Below are positions 1 through 64,000 of a stretch of 64,000 nt of DNA, piece by piece. Location: positions 9,486,001 through 9,550,000 of the forward strand of contig NZ_CP011533.1 in assembly GCF_001704275.1 (NCBI RefSeq), in the 5' to 3' direction. Under the pieces are notes generated by a model. The model was not told the origin of the DNA. It did no database searches and saw only the letters and a list, made by a program, of their open reading frames with translations. Source of the stretch: Streptomyces noursei ATCC 11455. GTDB lineage: Bacteria > Actinomycetota > Actinomycetes > Streptomycetales > Streptomycetaceae. The position numbers and the translations under genes were made by a program. Each line of letters begins with the position of its first letter. Position 1 is the stretch's first letter.

Positions 1-1336
1 AGTAGCGTTGCAGCGTGGTCCAGGGCGTCAGCCAGCCACGGACGGCTCGTAGTGCCTGGGGCCAGCAGGGCGGTGGGGGCTGCTGCGATTTGGGTTGGCC
101 CCCTCTCTCTGCCGGAGCGGGCTCCGGGGGCGGGGCTTGGGCAGGCTCTGGAGTCGGCGGTGGTGGAGCGAACCAGGCGTCCCAGCAGAAGCTGAACGCG
201 CAGTTGACCAGGGCCTGATGACGGCGGATGGCGATATCGGAGCGGACTTGGAAGTCGGCCCAGCCCAGTTCGTCCTTGACCTGCTTGTAGCTCTGCTCGA
301 CCCAGTGCCGCAGACCGTAGATCCGTACGATCTCGGCCAGGTCGCCGGGCGGATAGGGCGATTCGGCGGCGCGTGGGGATCCGGGGCGGGGCAGGTCGGT
401 GGCCAGGTGCCAGGTGGCTTTCTCCGGCAGAGTGGCCGGGTCGGCGGTGGCCACAACCAGGCGGACGTTGCCGTCCGGACACCACCAGCCAAGCCGGGCT
501 TCTGCGGCCCGCCAGGTGACGGTGCGCCCATCCCGGAAGGTGCGCTCGATGCGTGTCCACTCCCCGGGATGGTGTGAGTCCCGCCAGGTCAGCAGGCGGG
601 CGGCGTCGACCGGGGTATGCGCATCACGCCCGTAGGCCCAGGTACCGTGCCGGGGTTTGAGCACCATCACGAACGGCAGACCGGCCTGATGTAAGTCGGC
701 ACGGAAACTGTCCTGGTCGCCGTAGGCGCAGTCAGCGGCCACCGCCCGAAAGACCCATCCGGCCGCCTTGGCCTGCGCGGCCAGGCCGGCCGCGATCTGC
801 AACTTGGTACGGAAACCCGGGTCGTTCTTGCCTTTTGGGAAGTGATGGGCTGGTGTGTAGGGGCGAGCGTGCACCGGGTAGTAGACGCGCTCGTCAGCCC
901 AGCAGGTGGTCACGGTGACTACGCCACGGTCGACCTTTCCCACCGAACCGAGGTACTGCTTGCCCACGTGCGCGGTCGCCGTCCCGTCCTTGCGGTCCCC
1001 GGAGTCGTCGACCACCAGCACCCCACCCGAGTGCGGGGCGGTGGCCGGATCCGCAAGCAGCAGTTCCAGACGGCGGGCATTGACCTTCTCGTGGTCCCAA
1101 GTCGACTCCGACAAGAAGAACTGCAGCCGCTGCACCGACCGGTGCTGGGCAGCGACCACCGGCTCGGCCCCGGCCAGGCAGGTCAGCGTCTTGTTACGGT
1201 CCCGGGGCAGCAGCAGGCCGGCCAGATACTCACCGAACCCACGCCGCTGGGCCAGCGTGGAGAACAGATCATCAAAGCGGGCGGCGTAGGCTTCCATCGG
1301 ACCAGGCGCGGGCGGACATGGCAACCGCTTCGTCAT
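1..1336 (-). CDS. IS701-like transposase, C-terminus beyond the window
   Basis: This is a DDE transposase of IS701 type. It starts with ATG at 1336 (MTKRLPCPPAP) and stays open to base 1, so about 445 codons are visible and the stop lies outside the window. Near residue 108 the sequence GVLVVDDSGDRKDG carries the first catalytic Asp typical of the family, and near residue 201 ADCAYGD carries the second. The region VEQSYKQVKDELGWADFQVRSD fits the usual C-terminal catalytic segment. The intact reading frame suggests a functional enzyme, but the missing end prevents certainty. Confidence 0.85.
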   Translation of the reverse strand, partial: MTKRLPCPPAPGPMEAYAARFDDLFSTLAQRRGFGEYLAGLLLPRDRNKTLTCLAGAEPVVAAQHRSVQRLQFFLSESTWDHEKVNARRLELLLADPATAPHSGGVLVVDDSGDRKDGTATAHVGKQYLGSVGKVDRGVVTVTTCWADERVYYPVHARPYTPAHHFPKGKNDPGFRTKLQIAAGLAAQAKAAGWVFRAVAADCAYGDQDSFRADLHQAGLPFVMVLKPRHGTWAYGRDAHTPVDAARLLTWRDSHHPGEWTRIERTFRDGRTVTWRAAEARLGWWCPDGNVRLVVATADPATLPEKATWHLATDLPRPGSPRAAESPYPPGDLAEIVRIYGLRHWVEQSYKQVKDELGWADFQVRSDIAIRRHQALVNCAFSFCWDAWFAPPPPTPEPAQAPPPEPAPAERGGQPKSQQPPPPCWPQALRAVRGWLTPWTTLQRY

Positions 1337-2476
1337 CCCTGCCTCCTCTGACCGGAGTTGAGACCTACACCTTTGCGTACTCCTCCACACACCCGCCGTC
1401 AACAAACCACCGCTAGAATGAACCTCTTTCATCCTGAGTAGTCGCAGGTCAGGAGCGTGTGAACGGCCTGGACGATGCGGCTGATGCGGTTGGTTGAGCA
1501 TCGTGCCTGGCGGAGGGTCCGCCATTGCTTGAGTTGGGCGAAGGCGCGTTCGCCTGGTGCTCGGAGGCGGGCGTGGTCGCGGTTGAACAGTTGGTAGTGG
1601 TCGGGTTGTTCGCGGTGGTTCTTGTAGGGGGTGCGGACGGTTGCGCCGGCGCCTTGGTAGGCGCGGTCGGCCAGGACGAGGATCTGCCTGGTGAGGCAGG
1701 CCTGGACGATGCCGTGAGCCCGTGCCGCGGTCAGGTCGTGGGTGCGTCCGGGCAACGCGCGGGAGAACCACAGTGGAGTGCCGTCTGGGGACGCGATGAC
1801 CTGCACGTTCATTCCGTGCCGCTTGTGTTTTTGGCTGTAGTACGGCTCGTCTGTGGCGATGCGGTCGGTGGGGATCAGTGTCCCGTCAACGACGACGAAG
1901 TCGCCCTCACCCAGGCCCACCAGGGCCTCGCGCAGGCCGGGTGCCCACGAGGCGAGGATCATCAAGGTCTCGTCCACGTACCGCCAAGCCGTCGCCTCCG
2001 ATACCCCGAAACCGGCTCCGACCTGCGCGAACGTCTCGTTCTTCCGAAGGTGCGCCAACACCAGTGAGGTTTTCTCAACGGGGGTTATTTCCATTGGTTG
2101 TTGAGGGTGAGGGCGGCTTGGGCGATGGCGCCGATGCGGCTGGGGCTGAGGGTAACGTGCTGTAGGGCCCGCCAGCGTTGCTTGAGTTCAGCGGCGGTGC
2201 GTTCGCCCAGTGCTCGGATGCCGCGGAGGAGTTGGTTGTAGGTGCGGTTGTTGACATGCAGAGCTTTCTCGGAGCGGCCGCAGGGCCGCTTGATGGGGGT
2301 GTGCACTCCGATGCCGGCGCCTTGGTAGCCCTTGTCGGCCAGGGTCGGCAGGCCTTCGGCGGCCGCCTTGTAGAGCGCGGGTAGCACGTGGTGTCGAGCG
2401 GCGGTGATGTCTGGAACGGAGCCGGGCTCGACGTCGGAAACCCACAGCGGGGTACCGTCGGGGGCAGAGAGGAACT

Positions 2477-3377
2477 GAGCCTTTTCCAACCTCAGGTTGT
2501 GGTGTTGAGGGTCAGGGTGAGGATGGCTTGGGCGGTGTGGGTGATGCGGGTGGTGCTGCAGCGGAGCTTCTTGAGGAGACGCCAGTTCTTGAGGGTGGCC
2601 ATGGCGCGTTCGCCGAGGGCGCGGATTTTTGCGTGGGCACGGTTGACGGCTTGCTGACCGTGGGAGAGGTGCTTCCAACGGCCGCGATACGGGACACGGA
2701 CGGTGCCGCCGGCGCCTTGGTATCCCTTGTCCGCCCAGCATGTGACGCCACATGAGGCGAGAGCCTCGATGATGCTGTGGGTTCGGGCGGCTTTGATGTC
2801 GTGGACGGCTCCTGGCAGTGCGGGTGAGGCCCATAGGATCCGGCCGAAGGGGTCGGCGAGGACTTGCACGTTCATGCCGTGCCGCTTGTGTTTCCCGGAG
2901 TAGTACGGGCGGTCGGCGGCGACGCGGTCGATGGGGAGTAGTGTCCCGTCGAGGATCACGAAAGCCTTGCCTGCCGCGGTCTTCATCGCCTGCTGCAACG
3001 TCGGGGCAAGAGCGGCCAGGACGCCGATGCCCTCGTGGACGTAGCGGCACACGGTGGCGATACCGATCGCGAAGCCCGCTGCGAGGCGGGCATAGGTGTC
3101 CCCGCAGCGCAGGTGCGCCAGGACCAGAAGGGCCTGTCGGCCTGCAGTCAGCCGACGCCACCGCGTCCCGATCTGCCGACGATGGACTGTCAGGCGGCCG
3201 GCGAGGAACTGCAGGGACGCGCTGGACAGATCGATCGCCGACGGGTAGACAAGCACACGAAGCTCCTGGTGGGACACAGTTGATCTTGGTCGACAACCCG
3301 TCTACCAGGAGCTTCGTCGTTCCGTCCACCCCGCCCGAACCACACCCCCACCAACCACATCAGGTTGGAAAAGGCTC
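2477..3377 (-). mobile_element. IS5-C, complete, innermost of the nest
   Basis: The 901-bp element has ends GAGCCTTTTCCAACCT at 2477 and its inverse ending at 3377. It is flanked by ACT at 2474-2476 and 3378-3380, a 3-bp target duplication inside the IS5-B transposase gene. Confidence 0.93.
2492..3277 (-). CDS. IS5-C transposase
   Basis: This is a complete IS5-type DDE transposase of up to 261 residues. The N-terminal half holds a helix-turn-helix-like region (TYARLAAGFAIGIATVCRYVHEG). The catalytic segments are VILDGTLLPIDRVA, CWADKGYQGAGG and a C-terminal ALGERAMATLKNW, matching D-D-E. The first start is GTG at 3277. A GTG at 3256, preceded by CAGGAG, is an equally good start. It is the youngest insertion of the nest and has no visible defect, so it may be active. 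Confidence 0.88.
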   Translation of the reverse strand: MSHQELRVLVYPSAIDLSSASLQFLAGRLTVHRRQIGTRWRRLTAGRQALLVLAHLRCGDTYARLAAGFAIGIATVCRYVHEGIGVLAALAPTLQQAMKTAAGKAFVILDGTLLPIDRVAADRPYYSGKHKRHGMNVQVLADPFGRILWASPALPGAVHDIKAARTHSIIEALASCGVTCWADKGYQGAGGTVRVPYRGRWKHLSHGQQAVNRAHAKIRALGERAMATLKNWRLLKKLRCSTTRITHTAQAILTLTLNTTT

Positions 3378-4163
3378 ACTGGATATTCCCACCGAAGGCC
3401 TTGTGCTTGGCTGAGTACCACCAGTCCGTCCCCGTCTCCCGCGCCCCGGCGAGCCGGTCACACTCGATCAGTGTGCCGTCCAGGACCACATGGCTCGTCC
3501 CCTCGCGCCGGCACTGCTGGAGGACTTCGTGCAGGTCAGGGGCCTGCCCCGCGAGAACGTCGATGCCTTCATGAAGGTAGCGGTAGCCGGTGGCTTGCGA
3601 GATCCCAGCATCCACCGCGGCGCAGTGCACACACCTCTTCTCCCGGAACCAGCGCAGTATCAACACCGCCTGGCGGAACGGGCCCAGTGCCCGCGATCCC
3701 TTCGGCGTGCCGATCGCACGGCGGTGCGCGGCCAACAGCCGGGACAAGTACTCCACCACCGGGCGTGGCACGTCGAGCATGGCAGAATAGCGAACCATCG
3801 TGAAGCCTCTGGGATTCAGGAACGTGATCTTGGCAGACCCGTTCCTACCAGGGGCTTCACGTCTTCACCAGCCCGGACCGCACCCCTTTCGCTGAGAACA
3901 CCTCAGTAGGGCCTGCTTGAAGCAACCGAGCCGTCGCCAGGGCGAGTTCAGCTCCTGCCGGCGGGTCATGGATCAGCCAGGAAACGTGCTCAACGAGTTC
4001 GTGCGGGACGTCGAGCATGGAAGAATACGGAACCAACAGGGCTCCTCGGACGCTGCGTGATGAGTGATGTCACCACAGCAACGACCAGGGGCCCTGTCTT
4101 GTCACCAACTCCCCTCTGACCAGGCATTTCACCCTCGCAGAGGCAGGATGAAAGAGGTTCAAT

Positions 4164-5059
4164 GAACCTCTTTCATCCTGAGTATTGGCAGGTCAAGAGG
4201 GTGTGCACGGCTGCCACAGTCCTGCCGATGCGGTTGGTTGAGCAGCGCGCTCGCCGCAGCAGTCGCCAGGACTTGAGGCGGGCGAAGGCGCGTTCGCCGG
4301 GAGCGCGCAGGCCGGCGTGGTCGCGGTTGTACTGCTGGTAGTGCTCGGGCAGGTCGCGGTAGCCGTAGTACGGGGTGCGGACAGTGGCGCCGGCGCCCTG
4401 GTAAGCGCGGTCGGCCAGGACGAGGATCTGGCGGCTGAGGCAGGCCTGGACGATGCCGTGGGCGCGTGCTGCGGTCAGGTCGTGGGTTCGGCCCGGCGTT
4501 GCCCGTGAGAACCACAGCGGTGTGCCGTCGGGACGTGCGATGACCTGGACGTTCATGCCATGCTTCTTGTGTTTCTGCGAGTAGTACGGCTCGTCGGCCT
4601 TGATGCGGTCGGTGGGGATGAGCGTGCCGTCGAGGATGACGAAGTCGCCTTCGCCCAAGCCGACGAGGGCCTCGTGCAGTCCCGGCGCCCACGAGGCGAG
4701 GACTTCGACGGTCTCGTGTACATACCGCCACGCGGTGGCCTCGGAAACTCCGAACCCGGCACCGACCTGTGCCAACGTCTCGTTCTTCCGCAGGTGTGCC
4801 AGAACCAGAAGGGCCTGCTTGAAGCAGCTCAACCTCCGCCAGGCCGAGCGAAGTTCACGCCTTCGGGCGTAGATGAGCCAGGAGACGTGCTCGACCAGCT
4901 CGTGCGGGACGTCGAGCATGGAAGGATACGGAACCAACAAAGCCCCCCGCGGCCGATGGCGTGTTGAGTGAGATCACCACACCAACGACGAGGGGCTTCG
5001 CCATGTCACCCCACCTGACCAGCCCATTTCACCCGGCCGGAACAGGATGAAAGAGGTTC
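4164..5059 (-). mobile_element. IS5-D copy 1
   Basis: This is an 896-bp IS5-type element with ends GAACCTCTTTCATCCTG at 4164 and the inverse at 5059. It is the left half of the compound pair and near-identical to the element at 46422-47317. Confidence 0.92.
4173..4940 (-). CDS. IS5-D transposase
   Basis: This is a full-length IS5-type DDE transposase (255 residues from the TTG at 4940; an internal ATG gives MLDVPHELVEHVSW). It contains DFVILDGTLIPTDR, VLADRAYQGAG and ERAFARLKSW, which fit the D, D and E segments. It is closely related to the IS5-A protein and shares almost the same terminal repeats, so the two could act on each other's ends. The stop codon lies inside the left terminal repeat. 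Confidence 0.9.
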   Translation of the reverse strand: MLVPYPSMLDVPHELVEHVSWLIYARRRELRSAWRRLSCFKQALLVLAHLRKNETLAQVGAGFGVSEATAWRYVHETVEVLASWAPGLHEALVGLGEGDFVILDGTLIPTDRIKADEPYYSQKHKKHGMNVQVIARPDGTPLWFSRATPGRTHDLTAARAHGIVQACLSRQILVLADRAYQGAGATVRTPYYGYRDLPEHYQQYNRDHAGLRAPGERAFARLKSWRLLRRARCSTNRIGRTVAAVHTLLTCQYSG

Positions 5060-5062
5060 AGT

Positions 5063-5960
5063 GAACCTCTTTCATCCTGCCTCTGCGAGGGTGAAATGCC
5101 TGGTCAGAGGGGAGTTGGTGACAAGACAGGGCCCCTGGTCGTTGCTGTGGTGACATCACTCATCACGCAGCGTCCGAGGAGCCCTGTTGGTTCCGTATTC
5201 TTCCATGCGCGACGTCCCGCACGAACTCGTTGAGCACGTTTCCTGGCTGATCCATGCCCGCCGGCAGGAGCTGAACTCGCCCTGGCGACGGCTCGGTTGC
5301 TTCAAGCAGGCCCTACTGGTGTTGGCGCACCTTCGGAAGAACGAGACGTTCGCGCAGGTCGGAGCCGGTTTCGGGGTATCGGAGGCGACGGCTTGGCGGT
5401 ACGTGGACGAGACCTTGATGATCCTCGCCTCGTGGGCACCCGGCCTGCGCGAGGCCCTGGTGGGCCTGGGTGAGGGCGACTTCGTCGTCGTTGACGGGAC
5501 ACTGATCCCCACCGACCGCATCGCCGCAGACGAGCCGTACTACAGCCAAAAACACAAGCGGCACGGAATGAACGTGCAGGTCATCGCGTCCCCAGACGGC
5601 ACTCCACTGTGGTTCTCCCGCGCGTTGCCCGGACGCACCCACGACCTGACCGCGGCACGGGCTCACGGCATCGTCCAGGCCTGCCTCACCAGGCAGATCC
5701 TCGTCCTGGCCGACCGCGCCTACCAAGGCGCCGGCGCAACCGTCCGCACCCCCTACAAGAACCACCGCGAACAACCCGACCACTACCAACTGTTCAACCG
5801 CGACCACGCCCGCCTCCGAGCACCAGGCGAACGCGCCTTCGCCCAACTCAAGCAATGGCGGACCCTCCGCCAGGCACGATGCTCAACCAACCGCATCAGC
5901 CGCATCGTCCAGGCCGTTCACACGCTCCTGACCTGCGACTACTCAGGATGAAAGAGGTTC
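5063..5960 (+). mobile_element. IS5-A copy 2
   Basis: This is an 898-bp complete copy, the right half of the compound pair. Its ends are GAACCTCTTTCATCCTG at 5063 and the inverse at 5960. AGT precedes it and AAT follows. Confidence 0.93.
5187..5951 (+). CDS. IS5-A transposase
   Basis: This is an intact IS5-type transposase of 254 residues. Catalytic segments are DFVVVDGTLIPTDR (near residue 95), VLADRAYQGAG (near 176) and ERAFAQLKQW near the C-terminus. Motif HKRHGMNVQVI and the region GRTHDLTAARAHG are shared with the IS5-D protein. A TTG codon opens the frame and an ATG follows at 5205. The same protein, with at most single substitutions, is encoded at 47445, 52261 (minus strand) and 60802. 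Confidence 0.92.
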   Translation: MVPYSSMRDVPHELVEHVSWLIHARRQELNSPWRRLGCFKQALLVLAHLRKNETFAQVGAGFGVSEATAWRYVDETLMILASWAPGLREALVGLGEGDFVVVDGTLIPTDRIAADEPYYSQKHKRHGMNVQVIASPDGTPLWFSRALPGRTHDLTAARAHGIVQACLTRQILVLADRAYQGAGATVRTPYKNHREQPDHYQLFNRDHARLRAPGERAFAQLKQWRTLRQARCSTNRISRIVQAVHTLLTCDYSG

Positions 5961-6104
5961 AATGACCTGCTCTTTCACCCCGCAAGCGTCGGGATGGCAA
6001 AGGCTCAGCGTTGCATTAGGAGTTCTTGCAGGTGTCTACGGTGCGTACGTACCCTTTCCCGGGTATAAGTTTTCTATAATAGGAGCCATAGTACTCAACA
6101 CCAA

Positions 6105-7009
6105 GAGGGTTATTCACGTAGGCCTCACCAGCCTCTTGTGTAGAAGGTGAGGGCGGTGACGGTCTTGACGATGTCGGGGAAGCGGGTGAGGGGCCGCGGT
6201 AGCGGGTGGCGAGAATCTTCCAGTTCTTCAGGTGCGCGATGGCCCGTTCGACTGCGGCTCGGAGCGTGTTGACGGAGCGGTTGGCTCTCTTGTCTCCGGC
6301 GGATCGTTCCTGGCCGGGCGGCTTGCGCCTGGGGGTGAACAGTCGGGAGCCGGCGTAGCCCAGGTCGCCTATGCCCTCGCGTTCGGCGAATGCCTCGGGG
6401 AAGTGGGACTGGCGCCAGGCGTGCATGTCGTGCCGGCTGCCGGGCACCGGCGCGGAGACCGCGAGCAGGTCGCCGGCGAGAGTGGCGGCGATCTGCAGGT
6501 TGAAGCCGGTGTCGCGGTGCTTGCCGGAGAACATCGTGGTGCCCTCGCTGGACCAGTCCCACGTCGTGACCAAGGTGCCATCCACGAGTACGATCCGGCC
6601 GGCAGAGGCCTCGGTGGGATCGGGAACGTGCGTGGCCAGGACCTTCTCCACCATCGGCAGCAGGGCCGTCCACCTCCTGGAGACGGTGGCCTGGGAGATC
6701 CCGAACAACTCGGCGGCCACCTCCTGCACCGGGTTCTGCCGCAGCAGGAACAGCACCAACACCACCGACTTGTACAGGCCCAGCGCCCACATCCGCCCCG
6801 GCATCACCGGCGGATCCGGATCCTGCACGAGCTCTTGGTGAACTCGTGCGACCAGCCCGTCAAGTTGCTCGGTGTCCAGTCCTGTCGTAATGTTCCAGCT
6901 CAACGGCCCTGCCACGGTAGTTAACTGACGCTCTCTCAAACGTCACGCTACCGAGCAGGGCCGTCCTCGTGATCAAGAACGATGGTTGAAACCCCCGTGA
7001 ATAGGCCTC
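6105..7009 (-). mobile_element. IS5-E copy 1
   Basis: The 905-bp element has ends GAGGGTTATTCACG at 6105 and the inverse of GAGGCCTATTCACG at 7009. It is flanked by CAA at 6102-6104 and 7010-7012. It sits inside the secreted-protein gene. Confidence 0.92.
6125..6939 (-). pseudogene. IS5-E transposase with C-terminal frameshift
   Basis: This IS5-type transposase starts at 6939 (MRERQLTTVAGPLSW) and matches the intact copy at 34077-34892 up to RYRGP. One G is missing from a run near 6190, so the last roughly 22 residues are out of frame and translation runs on through the element's end to 6016. Catalytic segments IVLVDGTLVTTWDW and IGDLGYAGSRL are intact. A protein with an altered C-terminus may still be made, so loss of function is likely but not proven. 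Confidence 0.85.
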
Positions 7010-7769
7010 CAAGATCTCGCGAATCTCGCGCTATTTCGCCCCCTCCCTTACCGCTATAAGCCACGGCCGTAACATTTCCCCACTTCGTGACCTTGTCGCA
7101 GTATTTCTTGTCATTGTCGACCTTGACTGAGAAGGGTGCGGTGTTGCCGAGCACCTTTGCTCCATCTTGAACGACCTTCAATGGATCCTTTTTGAATGTT
7201 TCTAGATCAATTCCACCAAGGAAGGTGCTAAGGTCCCCGGCAAAGCCCCTCCAACTTGGCATCTCCTCTGCGATTGGTTGTATATTATGCCATGCGCATG
7301 TAACTCTTCTGAGGTTCTCGGCGGGCTTACACGCTGACTGGAGTGGGGCTGCAGCGATATCCAGCGTGGTGAGCCCATCGGTCAATTTCACCCCCTCGGG
7401 CAAATCGACTGTGAGTACGAGCGTGTCTATCTTTTGCTTCCCGTAAATATAAGCAGAGGGAAAGAAGATGAGCTGCTCATCCGGGTAGGCGTACGATCTG
7501 TTTCCGGTCGTAAATCCCTGCAGCCAGGATGGCAAGCCGGGGTAGTCCACAAGGCGGAATCTGCCATCGAGTAGGACTCCGGCTTCTCTTGCCCAGACCG
7601 TTGTGGTGGTGGGCGTATTCTGCGCGGCAGGATTTGCCGCAGCGGCGGTGAGGGTTGGAAACAGGGTCATCGCGCACACGCATGCCATCATGGCTAGCAT
7701 ACGGGCCTGTAGACGGTTGTGGGACCCGCCTGATTGGGCCTGGAGTGTAGGGGCGTCTGAAATATTCAT

Positions 7770-8003
7770 AATCGCCGATTTTCCTCTCCTGTGCGGCTGG
7801 CCGGGTTAGGAAGGTTATTCAACAGAGTTTTGTCGTGGATGCAGACCGGCGTAGAAGCGCTTCCCTTTCTTTGAGATGCGCTGCCCGGGTTGCTTAAGGC
7901 GGCTATCTTTCCCGGCAAGGGAAATGTTCTTGATCGTTTTATGGTTACTTTCATACTCCCATTCTTCGTGACCTCCGCCGCGGCACTCCTCGAGTGGTAC
8001 CTT
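7770..8003. other. Upstream region of the secreted-protein gene
   Basis: There is no convincing gene here. The stretch lies immediately upstream of the start at 7769 and is lower in GC than its surroundings. It separates that gene from the 8-bp repeat array. Confidence 0.5.
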
Positions 8004-8131
8004 CCCTGTCTCCCTGTCTCCCTGTCTCCCTGTCTCCCTGTCTCCCTGTCTCCCTGTCTCCCTGTCTCCCTGTCTCCCTGTCTCCCTGTCTCCCTGTCTC
8101 CCTGTCTCCCTGTCTCCCTGTCTCCCTGTCT
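8004..8131. repeat. Tandem repeat, 16 units of CCCTGTCT
   Basis: Sixteen perfect copies of an 8-bp unit occupy 128 bp. The unit length is not a multiple of three and has no stop in any minus-strand frame, so all three minus frames stay open and each reads a repeating GDRETGRQ. The array lies about 235 bp upstream of the secreted-protein gene. Such arrays change length by slipped-strand replication. Confidence 0.97.
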
Positions 8132-8453
8132 GCAGCGAGACGCTTGCCTTTGGAGGAGGATATCTCCCCTCTCCACTTTCCATCCTTTTTGAGGGTGGGG
8201 CATTCCATTCCTGGCCGTCAGCCTTTCCGCAATCACCTGTAATTGGTGGTTTTCTGCTGATGTATGCGGGAATGTAACCCCCCAAGCATCGCCCCTCCGT
8301 TTCCCATATTTTTTCTGCGAGTTTCGGGGGGTCCTTCTCTTCTAGGCTGCCATGTTTGACTAGGTATATTGCGTCATCGAAAGCAACCCAGGAGTTGTCC
8401 GCCCTGTCGAAAATTCGACCGACATTTTTCCATCTTCGGTTATTGCGAGGATC
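8132..8453. other. No gene recognised
   Basis: Short open frames occur on both strands, but none resembles a known protein or has a good ribosome site. The minus-strand frames here are only extensions of the repeat-encoded frames. Confidence 0.5.
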
Positions 8454-8594
8454 GTGAAGGTCAACATCAAGGGCGAACGCGTCACCCTCGCCGAGGACGG
8501 CCCGCTCGGGCAGGCCCAGTGGGCCAAGACCCGCTACGGCATCGCCACTCAGACCCTGCCCAACGGCTACTGCGGAGTGCCTGTTCAGAAGTGA
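8454..8594 (+). pseudogene. C-terminal fragment of a Tn554-type integrase
   Basis: The 46-codon frame contains QAQWAKTRYGIATQTLPNGY followed by CGVPVQK, which I recognise as the segment just before the C-terminal cysteine motif of actinobacterial tyrosine recombinases related to Tn554 TnpA/TnpB. The catalytic domain is absent upstream. The stop TGA is supplied by the end of the adjoining IS3 element, so the gene is cut on both sides. Family assignment rests on recalled similarity only. Confidence 0.6.
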
Positions 8595-9400
8595 ACCGCC
8601 CCGGGTTCGGTAGAGATCTCAGATTTTGGTTGTGACCTGGGGTTTCGTGGATTCCTTGTAGTGATTGGCCTCGTACTCGGCGGGTGGAACGTGCCCTATC
8701 TCACCGTGAAGTCTGCGGTGGTTGTACCAGTCGACCCACTCTGCGGTGGCCAACTCGGCCTGGGAGAGCGACTTCCAGGGCCGTCGGGGCTTGATCAGCT
8801 CGGTCTTGTACAAGCCGATCGTGCTCTCCATCAGGGCATTGTCGTAGGCGTCGCCGACCGATCCGATCGAGGCGGCGATGCCGGCGGCGTCCAGATGCTC
8901 GGCGAGCCGGAAGCTCGTATATTGCGACCCGGCGTCCGAGTGGTGGATCAACTCACCTGGCTGGACCGGGTGTTGGTCTCGGTCGCGTTGCCACACGGCC
9001 ATCTCCAGGGCGTCCAGGACGAAGACCGTTTCCTTCACTGTGGCCGCGGACCAGCCGACGATCCGGCGGGAGAACGTGTCCACGACGAAGGCGACGTAGA
9101 CGACACCGGCCCAGGTTTTCGCGTGGGTGAAGTCCGCCACCCAGCAGCGGTTCGGGGCAGCGGCGACGAAGTCGCGGTCCAGTAGGTCCGGCGCCCGGTC
9201 CACCTGCCCGCCGGGCAGCGTGGTGATCACGCGTCTGCCGCGGACCGCTCCGGCGATGCCGAGTTCGCGCATCAGGCGTTCGACGGTGCAGCGGGCCGCG
9301 CGGTGGCCCTGCCGGTTCAGCTCACGCCAGATCTTCCTCGCTCCGTAGACACGGTAGTTGGCTTCGAACCGAGAGGGCAGGCATCGCAACCGCCGCTGCA
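8592..9400 (-). mobile_element. IS3-F remnant
   Basis: The left end TGAACCGCCCCGGGTTCGG lies at 8592 and resembles the end of the IS3-K element at 43830. The other end and orfA are missing; the sequence loses IS3 similarity near 9370-9400. Confidence 0.7.
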
Positions 9401-9542
9401 CGGTCCGGGTCTCCTCCAAGACCGCATCGATGAGCTCGGCGGGAAGGTAGCGAATGAGCTCACCCAAGTACCCTGGCACGAAGACGAACTCGGCTCCATT
9501 GCCGGGTGGTTGAGACGCAGTAATGGCACACTGATCCAGCAA
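8619..9542 (-). pseudogene. IS3 orfB transposase, chimeric N-terminus
   Basis: From EANYRVYGARKIW (near 9367) onward this is an IS3-family integrase-core transposase with WVADFTHAKTW, FVVDTFSRRIVGW, HHSDAGSQYTS and a C-terminal WVDWYNHRRLHGEIG, covering the D, D and E segments. The usual N-terminal portion is replaced by unrelated residues read from the antisense of the neighbouring fragment, and no orfA precedes it. A deletion joined the two sequences, so the gene is probably dead. Confidence 0.75.
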
Positions 9543-9638
9543 CGGGACCTCGCACGACAGGACGATCTTGGTCCATCCCCTGCCCTACACGAGGGCCCGT
9601 TTCCTGTCTGGCCAACGCCTTCACAGGGCGGTTCGTGA
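9400..9638 (+). pseudogene. Unrecognised coding fragment
   Basis: The plus-strand frame contains DRIDELGGKVANELTQVPW, then HEDELGSIAGWLRRSNGTL, then LARQDDLGPSPALHEGPFP, and ends at a TGA near 9638. The composition looks like real protein rather than a chance frame, but it starts abruptly at the IS3 remnant. It could be the tail of an accessory-element protein. I do not recognise a family. Confidence 0.35.
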
Positions 9639-9725
9639 GTTTTTGAGTGGTCCTGTCGTCGCCTGATGGTGTGGGTGCGGGCGGATTCCGCTGGTCCGCA
9701 GCCGGTGATCTGCTGGGGTGGCTGG

Positions 9726-10480
9726 GTGAGTGAACGCAAGCCGCACCCGAGCGACTTATCGGACGAGCAGTGGGCTCTGATCGACCCGGTGATCACCGTG
9801 TGGAAGGACCGGCATCGTTCGGTCAGCGGTCACCAGGGCGCCTATGCGATGCGGGAGATCGTGAACGCGATCCTCTACCAGAGCCGGACCGGCTGCCAGT
9901 GGGCCTACCTCCCGCACGACCTGCCGCCGAAGAGCGCGACGTACTACTACTTCGCAGTCTGGCGGGATGACGGAATAGACCAGGTCATCCATGAACTCCT
10001 GCGCTGCCAAGTCCGTGAGCGGGCCCGCCGATTAGAGGACCCGACCCTGGTGGTGCTGGATACCCAAAGTGTCCACGCGGCCGCCGGGGTCCCCGCCTCC
10101 ACGACCGGCAGGGATCCGGCGAAGCGGGCGCCGGGCCGCAAGCGGGGCCCGGCCGTGGATGTGCTCGGCTTGGTCGTCGCTGTCACCGTCCTCGCCGCGA
10201 GCACGCACGACAACGCCGCGGGTCTCGCCCTGCTCGACCAAGTCGCCGAGAGCGCCGGCGGAACCGTCTGCAAGGCGCTGGTCGACCAGGGTTTCAAGAA
10301 CCAGGTCGCCGCCCACGGCACCCGCCTGGGCATCGACGTCGAAACCGTCGAACGCAACCCGCAGGACAAGGGGTTCGTCCCGCAGCCGAAACGGTGGAGA
10401 GTCGAGCAGACCTACGGGACCCTCATACTGCACCGGCGCCTGGTCCGCGACTACGAGCACCGCCCGTCCTCGTCCGCCTC
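9726..10480 (+). pseudogene. IS5-type transposase (IS5-O), C-terminus lost
   Basis: A GTG at 9726 begins SERKPHPSDLSDEQWALI, the classic N-terminus of IS5-type transposases of the DUF4096/DDE kind. It continues with GCQWAYLPHDLPPKSATYYY, VVLDTQSVHAA with the first catalytic Asp, and KALVDQGFKNQ. After HRPSSSASRVYWG near 10480 the sequence changes to fragment IS5-P in the opposite orientation and the remaining C-terminal residues are not IS5-like. It is a truncated gene at a rearrangement junction. Confidence 0.82.
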
Positions 10481-10482
10481 CC

Positions 10483-10683
10483 GTGTCTACTGGGGCCGCA
10501 GCCGAACACCAGGACCTGCACGAGCCTGTCGAAGACGGCACGGTCGCTGATGCGACGGCGATGACACCCCAGAGGATGAGCCGGGTCGAACACGCCGTGC
10601 ACAGGCAGCAGTTCCCGGAATTGGTCCCACAGCGGTTCGATAAGCCATGATGGCAGCGCAGGCACGGAGCCCCCCACGATCAC
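10483..10683 (-). pseudogene. N-terminal fragment of another IS5 transposase (IS5-P)
   Basis: The minus frame from 10683 reads LPSWLIEPLWDQFRELLPV, then HPLGCHRRRISDRAVFDRLV and QVLVFGCG, the characteristic N-terminus of a Streptomyces IS5-family transposase. It stops matching near 10490, where it abuts the truncated IS5-O gene head to head. Only about 63 codons remain. Confidence 0.75.
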
Positions 10684-10788
10684 AGAGTGTAGGAACTCAC
10701 ATGATCGCGCAGCCCCGTGCCTGCACCCGCGTCCGACTCCTCACACACCGCCTATCCGCGCACGCTGTTGACGGCGGCCTCCGTAAGC

Positions 10789-12476
10789 GGCTCTGATCAA
10801 CATTTCGGGATGACCGTGCGTAACTGATCTCCAACCCCCTTGTTGACCAGGTGTGTTAGGAGATCACATAGCCAAGACGCTGCTGCCGCACCTGGCCAGC
10901 GTCGCGATCGAGGACATACGAGCTGATGGTGGATGTATCTGTATCACTGCCTCGGCGGCTGCTCGCTCAGCCCAGTGCCCAGGCTGCGGGACGCACTCAC
11001 AGCGAGTCCACGACCGATATCGTCGGCGGCTCGCTGACGTCGCGATCGGTGGACGGGCGACGACGATACATCTGACGGTTCGCCGGTTCCGGTGCGAGCA
11101 GTCGTCGTGCCCGCGCAGAACCTTCGTCGAGCAGGTCGACGGGCTCACCTTCCGCCACGGCCGCCGCAGCCAACTGCAGCAGGCGATGCTGATATCGATC
11201 GCACGCTGCCTGGCCGGTCGGGCCGGTGCCCGGCTCGCCGCCCTGCTGCACTGCGCGATCAGCCCGAACACCCTACTCAACCGTGTGCGGAGGCTGCCTG
11301 CCGAGCCGCCGGAGCGGAGCCCGCGGGTACTGGGCGTCGACGACTTCGCACTCAAGCGCGGTCACGTCTACGGCACCGTCCTCATCGACATCGAGACCGG
11401 CCGCGTCGTCGACGTCCTGCCCGACCGCACCGCCGAGACCTTCACCGCCTGGCTCGAAGAACATCCCGGCGCCGAGATCGTGTGCCGTGACCGCGCGAGC
11501 GCGTACGCGGAGGCGATCCGCACGGCCGCGCCGGATGCGGTCCAGATCGCAGATCGCTTTCACCTCTGGCAGAACCTGTGCAAGGCGGTTGAGAAGTGCG
11601 TCGTCGCCCACCGCTCCTGCCTCACTCCGGCCGAGGAGGCGAACCAGGACGCCCTGGTGGAACGGCCTGCCGAGCCGCCGGCGATCGAGGGCAAGCGGGC
11701 CGCGAACACACGCCGCAACTTCGCGGCGGTGCACGAGATGTACGACAAGGGCGTCGCCATCGAGGTGATCGCCAAGTCCCTGCGGATGGACCGCAAGACA
11801 GTCCGCAAGTACGCCCACGCGACAGTCGTCGAGGACCTGCTCTCGCCGCCGCGGCAGAGCCGACGGATGCTGCAGCCCTGGGCCGAGTACCTCAATATGC
11901 GCTGGCAGGAGGGGTGCACTGACAGCGGGCGCCTGTTCCGCGAGATTCAGGAACGCGGCTACCGCGGCAGCAGCCGCAGTGTCCGGCGCTGGCTCGAGCC
12001 GTTGCGCTCCGCCGAGTCGCCGACCCCGAAGAGGTCGGAGGCGCCCACGGTCCGGCAGGTCACCGGCTGGCTCACCTGTCACCCCGACAACCTCAGCTCC
12101 GGTCAGCAGCTCCGCCTCAAGCGCATCCTGGCCGATTGCCCTGAACTCGCCGATCTACGACGGCACATCGCGGCGTTCGCCGCGATGATGAAGAACCTCG
12201 ACGGCCGTCTGCTGCCCCGCTGGATGAAGGCGGCCCAGGGCAGCGAGCTGCCACCCCTGCGCGGTTTCGCCCGCAACCTCAGCAAGGACCTCGACGCCGT
12301 CACCGCCGGCCTCACCCAGCCCTACTCCAGCGGCATGGTCGAGGGCCACGTGAACCGGGTGAAATACCTCAAACGTCAAGGGTATGGACGGGCCAACTTC
12401 GATCTCCTGCGGCGCCGTATTTTGCTCACACCGTGAGCCGATCACGCACGGTCATCCCGAAATGTTGATCAGAGCC
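10789..12476 (+). mobile_element. ISL3 element, complete
   Basis: The 1688-bp element has near-perfect inverted ends beginning GGCTCTGATCAACATTTCGG. It is flanked by the 8-bp duplication CCGTAAGC at 10781-10788 and 12477-12484, the length expected for ISL3. Confidence 0.96.
10853..12436 (+). CDS. ISL3 transposase
   Basis: This is a complete ISL3-family transposase of 527 residues. An N-terminal zinc finger (CPGCGTHSQRVHDRY, with partner cysteines in RCEQSSCPRRTF) is followed by the catalytic domain with LGVDDFALKRGHVYG and ADRFHLWQNL. A helix-turn-helix-like stretch (AIEVIAKSLRMDRKTVRKY) lies in the middle. The C-terminal MVEGHVNRVKYLKRQGYGRA is the family's signature end. GTG at 10853 is taken as the start, and the reading frame is undamaged. 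Confidence 0.92.
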   Translation: MLGDHIAKTLLPHLASVAIEDIRADGGCICITASAAARSAQCPGCGTHSQRVHDRYRRRLADVAIGGRATTIHLTVRRFRCEQSSCPRRTFVEQVDGLTFRHGRRSQLQQAMLISIARCLAGRAGARLAALLHCAISPNTLLNRVRRLPAEPPERSPRVLGVDDFALKRGHVYGTVLIDIETGRVVDVLPDRTAETFTAWLEEHPGAEIVCRDRASAYAEAIRTAAPDAVQIADRFHLWQNLCKAVEKCVVAHRSCLTPAEEANQDALVERPAEPPAIEGKRAANTRRNFAAVHEMYDKGVAIEVIAKSLRMDRKTVRKYAHATVVEDLLSPPRQSRRMLQPWAEYLNMRWQEGCTDSGRLFREIQERGYRGSSRSVRRWLEPLRSAESPTPKRSEAPTVRQVTGWLTCHPDNLSSGQQLRLKRILADCPELADLRRHIAAFAAMMKNLDGRLLPRWMKAAQGSELPPLRGFARNLSKDLDAVTAGLTQPYSSGMVEGHVNRVKYLKRQGYGRANFDLLRRRILLTP

Positions 12477-12906
12477 CCGTAAGCTCCCCGGTGGCGGCCA
12501 TATACGGCGCAATTTGTGGCCACGGGTTTCCCCGAGTACGGCCAGATTTCTCCCCGCTCGCCCCGAGTAGTCCCGCTCGGCGACGCTGGAGCGGGTGAAG
12601 AACAGCAGGGAGATCATGGAGATCCTTGAGGCATACGACCTCACAGGCAGTTACCGCGTCGCGGCCGAGCTGGCCGGGTGCGACCACCACACGGTGGCCC
12701 GTTATGTGAAGATGCGGGCGGCCGGCCAGCAGCCCGACAAGCGCCGGCAGCGGGCCCGGCAGATCGACGACTATCTGCCGAAGATCGAGGAACTGGTGGT
12801 TCTCGGCGTCGCTCGAATCCTGACCCTCTGACGGCGTATCAAATCTGACCCACTTGGTGATCTTCATCTGACCCTGGCCTTGGTGATCAAGGTCAGGAGG
12901 GAAGAG

Positions 12907-14154
12907 GTGATCCACGTGGAGGACTGGGCAGAGATCCGCCGACTGCACCGGGCCGAGCAGATGCCGATCCGGGCGATCGCCCGGCACCTGGGCATCTCGA
13001 AGAACACGGTGAAACGCGCGCTGGCGCACGACCGGCCGCCGAAGTACGAGCGTCCGGCGAAGGGCTCGGCGGTGGACGCGGTCGAGGTGCAGATCCGTGA
13101 GCTTTTGCGGGAGACGCCGACGATGCCTGCCACCGTGATCGCGGAGCGGATCGGTTGGCAGCGCGGGATGACCATCCTCAGGGAACGGGTGCGCGAGCTG
13201 CGGCCGGCGTATCTGCCGGTGGACCCGGTCTCGCGGACTACGTATCGGCCGGGCGAGCTGGCCCAGTGTGACCTGTGGTTTCCCGAGGCCGACATCCCGC
13301 TGGGCTATGGGCAGACAGGACGGCCGCCGGTTTTGGTGATGGTGTCCGGCTACTCGCGGATCATCGCCGCGAGGATGCTGCCCTCGCGCCGGAGTGGGGA
13401 CCTGATCGACGGGCACTGGCGGCTGCTGACCGCCTGGGGAGCCGTCCCCAGGATGCTCGTCTGGGACAACGAGGCCGGCGTCGGCAAGGGCCGGGTCACC
13501 TCCGAGTTCGCCGCGTTCGCGGGCCTGCTGGCCACCAAGATCTACCTGTGTCGGCCCCGGGATCCAGAAGCGAAAGGGCTGGTCGAGCGGGCCAACGGCT
13601 ATCTGGAGACCTCCTTCCTGCCGGGCCGTCACTTCACCGGCCCCGACGACTTCAACACACAGCTGGACGCCTGGCTGAAGGTCGCCAACCGGCGCGTCCA
13701 CCGCACTTTGCAGGCCCGCCCGAGCGACCGGTGGGAGGCGGACCGGGCCGGGATGCTCGCACTGCCACCCGTTGACCCGCCGTCCTGGTGGCGGTTCCAG
13801 ATCCGCCTGGGACGCGATCATTACGTCCGCGTCGACACCTGCGACTACTCCGTCGACCCCGCGGCGATCGGCCGGATGGTGACCGTGCTCTGCGACAACG
13901 ACGAGGTCATCGTCCTGGCCCAGGGCGGCGAGATCGTGGCCCGGCATCCCCGCTGCTGGGCCCGCCACCAGACCCTCACCGACCCGCATCACGCCGCCGC
14001 CGGCGACGTGATGCGCCGCGAAGTACATCGACGGCACGGTGCTGCCTGCGCGGCAGCGGCCCCGGACGTGGTCGAGGTCGAACAGCGCGAGCTGGGCACC
14101 TATGACCGGCTCTTCACCGTCATCGACGGCGGCAACAACCAGGAGGCCGGCTGA
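12907..14154 (+). CDS. istA: IS21 transposase IstA (inner element)
   Basis: This IstA of about 415 residues begins at GTG 12907, preceded by AGGAGGGAAGAG; an in-frame TTG at 12880 is an alternative. The N-terminus has a helix-turn-helix (IRAIARHLGISKNTVKRAL). The catalytic core includes AQCDLWFPEADIPLG, LVWDNEAGVGKGRV and DPEAKGLVERANGYLE. The stop overlaps the istB start as TGATG, which couples translation of the two. No damage is visible. Confidence 0.92.
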   Translation: MIHVEDWAEIRRLHRAEQMPIRAIARHLGISKNTVKRALAHDRPPKYERPAKGSAVDAVEVQIRELLRETPTMPATVIAERIGWQRGMTILRERVRELRPAYLPVDPVSRTTYRPGELAQCDLWFPEADIPLGYGQTGRPPVLVMVSGYSRIIAARMLPSRRSGDLIDGHWRLLTAWGAVPRMLVWDNEAGVGKGRVTSEFAAFAGLLATKIYLCRPRDPEAKGLVERANGYLETSFLPGRHFTGPDDFNTQLDAWLKVANRRVHRTLQARPSDRWEADRAGMLALPPVDPPSWWRFQIRLGRDHYVRVDTCDYSVDPAAIGRMVTVLCDNDEVIVLAQGGEIVARHPRCWARHQTLTDPHHAAAGDVMRREVHRRHGAACAAAAPDVVEVEQRELGTYDRLFTVIDGGNNQEAG

Positions 14155-14981
14155 TGCCCGCCCGCGCCGCCACCGACGACGCCGCCCCCGCCACAAGTCG
14201 CCGAACCGGTCAGCAGACCGCGGCTGACCTGGCCTTCCTGGCCAGGGCGATGAAGGCCCCGGCACTGCTGGACGCCGCCGAACGGCTCGCCGAGCGGGCC
14301 CGCAAGGAGTCCTGGACGCATGCCGAATACCTCGTCGCCTGCCTCCAGCGGGAGGTCAGTGCCCGCGAGTCCCACGGCGGCGAGGCCCGCGTCCGCGCGG
14401 CCCGCTTCCCGGCGATCAAGACGGTCGAGGAGCTGGACGTCACCCATCTGCGCGGCATGACGCGCCAACAGCTCGCGCATCTGGGCACGTTGGACTTCAT
14501 CACCGGAAAGGAGAACGCCGTTTTCCTGGGCCCGCCGGGCACCGGGAAGACACACCTGGCCATCGGTCTGGGAGTGCGGGCCTGCCAGGCCGGCCACCGG
14601 GTCGCCTTCGCCACCGCGTCCGAATGGGTCGACCGCCTGGCCGCCGCCCACCAGGCCGGACGCCTCCAGGTCGAGCTCACCAAGCTCGGCCGCTACCCAC
14701 TGATCGTGATCGATGAAGTGGGCTACATCCCCTTCGAAGCCGAGGCGGCGAACCTGTTCTTCCAGCTGATCTCGAACAGATACGAACGCGCCTCGGTGAT
14801 CGTGACCAGCAACAAGCCCTTCGGGCGCTGGGGAGAGGTCTTCGGCGACGAGACCGTCGCGGCCGCGATGATCGACCGCCTCGTCCACCACGCCGAGGTC
14901 CACTCATTCAAGGGCGACTCGTATCGCATGAAGGGACGCGAACTCGGACGCATCCCGCACGACACCACCGACAACGACTGA
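14154..14981 (+). CDS. istB: IS21 helper ATPase IstB (inner element)
   Basis: This is an AAA+ ATPase of 275 residues that assembles on DNA and directs IstA to the target. Walker A is GPPGTGKTH (near residue 124) and Walker B is LIVIDEVGYIPF. The sensor stretch SVIVTSNKPFGRWGEVF is also clear. It overlaps the end of istA by three bases and would be made with it. Confidence 0.94.
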   Translation: MPARAATDDAAPATSRRTGQQTAADLAFLARAMKAPALLDAAERLAERARKESWTHAEYLVACLQREVSARESHGGEARVRAARFPAIKTVEELDVTHLRGMTRQQLAHLGTLDFITGKENAVFLGPPGTGKTHLAIGLGVRACQAGHRVAFATASEWVDRLAAAHQAGRLQVELTKLGRYPLIVIDEVGYIPFEAEAANLFFQLISNRYERASVIVTSNKPFGRWGEVFGDETVAAAMIDRLVHHAEVHSFKGDSYRMKGRELGRIPHDTTDND

Positions 14982-16391
14982 GCAACCGCAGCAGACACCA
15001 CCTGGGTCAGGATTCAACCGACCAAAGTGGGTCAGAGTTCAGCCGCCGCCGACAGTGGTCCGCTCGCAGGGCAAGATCCGCGCGGACGTGGTCCACAAGA
15101 GGATCGCCGCGATGGGCTTCACCGGCGGGGAACGCACCACCCGCCGCACCGTTGCCGAGGCAAAAGCCCAGTTCAGGACAGGTCGGCGGCGGGTCTATCG
15201 GCCGTGGGTGACCGAGCCGGGGCTCTGGCTTCAGTACGACTTCGGCGACGGCCCGGTGGTCAAGGGCCGCAAGACCACGCTGTTCTGCGCATGGCTGGCC
15301 TGGTCGCGTTTCCGCGTCGTCATTCCGATCTGGGACAAGACGCTGCCAACGATCACCGCGTGTCTGGACACCACTTTCCGCAGGATCGGCGGCATCCCGG
15401 CCTACGTCCTGACGGACAACGAGAAGACGGTCACCACCGACCACGTCGCCGGGATCGCGGTCCGCAACTCAGAAGTCGTCGAGGTCGCCCGGCACTACGG
15501 CACGACGATCCGTACCTGTCTGCCGGCGGACCCGGAAACGAAGGGCGGTTCGGAGTCCACGGTGAAGATCGCGAATGCCGATCTGGTGCCCAGGGACGTC
15601 AATCTGCGCGAGCAGTACAAGACCTTCGGCGAGCTTGAGGCCGCCTGCCGACAGTTCTGCGAAGAGGTCAACTCCCGCACACACAAGGTGACTCGGCGCA
15701 AGCCGGTCGAGCGGCTCGCAGAAGAGCAGCATCGACTGCACCCGCTGCCGCGGCGGCCGTTCACCGCGGCGTTCGGCACCACCCGGCGGGTCTCCTGGGA
15801 GTCGACGATCTCGGTCGACGCGGTCCGCTACTCGGTCCCGCACGAGCTGATCGACACCCGGGTCTGGGCCCGTTTCCACGGGGACGAGCTGATCGTCACC
15901 GCCGTCGACGAGACGGGCTCGGCCCTTGAGGTCGCCCGCCATCCGCGCGGCGAGCCTGGCTCGCCGGTCCTGGAGGATGCCCACTATCCGCCGCGCGAGG
16001 ACAAGGAAGCCGACCGCACTCCGAGGGCGACCTCCGCCGAGGAGGCTGCGTTTCTCCAGCTCGGCCCGGGTGCTGCGAGCTGGCTGATCGAGGCCGGGGC
16101 GGCCGGGGTTCGCCGGATCAAGGCGAAGATGGCCGAGGCCGTTGCCCTCTCGAAGCTCTACTCGATAGCGGAAGTTGACCGCGCGCTCGGCACCGCCGCG
16201 GTCACCGCCCGCTTCGCGGACAAGGACCTCATGTCGATCCTCGACTACCAGGCCGTCCACGGCCTGGCCGAGCCGGTCCGTCGCAGCGAGGCCCACTCGC
16301 TGCAGCCCGGCACCTCCGCCTGGTCCGCCCTCGGCGCCGCCGCCCCGAGCACTGCTGATCTTTCCGAGTACGACGAAAGCGACCACTTCTG

Positions 16392-17183
16392 ATGGCCACC
16401 CCTCTTCGCACCGTTCCCGGCACGAACGGCGACCCGCTCGCCGAGGCCATCGAGCTGACCAAGCGACTCAAACTCCCGCACATCCGGCGGTCGTTGACCG
16501 ACATCATCCCCACCGCGAAGGCCCAACGCTGGGATCCCGCCGAGGTCGTCCGCGTCCTGCTGGCCGAGGAAGCCGCCGGACGCGACCGGGCCAATCTCCA
16601 CACCCGGCGCAAGCGGGCCGGGTTCCCCACCGGGAAGACCTTCGGGGACTGGCACGAGTCCAAGTCCTCCATACCCAGGACCACGCAGGACGCCCTGAAG
16701 AGCCTGGAATGGGTCGGCCGCCGGGAGAATTTTTGTATCTGTGGACCGTCGGGGACGGGAAAGTCACACTTCACTGAGGCGCTCGGGCAGACCGCGGTCG
16801 AGGCCGGCCTGACCGTCGCCTGGTTCACCATCGAGGACCTGGGCGCCCTGGTCCGCCGGCACCGCGCGGACGACTCCATCGCCCGGGCGCTGGCGAAGAT
16901 TGTCCGCTCGGACCTGATCATCGTCGATGACATCGGGCTGCTGCCCGTCTCCGAGGACGCCGCCGAGGGCTTCTACCGCCTGGTGGATGCCGCATATGAA
17001 CGGCGCTCGATCGCAGTTTCGAGCAATCTCCACCCGTCTGGATTCGACGAGATCATGCCCAAGACCTTGGCCACCGCGACCGTCGACCGGCTCCTCCATC
17101 ACGCTCACGTCACGGTCACTCAGGGTGATTCGTTCAGGTTCACCGAGGCCACCACCGGAAAGGGAGTGAAGCCCTTCAGCTGA
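16392..17183 (+). CDS. istB: IS21 helper ATPase IstB (outer element)
   Basis: This is a complete IstB of 263 residues from a different IS21 lineage than the inner copy. Walker A is GPSGTGKSH and Walker B is LIIVDDIGLLPV; SIAVSSNLHPSGFDEIM is the sensor stretch. The start overlaps the istA stop as TGATG. The ATPase is intact but its partner IstA is interrupted, so any activity would need an IstA supplied elsewhere. Confidence 0.92.
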   Translation: MATPLRTVPGTNGDPLAEAIELTKRLKLPHIRRSLTDIIPTAKAQRWDPAEVVRVLLAEEAAGRDRANLHTRRKRAGFPTGKTFGDWHESKSSIPRTTQDALKSLEWVGRRENFCICGPSGTGKSHFTEALGQTAVEAGLTVAWFTIEDLGALVRRHRADDSIARALAKIVRSDLIIVDDIGLLPVSEDAAEGFYRLVDAAYERRSIAVSSNLHPSGFDEIMPKTLATATVDRLLHHAHVTVTQGDSFRFTEATTGKGVKPFS

Positions 17184-17370
17184 TCCACACCGACCCAGGG
17201 CGGGGAGAACATCTGGCCGCGAGTGGGGCGACAATGCCTTCCACCAGCAGGGATGTCTCAAGGCCGCCAATGGGGACGACCAAGAGGCCGTTGACACGCT
17301 GTTAACTACGCGGCGTTGGACCCGAGCCGCATAGACGTGTTCAAACTCCCGGGTCAAGGCCCGTTTGCGG

Positions 17371-17490
17371 CGTGCCCTTATGCACGCCCAAGTCCCGCGC
17401 CACCTCTGCGGCCGGCTTCCCGGTCTCCAGCACGATCCGTACTGCACCCTCACCAAACGGTGCGTCATACGACCGTCGCTTCCCACCCAT
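17371..17490 (-). pseudogene. IS3 orfA N-terminal fragment
   Basis: About 40 codons beginning MGGKRRSYDAPFGEGAVRIV match the start of an IS3-type orfA (HTH_Tnp_1). The match ends after RDLGVHKG. It is one of several scraps between the outer IS21 and the XRE/ImmA genes. Confidence 0.65.
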
Positions 17491-17507
17491 GTCCCTCAAC
17501 TTCCCCT

Positions 17508-17745
17508 TCAGCCAGGCCTCCACGCTATGAGGGGAAGGCCGGTGGTCGGGGGTGCGGGCAGGTGGCTCTTGTGGCCTCCTGCCCTGGCGGCACCGCGCAG
17601 GCTCTTCCCGTCGACCGCCAGGCCGTGCAGCCAGCCCCAGCGGGGCTGTGTCGGTCCGCGAGTCAACGGCCGATCGCCCGATCCATGCATCGCCGTCGAT
17701 TCTGGTCAGCAGCCGCCGGACCGTTCGGCGGGGCGTCGGCGTTGA
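17508..17745 (-). pseudogene. ISAs1-type transposase fragment
   Basis: Two minus frames together give TVRRLLTRIDGDAWIGR and LAVDGKSLRGAARAGGHKSH, the signature middle segment of ISAs1/DDE_Tnp_1-associated transposases. At least one frameshift separates the two pieces and both ends are missing. Confidence 0.65.
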
Positions 17746-17772
17746 CGGGCACCCCGTCAACGGCCAGCTCCT

Positions 17773-18081
17773 TCACGAGCGGGTAGACCCTTTCCCCGGC
17801 AGATGCGCCTGCGACAGATAGGCCGCAGCCCGGCGCAGGACCTCGTTCTCCTGCTCCAGCAGCTTGATCCGCCGACGTGCTTCCCGCAGTTCCGCGCTCT
17901 CCTGGCTGGAGGTTCCGGGCTTGGTCCCGTCATCGGTGTCCGCCCGACGCATCCATTTCCACAACGTCATCGGGTGGACTCCGAAGTCGGTGGCCACCTG
18001 CTCCACCGTCACACCCGGGCCGCGGTTCCTCGCGACCCGCACGACGTCCTGGCGGAACTCTTCCGGGTAGGGCTTGGGCAC
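17773..18081 (-). pseudogene. IS3 orfA with beginning of orfB
   Basis: From GTG 18081 the frame reads PKPYPEEFRQDVVRVARNRG and continues as a complete IS3 orfA with a helix-turn-helix (VEQVATDFGVHPMTLWKWMR) and a leucine-zipper-like tail (RRIKLLEQENEVLRRAAAYL). The start of orfB (VYPLVKELAVDGVPVN) follows in another frame near 17730-17795 and then ends at the ISAs1 fragment. The element is therefore cut and cannot move by itself. Confidence 0.75.
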
Positions 18082-18184
18082 AGCGACATCCTTCCCGCCC
18101 GCCCCACAGGGCAAGCCACTTTGGATGTCACCCGATCGTGCATCAGACCCTCAAGGGAAATGAGCTTGTGGGTAACCTTCCTGG

Positions 18185-18619
18185 TTAGAATCCGACGAAG
18201 TCGGTGCCTAGCCAGCGTTGTTCGTCGTGTTGTTCGGCTAGTAGGCGTGCGCGGAAGATGCGGGGTGTGGTTCCTAGTTCGCGTGCGACTGCGGTGGGGC
18301 GGAGTCCGGATTCGCGGGCGGCGGCTAGTTGGACGGCGCTGATGAGTTTGCGGGCGGCCCACATTTCTGCTGCGCGTTCTTGGGTGATGGATGCGATGGT
18401 TGTGACGCTGTCGTCTGCGTATGCGCATCGTTGGTGTTTGAGTGAGATGTGTGCTAGCTCGTGTGTGAGTGCGCAGCGTTTTTGGATGGGGTTGAGGCCG
18501 ACGCTGCAATAGACCTTTCCGTGTTCCGCGTCCCAGGCGGCAAGGACGTCTTGGAGGGCTAGGTAGTGGATGGGGATGGAGAGTTTCTCCAGTTCCGCTT
18601 CAGGGTCAAACGTGGACAC
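18185..18619 (-). CDS. ImmA/IrrE-type metalloprotease
   Basis: The protein has 144 residues, starting at GTG 18619 with GGAGGACAGGAG just upstream. It carries the zinc-protease motif HELAH in CALTHELAHISLKHQRC, placing it in the ImmA/IrrE family (peptidase M78), whose members cleave or inactivate XRE-type repressors. A C-terminal segment (AARESGLRPTAVARELGTTP) looks like a helix-turn-helix. It lies downstream of an XRE gene on the same strand, the usual family arrangement. A paralogue is at 50544-51272. The target is inferred, not shown. Confidence 0.85.
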   Translation of the reverse strand: MSTFDPEAELEKLSIPIHYLALQDVLAAWDAEHGKVYCSVGLNPIQKRCALTHELAHISLKHQRCAYADDSVTTIASITQERAAEMWAARKLISAVQLAAARESGLRPTAVARELGTTPRIFRARLLAEQHDEQRWLGTDFVGF

Positions 18620-18764
18620 GTTGGGCTCCTGTCCTCCGTCAGGGTGGCTTTTTGAGGTATGCGTGTTACGGGATGAGGAAAAACCTTCTGGCCGGTGGAG
18701 AACAGGGGGCTCGCGGTGCGTTTCATGCTTTTTCACCGAGATTGACCAACCCCGAGATCCGGTT

Positions 18765-19343
18765 TCAGAGGTCTTCCTGTTGCTTCTTATCTGTGTGGGC
18801 CTGCCTCTGCTTCTCCTCGTGTCGGCGGATGGTTTCGAGGTCTGCTGAGGAGATCCGGCCGGTGCCGTCGGTGGAGTAGGCCACAAGGGCGTGGTCGTCG
18901 CGGTGCGGGGTGTGACCGGCGGGTGATGTCTGCCGGAGTGGGCGCAGGGGGCCGGTTGAGGGCGTCGATTTCAGTCGGTGTGCCGTGCCCGGGCGTGCGG
19001 CAGCGGCCAGGAGTGCGTCGACGACGCTGAGGACGACTTCGCGTTCACTGTGCGAGAGTCGGCTGGCGCGTGGTGGGAGAGTGAAGGGCTGTAGAGGACG
19101 TTCGCGGAAGATGCCTGCGGCTTTTTCGATGTGGGTGCGTGGTACGTCGAGGGCCAGGGCGAGGCCGTCCAGGGTTTCGTCTTCCAGCGCTCCGGTGTGT
19201 TGGCCGCGTGCGATGCGGCCGATCGTTCCGTGACTGATGTGTCCTTGGCTGCGTGCCGCCGCGGCGCGGTAGCTCAGAGGGCGGCGCGCGGAGCCGAGCT
19301 CGGCAAGTCGTGCCAGGACGAGCTTTTGCAGGTCATCTTCCAT
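18765..19343 (-). CDS. XRE-type helix-turn-helix regulator
   Basis: The protein of 192 residues starts with MEDDLQKLVLARLAELGSAR. The N-terminal domain (SYRAAAARSQGHISHGTIGR to LDGLALALDVPRTHIEKAAG) fits an XRE/Cro-type DNA-binding domain. The C-terminal part is polar and of unknown function. It lies 145 bp upstream of the ImmA/IrrE-type gene on the same strand and is its likely partner, as repressor to antirepressor. Confidence 0.75.
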   Translation of the reverse strand: MEDDLQKLVLARLAELGSARRPLSYRAAAARSQGHISHGTIGRIARGQHTGALEDETLDGLALALDVPRTHIEKAAGIFRERPLQPFTLPPRASRLSHSEREVVLSVVDALLAAAARPGTAHRLKSTPSTGPLRPLRQTSPAGHTPHRDDHALVAYSTDGTGRISSADLETIRRHEEKQRQAHTDKKQQEDL

Positions 19344-20178
19344 GCGGTTTCTCCTCGTGTCGGCTTCAGGGGGAACGGAGATAGAAGTCGCCCGACTCTG
19401 TCCACGGTGACGCCCGCAACCCGTCAGGATGGTTCACGGATGACGTTCCAGTTGCCGGCTCTGATGTGGTGATGCAGGATGAAGCTGCTAAGTCAACATT
19501 GGCTGCTGCAGGCCATCTCCACCCTTAGTCGCCTTGGGGGCGGGCTACTTCCGCCAGGTGGGACTCCGTAACCAACATCACCAGAAATGCTAATGGATAG
19601 CGATCTGTATTACATCGGTGACGCGGGTGTGTCGACGCGAAAGTCACTTCACGGATTGGTCGCACTCTCCGGAAGGTGTCCGCGCCGGCCTGAGCCGCCA
19701 CATATCAGCGAGGACAGCGACATGGCCAAACCGCTCGGCACCGGCGCACCACTTGCGATCGTCACCGCATCGAAGCAGGTAACCCCACTACGTCCAACGT
19801 CAGGGACCGTACTGCCTGGGCTATCACGGCGCATCGACGTGAGCAACCGGGCAGACAAGGCGCGGGCTGGTCCCGGGCCTCCCACAGCGTCACATCCAGC
19901 ATGCTGCACAGTGGACGAGTGCCTGCCGCCTTGTCGCCGTCACAGCACTATGCCGATAGACCTTCGCGTCCCACATGAAGGGCACCACGCGATTGGACTT
20001 ACTGCCGCCGAGTTGCGCGCCGCACCATCCCGTGCCTCAGAACCGTCACGGAACACAGCGGAGACGCGATCCCGGCACAATGCAGCCCGTGCGCCCCAGA
20101 TCGGACTGCTCGGTCTGGCTCAAGTCCGATAGGGCCTGGTGCGGCGCACGCTGTGCCTCTGATCCGTTGGAGGTTTTC
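19344..20178. other. No recognised gene
   Basis: An open frame of 181 codons at 19587-20132 (plus) has no recognisable domain and no convincing ribosome site. The stretch may hold the divergent promoter region between the XRE gene and the rightward genes. Confidence 0.4.
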
Positions 20179-20925
20179 ATGCCGTCTTCCCCCATACACC
20201 GTCGCCGCCCAAGGCGACGTTGGCACCAGCCTTGTGGGCCCGGGAACATCGAATCCTGTATTGCCGATGCCCTGGCGACCTGGGATAACGCTGCTCTGCA
20301 CTGGTCCGCGGTCGAGGACCAACTTGCGCATTGTGCTATCACCGCGCTGCGAAATTGGTGCCGCGACGGCAGCATTTACACGCGTGTGCGACGAGCATCT
20401 CGAAAACGCTTGCACCTGACTGGCGAGCAACTGTCCGACTCTGAAAGGCTGGACGAGCTCATCGGTACCATCGTCGCCGTATCCTTGCACCACTTTCGTC
20501 GCACGGCGCTCAACGACGCGGGATGGCCTCCGCGACACCACATCGACGTGCTTGCCCATTTCCTTGGGCACTGCCTGCTGACGTTCCCATCGGAACACCA
20601 ACGCTGGGTCCGCACGGAGTTTCCCTCAAACGCCCCACCCATCGTGCCGCTCCACCACGCGGTGAATATCCCTGCCTCTGACCCGATGAGCCGACCTGCG
20701 GATCTGGCCATCGCCCTTAGCGGCCTTCACCGTTCGACGACCCCCCTGTGGGCATGGTCTTGCAGTTGCTTCCCGTGGACTTCGAACAAGCCGACAGATG
20801 ATCGTGCAACGGCTGTCGGATCCTGGCAGATATCCCTGGCCCAGGACCATGCGCAGGGACATGCCGCCTGGATGCATCTGTTGGGATCACCATGGCCAGG
20901 TCACGACCTTCCGCATCCGCAATAG
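20179..20925 (+). CDS. Hypothetical protein, sigma-like helical family
   Basis: ATG 20179 is preceded by TTGGAGG at good spacing and opens a 248-residue frame. The central part (DELIGTIVAVSLHHFRRTAL, HIDVLAHFLGHCLLTFPSEH) resembles actinobacterial plasmid proteins with a degenerate sigma-70 region-2-like fold. Those proteins normally continue into a helix-turn-helix; here the last 70 residues are only weakly similar and a frameshift near 20740 is possible. Assignment is tentative. Confidence 0.45.
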   Translation: MPSSPIHRRRPRRRWHQPCGPGNIESCIADALATWDNAALHWSAVEDQLAHCAITALRNWCRDGSIYTRVRRASRKRLHLTGEQLSDSERLDELIGTIVAVSLHHFRRTALNDAGWPPRHHIDVLAHFLGHCLLTFPSEHQRWVRTEFPSNAPPIVPLHHAVNIPASDPMSRPADLAIALSGLHRSTTPLWAWSCSCFPWTSNKPTDDRATAVGSWQISLAQDHAQGHAAWMHLLGSPWPGHDLPHPQ

Positions 20926-20976
20926 CTCTCACTGCAACATGCGCTGCCGATCATCCCTTAGACGGAGGCATGACCG

Positions 20977-21333
20977 ATGGCTTCTTCCGTTACGGCAAAT
21001 CCGCTCACTCGCCTACAACTACATCCTACGGTCCGCCAACCGAAAATCCTCGCACCCTACCTCGAAGAGGCTGAACACGGTCCATCATCGATTGCCGGTA
21101 CGTCCGGCTGCTGCCAATTCCTTCAAGTCAGGGCAGGGCGTGCCGCCTTCGTGACCTCTACTGGGTGCACGATCGAGCATGACAGAGGATCCCCTCGCCG
21201 CGGCGCCACGAACCGCGACGCATCCGCGGCCGAACCTCGTGCCTGCCCTGCCTTCCAACACGCCCAAGGCCACAACCTTCGCCAGACACGGAAACGGGAT
21301 GTTGTGACGTGGGGGGGAGCCGGTCAGCGTTGA
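20977..21333 (+). CDS. Hypothetical protein
   Basis: ATG 20977 follows ACGGAGGC and opens 118 codons beginning MASSVTANPLTRLQLHPTVR. An overlapping 35-codon frame from ATG 20970 uses the same ribosome site. Neither has a recognised domain. It is listed because the ribosome site is good, but it may not be a gene. Confidence 0.25.
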   Translation: MASSVTANPLTRLQLHPTVRQPKILAPYLEEAEHGPSSIAGTSGCCQFLQVRAGRAAFVTSTGCTIEHDRGSPRRGATNRDASAAEPRACPAFQHAQGHNLRQTRKRDVVTWGGAGQR

Positions 21334-21554
21334 GGGCCACCTCGCTGTGTTTTCCGCAGCAACCCAGCCGAGTCTTCCCCTCCAACCGCCCAAGAGCCGC
21401 TGGCAAGGCAGGCCCGGGGGCTCCCTCCGCCAGCACCTCGCCTTCGACTTTGGGCGTCCGACCACGTGGGTTTCGCTGTGCCACCCTCCACTTCGACGCC
21501 ACTGCCACGCACAGCGGTCAGATGCTCAGGCAGCGTCCACTCGCCTGCGATCAG

Positions 21555-21695
21555 GCAACCTCTTTCATCCTGTCCCGGGAGGGTGATGAGTCACCGCGGC
21601 TCCTAGAAAGTGCTGGCATCCTCCCAGGCCAGCAGCTCGGCTACCCCGCAGCCGACCAAGTCGCTGACCTGCGGGTACGGAGGATGAAGAGACTC
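21555..21695. mobile_element. Probable MITE with IS5-A-like ends
   Basis: The left side reads AACCTCTTTCATCCTG and the right side GGAGGATGAAGAGACTC, an imperfect inverted pair like the IS5-A/D ends about 140 bp apart. There is no coding capacity and no clear target duplication, so it may be decayed. Confidence 0.5.
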
Positions 21696-21728
21696 AGGAA
21701 GTCCCGTAGCCAAGAAAGGAACACTGTC

Positions 21729-22172
21729 GTGCCAGGGAACCCCGAAGCAGCACGCGCGTGTGGTGATCACGTATCGCAGAACGCATCACATCTCGATGTG
21801 GCTCTCGCAAGGCACAGTGGTCGTTGGGCGTTCCTCGCGATAGCGCTCAGGCACGCCCAACAATCCAGGTGCCGCTACCGTGTTGGCGCAGTCCTGGTCA
21901 AAGGCGGCCGGGTTCTGGCCCACGCCTGCAACAGGTACCGGAACTCTCCTGGGATCGACTTCCACCACGCCACCTTCCACGCGGAGGAGGTGCTGCTGCG
22001 CAGAGCACGGTGCCCCCGCGGGGCCGTGGTTTATGTCGCCCGCGTCAGCGCAACCGGTGCTCCCCGTATGGCACGCCCGTGCCCACGATGCCAAGGCGTT
22101 CTCGCTACTGGCGGCGTCATCCGGGCCCACTACACCACGCCCGCAGGTCCGGGCGCCCTGCGGCTCAACTGA
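21729..22172 (+). CDS. Cytidine/deoxycytidylate deaminase-family protein
   Basis: A GTG at 21729, preceded by AAAGGA, starts a 147-residue protein. It has the zinc-dependent deaminase signature: HAEEVLLRRA with the proton-shuttling Glu and first zinc ligand, and PCPRCQGVL with the two cysteine ligands. RYRVGAVLVKGGRVLA fits the substrate-binding strand. Family members act on cytidine, dCMP or tRNA bases. It is followed 38 bp later by a tRNA-like gene, so a nucleotide-scavenging or RNA-directed role are both possible. Confidence 0.8.
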   Translation: MPGNPEAARACGDHVSQNASHLDVALARHSGRWAFLAIALRHAQQSRCRYRVGAVLVKGGRVLAHACNRYRNSPGIDFHHATFHAEEVLLRRARCPRGAVVYVARVSATGAPRMARPCPRCQGVLATGGVIRAHYTTPAGPGALRLN

Positions 22173-22210
22173 GCCACAAGACCCGTGCCCATCAGCCGGC
22201 TCGAAGGTTT

Positions 22211-22286
22211 GGGGCATTAGCTCAGCCGGTGAGAGCAGGGATCCAGAATCCTCCGGTCGCGGATTCGAATCCCGCATGCCCCGCCA
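22211..22286 (+). tRNA. tRNA-like gene with defective anticodon arm
   Basis: The acceptor stem GGGGCAT/ATGCCCC and D stem GCTC/GAGC are perfect, and CCA is encoded at 22284-22286. The T arm has one A-C mismatch. The anticodon arm is one base shorter than in the tRNA at 25503 and pairs best as GGAT/ATCC around a five-base loop CCAGA, without the usual U33. It is either a decayed tRNA or a non-decoding tRNA mimic. No reliable anticodon can be given. Confidence 0.6.
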
Positions 22287-22680
22287 GGAACGTGCATCGC
22301 CAGACATTTTGCTCTCACCGAGAGGCTCTCTTGCCTAGGCTCCAGAGAGGACACTGATCACAGTGCACCAGGCCACCCCCATGACAGGCCCGGCCGACAG
22401 GGCCCGCCCCTTCTGGGGAACCAACAGGCTCCAGACACCGCAGTGGTCACCGCCTCACGAAAGCCGCAGCGCGCATACGGACTACGACGCCCCACGCATC
22501 GCTCTGGGCGTGGTACCCAGACTCAAAGTTGCCGGCACCTTCTCGTCCCACGGGCGATATCTACGCATCAACCTCCGGTGGGGTCCACACGGCAGCGTTC
22601 CATGTCGCTCCTCAATGCCTCGCCTACTGAGGCCAGAAGACCCCATCACCACCTCACTGAGGAGCGCTGCTACAGACACT
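22287..22680. other. No recognised gene
   Basis: A very long plus frame spans 22363-24375 but it is antisense or out of frame to better candidates and has no recognisable domain. Nothing specific is visible before the MITE at 22681. Confidence 0.45.
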
Positions 22681-22818
22681 GAGCCTCTTCAGCTTGGTCA
22701 TGCAGGAGTGGCAGGAGCCCCGGGAGTTGACTCAGCTCTGATCTCGGGATTTGAGCCCTCAGCTAGCCGGTTTCTTTACTCTGTCGTCACTCGTTCGGTG
22801 GCCGAGGTGAAGAAGCTC
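22681..22818. mobile_element. MITE with GAGCCTCTTCAGCTTGG ends
   Basis: The 138-bp element has ends GAGCCTCTTCAGCTTGG and the inverse of GAGCTTCTTCACCTCGG, flanked by ACT at 22678-22680 and 22819-22821. It lacks coding capacity. A second copy at 55768-57311 is split by an ISAs1 element. Confidence 0.85.
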
Positions 22819-22948
22819 ACTTCCCCCTGCACCCGAACACCTGCTGTCCAAACAGTGTCCGCGCTTTTGGGGCAAGAACTGGTTGTGCCGCCCTCAGTCA
22901 CGCCATGCCAGAGCAACCGATTCCAACAGGATGTATCCAGGAGTGGCC

Positions 22949-23554
22949 ATGGAGCGGTACTGCATAATCTGCACGACCGCGCCCACGAGCAGCGACGACA
23001 CCAGCATTTGCTTGGGATGCCAGCGCCGTCTTCGCGGTGCGCTCAACCGGTTTCCCCAGTTGTACGTCCAACTGTACGTCGAACTTCCCCGTGTCCCCCG
23101 CGGCAGCCTCAACCAGCCCCCCATTCGCACGCCTTGGAAGAGCAGGGAGAAAACCACGCCCTTGCGTCTGCCACTGCTGGACCATGCCCAGCGCTGCATC
23201 GATGTCCTGCGGGCGTGGGCCGCTTATGCGATACCCGACCTGGTGCCGGAGGAAGCCGTTCGGCCTGGCCGTCTCTTCCAAGACCTGTGCTACGCATTGG
23301 CCGCGGACCTGCCCACAGCCGTCACGAGCGTAGAGGGCGGGAGGCACGCCGACCGTACGTGGACGGCCTACATTGTTGCTCGCAGACTGCTGGGCGAGGC
23401 CGACCTCGCTCGTCAACTGTCGACTCCTTGCCCGAACTGCCAGATGCGCGCATTGCTGTCCATCGACAACTACATCGTGATCTGCCGAAGTTGCCGTGCC
23501 CACTGGCCGACCGAAACATGGCACGCCGCCACATGTCCCGGGCACATAGCGTGA
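22949..23554 (+). CDS. Zinc-ribbon protein of unknown function
   Basis: ATG 22949, with CCAGGAG seven bases upstream, opens a 201-residue protein. It has an N-terminal cysteine pair set (MERYCIICTTAPTS, then SICLGCQRRL) and a C-terminal set (TPCPNCQMRALL, then IVICRSCRAHW), each able to bind zinc. The middle is helical. The architecture resembles small paired-zinc-ribbon proteins common on Streptomyces plasmids and phages. No enzymatic motif is visible; nucleic-acid binding is a reasonable guess. Confidence 0.65.
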   Translation: MERYCIICTTAPTSSDDTSICLGCQRRLRGALNRFPQLYVQLYVELPRVPRGSLNQPPIRTPWKSREKTTPLRLPLLDHAQRCIDVLRAWAAYAIPDLVPEEAVRPGRLFQDLCYALAADLPTAVTSVEGGRHADRTWTAYIVARRLLGEADLARQLSTPCPNCQMRALLSIDNYIVICRSCRAHWPTETWHAATCPGHIA

Positions 23555-24335
23555 GTGGTTTCAGGATGTTGCTGGACTCCCGGGCCCTGGGACAACAAGC
23601 CTTCCCTGCCCGCAGGGCCCACGTGCTGGGGCGACGAGTCGGTAGGGCTGTCCGCGGCCAATTGGCGGGGCCACCCCTTGGAACACATCGTCGCAACCGA
23701 GTCGATTCCGGGACCGTTCACTTCTGGTCTCCGCCCGGAAGACGCCACCAGCATCTGAAACCGACTTGGTACCGCAACAGTACCAGCCATCACGCAGCCT
23801 CCCCGGCCATGAGTACTTCAGGCTCGGACAAACCAACAGCCGGATCCTGTTTCCCTTCCTTCGGCTTGTCAGCCAGGGGGGAGCCGGCGACTAGCGTGCT
23901 GCGACAGGGGAGACTTGTCCCTGTGGGCCATCGATACCGAGAACGGGGGGCCTGGATAGGGGAAGTGCTTGCCTCCAGCTCACCCAGGGCAGGCAAGCTG
24001 CAGCCGAGAGACAACCAGACTGCCCCTCTTCACCCCGGCCTAGAGTCGTCACTGCCCGAACACACCATTTTAGCCGACGGCAGTCTCAGGTTCCCTTCGG
24101 CGAAATCCTACTTCGTACTCGCGCTGGCGCCGCACCGATACCTGGGATCACATCTTCCTGCTGCCCCAACTCCGCAGTACAAAACAAGGAAGGCATGGGC
24201 GTCCATGTGCCAGGGCGGCCCGGCGCCGGATCCTGGCCGGCGGGGTGCGGGGGAGTGGCAGCGAAGCAGCCTGATGGCAGGCAGAGCTTACTTTTTCGAT
24301 TGGCCCTTGTGGGCCGCGATCAGTCAGGAGCCGAA
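23555..24335. other. No recognised gene
   Basis: Only shadow frames occur on both strands. A promoter for the following membrane protein presumably lies near its end, but none can be assigned from sequence alone. Confidence 0.4.
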
Positions 24336-24947
24336 ATGCGTCACTGTCATGGAAACCCCCAGCCTCCACAGGTAACCCGGCACAGGCCAGGTGGGTACTT
24401 TCCCCAGCTCGACTGGCCAAGTACCACGTTGCTTCTCCTTCTTGTGGCGTTGTACCTGCTCAAGGAGCGTGGCGAACGATGCGCTGAACGTGTAGTGCAA
24501 GGGAGCTCCACCTTCTTCGCCGGCGTGGTACGTCTACCTCTCAGGTCCCGTGCAAATGCAGAGAGCGGAGCACACACACCGGACGCGGTGACAAGCAGTG
24601 GCGAGGGGACATCGAACGCGCCGGCAGCGGACTCTCCTGTCATGAGCAGGCACATAAGCAGTGAGCATGTACAGACGCAGCCCCTCCCAGAGTTTCCTGG
24701 TGAAGCATGCTTTGGCCCAGGCACGTCGAACGTCTGGGTACTGATGCTGAGGTTGCGGTTGGTGGCCCGTGGCTACGCAGAAGAGCAAAAGACGCGACTG
24801 GCAAACGACCCCGACTTGCACGCCTCCAGCGAGTGGGACGAAGACCTGCGGGTCTGCTGCACTCTCTTCCAACTGGACCACGGACTGCGCGGCAGCGAAG
24901 CAACCGGATACCCCACCGCACGCACCTGGCAGTTGCTATGGGCGTGA
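24336..24947 (+). CDS. Membrane-anchored protein, peptidoglycan-binding-like C-terminus
   Basis: ATG 24336 is preceded by TCAGGAG at ideal spacing. The 203-residue product has one membrane segment (STTLLLLLVALYLL, near residue 30), a polar linker and a C-terminal domain (WVLMLRLRLVARGYAEEQKT, DEDLRVCCTLFQLDHGL, GYPTARTWQLLW) resembling peptidoglycan-binding-type repeats. It would sit in the membrane with the domain possibly facing the wall. The last ten bases overlap the WhiB-like gene, so the two are probably translated together. Confidence 0.6.
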   Translation: MRHCHGNPQPPQVTRHRPGGYFPQLDWPSTTLLLLLVALYLLKERGERCAERVVQGSSTFFAGVVRLPLRSRANAESGAHTPDAVTSSGEGTSNAPAADSPVMSRHISSEHVQTQPLPEFPGEACFGPGTSNVWVLMLRLRLVARGYAEEQKTRLANDPDLHASSEWDEDLRVCCTLFQLDHGLRGSEATGYPTARTWQLLWA

Positions 24948-25333
24948 CATCGGCGTGGGAACGCACCGCACGGACACGACGGCGTGACGACTCAGGAGGT
25001 GAACTGGACCCACAGTGGTGGATTCAGGCGCGATGCAAGCGACTGGAGTCTGACCTCTTCTTCGACTCCCGGCGGGAAACAGAAGCCCTGGAAGTGTGTA
25101 AGCCGTGCTCCGTGCGGACCGAGTGCCTGGCACAAGCATTGGACAAACGCACGGAATATGGAGTGTTCGGGGGCACGACCGCACTGTGGCGCAAGCAATT
25201 GTTGCTACGTCGTGCAGATGTAACGTCGTGGCACGCCTTCTTGAGCAAGGCACGTGCGAGGCACCGTCACCAACAACTGAGGCGATTCATAAACTTCAAG
25301 AACTCCCTGCACCATGCCCGCTCCTTGAGCTGA
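24938..25333 (+). CDS. WhiB-like regulator
   Basis: The 131-residue protein has the WhiB iron-sulfur motif C-x20-C-x2-C-x5-C (ARC, CKPC, TEC) and the turn GVFGGTT, where most members have GVWGG. WhiB-like proteins carry a [4Fe-4S] cluster and partner the primary sigma factor; in Streptomyces they control development and stress. The C-terminal tail is rich in Arg and His as in DNA-binding members. The start ATG 24938 lies within the preceding gene, and tRNA-Leu begins 16 bp after its stop. Confidence 0.88.
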   Translation: MGVTSAWERTARTRRRDDSGGELDPQWWIQARCKRLESDLFFDSRRETEALEVCKPCSVRTECLAQALDKRTEYGVFGGTTALWRKQLLLRRADVTSWHAFLSKARARHRHQQLRRFINFKNSLHHARSLS

Positions 25334-25349
25334 GCGACAAAATGCGTAA

Positions 25350-25433
25350 GGGCGAGTGGCGAAACAGGCAAACGCAGTGGACTTAAAATCCACCGCCCCC
25401 TGGGGCTTGTGGGTTCGAATCCCACCTCGCTCA
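25350..25433 (+). tRNA. tRNA-Leu (anticodon UAA), bldA-type
   Basis: This is a class II tRNA with a long variable arm. Acceptor GGGCGAG/CTCGCTC pairs with one G-U, D stem GCG/CGC, anticodon stem GTGGA/TCCAC, variable stem GCCCC/GGGGC and T stem GTGGG/CCCAC all pair. Loop CTTAAAA gives anticodon TAA at 25384-25386, which reads UUA. CCA is not encoded. In Streptomyces the UUA-reading tRNA is the developmental regulator bldA, and this looks like an extra, divergent copy in accessory DNA. Confidence 0.93.
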
Positions 25434-25502
25434 CGGGCCACGCCAGCTATCGCGTTGGCAAGTACGCCCTCATCGATCGACGCCGAGCATCCAACCCATC
25501 AT

Positions 25503-25576
25503 GAGGTGTTAGCTCAGCTGGTCAGAGCAGGGGACTCATAATCCTCCGGTCGCAGGTTCAAGTCCTGCACACCTCA
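25503..25576 (+). tRNA. tRNA with CAU anticodon (Met, or Ile2)
   Basis: Acceptor GAGGTGT/ACACCTC, D stem GCTC/GAGC, anticodon stem GGGGA/TCCTC (one G-U) and T stem GCAGG/CCTGC all pair. Loop CTCATAA gives anticodon CAT. The acceptor begins with a paired G, so it is not an initiator by that criterion. It could be elongator Met, or an Ile tRNA needing lysidine modification. CCA is not encoded. Confidence 0.9.
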
Positions 25577-25615
25577 CGAGCACCGGCCACGGACCGAAGG
25601 AGCGAACCTCTCACT

Positions 25616-25711
25616 AAGCCTCTTTCATCCTCCGCTCGATGCAACGCACAAACCACCTCTCAAAGACGGAAACACCGCCGCCCCTCATCCCCAGAGACCG
25701 AGGATGAGGCT
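25616..25711. mobile_element. MITE, 96 bp
   Basis: The ends are AAGCCTCTTTCATCCTC and the inverse of AGCCTCATCCTC, flanked by ACT at 25613-25615 and 25712-25714. The ends resemble those of IS5-A/D, so its movement was probably catalysed by that family. Confidence 0.75.
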
Positions 25712-25749
25712 ACTCAGTCCGTGGCTGCCTGCAAGCGCAGCGTCGTGCA

Positions 25750-25788
25750 AGCTTCCATCCTCTACACGCTGTTTAGAAGATGGAAGCT
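25750..25788. terminator. Hairpin of uncertain role
   Basis: A ten-base stem AGCTTCCATC/GATGGAAGCT encloses a loop of 19 bases. It lies between the tRNA genes and the aldo/keto-reductase-like gene. It may be a terminator or remnant terminal repeats of a small element; no T-run follows. Confidence 0.4.
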
Positions 25789-25898
25789 CAGCGCAGATGA
25801 GCTCACATGAGTGCAGCAACACATTGCTGCATCCATGAGAGAGAACAGAGAAGGAAACCTTCTAAAAGGTTTGCTGGCACCCATCCGAAAGGCATCTG

Positions 25899-26855
25899 AT
25901 GGTAGATTCGCTAGCTGCATTCTCAGACCGAACAGGCCTGGTCCCGGCACGCCGTTGCGGACGCAGCGGCCTTCACCTTCCGGCAGTCTCCTTGGCTCTG
26001 CGCAGGCACAACAACGCCTGGGGACACGCCGCCATGTTGCTACGGCAAGCTTTAGAGGTAGGCGTGACACACGTGGATATCGCGCCACCCTTCGGCGGGC
26101 CTGCAGCGATAGAAGAGCTCAGAAATGCCCTACACACCGTGCGTTTTCGAAGAGAGGAAGTAACGGTATCACTGCAGGTAGGCATCGGGACGCCCGGCCC
26201 CTTGTACGGCTTCGGCTCTCGCCAACGCGTGCTGTCGACGCTGGACGCCGTTCTGCAACGCACCGGACTGAACTTCGTCGACGTTCTGTACGCGCACCGG
26301 TTCGACCCAACAACCCCATTAGAAGAGACCGCCCAGGCCCTTGCATGGGCGGTTCAGCAGGGCAAGGCACTGTACGTCGGGCTCTCGGGATTCGCTCCGG
26401 CCGTACTACGGAAGTTGCTACCCCTCATGGAAGAACACGGAGCACGGGTAGTGGCGTGCCAGGTGGACTACTCCCTGCTGGATCGGTGGGCTGAAGACGG
26501 CGTCTTCGGATTGCTGGAACACTATGGCGTGGGGTGCGTAGCTACGAATCCGCTGGCTGGAGGAGACCTCGCTGTAACAGTTCCAGGCAGACCAGATGAC
26601 CTGCAGATGCGTGAGGCCCTCACCCCTATCAGACACCAACTGACACGGGTAGCCGCTAAGAGGCAGCAAACACTGCCACAGATGGCGCTGAGCTGGTCCC
26701 TCAAAGACCCAAGAATCACCTCGGTGGCAGTGGAGGCGACGTCATGGAACGAGATGGAGGACTACTGCGCAGCAAGCCACACCACATACTTCGACCCAGA
26801 GGAACAAGCCACACTCAACACCATCTGCGAGGCAAAAGACGGGTTAGCCCGATGA
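25899..26855 (+). CDS. Aldo/keto-reductase-like protein lacking catalytic Tyr and Lys
   Basis: The 318-residue protein is a TIM-barrel aldo/keto reductase of the YghZ/Kv-beta type, started at ATG 25899 after GAAAGG. The catalytic tetrad is incomplete: Asp is present in HVDIAPPFG, but the Tyr expected near the end of that motif is Phe, and the Lys expected in VTVSLQVG is Gln; His is present in LYAHRFD. Oxidoreductase activity is therefore doubtful, and a binding or regulatory role is possible. The gene has TTA codons at 26052, 26319 and 26844, and its stop overlaps the next start as ATGA. Confidence 0.85.
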   Translation: MVDSLAAFSDRTGLVPARRCGRSGLHLPAVSLALRRHNNAWGHAAMLLRQALEVGVTHVDIAPPFGGPAAIEELRNALHTVRFRREEVTVSLQVGIGTPGPLYGFGSRQRVLSTLDAVLQRTGLNFVDVLYAHRFDPTTPLEETAQALAWAVQQGKALYVGLSGFAPAVLRKLLPLMEEHGARVVACQVDYSLLDRWAEDGVFGLLEHYGVGCVATNPLAGGDLAVTVPGRPDDLQMREALTPIRHQLTRVAAKRQQTLPQMALSWSLKDPRITSVAVEATSWNEMEDYCAASHTTYFDPEEQATLNTICEAKDGLAR

Positions 26856-27865
26856 TTGGCCCGCTCCGCTGGCCGATCGGTCGAGAAAAGATAACGCGCT
26901 TCCTCGCTGAGACTTACCGCTCCGTGCATGGCAGCAGGAGCCAATGCACATGCCCATCTCCGGCCCCGCGCCGTACGATCATTACCCATGCTGTGTGTCT
27001 GGCGACTATCTTCGCACTGTCCACCGGGCAAGCGGCAGGAGCCATGCCTGTCACAACCACCTCAGCAACTTATCAACCTCGCCGCAGCGCTGCGATCGTC
27101 GGCGGCAGTCAGGCAGGAACTAACCGGTACCCCTTCATGGCTGCGCTCCTGGAGGGGACCGAGCACGACAACCAGCCTTTTTGCGGTGGCACCTTGGTGT
27201 CACCCTCCATCCTTATGACGGCTGCCCACTGCTTCACAGATCTCCAGCAGGATTCGATAAAGATCGCTGTGGGACGCACTGCTCTGTCCAACCCTAGGCA
27301 GGGCCAGATCCGTTCTGTGAGCCTCACGCACGTCGTGATACATCCCGGGTTCGTTCCGAAGACCTTCGCCTTCGACCTAGCGCTGATCGATCTGGGCAGT
27401 CCAGTCAAGGGAATCACTCCCGTGCGCCTGGCCCCGCTTACGAGTCGGCCAGCAGACCGGGCCAGTGGCACCGCGGTGGTCATCGGCTGGGGCACCACAG
27501 TTGACGGAGGCGAACGCGGACCGGACCGACTGCGTGAAGTGAAAGTACCGCTGCAGGGTAATTCCGCCTGCACGAAGGCTTACCCGAAATCCTATAGAGC
27601 CGGGCGGAATATCTGTGCGGGTGCCGTAAACCGGGACTCCTGCCAAGGCGACAGCGGAGGCCCCTTGCTCACAGCGGCCCCCAAAGGCACCTGGGTGCAA
27701 ATCGGGATTGTATCTTACGGGGATGGGTGCGGCCGGGCAGGAAAACCTGGCGCGTACACCGCAGTGGACCCATCCTCGTTATGGACAACCTTGGCAAAGT
27801 CACCCCAGGGCCGCCGCATACTCACCCTGCTAACCCAGAAGCGGATCCTGAATCCACCCCCATGA
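26852..27865 (+). CDS. Secreted trypsin-like serine protease (S1)
   Basis: Starting at ATG 26852, which overlaps the previous stop, the 337-residue protein has a late hydrophobic signal segment (ITHAVCLATIFALSTG) and a mature start at IVGGSQAG. The catalytic triad is clear: His in MTAAHCF, Asp in FDLALIDL and Ser in CQGDSGGPLL. Cysteines match the family's disulfides. IVGG preceded by Arg-rich residues implies zymogen activation by cleavage. One TTA codon lies at 27779. An in-frame start at 26744 would add 36 residues and is less likely. Confidence 0.92.
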   Translation: MIGPLRWPIGREKITRFLAETYRSVHGSRSQCTCPSPAPRRTIITHAVCLATIFALSTGQAAGAMPVTTTSATYQPRRSAAIVGGSQAGTNRYPFMAALLEGTEHDNQPFCGGTLVSPSILMTAAHCFTDLQQDSIKIAVGRTALSNPRQGQIRSVSLTHVVIHPGFVPKTFAFDLALIDLGSPVKGITPVRLAPLTSRPADRASGTAVVIGWGTTVDGGERGPDRLREVKVPLQGNSACTKAYPKSYRAGRNICAGAVNRDSCQGDSGGPLLTAAPKGTWVQIGIVSYGDGCGRAGKPGAYTAVDPSSLWTTLAKSPQGRRILTLLTQKRILNPPP

Positions 27866-28009
27866 GATAGAGCTTTGCGGCCGATACCCGAGTAGCTGAG
27901 ATGCGACCCAAGCCATCCTTCCTGACGCGATCCCGCGAAGCATTAAGCCATCGCCCGCGTGATTCACTCCAAGCAAGAACCCACTAGTTAACCGTCCCAC
28001 GGAGGCTCC
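27866..28009. other. Intergenic region before the LytR-CpsA-Psr gene
   Basis: There is no gene here. The CCCACGGAGGCTCC just before 28010 provides a ribosome site for the ATG at 28010, although a later start for the following gene remains possible. Confidence 0.45.
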
Positions 28010-29647
28010 ATGCTTACAGCACTCACTGTGGCCTGTATTGGCTATGCAGCCAATACAGGCCTGCTCCTATGGAGACTTGCGGGACGCAGCGCCTGGCCCC
28101 TTCCATCGGTCACTGAGAGCTTGCGACCAGGCTCTCGAATATCTGCCTCCGGACTCATAACTGCTTGGCTACTAACGCGCGCACTGTCCCCGGGATGCGC
28201 TGGCCTAGGATTCACCGCCCCGTACGACCCTTGTGGTGATAGAGGGCTAGCACTGCGCGTCTCGAAGCTCACCTACCGAGCACTTGAGGTCGCGAAATTC
28301 CTGAACAACGGTCTACGGCGTCGGCCCCTGGCTGGCGGGGTGGTCGGCGTGCTCCTGCTGGGCACGGCCGGGACCGGCGTGTGGGTGTACCAGCACCTCA
28401 ACGGCAACATCCACGGCGCGGACGTGAACAGCGAACTGGGCGGCGACCGGCCGGTCAACCTCAGCCCCGGCTCCAAGAACATCCTGGTCGTCGGCTCCGA
28501 CAGCCGGGCCGGCACCGGCGGGAAGTACGGCAGCGGCCTGACCACCATGCAGTCGGACACGCTGATGGTGCTGCACATCTCCGCCGACCACAAATGGGCC
28601 ACCGCGGTGTCCTTCCCGCGCGACTCCTGGGTGCCGATCCCCGCGTGCGACAAGGGCGACGGCACGCAGTCCGCCCCGCACCACTTCAAGATCAACGAGG
28701 CGTACACCATCGGTGGCCTCAGCGGAGACGTCGCCAAGGCGGCGGCGTGCAGCATCAAGACCGTCGAGAAGAACACCGGGCTGCGCATCGACCACTTCGT
28801 CTCGGTCGACTTCCAGGGCTTCAAGGGCATGGTCAACGCGCTCGGCGGCATCGAGGTCTGCCCCAAGCACGCCATCCACGACAAGAAGGCCCACCTCGAC
28901 CTGGAGGCCGGCTGCCAGAACATCCAGGACGAGAAGGCGCTCGGCTACGTCCGCACCCGCTACAGCGTCGGCGACGGCTCCGACCTCGGCCGGATCGGCC
29001 GCCAGCAGGAGTTCATGAAGGCGCTGGGCAAGAAGGCGCAGGAGAAACTGACCAGCCCCACCGCTCTCTACGGCTTCCTCGACTCGGCGACCAAGTCGCT
29101 GACCACCGACACGGGCCTGGACAGCATCAACGCGCTCACCAGCCTTGCCTCGACGGTCAAGGACATCCCCTCCGACCGCCTCACCTTCCTCACCGTCCCC
29201 ACCTATCCGCGTGAGGCGGACGTCCCCACCGACAAGGCCAACGTGGTCTGGCAGTATCCGCAGGCCGCCGAGCTGTTCGGCGACCTCGCCCACGACCGGG
29301 AGATCGGCGCCGCCGGGAAGCAGAAGTTCGCCGACGCCCAGAAGAACCCGGTGACCGCACGCTCCGTCCGGGTGCGGGTGCTCAACGGCACCGTCACCAA
29401 GGGCCTCGCCGCGGACGTCGCCCAGAAGCTGCGGCAGCTCGGCTTCACCGTCGTCTTCACCGACAACGGCCCGAGCACCGACACGACCACGGTCAGTTAC
29501 CCGCCCGGCCTCAAGACCCAGGCCGAGGTGCTCGCCGGACGGCTGCCCGGCACCAAGACGAAGGAGTCGGCGCAGGCCGTGCCGGGTGCGGTGACGCTCA
29601 CGATCAGACCGGACCTCTCGGGCTCACTCTCCCATCCTGAGCGTTGA
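28010..29647 (+). CDS. LytR-CpsA-Psr family glycopolymer ligase
   Basis: The 545-residue frame contains a membrane anchor (PLAGGVVGVLLLGTAGTGVW, near residue 106), a LytR-CpsA-Psr domain (NILVVGSDSRAGTGG, DTLMVLHISADHKWATAVSF, PRDSWVPIPAC, DHFVSVDFQGFKGMVNALGG, YVRTRYSVGDGSDLGRIGRQ) and a C-terminal LytR_C domain (SVRVRVLNGTVTKGLAADVA). Such proteins attach polymers to peptidoglycan. The first about 100 residues are unusual and of different base composition from the rest, and a 14-bp dyad lies in them, so the true start may be later or the gene a fusion. Confidence 0.85.
   Translation: MLTALTVACIGYAANTGLLLWRLAGRSAWPLPSVTESLRPGSRISASGLITAWLLTRALSPGCAGLGFTAPYDPCGDRGLALRVSKLTYRALEVAKFLNNGLRRRPLAGGVVGVLLLGTAGTGVWVYQHLNGNIHGADVNSELGGDRPVNLSPGSKNILVVGSDSRAGTGGKYGSGLTTMQSDTLMVLHISADHKWATAVSFPRDSWVPIPACDKGDGTQSAPHHFKINEAYTIGGLSGDVAKAAACSIKTVEKNTGLRIDHFVSVDFQGFKGMVNALGGIEVCPKHAIHDKKAHLDLEAGCQNIQDEKALGYVRTRYSVGDGSDLGRIGRQQEFMKALGKKAQEKLTSPTALYGFLDSATKSLTTDTGLDSINALTSLASTVKDIPSDRLTFLTVPTYPREADVPTDKANVVWQYPQAAELFGDLAHDREIGAAGKQKFADAQKNPVTARSVRVRVLNGTVTKGLAADVAQKLRQLGFTVVFTDNGPSTDTTTVSYPPGLKTQAEVLAGRLPGTKTKESAQAVPGAVTLTIRPDLSGSLSHPER
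28030..28061. promoter_or_regulatory. 14-bp perfect dyad, possible operator
   Basis: GGCCTGTATTGGCT and AGCCAATACAGGCC form a perfect inverted repeat separated by ATGC. It lies 20 bp after the first possible start of the LytR-CpsA-Psr gene. It could be an operator if translation begins further downstream, or an RNA hairpin. Confidence 0.5.
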
Positions 29648-29844
29648 AGTTAGAAGGCTCACGGCCGATTTCCTCTGGAAAGCTCGGAGTGGCGCTATAT
29701 GTAGCCATATGGATGCCCTAAAATTCATCAACCGCCGTTCTTTGGCTCACTGCTATGAGGTAATTAATGCGTGCAGCTTAAGCCTTTGCTGCTTGCCAGC
29801 GCCTCCGTCGATTACAGCTATATGGTGCGAAAGGTCACTGATTT

Positions 29845-31029
29845 ATGTGCGCTTACCGTGATCGCGATTCGTCATTCACGCGCCGCATTTTTTGCAACTT
29901 TCGCTTGATAATGTTGCTTGCGGCGGAGGTAGTGGTATTGGCCGCGTGTTCCCCGGACCTTAAGTCCATTGTTCCAGAACCTGTCGCTATCGTCGCCCCC
30001 GCCGACGGAACTCGGGATGTGAGGCCAGGGGAGCGAGTGTCGGTACAGGTCGCCAATGGGGCACTGACCAGTGTTAGTGTCAGCACTTTGGGCGGCACTC
30101 GAGTCCCCGGAACTCTCAAGGGTGGTCGCTTTTCCCCCGAACGCGAAGGATTCTTAGTCGGGACTACCTATAGGGTTACTGTAAAGGTCACGGGCGGCAG
30201 TGGTCGTGAGAATGTAAGAGTCACCTACTTCACCACTCTAGCTCCGAAGAAAGTCAACAGAATAGATGTCTTACCTAGAAGTAAAACGACCGTAGGAATT
30301 GGCCAGCCCGTCTCTCTGGCTTTTAATCACCCTGTCAAGGATAAAATGGCGGTTGAGCGCAGACTCAAAGTTGCCGATAGTAACAATACTGAAGGGTCGT
30401 GGGGTTGGGTCACCGAACCCATAACTGGCCGTGAACGCGTCGATTGGAGACCCAAGAAGTACTGGGCCCCCGGCACTAAAGTCACCCTCGATGCTGACCT
30501 CAATGGCGTCGACACCGGAAACGGGCGCTATCTCACGCGTTCCTACTCCACTGCCTTCACTATCGGTTCCAGTCATATTGCGAAGGTCGACCTCAATGCC
30601 CACACCCTTACTCTAATCAGCGATAGTCATAGGGTAAAGACCATACCCGTAACCGGCGGCGACGCGAACCATCGAACCTGGAGTGGGAAGATGACACTCA
30701 TGTCGAAAGAAGGCGCCATTCGCATGAGTTCCCAGAGTGTTGGCCTAGGAAATGAGTATGACTTCATGGTGCAGCGCTCCATGCGTATGACCATCTCCGG
30801 AACCTATGCCCACCAGGCCGAGTGGGCCGAGGCAACAATTGGAGCCTCCAATACCAGTCATGGCTGCCTCGGAATGACGACCAAAGACGCCACTTGGTTC
30901 TACGGCCAGGCTCAAGTTGGCGACGTCTTCGAAGTGAGCAATGGCAGAGAGAGCGTAGAGCCTGGTAACGGATTTGGGGAGTGGAACCTGTCCTGGGAAG
31001 ACTGGCAGGGTAGGTCCGCGCTGCACTGA
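29845..31029 (+). CDS. L,D-transpeptidase lipoprotein (YkuD domain)
   Basis: The 394-residue protein begins with a lipoprotein signal (LLAAEVVVLAAC lipobox, Cys near residue 35), followed by two Ig-like regions and a C-terminal YkuD domain. The catalytic motif is ASNTSHGCLGM, with Cys as nucleophile, preceded by YAHQAEW. Such enzymes form 3-3 peptidoglycan cross-links outside the cell. It has two TTA codons (30154 and 30271) and lower GC than typical Streptomyces genes. It lies 197 bp after the LytR-CpsA-Psr gene, same strand. Confidence 0.92.
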   Translation: MCAYRDRDSSFTRRIFCNFRLIMLLAAEVVVLAACSPDLKSIVPEPVAIVAPADGTRDVRPGERVSVQVANGALTSVSVSTLGGTRVPGTLKGGRFSPEREGFLVGTTYRVTVKVTGGSGRENVRVTYFTTLAPKKVNRIDVLPRSKTTVGIGQPVSLAFNHPVKDKMAVERRLKVADSNNTEGSWGWVTEPITGRERVDWRPKKYWAPGTKVTLDADLNGVDTGNGRYLTRSYSTAFTIGSSHIAKVDLNAHTLTLISDSHRVKTIPVTGGDANHRTWSGKMTLMSKEGAIRMSSQSVGLGNEYDFMVQRSMRMTISGTYAHQAEWAEATIGASNTSHGCLGMTTKDATWFYGQAQVGDVFEVSNGRESVEPGNGFGEWNLSWEDWQGRSALH

Positions 31030-32016
31030 GGCTCGGCGTTCCCTGAAACCCCTGCCCCGGCACCTATTGACCTTAACCTCGCGCTTTCACGAGGTGGGCT
31101 GTCCGGCTGGTGATCAAGAAAGCAGAAAGTGCCTCTGACCAGCGAGAATGAGGATTGCTGAGGTCCTTGTTCCCGCCACCGTCGGAGGCACTTTCCAGGT
31201 GAAGAAGCGTATCGGGTCCTACCCGCGTGTCCGCGTTGAGGGCGGCGGTCGCGCAGTGGTTTCGCAGGCCGGTGCGGTGCTGCTGGTCGAGACGGTCCGC
31301 AAGACCGGCCTGGATGCGGCGATATCGGCGGCACTCGCCCCGTGGCGCAAGCAGCGGGCCGTCCATGACCCGGGGAAGGTCCTCCTGGACGTCGCCCTCA
31401 CGGTCGCGCTGGGCGGGGACTGTCTGGCCGACGTGGGCATGCTGCGGGCGGAGCCCACCGTGTTCGGGCCGGTGGCCTCCGACCCGACCGTCTCCCGACT
31501 CATCGACACGCTCGCCCGGGGTGGGAAGCGGGCCCTGACCGCACTGCGCACGGCCCGCGCCGAAGTACGCGAACACGTCTGGAAGTTGGCCGGCCAGTCG
31601 GCGCCAAACGCGGGCGGGCAGGTGATCGTGGACATCGACGGCGTCCTCGTCATCGCCCACTCCGAGAAGCAGGACGCCGCCGCGACCTGGAAGAAGACGT
31701 TCGGGCACCACCCGCTGATGGGGTTCGTCGACCACGGCCGGGGCGGGTCCGGTGAGCCGGTCGTGGGCCTGCTGCGGCCCGGCAACGCGGGCTCCAACAC
31801 CGCCGCCGACCACATCGAGGCCGCGAAACTGGCCCTGGCCCAGTTGCCGAAACGGCTCCGGCAGGGGCGCCAGACCCTGATCCGCACCGATTCTGGCGGC
31901 GGTACCCACGAGTTCGTCGCCTGGCTCACCCGGCGGGGGCGGTGGCTGTCGTACTCGGTCGGGATGACCATCACCGACGCCATCCACCAGGCCGTCGTGA
32001 AGGTCCCGGCCTCGGC

Positions 32017-32970
32017 CTAGGTGTATTGCCCTGTGAGGTTGGGGACGCGGCTGGCGGGTGGTTGGCCTGCGAGTGCGGTGTGTCCGCGGTGGTGATTGTA
32101 GGTGTGTAGCCACTGTGGGAAGGCTTCGCGTCGTTCGGTTTCCGAGCGGTAGGGGCGGGCGTAGGCCCATTCGTCGAGCAGGGTGCGGTTGAGGCGTTCG
32201 ACTTTGCCGTTGGTCTGGGGTCGGTAGGGCCGGGTGCGCTTGTGGGTGATCCCGGCCGCTGCCAGCGCGTCCCGCCAGTCGTGTGAGCGGTAGCAGGAGC
32301 CGTTGTCGGTCAGGACCCGCTCGACGGTGATCCCTGCCTGGGTGAAGAACGCCTGGGCGCGTTGCCAGAAGGCGGTGGCGGTCTCTTTGCGCTCGTCGGT
32401 GTGGATCTCGCTGTAGGCGAGGCGGGAGTGGTCGTCGACGGCGGTGTGGATGTAGCTGTAGCCGGCGTTCGAGCGGGTCTTGCGGCCTGCTTGCCGGCCG
32501 AGCGCCTTGTGGCCGCCGCCGTCGGGAATGTTGCCGAGCTTCTTGATGTCCACGTGTACCAACTCTCCTGGTCGTTCACGCTCGTAGCGGCGTATCGCGC
32601 GGCCGGTGGCACGGTCGAGGTGGGACAGGCGGGCCAGACCGAAGCGGGTCAGGACGCGGTGCACGGTGGACGGCACCAGGTGGAGCAGGCCTGCGATGCG
32701 GGCGGGGCCCCACCGGCGCAGGAGGCGGACCTTGATGATCCGCCGTTCGGTGCGGGTCGGGGTTCGTCCCGGGCTGCGGTGCGGGCGGCTGGAGTGGTCG
32801 GCCATGCCCGCCTGGCCGTGCTCGCGGTAGCGGTCTGCCCATCGCTGGGCCGTGGTCGGGGAGACCTGGAAACGTTCGGCTGCCCTGCGCAGGGGCCAGC
32901 CGTCCTCGACCACACAGCGGGCCAGGCGCAGGCGTCCGGTCTCGGTCAGGGGTGCATTACGGTGGGGCAT
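32017..32970 (-). CDS. IS481 transposase
   Basis: The protein begins MPHRNAPLTETGRLRLARCV at 32970 and has 317 residues. It has an N-terminal helix-turn-helix (RRAAERFQVSPTTAQRWADR) and an integrase-type catalytic core with VHVDIKKLGNIPDG, TAVDDHSRLAYSE, LTDNGSCYRSHDW and PQTNGKVERLNRTL (the Glu segment). The stop codon TAG is supplied by the flanking CTAG target sequence. The protein looks intact and probably active. Confidence 0.92.
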   Translation of the reverse strand: MPHRNAPLTETGRLRLARCVVEDGWPLRRAAERFQVSPTTAQRWADRYREHGQAGMADHSSRPHRSPGRTPTRTERRIIKVRLLRRWGPARIAGLLHLVPSTVHRVLTRFGLARLSHLDRATGRAIRRYERERPGELVHVDIKKLGNIPDGGGHKALGRQAGRKTRSNAGYSYIHTAVDDHSRLAYSEIHTDERKETATAFWQRAQAFFTQAGITVERVLTDNGSCYRSHDWRDALAAAGITHKRTRPYRPQTNGKVERLNRTLLDEWAYARPYRSETERREAFPQWLHTYNHHRGHTALAGQPPASRVPNLTGQYT

Positions 32971-33089
32971 GAGGGCCTTTCTGTCGGTGTAGACGTCGCA
33001 ATCCACACCGAACCGGAAGGCCCTCACCCGTTCAAGATCCCCCAGCCGAGACCTGGCTCACCCGTCCACAACCTCCCCGGACAGAACAC
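32021..33089 (-). mobile_element. IS481-type element
   Basis: The element lies between CTAG at 32017-32020 and CTAG at 33090-33093. Ends GTGTATTGCCC and the inverse of GTGTTCTGTCC are imperfectly inverted. CTAG targeting is common in this group in actinobacteria. Confidence 0.85.
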
Positions 33090-33093
33090 CTAG

Positions 33094-33253
33094 GGCGCTT
33101 CTGATGGATCTCCGTGGAAGAAGGAGCGGCGCCTGGTGCGTGCGATCGCAAGGCGCCGGGATGTCTTCATAGCGGAGCTATGGGGGCATTTCGGCAACGC
33201 CGCGAGCGTGCGTGGCAGGCGCCACGACGCCGCGGAGATCCATCAGAAGCGCC
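33094..33253. mobile_element. MITE at a CTAG site, 160 bp
   Basis: Perfect terminal repeats beginning GGCGCTTCTGATGGATCTCC lie at both ends, flanked by CTAG at 33090-33093 and 33254-33257. Internal GGCGCC-containing palindromes suggest a strongly folded element. It abuts the IS481 with one shared CTAG. Confidence 0.88.
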
Positions 33254-34056
33254 CTAGACGCCGGCCGTCGAACCCGACGGCGACATCCGTGACGGCGCCT
33301 GGGTCGCCGAACTCGCCGGCGACTGCCTGACGGGCTGGCCGAAGGGGCTGCGGCTGATCGTGCGCAAGGAACGGCCGCACCCCGGCGCCCAGTTGCGCTT
33401 CACCGATGCCGACGGCATGCGGTTGACCTGCTTCGCCACCAACACGGCCGACGAGGCGATCGCCGCCCTTGAACTGCGTCACCGGCAGCGGGCCCGGGCC
33501 GAGGACCGCATCCGCGCCGCCCGCGCCACCGGCCTGCGCAACCTCCCCCTCCACGACACCGCGCAGAACCAGATCTGGCTGGAGATCGTGCAGATCGCCC
33601 TCGACCTGCTGGCCTGGATGCCCCTGCTCGTCCTCAACGGCACCGCCCGGCTCTGGGAGCCCCGCCGCCTGCGGCTTCGACTGTTCTCCACCGCCGCCCA
33701 GTTCATCACCACCGGCCGCCGCCGATACCTCCGCCTCGCCAAGCACTGGCCCTGGACCGACGTAATCACCAACGCCCTGGACCAGCTCCACACCCTCCCG
33801 AACCCAGGCTGACCAGCACCTTCCCATCCCTGCGATCAGCACCAGCCCACCGGAGCCGTGGAACCCGGCGCACACCCGACGCGACAGCCGGGCCACCGAC
33901 CTGCCCATCACCAGCCCGGACAACCGAAACGGCCCGCCGGAGAAACCGACGGACCGTCACGAAAGATCGAGGTTAAAGGTATGGAGCCTCAGGGGTGCTG
34001 GTGGACTTTCCAGAAATCTCCATCCGGTTCTTGGCAGGCACCGTCGCGTAGCAAAG

Positions 34057-34962
34057 GAGGGTTATTCACGTAGGCCTCACCAGCCTCTTGTGTAGAAGGT
34101 GAGGGCGGTGACGGTCTTGACGATGTCGGGGAAGCGGGTGAGGGGGCCGCGGTAGCGGGTGGCGAGAATCTTCCAGTTCTTCAGGTGCGCGATGGCCCGT
34201 TCGACTGCGGCTCGGAGCGTGTTGACGGAGCGGTTGGCTCTCTTGTCTCCGGCGGATCGTTCCTGGCCGGGCGGCTTGCGCCTGGGGGTGAACAGTCGGG
34301 AGCCGGCGTAGCCCAGGTCGCCTATGCCCTCGCGTTCGGCGAATGCCTCGGGGAAGTGGGACTGGCGCCAGGCGTGCATGTCGTGCCGGCTGCCGGGCAC
34401 CGGCGCGGAGACCGCGAGCAGGTCGCCGGCGAGAGTGGCGGCGATCTGCAGGTTGAAGCCGGTGTCGCGGTGCTTGCCGGAGAACATCGTGGTGCCCTCG
34501 CTGGACCAGTCCCACGTCGTGACCAAGGTGCCATCCACGAGTACGATCCGGCCGGCAGAGGCCTCGGTGGGATCGGGAACGTGCGTGGCCAGGACCTTCT
34601 CCACCATCGGCAGCAGGGCCGTCCATCGCCTGGAGACGGTGGCCTGGGAGATCCCGAACAGCTCGGCGGCCACCTCCTGGACTGGGTTCTGCCGCAGCAG
34701 GAACAGCACCAGCACCACCGACTTGTACAGGCCCAGCGCCCACATCCGCCCCGGCATCACCGGTGGGTCCGGATCCTGCACGAGCTCTTGGTGAACTCGT
34801 GCGACCAGCCCGTCAAGTTGCTCGGTGTCCAGTCCTGTCGTAATGTTCCAGCTCAACGGCCCTGCCATGGTGGTTAACTGACGCTCTCTCAAACGTCACG
34901 CTACCGAGCAGGGCCGTCCTCGTGATCAAGAACGATGGTTGAAACCCCCGTGAATAGGCCTC
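34057..34962 (-). mobile_element. IS5-E copy 2, complete
   Basis: The 906-bp element has ends GAGGGTTATTCACG and the inverse of GAGGCCTATTCACG. It is flanked by AAG at 34054-34056 and 34963-34965. Confidence 0.93.
34077..34892 (-). CDS. IS5-E transposase
   Basis: This is the intact 271-residue form of the IS5-E transposase. It contains a helix-turn-helix-like segment (NPVQEVAAELFGISQATVSR), IVLVDGTLVTTWDW with the first catalytic Asp, IGDLGYAGSRL with the second, and RAAVERAIAHLKNWKILATR with the Glu. Compared with copy 1 it retains a G that keeps the last 22 residues in frame, so it is the likely active source. Confidence 0.92.
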   Translation of the reverse strand: MRERQLTTMAGPLSWNITTGLDTEQLDGLVARVHQELVQDPDPPVMPGRMWALGLYKSVVLVLFLLRQNPVQEVAAELFGISQATVSRRWTALLPMVEKVLATHVPDPTEASAGRIVLVDGTLVTTWDWSSEGTTMFSGKHRDTGFNLQIAATLAGDLLAVSAPVPGSRHDMHAWRQSHFPEAFAEREGIGDLGYAGSRLFTPRRKPPGQERSAGDKRANRSVNTLRAAVERAIAHLKNWKILATRYRGPLTRFPDIVKTVTALTFYTRGW

Positions 34963-35047
34963 AAGGTGTTGAGTTCCTGAGTTGCCTTCGATGTGAGCTC
35001 ATCAACCTACTGTCGCTGGATTTGTGGCATACTGCAACCGGCTGACT

Positions 35048-35945
35048 GAACCTCTTTCATCCTGTTCCGGCCGGGTGAAATGGGCTGGTCAGGTGGGGTG
35101 ACATGGCGAAGCCCCTCGTCGTTGGTGTGGTGATCTCACTCAACACGCCATCGGCCGCGGGGGGCTTTGTTGGTTCCGTATCCTTCCATGGTCGACGTCC
35201 CGCACGAGCTGGTCGAGCACGTCTCCTGGCTCATCTACGCCCGAAGGCGTGAACTTCGCTCGGCCTGGCGGAGGTTGAGCTGCTTCAAGCAGGCCCTTCT
35301 GGTTCTGGCACACCTGCGGAAGAACGAGACGTTGGCACAGGTCGGTGCCGGGTTCGGAGTTTCCGAGGCCACCGCGTGGCGGTATGTACACGAGACCGTC
35401 GAAGTCCTCGCCTCGTGGGCGCCGGGACTGCACGAGGCCCTCGTCGGCTTGGGCGAAGGCGACTTCGTCATCCTCGACGGCACGCTCATCCCCACCGACC
35501 GCATCAAGGCCGACGAGCCGTACTACTCGCAGAAACACAAGAAGCATGGCATGAACGTCCAGGTCATCGCACGTCCCGACGGCACACCGCTGTGGTTCTC
35601 ACGGGCAACGCCGGGCCGAACCCACGACCTGACCGCAGCACGCGCCCACGGCATCGTCCAGGCCTGCCTCAGCCGCCAGATCCTCTCGTCCTGGCCGACC
35701 GCGCTTACCAGGGCGCCGGCGCCACTGTCCGCACCCCGTACTACGGCTACCGCGACCTGCCCGAGCACTACCAGCAGTACAACCGCGACCACGCCGGCCT
35801 GCGCGCTCCCGGCGAACGCGCCTTCGCCCGCCTCAAGTCCTGGCGACTGCTGCGGCGAGCGCGCTGCTCAACCAACCGCATCGGCAGGACTGTGGCAGCC
35901 GTGCACACCCTCTTGACCTGCCAATACTCAGGATGAAAGAGGTTC
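35048..35945 (+). mobile_element. IS5-D copy 2
   Basis: Ends GAACCTCTTTCATCCTG at 35048 and the inverse at 35945 are flanked by ACT at 35045-35047 and 35946-35948. It lies in the 3' end of IS3-G orfB. Confidence 0.92.
35167..35936 (+). pseudogene. IS5-D transposase, frameshifted
   Basis: The sequence follows the intact IS5-D transposase to LSRQIL near 35685, where an extra two bases (CTCTCG instead of CTCG) shift the frame. The remainder (VLADRAYQGAGATVRTPYYG onward) is readable in another frame. The second catalytic Asp and the Glu are therefore lost from the product. Confidence 0.9.
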
Positions 35946-36816
35946 ACTGCCTGCAACTCCTCGTACTCGGCGTGGACTTCTGCGGGGGTCTTGTAGCCGA
36001 GTCCGGAGTGGAGGCGTTTTCGATTGTAGAACATCTCGATGTAGCGAACGATCGCTCGGTGGGCATGTGCGAGTGTTGGGAACGTAGTTCGGTGCACGAG
36101 TTCGTTTTTGAGGGCGCCGAAGAAGGATTCAGCCATCGCATTGTCCCAACAGACACCGGTGCGGCCGACCGAAGCTCGCAGGCCCAACGAGCCGAGCTTA
36201 CGACGAAGTTCCCGAGACGTGTATTGACTGCCGCGATCGGAATGAAATATGCAGCCTTCGGCGAGGTCGATGTTCCGGGCCGCCATATCGAGTGCATCCG
36301 ATATGAGAGAGGTCTTCATGTGGTCGGCCATCGCCCAGCCGACCACAGCTTTGGTGTGGCAGTCGATGACGGCTGCGAGATAAAGGAACCCGGCCCAGGT
36401 GTGAACGTAGGTGATATCGCTGACCAGTTTGCGCCCGGGAGCGTCAGCGGTGAAGTCACGGGCCAGAAGGTCTGGCGTGGCCGGCGCCGCATCATCGGCG
36501 ATCGTGGTCGCCCGCCAGGGCCGCGGCTGGCACGGCACCAGACCGAGCTCGCGCATCAGCGCGCGGACCAGTTCTGCTCCGGCCTGCACGTTCATTCGCT
36601 GGAGCGCGGCGTGGACACGCCGGTAGCCGTAGGTCTCCTGCGAGTCAGAGAAGACCTGGAGGATGACGGTCTTCAGTTCTGCACGGCGCTTCGCCGTGGC
36701 CGACAATGGCCTCGATCTCCAATGGTAAAAGCCCGACGTGGACACTCCCGCCCAGGCGCACATCTGCTGCACGGGAAAGTTGTCAGACTCGCCGTCGATG
36801 AACTCGTACTTCTCCG

Positions 36817-37107
36817 TCACCGGTATTCCTGGGCGAAGAAGGCCGCAGCTTTTCCCAGGAACTCGGTCTTCATACGGAGTTCCCGGTTCTCACGTTCCAA
36901 TTCGCGAAGGCGGGCACGTTCGCTGATGTTCAACGGGGGCTCCTCACCGGCGTGCTCTTGCCGGTACCGGCTGACCCAGGTGCCCAGCGTTCCCTCGTTC
37001 ACCTGTATCTCTCGGGCGACCTCAGCGATCGGGCGGGACTCCACAACCACCATCTTGACCGCCTCGTCCCGAAATTCGGGACTGAACTTCCTACGCTTCT
37101 GTGCCAC
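36817..37107 (-). CDS. IS3-G orfA
   Basis: The 96-residue protein MAQKRRKFSPEFRDEAVKMV has an HTH_Tnp_1 domain (IAEVAREIQVNEGTLGTWVS) and a leucine-rich tail (ERARLRELERENRELRMKTE). The stop overlaps the GTG start of orfB, the usual arrangement for a -1 frameshift fusion in IS3 elements. Confidence 0.88.
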   Translation of the reverse strand: MAQKRRKFSPEFRDEAVKMVVVESRPIAEVAREIQVNEGTLGTWVSRYRQEHAGEEPPLNISERARLRELERENRELRMKTEFLGKAAAFFAQEYR

Positions 37108-37177
37108 GTGCTCTCTCCGTCGTTCTGGACTTCGATCCTATGGGGACCGCTGTCCGAGAACTTCGGGGCTCCTCAAG

Positions 37178-37458
37178 GTTCAGTGCCTTGAGCTGGGCGG
37201 ACTCCTCCGTGGTCGTCCCCGGACGTTGCCCAGCGTCGATCTCTTGCTGCTTCACCCAGTTCCGCAGAGTCTCGCGGGAACCGATGCCGAGCTTGTCCAC
37301 GACCGCCTGCAGGGCCGCCGTCTCGTTCGGGTAGTCGTCGCGCACTTCGGCGAACATGCGCACCGCGCGACGGCGCAACTCAAGCGGGTAACGGGAGGGT
37401 CGTGCCATGACTCAATCCTTTCACGGAATCGAGTCTCTACCTGACACGGGGCGGTTCA
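37178..37458 (-). pseudogene. IS3-H remnant: terminal end and truncated orfA
   Basis: From 37408 the frame reads MARPSRYPLELRRRAVRMFA, an IS3 orfA with helix-turn-helix AALQAVVDKLGIGSRETLRN. It is cut after EESAQLKALN by IS3-G. Upstream, the element's end TGAACCGCCCCGTGTCAGG (read on the minus strand from 37458) is preserved. The rest of the element is gone. Confidence 0.82.
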
Positions 37459-38030
37459 CTGGACGGGCCTGCTCCCCGTGGTGGAGAAGGTCCTGAACAG
37501 TCATGTTCCCGACTCGACCGAGGTCTCGCGGGGGCGGATCGTACTCATCGATGGCACCCTGATTCGTACCTGGGACTGGGCGAGGGAGGGCACCTCGATG
37601 TTCTCTGGCAAGCACCGCGACACCGGCTTCAACCTGCAGATCGCCGCCACATTTGCCGGGGACCTGCTCGCAGTGTCCGAGCCCGTGCCCGGAAGCCGGC
37701 ACGATACCCATGCCTGGCGACAGTCAACTTTCCCCGAGGCGTTCGCCGCCCGTGAGAACATCGGCGACCTCGGCCACGTCGGGACCAGCCTGCTCACAGG
37801 CCAACGCAAGCCGCCCGGCCGCGAACGCTCCGTGGGAGACAAGGTGGCCAACCAGTCCATCAACACCCTCCGCGCTGCAGTCGAACGCGCGATTGCACAC
37901 CTGAAGGACTGGAAGATCCTCGCCACCCGCTACCGCGGCCCCCTCACCCGCTTCCCCAACATCGTCCGCACCATCACCGCCCTCACCTTCTACAAGAAGG
38001 GCTGGTGAAAGCCCGTGAATGTGAATAACC
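37459..38030 (+). pseudogene. IS5-E-type transposase, C-terminal half (copy 3)
   Basis: The frame ending at 38008 encodes LLPVVEKVLNSHVPDSTEV, IVLIDGTLIRTWDWAREGTS, NIGDLGHVGTSLLTG and RAAVERAIAHLKDWKILATR, a diverged relative of IS5-E. The N-terminal half is missing because IS3-H lies at 37458. The right end with GTGAATAACCCTC is present at about 38030, so this is an older member of the family. Confidence 0.85.
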
Positions 38031-38064
38031 CTCCGTGACTGGCCGTCGGTTTATGGGGGATGTC

Positions 38065-38811
38065 TCATTGCCAGCTTGTGAGCATAGTCTTGAATGGTTC
38101 TGGGCTGATGGAGATCATGCCGTGGAAGGGCTTGGAGGCGTCCCAGATCAGCACCAGCATTCCCACGATCATTATCGTCGGGATCAGCGTTGTGATGAGG
38201 TGTGGCCATGTCCGGGTGAGTCCGAAAAGGTAGATGTAGCCGATGGTCAGAACTGCGCCGATGACCATGAACCACCAGAAGGCTGGCTTGATTCCCTCTC
38301 CGGCTCGTTCAATCCGTTCTCGGCGGGATAGCAGCCAATCGTGCTGTCGATCTAGCAAATGCGTGTAGATCGCCTGCTGTTGGGGATCAGTTCCTGGGTT
38401 GATGCGTAGCATCGCGGTCCGCAAGTTAGCGGCGTGCTGCTCAGTTTTGGGATCGACGCCATGGTCTATGTGTGGCCACTCATGGGTAATGACTGACTCG
38501 ACATATGCTCTCTCCTCGGCGATGACCCCGGCCCCTTGGCCCGCAGGCAGCGCGGCGGCGAGGTCGTGGACTTGACGTAGTGCCACCATCTCGGCGTACA
38601 CGGTCTGCTGTGCTGCCCCAGTATTTTCCCAGACGACGATCACCATGAACGCGAGAACCATGGCGTAGAGCACGCCCACCACCGCGTAGACAAACCCGAG
38701 CACGTCATTATGTGGTGCTCGCTGTGTAGGCGGCCATACCTTTTGAATAAGCAGTAACGCACCCCATGCCAGGGCGCAGGACGCTAGCACTATCAGCACG
38801 GGTTCCAGCAT
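38065..38811 (-). CDS. DUF4239-like membrane protein
   Basis: The 248-residue protein has two N-terminal membrane segments (LEPVLIVLASCALAWGALLL and FVYAVVGVLYAMVLAFMVIV), a central soluble helical region (QTVYAEMVALRQVHDLAAAL) and two C-terminal segments (FWWFMVIGAVLTIGYIYLFG, LIPTIMIVGMLVLIWD). This matches the DUF4239/bestrophin-like membrane family of actinobacteria, whose function is unknown. The start at 38811 follows GAGCGGAGG. It is one of the few intact non-transposon genes in this half of the window. Confidence 0.8.
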   Translation of the reverse strand: MLEPVLIVLASCALAWGALLLIQKVWPPTQRAPHNDVLGFVYAVVGVLYAMVLAFMVIVVWENTGAAQQTVYAEMVALRQVHDLAAALPAGQGAGVIAEERAYVESVITHEWPHIDHGVDPKTEQHAANLRTAMLRINPGTDPQQQAIYTHLLDRQHDWLLSRRERIERAGEGIKPAFWWFMVIGAVLTIGYIYLFGLTRTWPHLITTLIPTIMIVGMLVLIWDASKPFHGMISISPEPFKTMLTSWQ

Positions 38812-38979
38812 GTTAGGCCTCCGCTCGTAGAGTGGTGCGTCTGTCTAGTACTGACTTCGGCTCGTCAGGGTGATCTTTCCTGAAGTCCCTGATGCGGCTC
38901 GGGTGTTGGTTGTATTCCGTGGTGTGTGAGATATGCGAATGGGGCGGTCTGATCACTGCGGGGCGTCGGGGCCGGGAGT

Positions 38980-40375
38980 CAGGGTGGCGTCGTTCAGGGG
39001 TTGTGTCGGGTTTGATCACGTGATGCCGAGGGTGGTCAGCGGCCGTGTGGCGTCTCGGCTGTGCGTGCGCAGGCTGGCGGCGATGTTGTCACATCCGGTG
39101 AGGCGGAGTGCGCCGATGGCCAGGTTGCGTAGGGCTGCCATGGCCCGGGGGGCGGTGCCGGTCCGTACGCGCGAGGCGTCCTCGGCGAAGGCGGTGTCGC
39201 GGAGGTGATGGATCTTGTTCTCGATGCCCCAGTGTTCGCGCACGCGGTGTGCGATCTCGGGAGCGCCAGCCTGCTCGGCGGTGAGGTCGGTGACTGCGTA
39301 GACGCGCTCCAGGGTGACCTTGCCGGTGGTGACTGTCCGGCGGCGACGTACGATCTGCACGGCTTGGGCGGAGTGGGGGAAGGCGAGGCCGCGGGTGACG
39401 GTGGCGGTCTTGACGCGGCGGATCTCGTCCCGGCCGTGTGCGGTGGCGCGGGTCTTGCCCAGCAGCGGGACGTCTCGCCAGGGCAGTTGCTTCATCTGCT
39501 GGTGCAGCAGCGGCTGGTTCCCCTTGATCACGGCGATGTAGTGGGCGTTCTTCTCCTCCACCAGGAAGCGGGCGTGGGCCTGCTGGGAGTGCAGGGCGTC
39601 GAAGGTGACCACGGTGTCGGTCAGGTCGAGCTCGGTGAGCATCGGCTGGAAGACGGTGATCTCGTTGGTCTTGGAGCCGACCTCGCGCTGGGCGGTGACC
39701 AGGCCGGTTCCGGTCATCGCGGCGAGCAGGTGGACCTGGGTGCCGTTGGTGCAGCGGGCGCCGCGGACTGTCTTGCCGTCCACGGCCAGTGAGCGGCGGG
39801 GCCGATGGGCCGCGTTCTGGCCGGCGGATGGGGGCCTGGGTCGCGGGCGGCGAGCCAGGCGCCGACTGCCGCATCGAGGGCGTCGCCGTCAACGCGCTGC
39901 AGGACTCGGCGCACGGTGGCCTCGGCAGGGGCGGCAGGGCCGGTGGGTTCGCGGGTTGGGCCGCCGAGCACGGTGAGCACGGCGGCCGGTGCGTCGGCCG
40001 CCCATTCAGCGATCGCCGTCAGCGATTTCGCGCCGGCCAGCACCGCACACGCGGCGAGCGCAAGGACGAAGCAGAGGGGATGACGGCGGCCCTTGGCCCG
40101 GCGCGGATCGGGCACCGTCACGAGGCAGCCCAGCAGATGCGGGTGTTCCCCAGGGTCGGAGGGGCGAGCGCCGGCGAGTTGGCCCAGGCCGACTGGGATG
40201 AGCGATGATGAGCGGACAGGCACGGTCTTCCGTTGCGGTGATCAGGGACTCAACACCTCATGATCACCCGGAGGCCGTGCCTGCCTGCGCCCCGCCCCAG
40301 CCCCGAACTCCATCACCGCGCCAGCCACCTGAACCGTCATCAAGCGGGACAGACCCGCTGAACGACGAAGCCCTG
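38980..40375 (-). mobile_element. ISAs1-type element J, copy 1
   Basis: The 1396-bp element has ends CAGGGTGGCGTCGTTCAG and the inverse of CAGGGCTTCGTCGTTCAG. The flanks GGCCGGGAGT (38970-38979) and GGCCGGGAGG (40376-40385) agree at nine of ten positions. An identical copy is at 55815-57210. Confidence 0.88.
39016..40223 (-). pseudogene. ISAs1 element J transposase in two frames
   Basis: The N-terminal part (40223 to about 39830: [40 protein letters not shown]) is in one frame, and the C-terminal part ([19 protein letters not shown] to 39016: [20 protein letters not shown]) is one base back. The change is needed near GGCCCCCAT (about 39826), and a -1 slip on the C run would restore the whole protein. 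The same arrangement occurs in copy 2, so this is either programmed or a mutation that predates duplication. Confidence 0.8.
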
Positions 40376-40385
40376 GGCCGGGAGG

Positions 40386-41185
40386 CGCTACGGATGCAAG
40401 CGGCCGAGCTGTTCGAGCAGAAAGTCAAGCCGCCGGAGGTCGCGCGGCGACTGCGGGTGAGCCGGAAGTCGGCCTACCAGTGGCATCAGATGTGGCGGAC
40501 GGCGATATGCAGCCCCTGGCCTCGCGTGGCCCGAGCGGACGGCGGTGCCGTCTGCCGCCGCGCTGTCTGGAGAAGTTGGCCGGGTACCTGGAGCAGGCTC
40601 CGGCCGCGCACGGTTGGGTGGAGGACCAGGTGTGGATCGCTGCCCGGGTAGCCACGCTGATCGGCAGGACGTTCCATGTTTCCTACAGCGTCTCGGGTGC
40701 GACGCGGTTGATGCACCAGCTGGGCTTCAGCCCGCAGGTACCCGCGCGGCGGATGGCTGCGCGCGACGAGCAGGCCGTGACCGCGTGGAAGGAGGCGGCC
40801 TGAGCGGAGGTAGAAGGGCCCGGGCGGCCTGCGGGGTACTCTGCTTCGAGGACGAGGCAGGCTTCACCCGTCGGCCGTCCAAAGGACGCACGTGGGGCAG
40901 GCGTGGCCGAACACCCGTCGTGACGGTCAGCGGCCGAGGCTCGGGACGGCTGTCGGTGGCCGGGCCGATCGATGAGGCCCGGCTCCCGCACCCGGCTGTG
41001 CCACCGCCTGCGCACCCGTCCCGCAGGCAAAGGCAAACGCCACAGCATGGAAGAACGGGACTTCATCGCGCTGATCGACGCTCTCCAGCAGCTCGTCAAG
41101 GCGCCGATCGTGCTCGTCTGGGACCGTTGGAACATCTACAACTCCCACGCCATGCGTGAGCTGATGGCCAGCGTGCATGGCTGAC
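40386..41185 (+). pseudogene. IS630 transposase, degenerate
   Basis: Pieces in several frames read RMQAAELFEQKVKPPEVARR, PLASRGPSGRRCRLPPRCLE, SGATRLMHQLGFSPQVPARR, LCFEDEAGFTRRPSKGRTWG and APIVLVWDRWNIYNSHAMRE, in the order expected of an IS630 protein (helix-turn-helix, linker, DDE). At least three frameshifts and a missing C-terminus show it is dead. The left side abuts element J. Confidence 0.82.
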
Positions 41186-41248
41186 AGCTTTTCTGCTCCC
41201 GGGCCTTGACCCCAATGGGTCTGCTGCAGGTTTGGGTGACAGGTTGGG

Positions 41249-41965
41249 TCACGCGGCCTGGAGGGCCGGTGTCGTCATGACGGTCTCGAATTCGACGGGG
41301 GTCAGCCGCCCGAGTGCGGCTTGTCTGCGGCGTCGGTGGTAGGTCCGCTCGATCCAGGTCACGATCGCGATCCGCAGTTCCTCGCGAGTGGACCAGCTCC
41401 GGCGGTCGAGGACGTTCTTCTGCAGCAGACTGAAGAAGGACTCCATGGCTGCGTTGTCGCCGGCCGCCCCGACCCTCCCTATCGATCCGGCCATGCAGTG
41501 CCGGTCGAGTGCCCGGACGAACTTCCGTGACCGGAATTGCGAGCCGCGATCGCTGTGCAGGATGCATCCGTCGACGTTTTCACGCCGGGCGACGGCGTTG
41601 TCGAGGGCGGTCACGGCCAGGCGGGACTTCATCCGCGTGTCGATGGAGTAGCCCACAATCCTGTTGCTGAACACGTCCTTGACCGCACAGAGGTACAGCT
41701 TGCCGTCGCCGGTGGCGTGTTCGGCGATCTCGGCGAGCCACAACCGGTTCGGGCCGGCCGCGGTGAAGTTGCGGCTCACGAGGTCGTCGTGCACGGGCGG
41801 GCCGGCCTTCTTGCCCCGGCCGTGCTTCTTGCCGAACACGCTCCACCAGCGGTTGCCCCGGCAGATCCGCCACGCGGTCCGGTCCGCCATCGCGTGCTTC
41901 GTCGGCCAGGAACCGGTAGCCGAACTCCGGGTCCTCGCGGTGAGCGTCCAACAGCGCGTTCGCGC
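41249..41965 (-). pseudogene. IS3 orfB fragment (IS3-Q)
   Basis: The C-terminal frame ending at 41249 contains LAEIAEHATGDGKLYLCAVK, CILHSDRGSQFRSRKFVRAL and ESFFSLLQKNVLDRRSW, the DDE core of an IS3 orfB. Further upstream the sequence (DAHREDPEFGYRFLADEARD) is in another frame, and the gene stops at the ISAzo13 element at 41971. It is both frameshifted and truncated. Confidence 0.8.
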
Positions 41966-41970
41966 GATAA

Positions 41971-43748
41971 GGGCTCGCAGAGAATCAACATGCGGATTTG
42001 ATCTTCCCTGGGGGCTGGTTGCCGTACTTGTTGAGGTGGGCGGCGACGTCCGTGGGAGTGCGGAATCGGGCGGTTGAGGCCGGGATGGCTGTGTCGGTCA
42101 GGAGGGGCCGGACTTCCTGGACGGCCCGGGTGAGGGTGCTCGTGGCGACGCCGAAGAGCCTGGCAAGCAGTTCGTGAGTGCCGATCCTGCGCAGGCACAG
42201 CACCGTGGCCAGGATCCGGTCGCTGTCGGAAAGCTTGTCCTTGGAGCCTGCGCCTGGTGCGCGAAGTCGCTCACCGCCCCGGCGTTCGTGGCGAAGCCGT
42301 TCGCGCTGGTCCGCCAGAGCCGGGCTCAAGGAGTGGGTCAGAGCGTCCAGTTGCTCGGTGGTCATGCCGGTCAGCTCCGGGTCCCGCAGTGGAGAGGTGC
42401 TGAACCCAGTCAAGTGAACGGGCCGTTCTACGTCGATCGCGGAGGAGGCCCTGGGGTCTGTCTCGCAGTCGGGAGGTGCCTGGGGGCGGTGGTGGAGCGT
42501 GTAGTTCCAGTCGCCGTGGAAGCGGTGCCGGCTCAGCGGCAGCGCGTCGATCTCGCCGTCGGTGATCTTCACACCGGTGTCGTAAGTGCCTGTGTCGAGT
42601 TCGGCGTGGACTTTCAACCCGGTGCAGGTGGTGGTCGCAGCGATGCTGTTGACGACGACGTCGTGGCTGGTCAGCGGTCTGCCGCGCCAGTTCATGGAGA
42701 TGTGGGAGAACAGCCGGTGTTCCACTTTGTTCCACTTCGAAGTCCCAGGGGGCATGTGGCAGACCGTGATGTCCAGGCCCGTCTCACCGGCGAACGCGGC
42801 GAGTTCGGTCTTCCAGGCACGGGTGCGGTAGCCATTGGAACCGCCCGCGTCCGCAGTGATCAGCAACCGGGTCGCACGTGGGTAGTCGTGCCGGCCCCGG
42901 GCCTGCCACCAGCGGCGGATGGATTCCACGGCGAAAGCGGCTGTGTCGTGATCGCATCCGACATTCACCCAGCCGGTATTCGCGGCCAAGTCGTAGATGC
43001 CATAGGGGATCGCCTTGCCCGGGCCCTGCCGGTCCAGGAAGTCATGTGTCTTGACCAGCACCGGCTCGCCGGCCGGACGCCACTGACATCCGGCGTTCTT
43101 GTAATCGCCCACCAGCTCCTTCTTCTTCGTGTCCACGCTGATCACCGGCTGCCCGGCGGCCATGTGCCCCTTGGCCCGGTCGTTGATATGGCGGAACTGG
43201 GCATCCCGATCCGGGTGCTGCCTGCCCTCCACGGTCTTGGCGTTGGCCTGCAGACTGAAGCCCTCCTCCCGCAGCAGATCCCCGACCGTGTCCGCACTCA
43301 CCTTGTGCCCCTGACGAGTCAGCTCGGCCGCGAGGTTCCTGGTCGACTTCACCGTCCAGCACAGCGGCGACATCGGATCGCCCCGCTCGTCCGGCTCCAC
43401 CAGCGCCAACAACGCGCGCCTCAACCCCGGGTCAAGGACGGCAGACTTCTTCCTTCCACCACCGGGCCGCCGCACCCGGCCCAGCGGTTCCTCGCCTGCC
43501 TCCAGCTCATCGACGCCCTTACGGACCGTGGTCTCGCTGACCTGGGCCGCCTGGGCAACCGCCCGGATCCCGCCGTGCCCCAGGATCCGGGCCTCGGCCC
43601 CCATCAGGAGACGCCGCTGTCGCTCATCCAGATGTGGAAACAACACCTCAAACTTCACAGCGAGTTGGTCACGGATCGACTTGGGGACGCGCATACCACA
43701 TCAACGCGCCACAGGGCCGGAAGCAACACGTTGATTCTCTGCGAGCCC
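41971..43748 (-). mobile_element. ISAzo13-type element, complete
   Basis: The ends are GGGCTCGCAGAGAATCAAC at 41971 and its inverse ending at 43748, flanked by TAA at 41968-41970 and 43749-43751. The element is 1778 bp long. Confidence 0.9.
41985..43694 (-). CDS. ISAzo13-type transposase
   Basis: This is a 569-residue transposase of the ISAzo13 family. The N-terminus has a helix-turn-helix (IRAVAQAAQVSETTVRKGVD); the core contains PVISVDTKKKELVGDYKNAG, LLITADAGGSNGYRTRAWKT and MPPGTSKWNKVEHRLFSHIS, the D, D and E segments of this family. It extends about 150 residues past the core, with a second helix-turn-helix-like region (HELLARLFGVATSTLTRAVQ), and is longer than the usual ISAzo13 transposase, perhaps by fusion. 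No damage is seen. Confidence 0.88.
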   Translation of the reverse strand: MRVPKSIRDQLAVKFEVLFPHLDERQRRLLMGAEARILGHGGIRAVAQAAQVSETTVRKGVDELEAGEEPLGRVRRPGGGRKKSAVLDPGLRRALLALVEPDERGDPMSPLCWTVKSTRNLAAELTRQGHKVSADTVGDLLREEGFSLQANAKTVEGRQHPDRDAQFRHINDRAKGHMAAGQPVISVDTKKKELVGDYKNAGCQWRPAGEPVLVKTHDFLDRQGPGKAIPYGIYDLAANTGWVNVGCDHDTAAFAVESIRRWWQARGRHDYPRATRLLITADAGGSNGYRTRAWKTELAAFAGETGLDITVCHMPPGTSKWNKVEHRLFSHISMNWRGRPLTSHDVVVNSIAATTTCTGLKVHAELDTGTYDTGVKITDGEIDALPLSRHRFHGDWNYTLHHRPQAPPDCETDPRASSAIDVERPVHLTGFSTSPLRDPELTGMTTEQLDALTHSLSPALADQRERLRHERRGGERLRAPGAGSKDKLSDSDRILATVLCLRRIGTHELLARLFGVATSTLTRAVQEVRPLLTDTAIPASTARFRTPTDVAAHLNKYGNQPPGKIKSAC

Positions 43749-43881
43749 TAACGGCCTTGCCCGCGATTGATGTGCGGGCATGTTGCCTGGCGAGTTGGTT
43801 GGGGTTGGAAGGCGTTCAGGGGTGCCCTTTGAACCGCCCCGGGTTTGATGGAGATCATCAAGACCCGGAAGGATGCCGATC

Positions 43882-44199
43882 ATGGCTGCTCCCCGTAAGT
43901 ACCCCGATGAACTGCGCGAACGTGCGACACGTCTGGCGGTCGAGGCTCGTAAGGATCCGGTTGGTCGGGCTGGTGCGATCAAGCGGATCGCCGACCGGCT
44001 CGATGTGCACCCCGAGGCTCTGCGGGGCTGGGTGAAGCGGGCCGAGGCCGACGAGGGCATGGTGCCCGGTACTACCAGCGCGGAGGCCCCCCGGATCGCG
44101 CAGCTGGAGCGGGAGGTGAAGGAACTGCGGCGGGCGAACGCGATATTGAAGTCCGCCTCGGCTTTCTTCGCCGCGGAGCTGGACCGTCCACTGCGATGA
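43882..44199 (+). CDS. IS3-K orfA
   Basis: ATG 43882 follows GGAAGGA. The protein of 105 residues (MAAPRKYPDELRERATRLAV) has a helix-turn-helix (IKRIADRLDVHPEALRGWVK) and a leucine-zipper-like tail (QLEREVKELRRANAILKSAS). The stop overlaps the orfB ATG as ATGA, compatible with a -1 frameshift product. Confidence 0.9.
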   Translation: MAAPRKYPDELRERATRLAVEARKDPVGRAGAIKRIADRLDVHPEALRGWVKRAEADEGMVPGTTSAEAPRIAQLEREVKELRRANAILKSASAFFAAELDRPLR

Positions 44200-45119
44200 A
44201 GGTCGCCTACATCGCCAAGTACAAGGAGACGTTCGGCGTCCAGCCGATCTGCGACGTCCTCGCCGAGACCGACGCGCCGATCGCGCCGAGCACCTACTAC
44301 GCCGCCCACACCCGCCCGCCGTCGGCTCGCAGCCTGCGCGACGGACACCTCACCGAGGAGATACACCGCATCCACGCCGACAACTACGGCGTCTACGGAG
44401 CCCACAAGATCCACGCCGCCCTGGTCCGCGAAGGGCACCAGGTGGCCCGCTGCACGGTCGAACGCCTCATGCGCCAGGCCGGGTTGCGCGGAGTGATCCG
44501 GGCCAAGAGCCCACGCACCACCCGCCCGGCCCCGAAGACCAACCGACCCGCCCACCTGGTCGAGCGGCAGTTCACCGCGACCGCCCCGAACCAGCTCTGG
44601 GTTGCGGACATCACCTACATCCGCACCTTCTCCGGCTGGGTCTACGCCACCTTCGTCATCGACGTCTTCTCCCGCAAGGTCGTCGGCTGGCAGGTCGCCA
44701 CCAGCCTCTACACCGACCTCGCCCTCGACGCCCTGGAGATGGCCATCTGGCGCCGCCGGCACACCGGATCCGACCTCACCGGACTCACGCACCACTCGGA
44801 CCGCGGAGTCCAATACCGTGCCATCCGCTACACCGAACGCCTCAAACAGGAAGCCGCCGTGGCCTCGGTCGGCTCCAAGGGCGACTCGTACGACAACGCC
44901 CTGGCCGAGGCATTCAACAGCCTGTTCAAGGCCGAGCTGATCCGCAACAAGGGACCGTGGACCGGCATCAACGACATCGAAATCGCCGTCGCCGAGTACA
45001 TCGACTGGTTCAACCAGCGACGCCTGCACGGCGAGCTCGGCCACATCACCCCCGCCGAGCACGAGGCCGCCTACTTCGCGGCCGAACCTCCTGCGTCACT
45101 CCAGAAAACCCAGGGCTAA
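44196..45119 (+). CDS. IS3-K orfB
   Basis: The 307-residue IS3 transposase has LWVADITYIRTFSGWVYATF, TFVIDVFSRKVVGW, LTHHSDRGVQYRAIRYTERL and ALAEAFNSLFKAELIRNKGP as the DDE core, and YIDWFNQRRLHGELGHITPA at the C-terminus. ISAs1-L entered at the last codons, changing the terminal residues from KTSG to KTQG. The catalytic part is intact, so the enzyme may still function, although this copy lacks a right end. Confidence 0.9.
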   Translation: MKVAYIAKYKETFGVQPICDVLAETDAPIAPSTYYAAHTRPPSARSLRDGHLTEEIHRIHADNYGVYGAHKIHAALVREGHQVARCTVERLMRQAGLRGVIRAKSPRTTRPAPKTNRPAHLVERQFTATAPNQLWVADITYIRTFSGWVYATFVIDVFSRKVVGWQVATSLYTDLALDALEMAIWRRRHTGSDLTGLTHHSDRGVQYRAIRYTERLKQEAAVASVGSKGDSYDNALAEAFNSLFKAELIRNKGPWTGINDIEIAVAEYIDWFNQRRLHGELGHITPAEHEAAYFAAEPPASLQKTQG

Positions 45120-46408
45120 CGCAAGAAGCTAATTACTGTGTGTTTCCGCAGGTCGGGGTGGTAGTCCGAGGAGGTCCAGGGGTGTGGTGAAGGGGTGGTA
45201 GGACTGCTCGCGGACTGCTTGGGCGATGTTGGTGGCCCCGTTCTTCCGTAGCAGGTTCATCGCGATGTTGCGGAGTGTGGCCATGTTTTCGGGCCCGTGT
45301 CCGGGCTGGATGCGGGAGCGGTCCTCGGACCACACTGCGTCTCGAACGTAATGGATCTTGTTCTCGATAGCCCAGTGCCCCCGGACGGCGGCGGCGAGCT
45401 GATGCGGTTTGGCCTGCTGGGACGTCAAGTCGGTGATGACGTGGATGATTTCGCGGGTCTGCTTGCCCGTGGCGATCTCGGTGCGGGTGCGGTAGATCCG
45501 CGCCACTTGCGCCACATGGGGAAAGTCCAGGCCGTCGTGCGTCAGCACGGTGATGGTGCGCCGCTCCAGCTGTCCGTGTGCTCGACTCTGCTCGGTGTGC
45601 CGGGCCTTCGCCCGCTCCCACGGCAGGCGCCGGCACGCCGCGTACAGCGTCGGCTGGTTGGCCTTCATCGCCATGACGAAGTGTGCCTTCTTCGCCTCGA
45701 TGAGGAACTTCGCGGTCTCGGTCTGGGTGTGGAGCGCGTCCAGGGTCACCCAGGTGTCGGTCAGGTCGACGTCGGCGTACAACTGGCGCAGGCACGGGAT
45801 CTCGTTCGTCTTGTCCGGGATGCGCATCTGCCCGGTGACCAGGCCATTCTCATCGCAACCTGACAGCAAGTGCGCAGAGTGGGCGGTGCGGGTGCGCGAG
45901 CTGCGAACGCTTTTGCCGTCCACCGCCAGACGCTCAGGACGCCCTTCCGTCATGGCGCGGCCGGTCAGCAGAGCCGTGAGCCCCTGCGGGCAGGTCATCA
46001 ACAGCAGACGCCGGACAGTGTCCTTGGCCGGAACGGGGCGGACTCCGAGGCTTCCGTTGGAGGGAAAGTCCAGGCGGGCACGCGCGTCCTGGGTGCTGTG
46101 ACGCAGCCAGTCGGCGATCGCCGTGAAGGACGTGGCACCCGCGATCACCGCGGCCTGCGCGGCACGAAGGACCGGAAGCAACGGCCAGCGCCGACCCCGG
46201 CGACTACGGGAATCGAACACCTCCGGATCCCCATCGACAATTGCGGAGTGTGAGCAAAGGGATATGGCAGGATACGACAACGCCGAAGTTCCGTTCTGGA
46301 CAGCCGAGTTGGAGTCTCAGCTGATCCCAACGGAACTTCGGCTCTTCAGGTCGCGGGGGCCTCCCACCAGCCCAGATCCATGATCAACAGGAACTTGCGT
46401 CAGCCCTG
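45111..46408 (-). mobile_element. ISAs1-type element L, complete
   Basis: The 1298-bp element has ends CAGGGCTAACGCAAG and the inverse of CAGGGCTGACGCAAG. It is flanked by the perfect 10-bp duplication CCAGAAAACC at 45101-45110 and 46409-46418, which fits ISAs1. Confidence 0.95.
45129..46280 (-). CDS. ISAs1 element L transposase
   Basis: The 383-residue protein is a complete ISAs1 transposase: an N-terminal DDE_Tnp_1-associated domain (LLPVLRAAQAAVIAGATSFT), then RLAVDGKSVRSSRTRTAHSA, VTLDALHTQTETAKFLIEAK and HWAIENKIHYVRDAVWSEDR near the end, carrying the catalytic residues. Unlike element J, it is a single frame. It appears active. Confidence 0.92.
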   Translation of the reverse strand: MSYPAISLCSHSAIVDGDPEVFDSRSRRGRRWPLLPVLRAAQAAVIAGATSFTAIADWLRHSTQDARARLDFPSNGSLGVRPVPAKDTVRRLLLMTCPQGLTALLTGRAMTEGRPERLAVDGKSVRSSRTRTAHSAHLLSGCDENGLVTGQMRIPDKTNEIPCLRQLYADVDLTDTWVTLDALHTQTETAKFLIEAKKAHFVMAMKANQPTLYAACRRLPWERAKARHTEQSRAHGQLERRTITVLTHDGLDFPHVAQVARIYRTRTEIATGKQTREIIHVITDLTSQQAKPHQLAAAVRGHWAIENKIHYVRDAVWSEDRSRIQPGHGPENMATLRNIAMNLLRKNGATNIAQAVREQSYHPFTTPLDLLGLPPRPAETHSN

Positions 46409-46430
46409 CCAGAAAACCAGTGAACCTCTT

Positions 46431-47198
46431 TCATCCTGAGTATTGGCAGGTCAAGAGGGTGTGCACGGCTGCCACAGTCCTGCCGATGCGGTTGGTTGAG
46501 CAGCGCGCTCGCCGCAGCAGTCGCCAGGACTTGAGGCGGGCGAAGGCGCGTTCGCCGGGAGCGCGCAGGCCGGCGTGGTCGCGGTTGTACTGCTGGTAGT
46601 GCTCGGGCAGGTCGCGGTAGCCGTAGTACGGGGTGCGGACAGTGGCGCCGGCGCCCTGGTAAGCGCGGTCGGCCAGGACGAGGATCTGGCGGCTGAGGCA
46701 GGCCTGGACGATGCCGTGGGCGCGTGCTGCGGTCAGGTCGTGGGTTCGGCCCGGCGTTGCCCGTGAGAACCACAGCGGTGTGCCGTCGGGACGTGCGATG
46801 ACCTGGACGTTCATGCCATGCTTCTTGTGTTTCTGCGAGTAGTACGGCTCGTCGGCCTTGATGCGGTCGGTGGGGATGAGCGTGCCGTCGAGGATGACGA
46901 AGTCGCCTTCGCCCAAGCCGACGAGGGCCTCGTGCAGTCCCGGCGCCCACGAGGCGAGGACTTCGACGGTCTCGTGTACATACCGCCACGCGGTGGCCTC
47001 GGAAACTCCGAACCCGGCACCGACCTGTGCCAACGTCTCGTTCTTCCGCAGGTGTGCCAGAACCAGAAGGGCCTGCTTGAAGCAGCTCAACCTCCGCCAG
47101 GCCGAGCGAAGTTCACGCCTTCGGGCGTAGATGAGCCAGGAGACGTGCTCGACCAGCTCGTGCGGGACGTCGAGCATGGAAGGATACGGAACCAACAA
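46431..47198 (-). CDS. IS5-D transposase (locus 2)
   Basis: The 255-residue transposase is identical in sequence, as read here, to the copy at 4173-4940. All catalytic segments are present. Its element spans 46422-47317. Confidence 0.92.
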   Translation of the reverse strand: MLVPYPSMLDVPHELVEHVSWLIYARRRELRSAWRRLSCFKQALLVLAHLRKNETLAQVGAGFGVSEATAWRYVHETVEVLASWAPGLHEALVGLGEGDFVILDGTLIPTDRIKADEPYYSQKHKKHGMNVQVIARPDGTPLWFSRATPGRTHDLTAARAHGIVQACLSRQILVLADRAYQGAGATVRTPYYGYRDLPEHYQQYNRDHAGLRAPGERAFARLKSWRLLRRARCSTNRIGRTVAAVHTLLTCQYSG

Positions 47199-47444
47199 AG
47201 CCCCCCGCGGCCGATGGCGTGTTGAGTGAGATCACCACACCAACGACGAGGGGCTTCGCCATGTCACCCCACCTGACCAGCCCATTTCACCCGGCCGGAA
47301 CAGGATGAAAGAGGTTCAGTGAACCTCTTTCATCCTGCCTCTGCGAGGGTGAAATGCCTGGTCAGAGGGGAGTTGGTGACAAGACAGGGCCCCTGGTCGT
47401 TGCTGTGGTGACATCACTCATCACGCAGCGTCCGAGGAGCCCTG

Positions 47445-48209
47445 TTGGTTCCGTATTCTTCCATGCGCGACGTCCCGCACGAACTCGTTGAGCACGTTTC
47501 CTGGCTGATCCATGCCCGCCGGCAGGAGCTGAACTCGCCCTGGCGACGGCTCGGTTGCTTCAAGCAGGCCCTACTGGTGTTGGCGCACCTTCGGAAGAAC
47601 GAGACGTTCGCGCAGGTCGGAGCCGGTTTCGGGGTATCGGAGGCGACGGCTTGGCGGTACGTGGACGAGACCTTGATGATCCTCGCCTCGTGGGCACCCG
47701 GCCTGCGCGAGGCCCTGGTGGGCCTGGGTGAGGGCGACTTCGTCGTCGTTGACGGGACACTGATCCCCACCGACCGCATCGCCGCAGACGAGCCGTACTA
47801 CAGCCAAAAACACAAGCGGCACGGAATGAACGTGCAGGTCATCGCGTCCCCAGACGGCACTCCACTGTGGTTCTCCCGCGCGTTGCCCGGACGCACCCAC
47901 GACCTGACCGCGGCACGGGCTCACGGCATCGTCCAGGCCTGCCTCACCAGGCAGATCCTCGTCCTGGCCGACCGCGCCTACCAAGGCGCCGGCGCAACCG
48001 TCCGCACCCCCTACAAGAACCACCGCGAACAACCCGACCACTACCAACTGTTCAACCGCGACCACGCCCGCCTCCGAGCACCAGGCGAACGCGCCTTCGC
48101 CCAACTCAAGCAATGGCGGACCCTCCGCCAGGCACGATGCTCAACCAACCGCATCAGCCGCATCGTCCAGGCCGTTCACACGCTCCTGACCTGCGACTAC
48201 TCAGGATGA
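47445..48209 (+). CDS. IS5-A transposase (locus 2)
   Basis: The 254-residue transposase is identical, as read here, to the copy at 5187-5951. Its element spans 47321-48218 and forms the right half of the compound pair. The stop lies within the terminal repeat. Confidence 0.92.
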   Translation: MVPYSSMRDVPHELVEHVSWLIHARRQELNSPWRRLGCFKQALLVLAHLRKNETFAQVGAGFGVSEATAWRYVDETLMILASWAPGLREALVGLGEGDFVVVDGTLIPTDRIAADEPYYSQKHKRHGMNVQVIASPDGTPLWFSRALPGRTHDLTAARAHGIVQACLTRQILVLADRAYQGAGATVRTPYKNHREQPDHYQLFNRDHARLRAPGERAFAQLKQWRTLRQARCSTNRISRIVQAVHTLLTCDYSG

Positions 48210-48470
48210 AAGAGGTTCAGTGGATGAAGAATCTGCAGTCGTCGAGACCTGCCGTTGTCGAACCCGTCGATCTCGTTCGACTTTCAATATGTGCGATTCG
48301 AGGAACAGGTGAACTTTTTTGCCGCGTCGGTAGCTTGCTGTCGGGGTCAAGTAGCCACGTCTTACCCATTGTCGAATGCAAGCTGGTGTGACATGAGCGA
48401 CTTCCGCAGCCTCCCTCGCCGTCAGTAGGCGGCGCGTTGGATCGTCGTAATTAGGCAGGGAGGATGACAT
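48201..48470 (-). CDS. Excisionase-like helix-turn-helix protein
   Basis: ATG 48470 follows GTGGAG. The 89-residue product has a MerR/excisionase-type DNA-binding domain (RLLTAREAAEVAHVTPACIR, QWVRRGYLTPTASYRRGKKV, LFLESHILKVERDRR). Proteins of this type help integrases excise elements or act as small regulators. The last residues (SSTEPLSS) come from the end of the IS5-A element, so the natural C-terminus was probably cut or is absent. The core domain is complete. Confidence 0.7.
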   Translation of the reverse strand: MSSSLPNYDDPTRRLLTAREAAEVAHVTPACIRQWVRRGYLTPTASYRRGKKVHLFLESHILKVERDRRVRQRQVSTTADSSSTEPLSS

Positions 48471-48653
48471 TGGTAACTCCACAGGTTAAAGGGGGGGCAG
48501 GTCGAGGTTGCGACTGCTGGTGAGAACCGCATCCCCTGCGGCTGTAGACTGCATTTCTTTGCGTTGCTTCTATAGTTGGGGATTGCTTCGAATTTAGGGA
48601 GCTATTTTCTGTTGGTGAAGTGAGTAATAGTCAAGACCTGTGGATCGGTGAAG

Positions 48654-49172
48654 TTATCGGCTGATGCTCCGGTGCCATCGGATCTCGCCTTCGTGCCATT
48701 CGTCGGTGGGTGTGAGCCCGGCGGCAGTGGCGACGGCAGCGGATGCCCGATGTTCGGGGTGGATGTGGGCGATGACGGTGTGCACCGGCTGCCGGCCGAG
48801 CCAGTCGACGAGCCCTTGGGCTGCTTCGGTGGCGATGCCCCTTCCCTGCCACGGGGTCCCCACCACCCAGGCGATCTCGGCGATGGGGCCGTGGCCGGAG
48901 GGGCTGACCGTCGCCTGGACTGTGCCCGTCAGGCAGGACTCGTCACGGAGCCGGATCACCCAGTTCAGCCAGGACACGGCCGGATCGGGAGAGCCTGCCG
49001 TCATGCGCTGGTAGCGCGAGCGCAGGGCTTGCGGGGCGTCCGGCGTGCCGCCGATGAAGGTGTGGAGGGCCGGGTCGGACAGCACCGCGGCCATCTCCTC
49101 GGCGTGCTCGACGTGCAGTGGCAGCAGGTCGAGCCTGCTGGTGTTGATGGGCTGGGCCGCGAGGGTACTCAT
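48654..49172 (-). CDS. GNAT acetyltransferase carried inside IS256 (copy 1)
   Basis: The protein of 172 residues begins MSTLAAQPINTSRLDLLPLH. It is a RimJ/RimL-type GNAT N-acetyltransferase: the acetyl-CoA motif is WVVGTPWQGRGIATEAAQGL and the C-terminal part HIHPEHRASAAVATAAGLTP is the usual alpha-beta tail. The start overlaps the transposase stop as ATGA, so both genes are translated from one mRNA. The substrate is unknown; ribosomal proteins, small amines or drugs are all acetylated by this family. Confidence 0.9.
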   Translation of the reverse strand: MSTLAAQPINTSRLDLLPLHVEHAEEMAAVLSDPALHTFIGGTPDAPQALRSRYQRMTAGSPDPAVSWLNWVIRLRDESCLTGTVQATVSPSGHGPIAEIAWVVGTPWQGRGIATEAAQGLVDWLGRQPVHTVIAHIHPEHRASAAVATAAGLTPTDEWHEGEIRWHRSISR

Positions 49173-50476
49173 GCTGCGACCACCACGGGGCGTTCGACGA
49201 GCTGGCCGCGTTCGAAGCGGGCACCTGTCCGGACGAGGGCGACGAGGTGGGGTGCGTTCACGGCCCGCCACCGTTGCTGGGCGGACTCGACGAGTTTGAA
49301 GACCATGGCCAGGGCGGCGGTGCGGGAGCCGGCGCCACGGGTGACCTTGGTCCGCAGTCGGACGGTGGAGAAGGTCGACTCAATGGGGTTCGTGGTCCGC
49401 AGATGGATCCAGTGCTCGGCCGGGAAGCCGTAAAACGCCAGCAGTTGCTCCTGGTCGTCGGTGATCTTCTTGACCGCCTTGGGGAACTTCGCGCCATAGA
49501 GCTGGGCGAACGTCTTGATCGCCACCTCGGCGTGGTCGCGATCCTCCGCGTTGTAGATGTCCTGGATCGCCCTCTTCGCGCCCGGCTGCGCGGACTTCGG
49601 CATGGAGTCGAGGACGTTGGCCGTTTTGTGAACCCAACACCTCTGCTCGTGGGTTTCGGGGAACACCTCCGCCAGGGCCTTCCAGAAGCCTAGGGCGCCG
49701 TCGCCGACCGCGAGGACCGGGGCGCGCATGCCCCGGCGGGCGCAGTCCCGCAGCAGGTCAGCCCATGACTCGCCGGATTCTCGGTAGCCGTCCTTGAGGG
49801 CGACGAGCTCCTTGGAGCCGTCGGCGCGAACCCCGATGAGCACCAGGACGCACGCCTTGGCCTCCTCCAGACGGACGTTGAGGTGGATGCCGTCGGCCCA
49901 CACGTAGACGTAGTCGACCTCCGACAGGTCGCGGTCCATGAAGGCGGCGTGGTCGGACTGCCACTGCGTCGTCAGCCGGGTAACCGTCGCCGCCGACAGC
50001 CCGGCAGAGGAGCCGAGGAACTGCTCCAGGGCGGGCACGAAGTCGCCAGAGGACAGGCCGTGCAAGTAGAGCAGGGGCAGCACCTCGCTGATCTTCGGCG
50101 ACTTGCGGCACCACGGCGGCAGGATCGCGGACGAGAACCGCCTGCGCTCGCCGGTCTGTTCGTCGACGCGCTTGTCGTTCACCCGCGGCGCCTTCACCTC
50201 GACCACGCCCGCAGCGGTGGTGACCTGCCGGGGTTGGTGATAGCTGTTGCGGACCACCAGGCGGCGCCCCCTGGCGTCGCGCTCATCAGTCAACTCGGCT
50301 ATGTAAGCGTTGACTTCGGCCTCCAGTGCGGCGGCCAGCATCCGCCGTGCGCCTTCCCGAACAACCTCATCCAACAGCGAACTGCCGCTTGGCGTGGTTC
50401 CGTCCTCGTTGACTACGGTAAGCACCGGCGTGCCTTCCCGACCGACGCGGCAACGTCGGCCTATCGATCGATCCAT
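49169..50476 (-). CDS. IS256 transposase (copy 1)
   Basis: This mutator-type transposase (PF00872) has up to 435 residues. It has DYVYVWADGIHLNVRLEEAK with the first Asp, AVGDGALGFWKALAEVFPET with the second, and RTTNPIESTFSTVRLRTKVT with the Glu. HEQRCWVHKTANVLDSMPKS is a conserved family segment. Position 50476 is one possible start; a GTG nearer SDLTVVNEDG-type residues (VLTVVNEDG) would remove 17 residues. Confidence 0.92.
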   Translation of the reverse strand: MDRSIGRRCRVGREGTPVLTVVNEDGTTPSGSSLLDEVVREGARRMLAAALEAEVNAYIAELTDERDARGRRLVVRNSYHQPRQVTTAAGVVEVKAPRVNDKRVDEQTGERRRFSSAILPPWCRKSPKISEVLPLLYLHGLSSGDFVPALEQFLGSSAGLSAATVTRLTTQWQSDHAAFMDRDLSEVDYVYVWADGIHLNVRLEEAKACVLVLIGVRADGSKELVALKDGYRESGESWADLLRDCARRGMRAPVLAVGDGALGFWKALAEVFPETHEQRCWVHKTANVLDSMPKSAQPGAKRAIQDIYNAEDRDHAEVAIKTFAQLYGAKFPKAVKKITDDQEQLLAFYGFPAEHWIHLRTTNPIESTFSTVRLRTKVTRGAGSRTAALAMVFKLVESAQQRWRAVNAPHLVALVRTGARFERGQLVERPVVVAA

Positions 50477-50543
50477 CGGGAAGGTACGCCTCCTTCCGTC
50501 AGGAGTGATCCACAGGTATTGAGCATTGCTCGGCTCTGACGGA

Positions 50544-51272
50544 TCAGAAGCCATCGGATTCAGTGCCCAGCCAGCGTTGTTCGTCGTGCTCCTCGGCTAG
50601 CAGCCGTGCGCGGTAAACGCGTGTAGTAACTCCGAGTTCACGTGCGATGTCGGCTGATGAGAGCCTAGATTCGCGGGCTATGGCCAGCTGTACGGGGCTG
50701 ATGAGTTTACGTGCAGCCCACATTTCTGCAGCACGCTCTTGAGTGAAAGACGTAATGGTTGTGACACCTTCACCCGTGTAAGCGCAGCGTTGATGCTTCA
50801 GGACGATGTGCGCTAGCTCATGTGTGAGGGAGCAGCGTTTTTGGATGAGGCTCAGACCGAGACTGCAAAGCACCTTCCCTTGTTCGGGGTCCCAGGCTGC
50901 AAGTGCGCCGTGGAGAGGGACATACTGGATGGGGACGCCCATCCTCTGAAGCTCTGTCTCGGGGTCGAAAGCGGAAGTGACCGGCTGCACATGTGAGGAA
51001 AGGGTGTCTTCGTTCACACTGTTTTCTCGATTCAGTGTCGTAGACATCCCAATCTGGCACGGCACGTTGACGACCCGTTCCAGCTCCGCGTCCGCCTCCA
51101 GAATATCAACTCTGTTGATGCGTCCGGTCTTGATGAACTGACCGAGTACCTCCTCTGCTGCCCCAAGCCGCGCGACCTCGGCTTCGATCTCCGCAAGCTC
51201 TTTGCGTAGTCGCTCAGCTTGGTTGGTCAGGGTTGCCCGCCGCTGCATCACCCAGGTTAGTACCTCCGCCAT
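50544..51272 (-). CDS. ImmA/IrrE-type protease with N-terminal coiled-coil extension
   Basis: ATG 51272 follows AAGGAG at ideal spacing. The 242-residue protein starts with a coiled-coil (ATLTNQAERLRKELAEIEAE, ARLGAAEEVLGQFIKTGRI) and ends with an ImmA/IrrE domain carrying the zinc motif HELAH (CSLTHELAHIVLKHQRC). The C-terminal half is clearly paralogous to the protein at 18185-18619, including HDEQRWLGT near the end. No XRE gene is next to it. The extension may replace a partner or anchor the protease. Confidence 0.82.
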   Translation of the reverse strand: MAEVLTWVMQRRATLTNQAERLRKELAEIEAEVARLGAAEEVLGQFIKTGRINRVDILEADAELERVVNVPCQIGMSTTLNRENSVNEDTLSSHVQPVTSAFDPETELQRMGVPIQYVPLHGALAAWDPEQGKVLCSLGLSLIQKRCSLTHELAHIVLKHQRCAYTGEGVTTITSFTQERAAEMWAARKLISPVQLAIARESRLSSADIARELGVTTRVYRARLLAEEHDEQRWLGTESDGF

Positions 51273-51320
51273 CGGCGGCTCCTTAACAGTGGGAACACCT
51301 CTTCGGGCCGTGCGAACCAT

Positions 51321-51681
51321 TGAGCCCTCGGCCGGAAAGACAGCTTACGAGCTGTTGCGTGATGGTGGGCTACGTCACTACTAGTGTCGCCGCTGGTAGT
51401 CGGCATAATTCGGTTGAGGCGATTAGGCCAATCGGATGATTCTCGTGTACCGGCTGTTCACGGGTATCTCCTGGAGGCATCTGAGTTTTTTGGTCTCGGG
51501 TGGCAGAAGAATCCCCAGCTTTCTTACTCTAGGGTGAAGGTAGCTCCAACCATTGACGTGAGGTGGCGGGGCTGCGGCGGGGCCCGGTGGCGAATCCGTC
51601 ACTTCTCCTGGTGGGCATCGGCCTGCATATGCAGTTGTGCTGTGCCATTGGCGTTTACCGTGTGGCGGTGAGGATTCTCCG
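51321..51681. other. No recognised gene
   Basis: The stretch is lower in GC than its surroundings. A 95-codon frame at 51384-51671 has no recognisable domain or ribosome site. Confidence 0.4.
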
Positions 51682-51770
51682 TCTCGACGGCGGTCGAACT
51701 CTGGCTCCCTGAAGGCAGCGCATCAAAAGTGACCCATTGGTGATCTTCGTCTGACTCTGACCTTGGCCTC
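51682..51770 (+). mobile_element. Solo left end of an IS21 element
   Basis: The sequence aligns with the first 90 bp of the inner IS21 (12801-12890), including ATCAAAAGTGACCC and TTGGTGATCTTCGTCTGAC. The rest of the element is missing. Confidence 0.75.
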
Positions 51771-51867
51771 AATTCGTCAGCGGTGATCGCTGTCTGACGA
51801 GGCTGCGACTTCGTCCCGTTTGTTGCGCCGGTGGGGTGTGTGGGGGCTTTGAGGTGGCCCCGGTGGT

Positions 51868-52239
51868 GTGGACACTTTGGCAATGGATCTTGCAGGTCCG
51901 CGGAAGGGTGTCTTGGGGGGAGGTTGGTCTGCGTATCCGGAGGAGTTCAGGAATGATGCCGTCGTGTTGTACTGGGCGGTGGGTGGGAAGCGCATGTATG
52001 CGGCGGTCGCGGTGGATATCGGGGTGACCGGCGAGACGCTGCGGAGCTGGGTGCGCCAGGCCGACGAACAGGCTGGCCGCACTCACAGCTTTGGCGGGCA
52101 GAACCCAGAGAGCCGGGGCGAGGAACTGGCCCGGCTGTGCGCGGAGAACAGCCGGCTGCGCAAGGCCGAGAAGGAGTGGGAGCTCGAGCGGGAGATCCTG
52201 CGCTGGGCGGCGGCCTATTTCGCAAAAGAGATGAAGTGA
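51868..52239 (+). pseudogene. IS3 orfA (IS3-N), element cut after orfA
   Basis: The frame encodes YPEEFRNDAVVLYWAVGGKR with a helix-turn-helix (YAAVAVDIGVTGETLRSWVR) and leucine-rich tail (ELARLCAENSRLRKAEKEWE), a full IS3 orfA. orfB should follow but IS5-A copy 4 begins 12 bp later and no orfB is found beyond it. orfA alone cannot move the element. Confidence 0.82.
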
Positions 52240-52251
52240 AGACCCGCCACT

Positions 52252-53149
52252 GAACCTCTTTCATCCTGAGTAGTCGCAGGTCAGGAGCGTGTGAACGGCC
52301 TGGACGATGCGGCTGATGCGGTTGGTTGAGCATCGTGCCTGGCGGAGGGTCCGCCATTGCTTGAGTTGGGCGAAGGCGCGTTCGCCTGGTGCTCGGAGGC
52401 GGGCGTGGTCGCGGTTGAACAGTTGGTAGTGGTCGGGTTGTTCGCGGTGGTTCTTGTAGGGGGTGCGGACGGTTGAGCCGGCGCCTTGGTAGGCGCGGTC
52501 GGCCAGGACGAGGATCTGCCTGGTGAGGCAGGCCTGGACGATGCCGTGAGCCCGTGCCGCGGTCAGGTCGTGGGTGCGTCCGGGCAACGCGCGGGAGAAC
52601 CACAGTGGAGTGCCGTCTGGGGACACGATGACCTGCACGTTCATTCCGTGCCGCTTGTGTTTTTGGCTGTAGTACGGCTCGTCTGCGGCGATGCGGTCGG
52701 TGGGGATCAGTGTCCCGTCAACGACGACGAAGTCGCCCTCACCCAGGCCCACCAGGGCCTCGCGCAGGCCGGGTGCCCACGAGGCGAGGATCATCAAGGT
52801 CTCGTCCACGTACCGCCAAGCCGTCGCCTCCGATACCCCGAAACCGGCTCCGACCTGCGCGAACGTCTCGTTCTTCCGAAGGTGCGCCAACACCAGTAGG
52901 GCCTGCTTGAAGCAACCGAGCCGTCGCCAGGGCGAGTTCAGCTCCTGCCGGCGGGCATGGATCAGCCAGGAAACGTGCTCAACGAGTTCGTGCGGGACGT
53001 CGCGCATGGAAGAATACGGAACCAACAGGGCTCCTCGGACGCTGCGTGATGAGTGATGTCACCACAGCAACGACCAGGGGCCCTGTCTTGTCACCAACTC
53101 CCCTCTGACCAGGCATTTCACCCTCGCAGAGGCAGGATGAAAGAGGTTC
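52252..53149 (-). mobile_element. IS5-A copy 4
   Basis: The 898-bp element has ends GAACCTCTTTCATCCTG and its inverse, flanked by ACT at 52249-52251 and 53150-53152. Confidence 0.93.
52261..53025 (-). CDS. IS5-A transposase (copy 4)
   Basis: The 254-residue protein differs from copy 2 by only two substitutions seen here (IVSPDG for IASPDG, and AGSTVR for AGATVR). Catalytic segments VVVDGTLIPTDR and VLADRAYQGAG are intact. Confidence 0.92.
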   Translation of the reverse strand: MVPYSSMRDVPHELVEHVSWLIHARRQELNSPWRRLGCFKQALLVLAHLRKNETFAQVGAGFGVSEATAWRYVDETLMILASWAPGLREALVGLGEGDFVVVDGTLIPTDRIAADEPYYSQKHKRHGMNVQVIVSPDGTPLWFSRALPGRTHDLTAARAHGIVQACLTRQILVLADRAYQGAGSTVRTPYKNHREQPDHYQLFNRDHARLRAPGERAFAQLKQWRTLRQARCSTNRISRIVQAVHTLLTCDYSG

Positions 53150-53152
53150 ACT

Positions 53153-53253
53153 GAGCCTTTTTCATCCTCGGCTCGGTGCGCAGCACCAACCATGTCCGAC
53201 CTGCGGAAACACTGTCGTCCGTCACCCTCGCAACCCCAGGATGAAAGAGGCTC
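53153..53253. mobile_element. MITE, 101 bp, abutting IS5-A
   Basis: The ends are GAGCCTTTTTCATCCT and the inverse of GAGCCTCTTTCATCCT, flanked by ACT at 53150-53152 (shared with IS5-A) and 53254-53256. There is no coding capacity. Confidence 0.88.
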
Positions 53254-53433
53254 ACTGATGCTGGACTCCCTCGCCTCGTCCGCGCAGGGACCAGCAGCAA
53301 TTGTCAGTACAGGGCAGTCTTCCGCGATCGCCGACCGGTCCTGGCCTGAAGACGCGGCGATCGGGCGCGGCGGCGGACGAGCAATGCTCAATACCTGTGG
53401 ATCACTCCTGACGGAAGGAGGCGTACCTTCCCG

Positions 53434-54741
53434 ATGGATCGATCGATAGGCCGACGTTGCCGCGTCGGTCGGGAAGGCACGCCGGTGCTTACCGTAGTCA
53501 ACGAGGACGGAACCACGCCAAGCGGCAGTTCGCTGTTGGATGAGGTTGTTCGGGAAGGCGCACGGCGGATGCTGGCCGCCGCACTGGAGGCCGAAGTCAA
53601 CGCTTACATAGCCGAGTTGACTGATGAGCGCGACGCCAGGGGGCGCCGCCTGGTGGTCCGCAACAGCTATCACCAACCCCGGCAGGTCACCACCGCTGCG
53701 GGCGTGGTCGAGGTGAAGGCGCCGCGGGTGAACGACAAGCGCGTCGACGAACAGACCGGCGAGCGCAGGCGGTTCTCGTCCGCGATCCTGCCGCCGTGGT
53801 GCCGCAAGTCGCCGAAGATCAGCGAGGTGCTGCCCCTGCTCTACTTGCACGGCCTGTCCTCTGGCGACTTCGTGCCCGCCCTGGAGCAGTTCCTCGGCTC
53901 CTCTGCCGGGCTGTCGGCGGCGACGGTTACCCGGCTGACGACGCAGTGGCAGTCCGACCACGCCGCCTTCATGGACCGCGACCTGTCGGAGGTCGACTAC
54001 GTCTACGTGTGGGCCGACGGCATCCACCTCAACGTCCGTCTGGAGGAGGCCAAGGCGTGCGTCCTGGTGCTCATCGGGGTTCGCGCCGACGGCTCCAAGG
54101 AGCTCGTCGCCCTCAAGGACGGCTACCGAGAATCCGGCGAGTCATGGGCTGACCTGCTGCGGGACTGCGCCCGCCGGGGCATGCGCGCCCCGGTCCTCGC
54201 GGTCGGCGACGGCGCCCTAGGCTTCTGGAAGGCCCTGGCGGAGGTGTTCCCCGAAACCCACGAGCAGAGGTGTTGGGTTCACAAAACGGCCAACGTCCTC
54301 GACTCCATGCCGAAGTCCGCGCAGCCGGGCGCGAAGAGGGCGATCCAGGACATCTACAACGCGGAGGATCGCGACCACGCCGAGGTGGCGATCAAGACGT
54401 TCGCCCAGCTCTATGGCGCGAAGTTCCCCAAGGCGGTCAAGAAGATCACCGACGACCAGGAGCAACTGCTGGCGTTTTACGGCTTCCCGGCCGAGCACTG
54501 GATCCATCTGCGGACCACGAACCCCATTGAGTCGACCTTCTCCACCGTCCGACTGCGGACCAAGGTCACCCGTGGCGCCGGCTCCCGCACCGCCGCCCTG
54601 GCCATGGTCTTCAAACTCGTCGAGTCCGCCCAGCAACGGTGGCGGGCCGTGAACGCACCCCACCTCGTCGCCCTCGTCCGGACAGGTGCCCGCTTCGAAC
54701 GCGGCCAGCTCGTCGAACGCCCCGTGGTGGTCGCAGCATGA
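53434..54741 (+). CDS. IS256 transposase (copy 2)
   Basis: The protein of up to 435 residues is identical, as read here, to copy 1. Catalytic residues lie in VWADGIHLNVRL, AVGDGALGFW and TNPIESTFSTV. A GTG at 53485 (VLTVVNEDG) is an alternative start and fits the usual N-terminus of the family better. Confidence 0.92.
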   Translation: MDRSIGRRCRVGREGTPVLTVVNEDGTTPSGSSLLDEVVREGARRMLAAALEAEVNAYIAELTDERDARGRRLVVRNSYHQPRQVTTAAGVVEVKAPRVNDKRVDEQTGERRRFSSAILPPWCRKSPKISEVLPLLYLHGLSSGDFVPALEQFLGSSAGLSAATVTRLTTQWQSDHAAFMDRDLSEVDYVYVWADGIHLNVRLEEAKACVLVLIGVRADGSKELVALKDGYRESGESWADLLRDCARRGMRAPVLAVGDGALGFWKALAEVFPETHEQRCWVHKTANVLDSMPKSAQPGAKRAIQDIYNAEDRDHAEVAIKTFAQLYGAKFPKAVKKITDDQEQLLAFYGFPAEHWIHLRTTNPIESTFSTVRLRTKVTRGAGSRTAALAMVFKLVESAQQRWRAVNAPHLVALVRTGARFERGQLVERPVVVAA

Positions 54742-55256
54742 GTACCCTCGCGGCCCAGCCCATCAACACCAGCAGGCTCGACCTGCTGCCACTGCACGTC
54801 GAGCACGCCGAGGAGATGGCCGCGGTGCTGTCCGACCCGGCCCTCCACACCTTCATCGGCGGCACGCCGGACGCCCCGCAAGCCCTGCGCTCGCGCTACC
54901 AGCGCATGACGGCAGGCTCTCCCGATCCGGCCGTGTCCTGGCTGAACTGGGTGATCCGGCTCCGTGACGAGTCCTGCCTGACGGGCACAGTCCAGGCGAC
55001 GGTCAGCCCCTCCGGCCACGGCCCCATCGCCGAGATCGCCTGGGTGGTGGGGACCCCGTGGCAGGGAAGGGGCATCGCCACCGAAGCAGCCCAAGGGCTC
55101 GTCGACTGGCTCGGCCGGCAGCCGGTGCACACCGTCATCGCCCACATCCACCCCGAACATCGGGCATCCGCTGCCGTCGCCACTGCCGCCGGGCTCACAC
55201 CCACCGACGAATGGCACGAAGGCGAGATCCGATGGCACCGGAGCATCAGCCGATAA
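54738..55256 (+). CDS. GNAT acetyltransferase carried inside IS256 (copy 2)
   Basis: The 172-residue GNAT protein is identical, as read here, to the product of 49172-48654. The acetyl-CoA site is WQGRGIATEA. ATG 54738 overlaps the transposase stop as ATGA. The gene ends 32 bp before the element's terminal repeat, so it is inside the mobile unit. Confidence 0.92.
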   Translation: MSTLAAQPINTSRLDLLPLHVEHAEEMAAVLSDPALHTFIGGTPDAPQALRSRYQRMTAGSPDPAVSWLNWVIRLRDESCLTGTVQATVSPSGHGPIAEIAWVVGTPWQGRGIATEAAQGLVDWLGRQPVHTVIAHIHPEHRASAAVATAAGLTPTDEWHEGEIRWHRSISR

Positions 55257-55288
55257 CTTCACCGATCCACAGGTCTTGACTATTACTC

Positions 55289-55640
55289 GCGCCCTGGTGG
55301 CCGTTTGAGTCCGGTGGTGACCCAGGGGCCGGCGCCCGTGTAGGCACGGTCGGCGAGGACGGGGACACCCTGGCGTTCGCAGATCCGGATCATCCGGTGG
55401 GTACGGGCCGCGGTGAGGTCATGAGTGCGGCCCGGCAGGGCGGGCGAGATCCACAGCAGCTCGCCGGCCGGATCGGTGAGGACCTGGACGTTCACGCCGT
55501 GCCGGCGGTGCTTGGCCGAGTAGTCCGCCCGGCTGTCGCCGACGCGGTCGCACTCGGCGAGGGTCCCGTCCAGCAGGACGAAGTCCGGATCGTGCTTGCG
55601 CAGCGTCTTGAGCAGGCCAGGGGTGGCAATCCCCTGGGAT
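55289..55640 (-). pseudogene. IS5-type transposase fragment (IS5-M)
   Basis: The minus frames include LLDGTLAECDRVGDSRADYS and HGVNVQVLTDPAGELLWISP, then GRTHDLTAARTHRMIRICER and VLADRAYTGAG, the catalytic middle of an IS5-type transposase related to IS5-A. The C-terminus is cut at 55289 by the IS256 end and the N-terminus is missing. Confidence 0.8.
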
Positions 55641-55767
55641 CGTGGAGTCTTCGTCTATGCGGCTTGAGTCCGTGAACGGGCCTCAGCACGCCGCTGGTCC
55701 TGGCGCATCTGCGGAAGAACGAGACGTATCGGCAGGTCTGAGCAGGAGCTTCTTCAAAACGGCCACT
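55641..55767 (+). pseudogene. Short IS5-type N-terminal scrap
   Basis: The plus strand near 55695-55735 reads LVLAHLRKNETYRQV, matching the helix-turn-helix region of IS5-A/D-type transposases. It points opposite to the neighbouring IS5-M fragment, so an inversion or recombination joint lies here. Confidence 0.6.
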
Positions 55768-55814
55768 GAGCTTCTTCAGCTTGGTCATGCAGGAGTGACA
55801 GGGGTCCCGGGAGT

Positions 55815-57210
55815 CAGGGTGGCGTCGTTCAGGGGTTGTGTCGGGTTTGATCACGTGATGCCGAGGGTGGTCAGCGGCCGTGTGGCGTCTCGGCTGTGCG
55901 TGCGCAGGCTGGCGGCGATGTTGTCACATCCGGTGAGGCGGAGTGCGCCGATGGCCAGGTTGCGTAGGGCTGCCATGGCCCGGGGGGCGGTGCCGGTCCG
56001 TACGCGCGAGGCGTCCTCGGCGAAGGCGGTGTCGCGGAGGTGATGGATCTTGTTCTCGATGCCCCAGTGTTCGCGCACGCGGTGTGCGATCTCGGGAGCG
56101 CCAGCCTGCTCGGCGGTGAGGTCGGTGACTGCGTAGACGCGCTCCAGGGTGACCTTGCCGGTGGTGACTGTCCGGCGGCGACGTACGATCTGCACGGCTT
56201 GGGCGGAGTGGGGGAAGGCGAGGCCGCGGGTGACGGTGGCGGTCTTGACGCGGCGGATCTCGTCCCGGCCGTGTGCGGTGGCGCGGGTCTTGCCCAGCAG
56301 CGGGACGTCTCGCCAGGGCAGTTGCTTCATCTGCTGGTGCAGCAGCGGCTGGTTCCCCTTGATCACGGCGATGTAGTGGGCGTTCTTCTCCTCCACCAGG
56401 AAGCGGGCGTGGGCCTGCTGGGAGTGCAGGGCGTCGAAGGTGACCACGGTGTCGGTCAGGTCGAGCTCGGTGAGCATCGGCTGGAAGACGGTGATCTCGT
56501 TGGTCTTGGAGCCGACCTCGCGCTGGGCGGTGACCAGGCCGGTTCCGGTCATCGCGGCGAGCAGGTGGACCTGGGTGCCGTTGGTGCAGCGGGCGCCGCG
56601 GACTGTCTTGCCGTCCACGGCCAGTGAGCGGCGGGGCCGATGGGCCGCGTTCTGGCCGGCGGATGGGGGCCTGGGTCGCGGGCGGCGAGCCAGGCGCCGA
56701 CTGCCGCATCGAGGGCGTCGCCGTCAACGCGCTGCAGGACTCGGCGCACGGTGGCCTCGGCAGGGGCGGCAGGGCCGGTGGGTTCGCGGGTTGGGCCGCC
56801 GAGCACGGTGAGCACGGCGGCCGGTGCGTCGGCCGCCCATTCAGCGATCGCCGTCAGCGATTTCGCGCCGGCCAGCACCGCACACGCGGCGAGCGCAAGG
56901 ACGAAGCAGAGGGGATGACGGCGGCCCTTGGCCCGGCGCGGATCGGGCACCGTCACGAGGCAGCCCAGCAGATGCGGGTGTTCCCCAGGGTCGGAGGGGC
57001 GAGCGCCGGCGAGTTGGCCCAGGCCGACTGGGATGAGCGATGATGAGCGGACAGGCACGGTCTTCCGTTGCGGTGATCAGGGACTCAACACCTCATGATC
57101 ACCCGGAGGCCGTGCCTGCCTGCGCCCCGCCCCAGCCCCGAACTCCATCACCGCGCCAGCCACCTGAACCGTCATCAAGCGGGACAGACCCGCTGAACGA
57201 CGAAGCCCTG
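55815..57210 (-). mobile_element. ISAs1-type element J, copy 2
   Basis: The 1396-bp element equals copy 1 in length and sequence as read. The flanks TCCCGGGAGT and GGCCGGGAGT agree at eight of ten positions. It sits in the middle of the MITE. Confidence 0.88.
55851..57058 (-). pseudogene. ISAs1 element J transposase in two frames (copy 2)
   Basis: The N-terminal part starts at 57058 and the C-terminal part ends at 55851. The same one-base frame change as in copy 1 occurs near GGCCCCCAT (about 56661). Everything else needed for a transposase is present ([20 protein letters not shown]). Confidence 0.8.
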
Positions 57211-57395
57211 GGCCGGGAGTTGATTCAACTCAGATCTCGGGATTTGAGTTCTCAACCAACCGGCTTCTTCCCTCTGCCGTCACTCGTTCGGTGGCCGAGC
57301 TGAAGAAGCTCACCGGAGAGACGCCCTCCTGACTTGCCGAAACGGAGGGCGAAAGAGGCTCAATAAAAGGTCGACAATAGACTGGAGTTCCCTAA

Positions 57396-57878
57396 ATGTG
57401 GGCCGCATTCGACTCGCTTACCCAGAAAGCAACCCCACACGTGGTCGCACTCTTCCGCATAGTTGTCGCGTTTCTCTTTGCCTGCCACGGCGCATCCTCA
57501 ATCTTTGGCGTCCTCGGCGGCTCAATGGGTACGGGTAGAACCGTCCTCACAGCCTCCTGGCCAGGCTGGTACGCTGCAGTTATTCAACTGACCGGCGGCA
57601 TACTCGTCCTGATAGGACTGAGATCCCGTGCCGCCGCGTTCGTCAACTCCGGCTCAATGGCGTATGCCTACTTCTCCGTTCATCAGGGCACTTCACTGTG
57701 GCCCTTACAAAACGGCGGAGAAGCGTCCGTGATGTTCTGTTGGGCTTTCGCATTGATCGTCTTCATCGGGCCGGGCAGCTGGGCATTGGACCACGCCCTC
57801 CTCGGCAAAAGCGAGCTGAAGAAGTCCGCTCAACGATCCCAAATATTCCGGAGATCCTCCAAGATCTCCGGAATATAA
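57396..57878 (+). CDS. DoxX-family membrane protein
   Basis: ATG 57396 follows CTGGAG. The 160-residue protein has four membrane segments (ALFRIVVAFLFACHGASSIF, WYAAVIQLTGGILVLIGL, AAFVNSGSMAYAYFSV, VMFCWAFALIVFIGPGSWAL), the usual layout of DoxX proteins. Members act in membrane-linked redox or stress processes, but the role of this one is unknown. The 3' end overlaps a strong hairpin, and the IS630 element begins 33 bp after the stop. Confidence 0.85.
   Translation: MWAAFDSLTQKATPHVVALFRIVVAFLFACHGASSIFGVLGGSMGTGRTVLTASWPGWYAAVIQLTGGILVLIGLRSRAAAFVNSGSMAYAYFSVHQGTSLWPLQNGGEASVMFCWAFALIVFIGPGSWALDHALLGKSELKKSAQRSQIFRRSSKISGI
57842..57877 (+). terminator. Hairpin terminator of the DoxX gene
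   Basis: ATATTCCGGAGATC and GATCTCCGGAATAT form a perfect stem of 14 bp around a short loop, followed by AACTTTTCC. The stem overlaps the last codons of the DoxX gene. Confidence 0.7.
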
Positions 57879-58029
57879 CTTTTCCCCATAAAGACTCCGC
57901 GGCAGGAAATATTGAGGCGGAACTGTTGAGTTGCTTGTCTCGTTGAGGGGGGTGTGGCTGAGTCTGGGGATCTGCGGCGGGTGATGCCGGCGGGGGGTGC
58001 CTCTATGTCCTTCGGCAAGGCGGAGTGGG

Positions 58030-59241
58030 TCATGCGGGGGCGGTTTCGGGGGTGCGTAGTTCGTAGAAGGTGCCGTCGGGGAGCATGGCGAAGAGCACGC
58101 TGATGCGGTGGCGTGCGAGGCGGAGGAGGGCTTGCGTGTGGGTTTTCCTGCGGGCTCGGCATTTGTCGTAGTAGGTGCGGGAGGCGTGGTCGTGCAGGGC
58201 GGCGAACGCGGAGAGGAACATTGCGCGTTTGAGCTGCCGGTTTCCGCCTCGGGGTGCGTGTTCGCCGTGGATCGAGGTCCCGGAGGACTTGGTGGCCGGG
58301 GCGAGGCCGGCGTAGGAGGCGAGGTGGGCGGCGGTGGGGAAGCTGGTTCCGTCGCCGACGGTGACCAGCAGGACGGCGGCGGTCCTGACCGCGACCCCGG
58401 GCATCGAGGTCAGGACCGGGGAAAGAGGGTGGGCCTCCAGCAGTTCGCTGATCTGGGCTTCCAGGGCCCTGCGCTGTTCGTGGACGGCCGTGAGGGAACG
58501 GGCCAGGGACGGGATGACCACGTCCAGGGTGCCGGTCCCGGGGACGACGACGGTCTGTTCGTCCAGGGCGTCGAAGATGTCGTCGATCAGTCGGGTGGCC
58601 ATGCGCGGGGCCTTGGGGCGGATCACCTCAACGAGTCTGCGGCGTCCGGCTTTTCGCAGGGCGGCCGGGGATCCGTAGCGTTCCAGCAGCCAGGTCACCG
58701 CGACGTGGTCGAGGCGGGGACCCAGGACTCGCTCCAGGCTGGGGTGGAACTGGGTGAGCAGGCCGCGGATGCGGTTGGAGGTGCGGGTGGTCTCGGCCGC
58801 GAGGTCCTGGTCGAAGCCGACGAGCACGGTCAGCTCAGCGGTGTTCTCGTCGGTCACCTCCAGCGAGCGCAGGGTGTGCGGCATGGTGCGGGCCGCGTCC
58901 GCGATGACCGCGGCGTCTTTCGCATCGGTCTTGGCCTCGCCCGGGTAGAGGTCGGCGATCCGCCGCATCGCCAGTCCCGGCAGGTAGGCGACCTTGCAGC
59001 CCGCGTCGCGGGCGACGGTCAGCGGGAGGGCGCCGATGGAGGCGGGCTGGTCCACGATCACCAGGACGGTGCCGAACTTCGCGGCCAGCTTGTCGAACAC
59101 GGCCCGCAGTTTCGGCTCGCTGTTGGGCAGGGGCTTGTCGAAGACCTTCTTGCCGGCCGGGGTGAGTCCGTGGCCGTGGTGAGCGGTCTTGCCGACGTCC
59201 AGGCCGAGGAACACGCCCACGTCTTCGGTATCGAACATCGC
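58030..59241 (-). CDS. IS110 transposase
   Basis: The 403-residue protein starts at ATG 59241 (MFDTEDVGVFLGLDVGKTAH). The N-terminal DEDD domain (LGLDVGK, VLVIVDQPASIGALP, YPGEAKTDAKDAAVIADAAR) and the C-terminal Transposase_20 domain (LTSMPGVAVRTAAVLLVTVG, YAGLAPATKSSGTSIHGEHA, RGGNRQLKRAMFLSAFAAL with the serine region) are complete. IS110 enzymes recombine through an RNA guide encoded in the element. No inverted repeats are expected, so the element's borders are uncertain. Confidence 0.9.
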   Translation of the reverse strand, partial: AMFDTEDVGVFLGLDVGKTAHHGHGLTPAGKKVFDKPLPNSEPKLRAVFDKLAAKFGTVLVIVDQPASIGALPLTVARDAGCKVAYLPGLAMRRIADLYPGEAKTDAKDAAVIADAARTMPHTLRSLEVTDENTAELTVLVGFDQDLAAETTRTSNRIRGLLTQFHPSLERVLGPRLDHVAVTWLLERYGSPAALRKAGRRRLVEVIRPKAPRMATRLIDDIFDALDEQTVVVPGTGTLDVVIPSLARSLTAVHEQRRALEAQISELLEAHPLSPVLTSMPGVAVRTAAVLLVTVGDGTSFPTAAHLASYAGLAPATKSSGTSIHGEHAPRGGNRQLKRAMFLSAFAALHDHASRTYYDKCRARRKTHTQALLRLARHRISVLFAMLPDGTFYELRTPETAPA

Positions 59242-59490
59242 GCCCTTCCAGGAACGTTGCCGGTGTCGGCCTCGGCGTCGGTGTCGTACGCGCGCATCCA
59301 CGTTATGCAGACCTGCCGCCCGCGAGCGGCCGGGCATTGCACCCGGCCAGGCGGCGGTCGGACCTCTTACTCAGCGTCTCCGACGGCACCTCCCGGGCCC
59401 GGTGACACCACCCCCCAGGTCATGCCTTCGACAGGGGGGAACAGTCATGCCGGGCCCGGAGGCCAGCGGCCCTCTTGCAGGACCGCGAAA
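59242..59490 (-). ncRNA. Candidate region for an IS110 guide (bridge) RNA
   Basis: This is the non-coding stretch upstream of the IS110 transposase on the same strand, about 250 bp. In characterised IS110 elements such as IS621 the bridge RNA lies in the non-coding end upstream of the transposase. No fold or loop has been established here; placement is by analogy. Confidence 0.3.
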
Positions 59491-59506
59491 AACATAACGG
59501 TGGGAA

Positions 59507-60513
59507 GTGGTGCGGTTGCGTGTGGTGGCTGCGCTGGAGTCGGGGCAGGTGAAGGGGTATCGGCAGGCGGCTGAGGTGTTCCAGGTGGCGGAGCGGTCGG
59601 TCGGCTCCTGGTGGCGTGCCTACCAGGCGGGTGGCTGGGAGGCTTTGGTGGTGAGACGGACGAGCCGGCCGGGTCCGCACGAGAAGATCGGCCCGGAGGA
59701 CCGTGCGGTCCTGTTTCAGGCGATGGCCGACTACACGCCCGAGGAGCTGCTGATCGCGAGGAGCTGCTGATCGGCGGGCCCTTGTGGACGAGGCTCCTGG
59801 TCGCCGAGCTGGTGCGGATGGTCACCGGGGTGGTGATGACGGAGCGCGGTGTGGGCAAGTGGCTGCGGCGGTACGGTTTCTCCCCGCAGCGGCCCGACCG
59901 CCGCTCCTACCGCCAGGACCAGGCGAAAGTGGATGCCTGGCTGAGGGACGAGTACCCGGCGATCGCCGCCCGGGCGAAGACGGAGAACGCGGTGGTGGCC
60001 TGGGCCGACCAGTGCGGGCTGCGCTCCGATACGGCCCCGCCCGGCACGTCCTGGGCCCCGAAGAGCCAAACTCCCATCGCGCGGGTGTCCAGCCGCCGCT
60101 TCAAGGTCAACACCATGTCCGCAATCACCTCACGCGGCACGCTCTACTTCACCGTGTTCACCGAGAGGTTCACCGCGAAGACCTTCACCGGATTCCTGGA
60201 CCGGCTTGCCCGTCAGGCCGGCCGGAAGGTCCACGTGATTGCCGACCGGCACCCGGTCCACCGCAGCAAGGCCGTGACCGCCTGGCTCAAGGCAAACACC
60301 GAGCGGATCGAGCTGCACCTGATGCCCGACTACAGCCCCGAACCCAACCCGGACGAGCCCCTCAATGCGGACATCAAACGCCACATCCACGCCGCCCGCG
60401 CCCACTCGGCCGACGACCTCGCCCACGAAACCCGCCGCTCCCACCACCAGCGCCAACCGGCCATCGTCCGCAGCTACATCCACGCCCGCCACGTCCGCTA
60501 CACCCTCCAATAA
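59507..60513 (+). pseudogene. IS630 transposase with frameshifting duplication
   Basis: The first part (59507 to about 59757) encodes VVAALESGQVKGYRQAAEVF and YTPEELLI. A near-perfect tandem copy of 17 bp (59741-59757 and 59758-59774) then shifts the frame; the rest (PLWTRLLVAELVRMVTGVVM, VVAWADQCGLRSDTAPPGTS, VHVIADRHPVHRSKAVTAWL, PDYSPEPNPDEPLNADIKRH) is in a second frame to 60513. Removing one copy restores a full IS630 transposase with all DDE residues. Confidence 0.88.
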
Positions 60514-60575
60514 GGCAACTCAACAGTTCCGCCTCAATATATTGTGAAGCAGGGAGAAGGCGCAGTAGCAATGGT

Positions 60576-60674
60576 GAACCTTTCCATCCTCGGCTCGGTG
60601 CGCAGCGCGAGCCATCTCTGATCCCGTAAACGCTTTCACCTGTCACCCTCGGAGGCCCAGGATGAAAAACACTC
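60576..60674. mobile_element. MITE, 99 bp, abutting IS5-A
   Basis: It starts GAACCTTTCCATCCTCGG and ends with AGGATGAAAAACACTC. The interior closely resembles the MITE at 53153 (CGGCTCGGTGCGCAGC shared). The left flank is GGT and the right AGT, so the duplication is imperfect. Confidence 0.75.
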
Positions 60675-60677
60675 AGT

Positions 60678-61575
60678 GAACCTCTTTCATCCTGCCTCTG
60701 CGAGGGTGAAATGCCTGGTCAGAGGGGAGTTGGTGACAAGACAGGGCCCCTGGTCGTTGCTGTGGTGACATCACTCATCACGCAGCGTCCGAGGAGCCCT
60801 GTTGGTTCCGTATTCTTCCATGCTCGACGTCCCGCACGAACTCGTTGAGCACGTTTCCTGGCTGATCCATGCCCGCCGGCAGGAGCTGAACTCGCCCTGG
60901 CGACGGCTCGGTTGCTTCAAGCAGGCCCTACTGGTGTTGGCGCACCTTCGGAAGAACGAGACGTTCGCGCAGGTCGGAGCCGGTTTCGGGGTATCGGAGG
61001 CGACGGCTTGGCGGTACGTGGACGAGACCTTGATGATCCTCGCCTCGTGGGCACCCGGCCTGCGCGAGGCCCTGGTGGGCCTGGGTGAGGGCGACTTCGT
61101 CGTCGTTGACGGGACACTGATCCCCACCGACCGCATCGCCGCAGACGAGCCGTACTACAGCCAAAAACACAAGCGGCACGGAATGAACGTGCAGGTCATC
61201 GCGTCCCCAGACGGCACTCCACTGTGGTTCTCCCGCGCGTTGCCCGGACGCACCCACGACCTGACCGCGGCACGGGCTCACGGCATCGTCCAGGCCTGCC
61301 TCACCAGGCAGATCCTCGTCCTGGCCGACCGCGCCTACCAAGGCGCCGGCGCAACCGTCCGCACCCCCTACAAAAACCACCGCGAACAACCCGACCACTA
61401 CCAACTGTTCAACCGCGACCACGCCCGCCTCCGAGCACCAGGCGAACGCGCCTTCGCCCAACTCAAGCAATGGCGGACCCTCCGCCAGGCACGATGCTCA
61501 ACCAACCGCATCAGCCGCATCGTCCAGGCCGTTCACACGCTCCTGACCTGCGACTACTCAGGATGAAAGAGGTTC
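60678..61575 (+). mobile_element. IS5-A copy 5
   Basis: The 898-bp complete element is flanked by AGT at 60675-60677 and 61576-61578. Confidence 0.93.
60802..61566 (+). CDS. IS5-A transposase (copy 5)
   Basis: The 254-residue protein matches copy 2 except MLDV for MRDV near the start. It has intact VVVDGTLIPTDR and VLADRAYQGAG segments. Confidence 0.92.
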   Translation: MVPYSSMLDVPHELVEHVSWLIHARRQELNSPWRRLGCFKQALLVLAHLRKNETFAQVGAGFGVSEATAWRYVDETLMILASWAPGLREALVGLGEGDFVVVDGTLIPTDRIAADEPYYSQKHKRHGMNVQVIASPDGTPLWFSRALPGRTHDLTAARAHGIVQACLTRQILVLADRAYQGAGATVRTPYKNHREQPDHYQLFNRDHARLRAPGERAFAQLKQWRTLRQARCSTNRISRIVQAVHTLLTCDYSG

Positions 61576-61580
61576 AGTGT

Positions 61581-62437
61581 GTGAATACAGACTTGGACTC
61601 CCTCGCGACCGCACTTTACGTCAGGACCGACGACCTACTGAAGGACTCACCGCAACTCGCTCCCTGGCGGCCTGCCGTGGGCATCGCGCCGCAGCTCAGC
61701 GACGCGGAGCTGGTGACCTTGGCGATGATGCAGGCGATGCTCGGCTTCACCTCCGAGGCCCGCTGGCTGCGGCATGCCGCGCCCACCTGTGGACCCTCTT
61801 CCCTTACCTGCCGAAGCAGCCCGGCTACAACAAGCGGTTGCGCAAGGCCACCGGCCTCATCCGGTGCCTCACCCGTGCGTTGGCCTGCGGCACCACGCTG
61901 TGGAGCGACGACGTGTGGGTCGTGGACTCCACACCGGTCAAGTGCGGCCGATCCCGCGAGACCGTCAAACGCTCCGACCTTGCCGGATGGGTCCAATATG
62001 GATACTGCGCCAGCCACACCCGCTACTTCTGGGGACTTCGACTGCACCTGGTCTGCACCCTTCATGGCCTTCCGATCGCCTTCGCGGTGACTGGCGCCAA
62101 GGCCGATGAGCGAGAGAGACTGCTGGACATCCTTGCAGTCGAGCCGCAGCTCACCGACGAGCGTCCGGGACAGACTCTGATCGGCGATAAGAACTACTTC
62201 GGCAGCGAGTTCGAGCAGCAGCTGGCTGAACTGGACATCCAACTGCTGCGGCCGTCCCGCAAGGGCGAGGCCGAGCGTCCTGGATCACAGCTGTTCAAGC
62301 CCCTGAGGCAGATCATCGAATCGGTCAACGAGACTTTCAAAGGTCAACTCGACCTCGAACGCCACCGTGGCCGCACTCCCAGCGGGGTGGCCGTCCGTGT
62401 TCTGCAACGCATCCTCGCCCTCACCGCAGCGATCTAG
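61581..62437 (+). pseudogene. IS982 transposase, frameshifted
   Basis: GTG 61581 begins NTDLDSLATALYVRTDDLLK and runs to EARWLRHA near 61770, where one base is missing. The remainder (LFPYLPKQPGYNKRLRKATG, DDVWVVDSTPVKCGRSRETV, TLIGDKNYFGSEFEQQLAEL, QIIESVNETFKGQLDLERHR) is in the next frame and carries the IS982 catalytic residues. The left end of the element is missing because IS5-A copy 5 lies directly upstream of the start. Confidence 0.85.
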
Positions 62438-62601
62438 CACAACGACCACACCGGCCAGCCGACCATGCGCTCTCTCACCGCTTACGACCACTGAACCCCT
62501 TGGAATCGATCATCTAGGGAACCAGGCACACGGCAGCACGGTTCCTCAACCGTGTGACACTTCCCTGCGTATGTCAACTGTCACTGGAGGGTCTGTCAAA
62601 C

Positions 62602-64000
62602 GAGCGGCTCTGGCCCGTAGTCGGTGGTGACGCCGAGTAGCGGTCAGGGCAGAAGGATGCGGTGGCGGAGGAGGTCGAATCCGGCGCGTCCGTGCATCTG
62701 TCTCATGATCCTCTTGGTGCGGGTGTTGACGCCTTCGGTGCGGCCGTTGTGGTAGGGCAAGGTGAGGCCGGCGTTCACAGCGGGCCGGTCGATTTCGAGG
62801 CCGTTGGTGAAGCTGCGCAGGTGGGGTAGGTCGACGGCACTGGCGGCCGTGATCCACTTGGTGAGTTTCACGTCGTTGCCCTCGACCGGTTTCAGCAGGG
62901 CGGCGAAGCCGCCTACGAGATCGGCGAGTGCGGTCATCTCCGGGCAGGCCGCGGCAATCCTCTCCAGCAGGGTCGTTTCCTTCGGGCGCAGGTTTTCGGG
63001 GTCGGTGAGCAGGAGACGGCCGGCGTGACGTGGGGTGGTGACGGGGCGGTCGCCTTCAGCACGGCCCTGATTGAGGTAGCGGACCAGGAGGTTCGCGCTG
63101 CCGGTGTAGCCCAACTCCCGGATCTCTTCGAGGAGATGGGTGACAGGAACTGCCGGTTCGGCCGCGCGGCGGGTGCGCAGATGGTCGCGGTAGGGGGCGA
63201 CGAGGGTGGGCCGGTAGGTGGGGGCGATGCGCAGGGCCTGGGGTTCGGGCATGCGGGCGTAGCGTTTGACGGTGTTCAGGGCCAGGTCCAGGCGGCGGGA
63301 GCAGTCGAGCAGGCCGACGCCCTGGCCGAGGAGGTCGTGGATCTTGTTCCAGCGTTCGCGGGTGGTCTGCTCGCGTACTCCGCCGGGGCGGGGCGGGTTG
63401 ATGGTGGCCCAGCAGCCGGTGTGCGCGCGGACCTCGAGCTGGACTTTGTCGCAGAGGTTTCTCCAGAGGTGCCATCGGTCGCTGACCTGTACCGCGTGGG
63501 GCAGGGCGCGGCGGATGGCCTCGGCGTAAGTGGCCGAGCCGTCGCGGCACACGACCTCGACACCAGGATGTTCGCGCAGCCAGGACTCCAGGGTGGCCCT
63601 CTCGCGGTCGGGCAGGACCGCGACGCGTCGGCCGGTCTCGGCATCCGTGATGATCGTGGCGTAGCGGTGGCGGCGGCGCAGGGCGAAATCATCCACGCCG
63701 ATCACTCGCGGGACCGACTGCTGCGGCAGTGGCAGGCGCCGCAGATGGAGCAGCGCGGTACTCCGGGAAACGGGCATGGCCAGCAGGCCGGCCAGGCGTG
63801 CGGCCGCCCGGCCGCATAACTCCCGCGCCACCTGGGATATCTGCCCGGCAAGCCGCACCGTGCGGCGCTGATGACGCTCCAGCAGTCCGGGAATCTGCTC
63901 GCGGAAGGTCTGCCGCCAGCAGCCCAGGACCGGACAGGCCAGCCGCCGTACGCGCAAGCGGACGACGACCTGGCGGCCGTCGACCGGCACGTCCCTCACC
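62602..64000 (-). mobile_element. ISL3 element, cut by the window edge
   Basis: A left end beginning GGCTCTGGCCCGTAGTC near 62602 resembles ISL3 termini. The rest of the element extends beyond base 64000. Confidence 0.7.
62644..63999 (-). CDS. ISL3 transposase, N-terminus beyond the window
   Basis: The 451 visible residues belong to an ISL3 transposase different from that at 10853. Visible features are VIGVDDFALRRRHRYATIIT (first catalytic Asp), VSDRWHLWRNLCDKV and a C-terminal RTEGVNTRTKRIMRQMHGRA. The N-terminal zinc finger is only partly present (LACPVLGCWRQTF), so the true start lies beyond the window. Confidence 0.9.
   Translation of the reverse strand: MRDVPVDGRQVVVRLRVRRLACPVLGCWRQTFREQIPGLLERHQRRTVRLAGQISQVARELCGRAAARLAGLLAMPVSRSTALLHLRRLPLPQQSVPRVIGVDDFALRRRHRYATIITDAETGRRVAVLPDRERATLESWLREHPGVEVVCRDGSATYAEAIRRALPHAVQVSDRWHLWRNLCDKVQLEVRAHTGCWATINPPRPGGVREQTTRERWNKIHDLLGQGVGLLDCSRRLDLALNTVKRYARMPEPQALRIAPTYRPTLVAPYRDHLRTRRAAEPAVPVTHLLEEIRELGYTGSANLLVRYLNQGRAEGDRPVTTPRHAGRLLLTDPENLRPKETTLLERIAAACPEMTALADLVGGFAALLKPVEGNDVKLTKWITAASAVDLPHLRSFTNGLEIDRPAVNAGLTLPYHNGRTEGVNTRTKRIMRQMHGRAGFDLLRHRILLP

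Follow-up and report, generated by a model that had tools for sequence, protein, structure and literature searches.

The presence of a tRNA-Leu gene with the anticodon UAA in accessory DNA of Streptomyces noursei ATCC 11455 raises the question of whether it is bldA, a stray tRNA gene, or part of a mobile element with a decoding function of its own. In one account, bldA is described as the only UUA reader of S. coelicolor (PMC2000904), and six Streptomyces genomes have been tabulated with one TAA tRNA gene each (PMC4932002). An earlier note on this DNA proposed that the gene could serve adjacent genes containing TTA codons. Here, the gene was analyzed within a 64-kb stretch of the genome (the window, to which coordinates refer unless a locus is named).

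Identity of the UAA tRNA gene

ARAGORN called a total of three tRNA genes in the window, one of them a tRNA-Leu with anticodon TAA at 25350..25434 on the forward strand. Rfam model RF00005 agreed with this assignment (59.3 bits vs a gathering score of 29), which had been made in the earlier note, and A73, U33 and a long variable arm were read off the sequence. The description of this tRNA as well folded applies to the family, as standard pairs occupied 180 of 180 cloverleaf cells in an alignment of nine relatives, but not to the unmodified RNA, whose minimum-free-energy fold is not the cloverleaf (z of -1.56, with 13 of 200 shuffles folding equally well or better). Two-sided changes were detected at four cloverleaf pairs of the alignment, every one in the anticodon stem, which covaries. 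No sigma-70-like promoter was found near the gene; promoters of Streptomyces frequently deviate from this consensus.

The host bldA was located at G000:C1:5624905 (G000 being this genome), 3.9 Mb away from the 25350 tRNA and 58% identical to it. One bldA match per genome was present in 18 of 18 Streptomyces genomes checked, with 92–100% identity to the host bldA, a range that sets the 25350 tRNA apart from the chromosomal bldA sequence shared across the genus. In a tree, the module tRNAs (the module being the set of neighboring genes described below) formed their own group, with supports of 0.993 for the bldA clade and 0.859 for the module-type clade. The earlier note had remarked that the sequence looked different from bldA, as this comparison confirmed, and had accepted that the gene would simply be bldA if the host had no other UAA tRNA; the existence of bldA elsewhere in the host and the distinct lineage of the 25350 tRNA therefore dispose of that objection. 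The anticodon and amino acid shared by both genes would fit with the 25350 tRNA being bldA or a recent copy of it, but the separate location of bldA, the 58% identity and the separate tree group leave this reading virtually no probability. Judged by its sequence, the gene represents a genuine second tRNA-Leu(UAA), from a lineage other than bldA.

Both are class II leucine tRNAs with a UAA anticodon, long variable arm, A73 and U33, and both would be expected to read UUA. They differ in the anticodon loop, which is CTTAAAA in the module tRNA and CTTAAAC in all 18 bldA genes compared. Moreover, unlike bldA, the module tRNA is mobile and rare, adjoins phage-type genes and is additional to bldA. 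Three UAA tRNA genes were found in this genome, bldA and two cassette copies, so the view of bldA as the sole UUA reader does not hold in it. A search for BldD sites near bldA or the 25350 tRNA yielded none at up to two mismatches, with a consensus that is blank at bldA too and cannot separate the genes.

The module and its duplication

A second copy of the cassette (L031) lies 48.8 kb downstream in the same genome, where blastn matched positions 18176..28059 of the window, in pieces, to L031 2018-12813. Identity per 250-nt bin was 68–99% in the left part, stood at 96% for the 24250 bin, and was 100% between the 24500 bin and around 28000. The identity of the two tRNA copies was considered as proof of selection and rejected, because the whole block of ~3.8 kb around them is identical; it reflects a recently homogenised block and not selection. 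The cassette in the window has surroundings rich in IS copies. This second copy was absent from the earlier note, as were a CAU tRNA (25503-25577) and a CAG tRNA-like gene (22211-22286).

The leftmost module gene (18765..19343), on the reverse strand, encodes a phage-type transcriptional repressor-like protein (PHROG 20450, E 7.8e-11; no Pfam match), conserved in L031 and strain NBRC 110611 with dN/dS ratios of 0.27 and 0.19. All genes that follow are on the forward strand. The sigma-factor-like protein encoded at 19975..20925 has no match in Pfam or PHROG, and its weak assignment comes from a relative, L086:10930-11715, which matches Sigma70_r4_2 (E 2.5e-4, below the curated cut-off) and PHROG 1740, a sigma factor (E 0.0036); homologues of the gene occur in six other loci. 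The corresponding frame of L031 contains one stop. A deoxycytidylate-deaminase-like gene (21309..22172; PF00383, E 4.4e-9; PHROG 174) has its domain in the C-terminal half, and a relative from L148 is ~35% identical to dCMP deaminases of Streptomyces phages. The tRNA-like gene at 22211..22286, called Leu(CAG) by ARAGORN, has a body like those of CAU tRNAs, with C33 and G73, and lacks one base relative to the twin gene in L031. The zinc-ribbon or DNA-binding-like protein encoded at 22952..23554 (a relative of which matches PHROGs 1467 and 1568) is rare, with 12 proteins found among 5.8 billion, the window's own counted; its dN/dS ratios were 0.20 and 0.21. A protein with an endolysin-type C-terminal domain and uncertain start (24195..24947; PHROG 1493, E 6.4e-4) has homologues in other loci, including L086:6810-7520, which matches PHROG 17214 at 1.2e-12.

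Next to it, a WhiB-like regulator gene (24707..25333; PF02467, E 2.7e-16), whose true start is probably further downstream, is separated by 16 nt from the UAA tRNA, and this is followed by the CAU tRNA (25503..25577), detected by ARAGORN. The latter is 76% identical to the host CAU tRNA presumed to be Ile2, against 66% for the presumed elongator Met and 62% for the presumed initiator, which makes it Ile2-like in sequence. An Ile2 tRNA with CAU anticodon reads AUA after lysidine formation.

Downstream are an aldo/keto-reductase-like gene (25899..26855; PF00248, E 9.2e-43), a gene for a trypsin-like secreted protease with a likely start near 26852 (26744..27865; PF00089, E 3.5e-48), a LytR-CpsA-Psr gene devoid of TTA (28010..29647; PF03816) and, outside the duplicated stretch, an L,D-transpeptidase gene (29845..31029; PF03734). 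Pfam thus backed the names given in the earlier note to the reductase, protease and transpeptidase genes. The reductase-like protein has no Lys at the catalytic-Lys position, and neither do any of its five aligned relatives. Both copies in this genome include the protease gene; of the other loci compared, only G284 has a counterpart next to the module, and a distant one. As a 40% relative of the LytR-CpsA-Psr gene comes after the reductase gene in NBRC 110611, this gene is perhaps the module edge. For the L,D-transpeptidase gene, no relative was found at E ≤ 1e-9 in 13 other loci compared.

The dN/dS ratios of four tested module proteins (0.20–0.38 between the copies of this genome, and 0.19–0.21 vs NBRC 110611, for an overall range of 0.19–0.38) show that these proteins are under purifying selection.

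Spread of the module in Streptomyces

Eight Streptomyces genomes or plasmids have the UAA tRNA next to three or more module genes, and searching from the zinc-ribbon protein instead of the tRNA revealed a UAA tRNA in the DNA examined at five of six loci. The gap between the WhiB stop and the tRNA is 16–184 nt in five genomes, and no WhiB gene immediately precedes the tRNA in NBRC 110611, WZ-12 or S. griseocarneus. Some module copies contain an Ile2-like CAU tRNA, with the order UAA tRNA, deaminase, CAU tRNA in G284, S. pathocidini and NBRC 110611. By position alone, this order would fit an editing of the CAU tRNA by the deaminase (C34 to U), an explanation that we consider very improbable given that the best-described relatives of the enzyme are dCMP deaminases. 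The NBRC 110611 order suggests that a remnant UAA tRNA might precede the deaminase gene in the window, but none was seen there (local alignment score of 23, below the shuffle mean of 25).

Matches to PHROG families were obtained for the repressor, sigma-like, deaminase, WhiB, MerR-like, endolysin-domain and DNA-binding-like proteins, either from the window or from relatives. The module copy of YIM 121038 adjoins a phage holin and endolysin, a tail-sheath gene lies ~13 kb from the WZ-12 tRNA, and module relatives are found on linear plasmids (378 kb and 968 kb). No close copy of the whole cassette was detected in plasmids by megablast, whose matches, in two Kitasatospora plasmids, did not extend beyond the length of a tRNA. 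A blastn comparison of 22200-27865 with phages gave a match confined to the tRNA among the matches listed (30 of 289 records). No relatives of the zinc-ribbon protein were found by tblastn in 50,697 phage records, nor in viral contigs, yet there are profile matches to two PHROGs. The aldo/keto-reductase profile had a single hit among viral contigs, L302 (37%), whose 10.7 kb examined contain no tRNA. Another viral contig, L180, carries a module-type UAA tRNA, but as this is beside an orotate-phosphoribosyltransferase-like ORF (named from its translation) and the record has no aldo/keto-reductase match, it appears to be host DNA from the edge of a prophage.

Scanning 392 sampled Streptomyces genomes with an exact pattern yielded at least two matches in 13, and in seven of them an extra UAA tRNA, regardless of lineage, was confirmed by ARAGORN (G000, G008, G073, G167, G284, G351 and G390). 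The extra matches in G010, G108, G148, G246 and G279 were not called as tRNAs by ARAGORN, and that in G020 does not resemble a tRNA. The pattern misses some UAA tRNAs, since seven of the 392 genomes gave no match at all.

The UAA tRNA is therefore not a stray gene in accessory DNA, but a recurrent part of what is, on gene content, a rare mobile module of phage-type genes spread through Streptomyces chromosomes and plasmids. It constitutes tRNA cargo beside a full host set, and with three tRNA genes in 64 kb the locus falls short of an array unit, which has more than 20 clustered tRNA genes.

TTA codons in the module genes

The six TTA codons listed in the earlier note are all in frame, at 26052, 26319 and 26844 in the aldo/keto-reductase-like gene (three codons), at 27779 in the protease gene (one), and at 30154 and 30271 in the L,D-transpeptidase gene (two). 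Among Leu codons, TTA accounted for 25/955 in module genes, 8/2844 in typical host genes and 32/3537 in low-GC3 host ORFs, over which the module genes show a 2.9-fold increase. The module set consisted of 38 genes, all free of internal stops, and both host sets of ORFs without annotation. Ranked by rarity among the sense codons of typical host genes, TTA comes first and ATA seventh; both are commoner in module genes. As CTA and ATA are raised along with TTA, much of the TTA increase can be attributed to base composition. This, together with S. griseocarneus, where five module genes lack TTA altogether despite the presence of the tRNA, makes the enrichment a weaker argument for a private pairing of tRNA and codon. 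The proposal that the tRNA serves adjacent TTA genes is thus sustained in that TTA is raised in module genes, and is qualified by the increase in CTA and ATA alongside it, by S. griseocarneus and by the L,D-transpeptidase gene having no match in the compared loci.

Discussion

We propose, at roughly even chances, that the 25350 tRNA is cargo of a phage-derived element, supplying UUA (perhaps also AUA) decoding outside bldA control. The tRNA would be transcribed together with the regulatory genes of the module, processed and charged by the host LeuRS, and would support translation of the AT-richer genes of the element independently of bldA timing, presumably with a gain in expression. The CAU tRNA, if modified to carry lysidine, would add AUA decoding for the same genes. 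This proposal draws on the presence of the gene and its distinct lineage, its repeated association with the module, the covariation, the purifying selection on module proteins and the raised UUA and AUA usage. In a bolder version, which we regard as rather doubtful, the tRNA behind a WhiB-type regulator would act as a portable bypass of bldA, so that UUA-containing genes of the element, and perhaps the host adpA and antibiotic regulators, were translated on the element's schedule.

Other explanations are conceivable. The spare Leu and Ile tRNAs could substitute for host tRNAs that anticodon nucleases cleave upon infection or the entry of a plasmid, a role that has also been suggested for the tRNA arrays of mycobacteria on large linear plasmids (PMC12803027). 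The phage-type surroundings and the anticodon stem, which is the varying part of the module tRNA and differs from that of bldA, agree with such anti-defence, but we find it unlikely, given that the set amounts to no more than two or three tRNA genes and includes a reader of the rarest host codon, a poor nuclease target. Alternatively, the tRNA could be an effector that raises UUA decoding in the host, with early or otherwise altered translation of bldA-dependent genes (adpA, pathway regulators) to the benefit of the element. Its proximity to WhiB-like and sigma-like regulators and the three UAA tRNA genes of this genome are consistent with this, and so is a report in which the adpA UUA codon is a main cause of the bldA phenotype and the abundance of bldA tRNA matters for AdpA (PMC4255298); we nevertheless find it improbable, and with an extra UAA tRNA in 7 of 392 genomes any effect on hosts has to be rare. 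Finally, the tRNAs could be relics, no longer used, of a defunct prophage or plasmid within an IS-rich arm of the chromosome. The IS copies around the locus, the C33 and lost base of the CAG tRNA-like neighbor and the stop in the L031 sigma-like frame speak for decay, whereas the dN/dS ratios, both between the genome copies and vs NBRC 110611, and a cloverleaf maintained with compensatory changes in nine relatives speak against it, so that we assign this explanation a low probability.

Like the module, mycobacterial tRNA array units place tRNA genes on large linear plasmids or mobile actinobacterial DNA beside a complete chromosomal set, but they are described with 26–27 tRNA genes for 19–20 amino acids (PMC12803027), in contrast to two or three within protein-coding genes. 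Cluster BE Streptomyces phages such as NootNoot (PMC5764925) share with it tRNA genes and a related dCMP deaminase (~35% identity), and differ by dozens of tRNAs; ARAGORN found no Leu(UAA) tRNA in bases 1-100000 of the 131086 of NootNoot. A tRNA-Asp-AUC from a desert streptomycete, reported in 32 of 4649 genomes, is likewise an extra tRNA of few Streptomyces, where it alters decoding of a disfavoured codon and antibiotic output, but it concerns another amino acid and codon and an anticodon missing from its host set (PMC9262613), while here bldA already reads UUA. Among open-licence PMC papers, we found no description of a mobile second UUA tRNA in Streptomyces.

In carrier strains, translation of UUA may not depend on bldA alone, and conclusions on the timing of TTA-containing genes that rest on bldA alone may fail. 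Moreover, as a natural tool distinct from bldA in its sequence, its anticodon loop and its surroundings, the module tRNA would make an old question testable, namely whether the timing lies in the bldA gene, in the modification of its tRNA, or in its codon.

Relation of the UAA tRNA to bldA

ARAGORN and Rfam both placed a CAG tRNA-like gene at 22211-22286, the UAA tRNA at 25350-25434 and a CAU tRNA at 25503-25577 of the window, which occupies positions 9486001-9550000 of a single contig of 9815884 bases whose right end is ~305 kb from the UAA tRNA. The host genome gave 76 tRNA matches, and ARAGORN on the fetched loci identified another Leu(UAA) at 5624905, the host bldA. When up to 40 candidates were scored per genome, exactly one match to this bldA was obtained in each of 18 of 18 Streptomyces genomes, at 92-100% identity. 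The window UAA tRNA is only 58% identical to it, and a FastTree analysis of 85-nt tRNAs, of low resolution, separated a bldA group (support 0.993) from a module-type group (0.859). The difference from bldA suspected in the earlier note is thereby upheld: the window tRNA is not bldA. Another genome, G148, contains an additional stretch that matches the 3' portion of bldA (C24:89878, locus L315). ARAGORN makes no tRNA call there, and the stretch has the look of an attachment site duplicated by an element that integrated in bldA.

The module-type group also takes in the UAA tRNA of G447, which belongs to a different genus of the same family. As this tRNA, at C11:270313, is the sole match to the UAA pattern in G447, the module cargo may derive from a chromosomal UAA tRNA of this type. 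An identical tRNA is carried by a 111-kb contig filed as viral (L180).

Distribution and setting of the module

A search for tRNAs related to the UAA tRNA gave 6 positive genomes among 392 of Streptomyces (E <= 1e-6, own genome counted) and, across the family, 4 among 297 (E <= 1e-7); three Streptomyces plasmids carry relatives as well. The same neighbours recur at ~30-70% identity, namely sigma-like, endolysin-domain, WhiB, deaminase, aldo/keto-reductase-like (AKR-like), zinc-ribbon and small MerR-like proteins. Counting as a module the UAA tRNA plus at least three recurring proteins at the same locus, eight genomes or plasmids carry one: the window genome (two copies), Streptomyces sp. NBRC 110611 (L096), S. 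pathocidini (L086), S. griseocarneus 132 (L098), the searched genomes G284 (L084) and G592 (L148), plasmid pSSP121038 of YIM 121038 (L082) and a plasmid of WZ-12 (L081). A further genome, G167, is a partial case split over two short contigs. S. griseocarneus has two AKR-like genes within one module copy (L098 2291-3385 and 8876-9979).

An association test was seeded on the zinc-ribbon protein, which is rare (12 proteins found, the window's own counted), and yielded three loci and three plasmids. The UAA tRNA was present in five of these six loci in the DNA fetched; that of the Kitasatospora NBC_01519 plasmid (one of its three places) contained none.

Genome G390 and an S. platensis plasmid carry UAA tRNAs of another group in a different setting, and mobile UAA tRNAs of Streptomyces may comprise several lines. 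UAA tRNAs with a different acceptor stem were seen at L083 13997-14082 (the 93-kb S. platensis plasmid), L090 9172-9255 (G390) and L306 1470-1554 (genome G073); the last, left out of the tree, has a WhiB-like gene ~0.5 kb downstream.

The gap from the WhiB-like stop codon to the tRNA is 16 nt in the window genome, 24 in S. pathocidini, 58 in G284, 75 in G592 and 184 in YIM 121038, and the three remaining module loci have a different gene upstream. Given the 16-nt gap, and as no sigma-70-like promoter was found within 24700-26000, the window tRNA is likely co-transcribed with the WhiB-like gene.

Window proteins that match PHROG families are the repressor, the deaminase, WhiB, the endolysin-domain protein and the AKR-like protein (a family of unknown function). 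Among relatives, zinc-ribbon and MerR-like proteins gave matches, as did, weakly, a sigma-like one. In YIM 121038 the module is followed by a holin gene (3.5e-24) and one for an endolysin (3.6e-104). Absence of the module from the phage and viral-contig records searched counts against phage character.

The second cassette and the accompanying tRNAs

A second cassette (L031), likewise with three tRNAs, lies 48.8 kb downstream. Left of ~24.25 kb, identity between the two copies ranges over 68-99% in 250-nt bins, and from there to ~28.06 kb it is complete; the UAA and CAU tRNAs both fall inside the identical block, and their identity between copies is therefore uninformative on selection. The cassettes are surrounded by numerous IS copies, nearly identical and lying in either orientation (window 1419-7010, 34051-38034, 46418-48222, 52248-53168 and 60658-61579).

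Identity of the CAU tRNA to host CAU tRNAs is 76% for the one beside tRNA-Asn, 66% for the one in the Thr-Met cluster and 62% for the initiator type. We take the first of these to be tRNA-Ile2, by elimination on the basis of gene order; tRNA-Ile2 reads AUA once lysidine is made. Since its CAU tRNA is nearest to this presumed Ile2, the cassette probably holds readers of both UUA and AUA. Module copies that include the CAU tRNA are those of the window genome, S. pathocidini, NBRC 110611 and G284; it was absent from the sequence fetched for G592, S. griseocarneus, WZ-12 and YIM 121038.

The CAG tRNA-like gene (L031 copy at 7088-7164) has a body like CAU (Ile2-like) tRNAs, with C33 and G73, being 78% identical to the presumed host Ile2 and 42% to host Leu-CAG. 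Both copies lie in the diverged part; that of the window is one base short, in the anticodon stem, and the L031 stems are intact. The CAU tRNA of NBRC 110611 occupies the position of the window CAG tRNA-like gene.

Codon use and signs of function

All six TTA positions named in the earlier note are in frame. Across 38 module genes, TTA accounts for 25 of 955 Leu codons (2.6%). The host share is 8/2844 in 44 typical ORFs (odds ratio 9.5, Fisher p 1.3e-9) and 32/3537 in 75 low-GC3 ORFs (odds ratio 2.9, Fisher p 1.2e-4); these ORFs were chosen by length and GC3 without annotation, such that the low-GC3 set may contain false frames. By locus, the values span 0/170 (S. griseocarneus) to 9/93 (G592). 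ATA (46/242 Ile codons vs 26/859 and 78/618) and CTA (6.4% vs 0.6% and 3.7%) are likewise raised; in typical host ORFs TTA is the rarest sense codon and ATA the seventh rarest. Scaled to fourfold A3, TTA reaches 0.165 vs 0.064 and 0.065 in the host (~2.5 times) and CTA 1.5-2.8 times the host value. As both scaled values exceed those of the host, host avoidance of TTA is relaxed in module genes, and TTA is not the sole codon affected.

In an alignment of nine module tRNAs, all 180 cells of 20 stem pairs are standard pairs. Both-side changes occur in four pairs, every one in the anticodon stem, a number matched in 1 of 500 shuffles, which do not keep the relatedness of the sequences; 14 of 15 other stem pairs are invariant. 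Between the two copies of the window genome, dN/dS is 0.20-0.38 for the zinc-ribbon, repressor, sigma-like and deaminase genes, and against NBRC 110611 it is 0.19-0.21 for the first two. The L031 sigma-like frame is interrupted by one stop. Synonymous change in the AKR-like gene is saturated, hence no value is given. None of five AKR-like module proteins (window 25899-26855 and relatives) has Lys where the catalytic Lys of YghZ aligns; with this residue missing, they may lack catalytic activity or serve in binding.

Role of the UAA tRNA

We consider it most likely that the UAA tRNA is tRNA cargo of the element. Rival readings are an anti-defence role of the module tRNAs, a developmental override and a passive remnant, of which a true remnant is hard to square with the covariation and the dN/dS values. 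The earlier proposal, of a UUA-reading tRNA beside TTA genes that might bypass or add to bldA control, was sound as regards the gene itself but drew the range of genes served too widely. Mobile DNA with extra tRNA genes is already known (PMC12803027, PMC9262613), BE phages being another such case. Searches of open-licence PMC literature turned up no description of a mobile Streptomyces UUA tRNA of non-bldA lineage. As tRNA cargo, the cassette would supply the element with decoding of UUA, the rarest codon, and possibly of AUA, and its AT-richer genes would then be translated without waiting for bldA.
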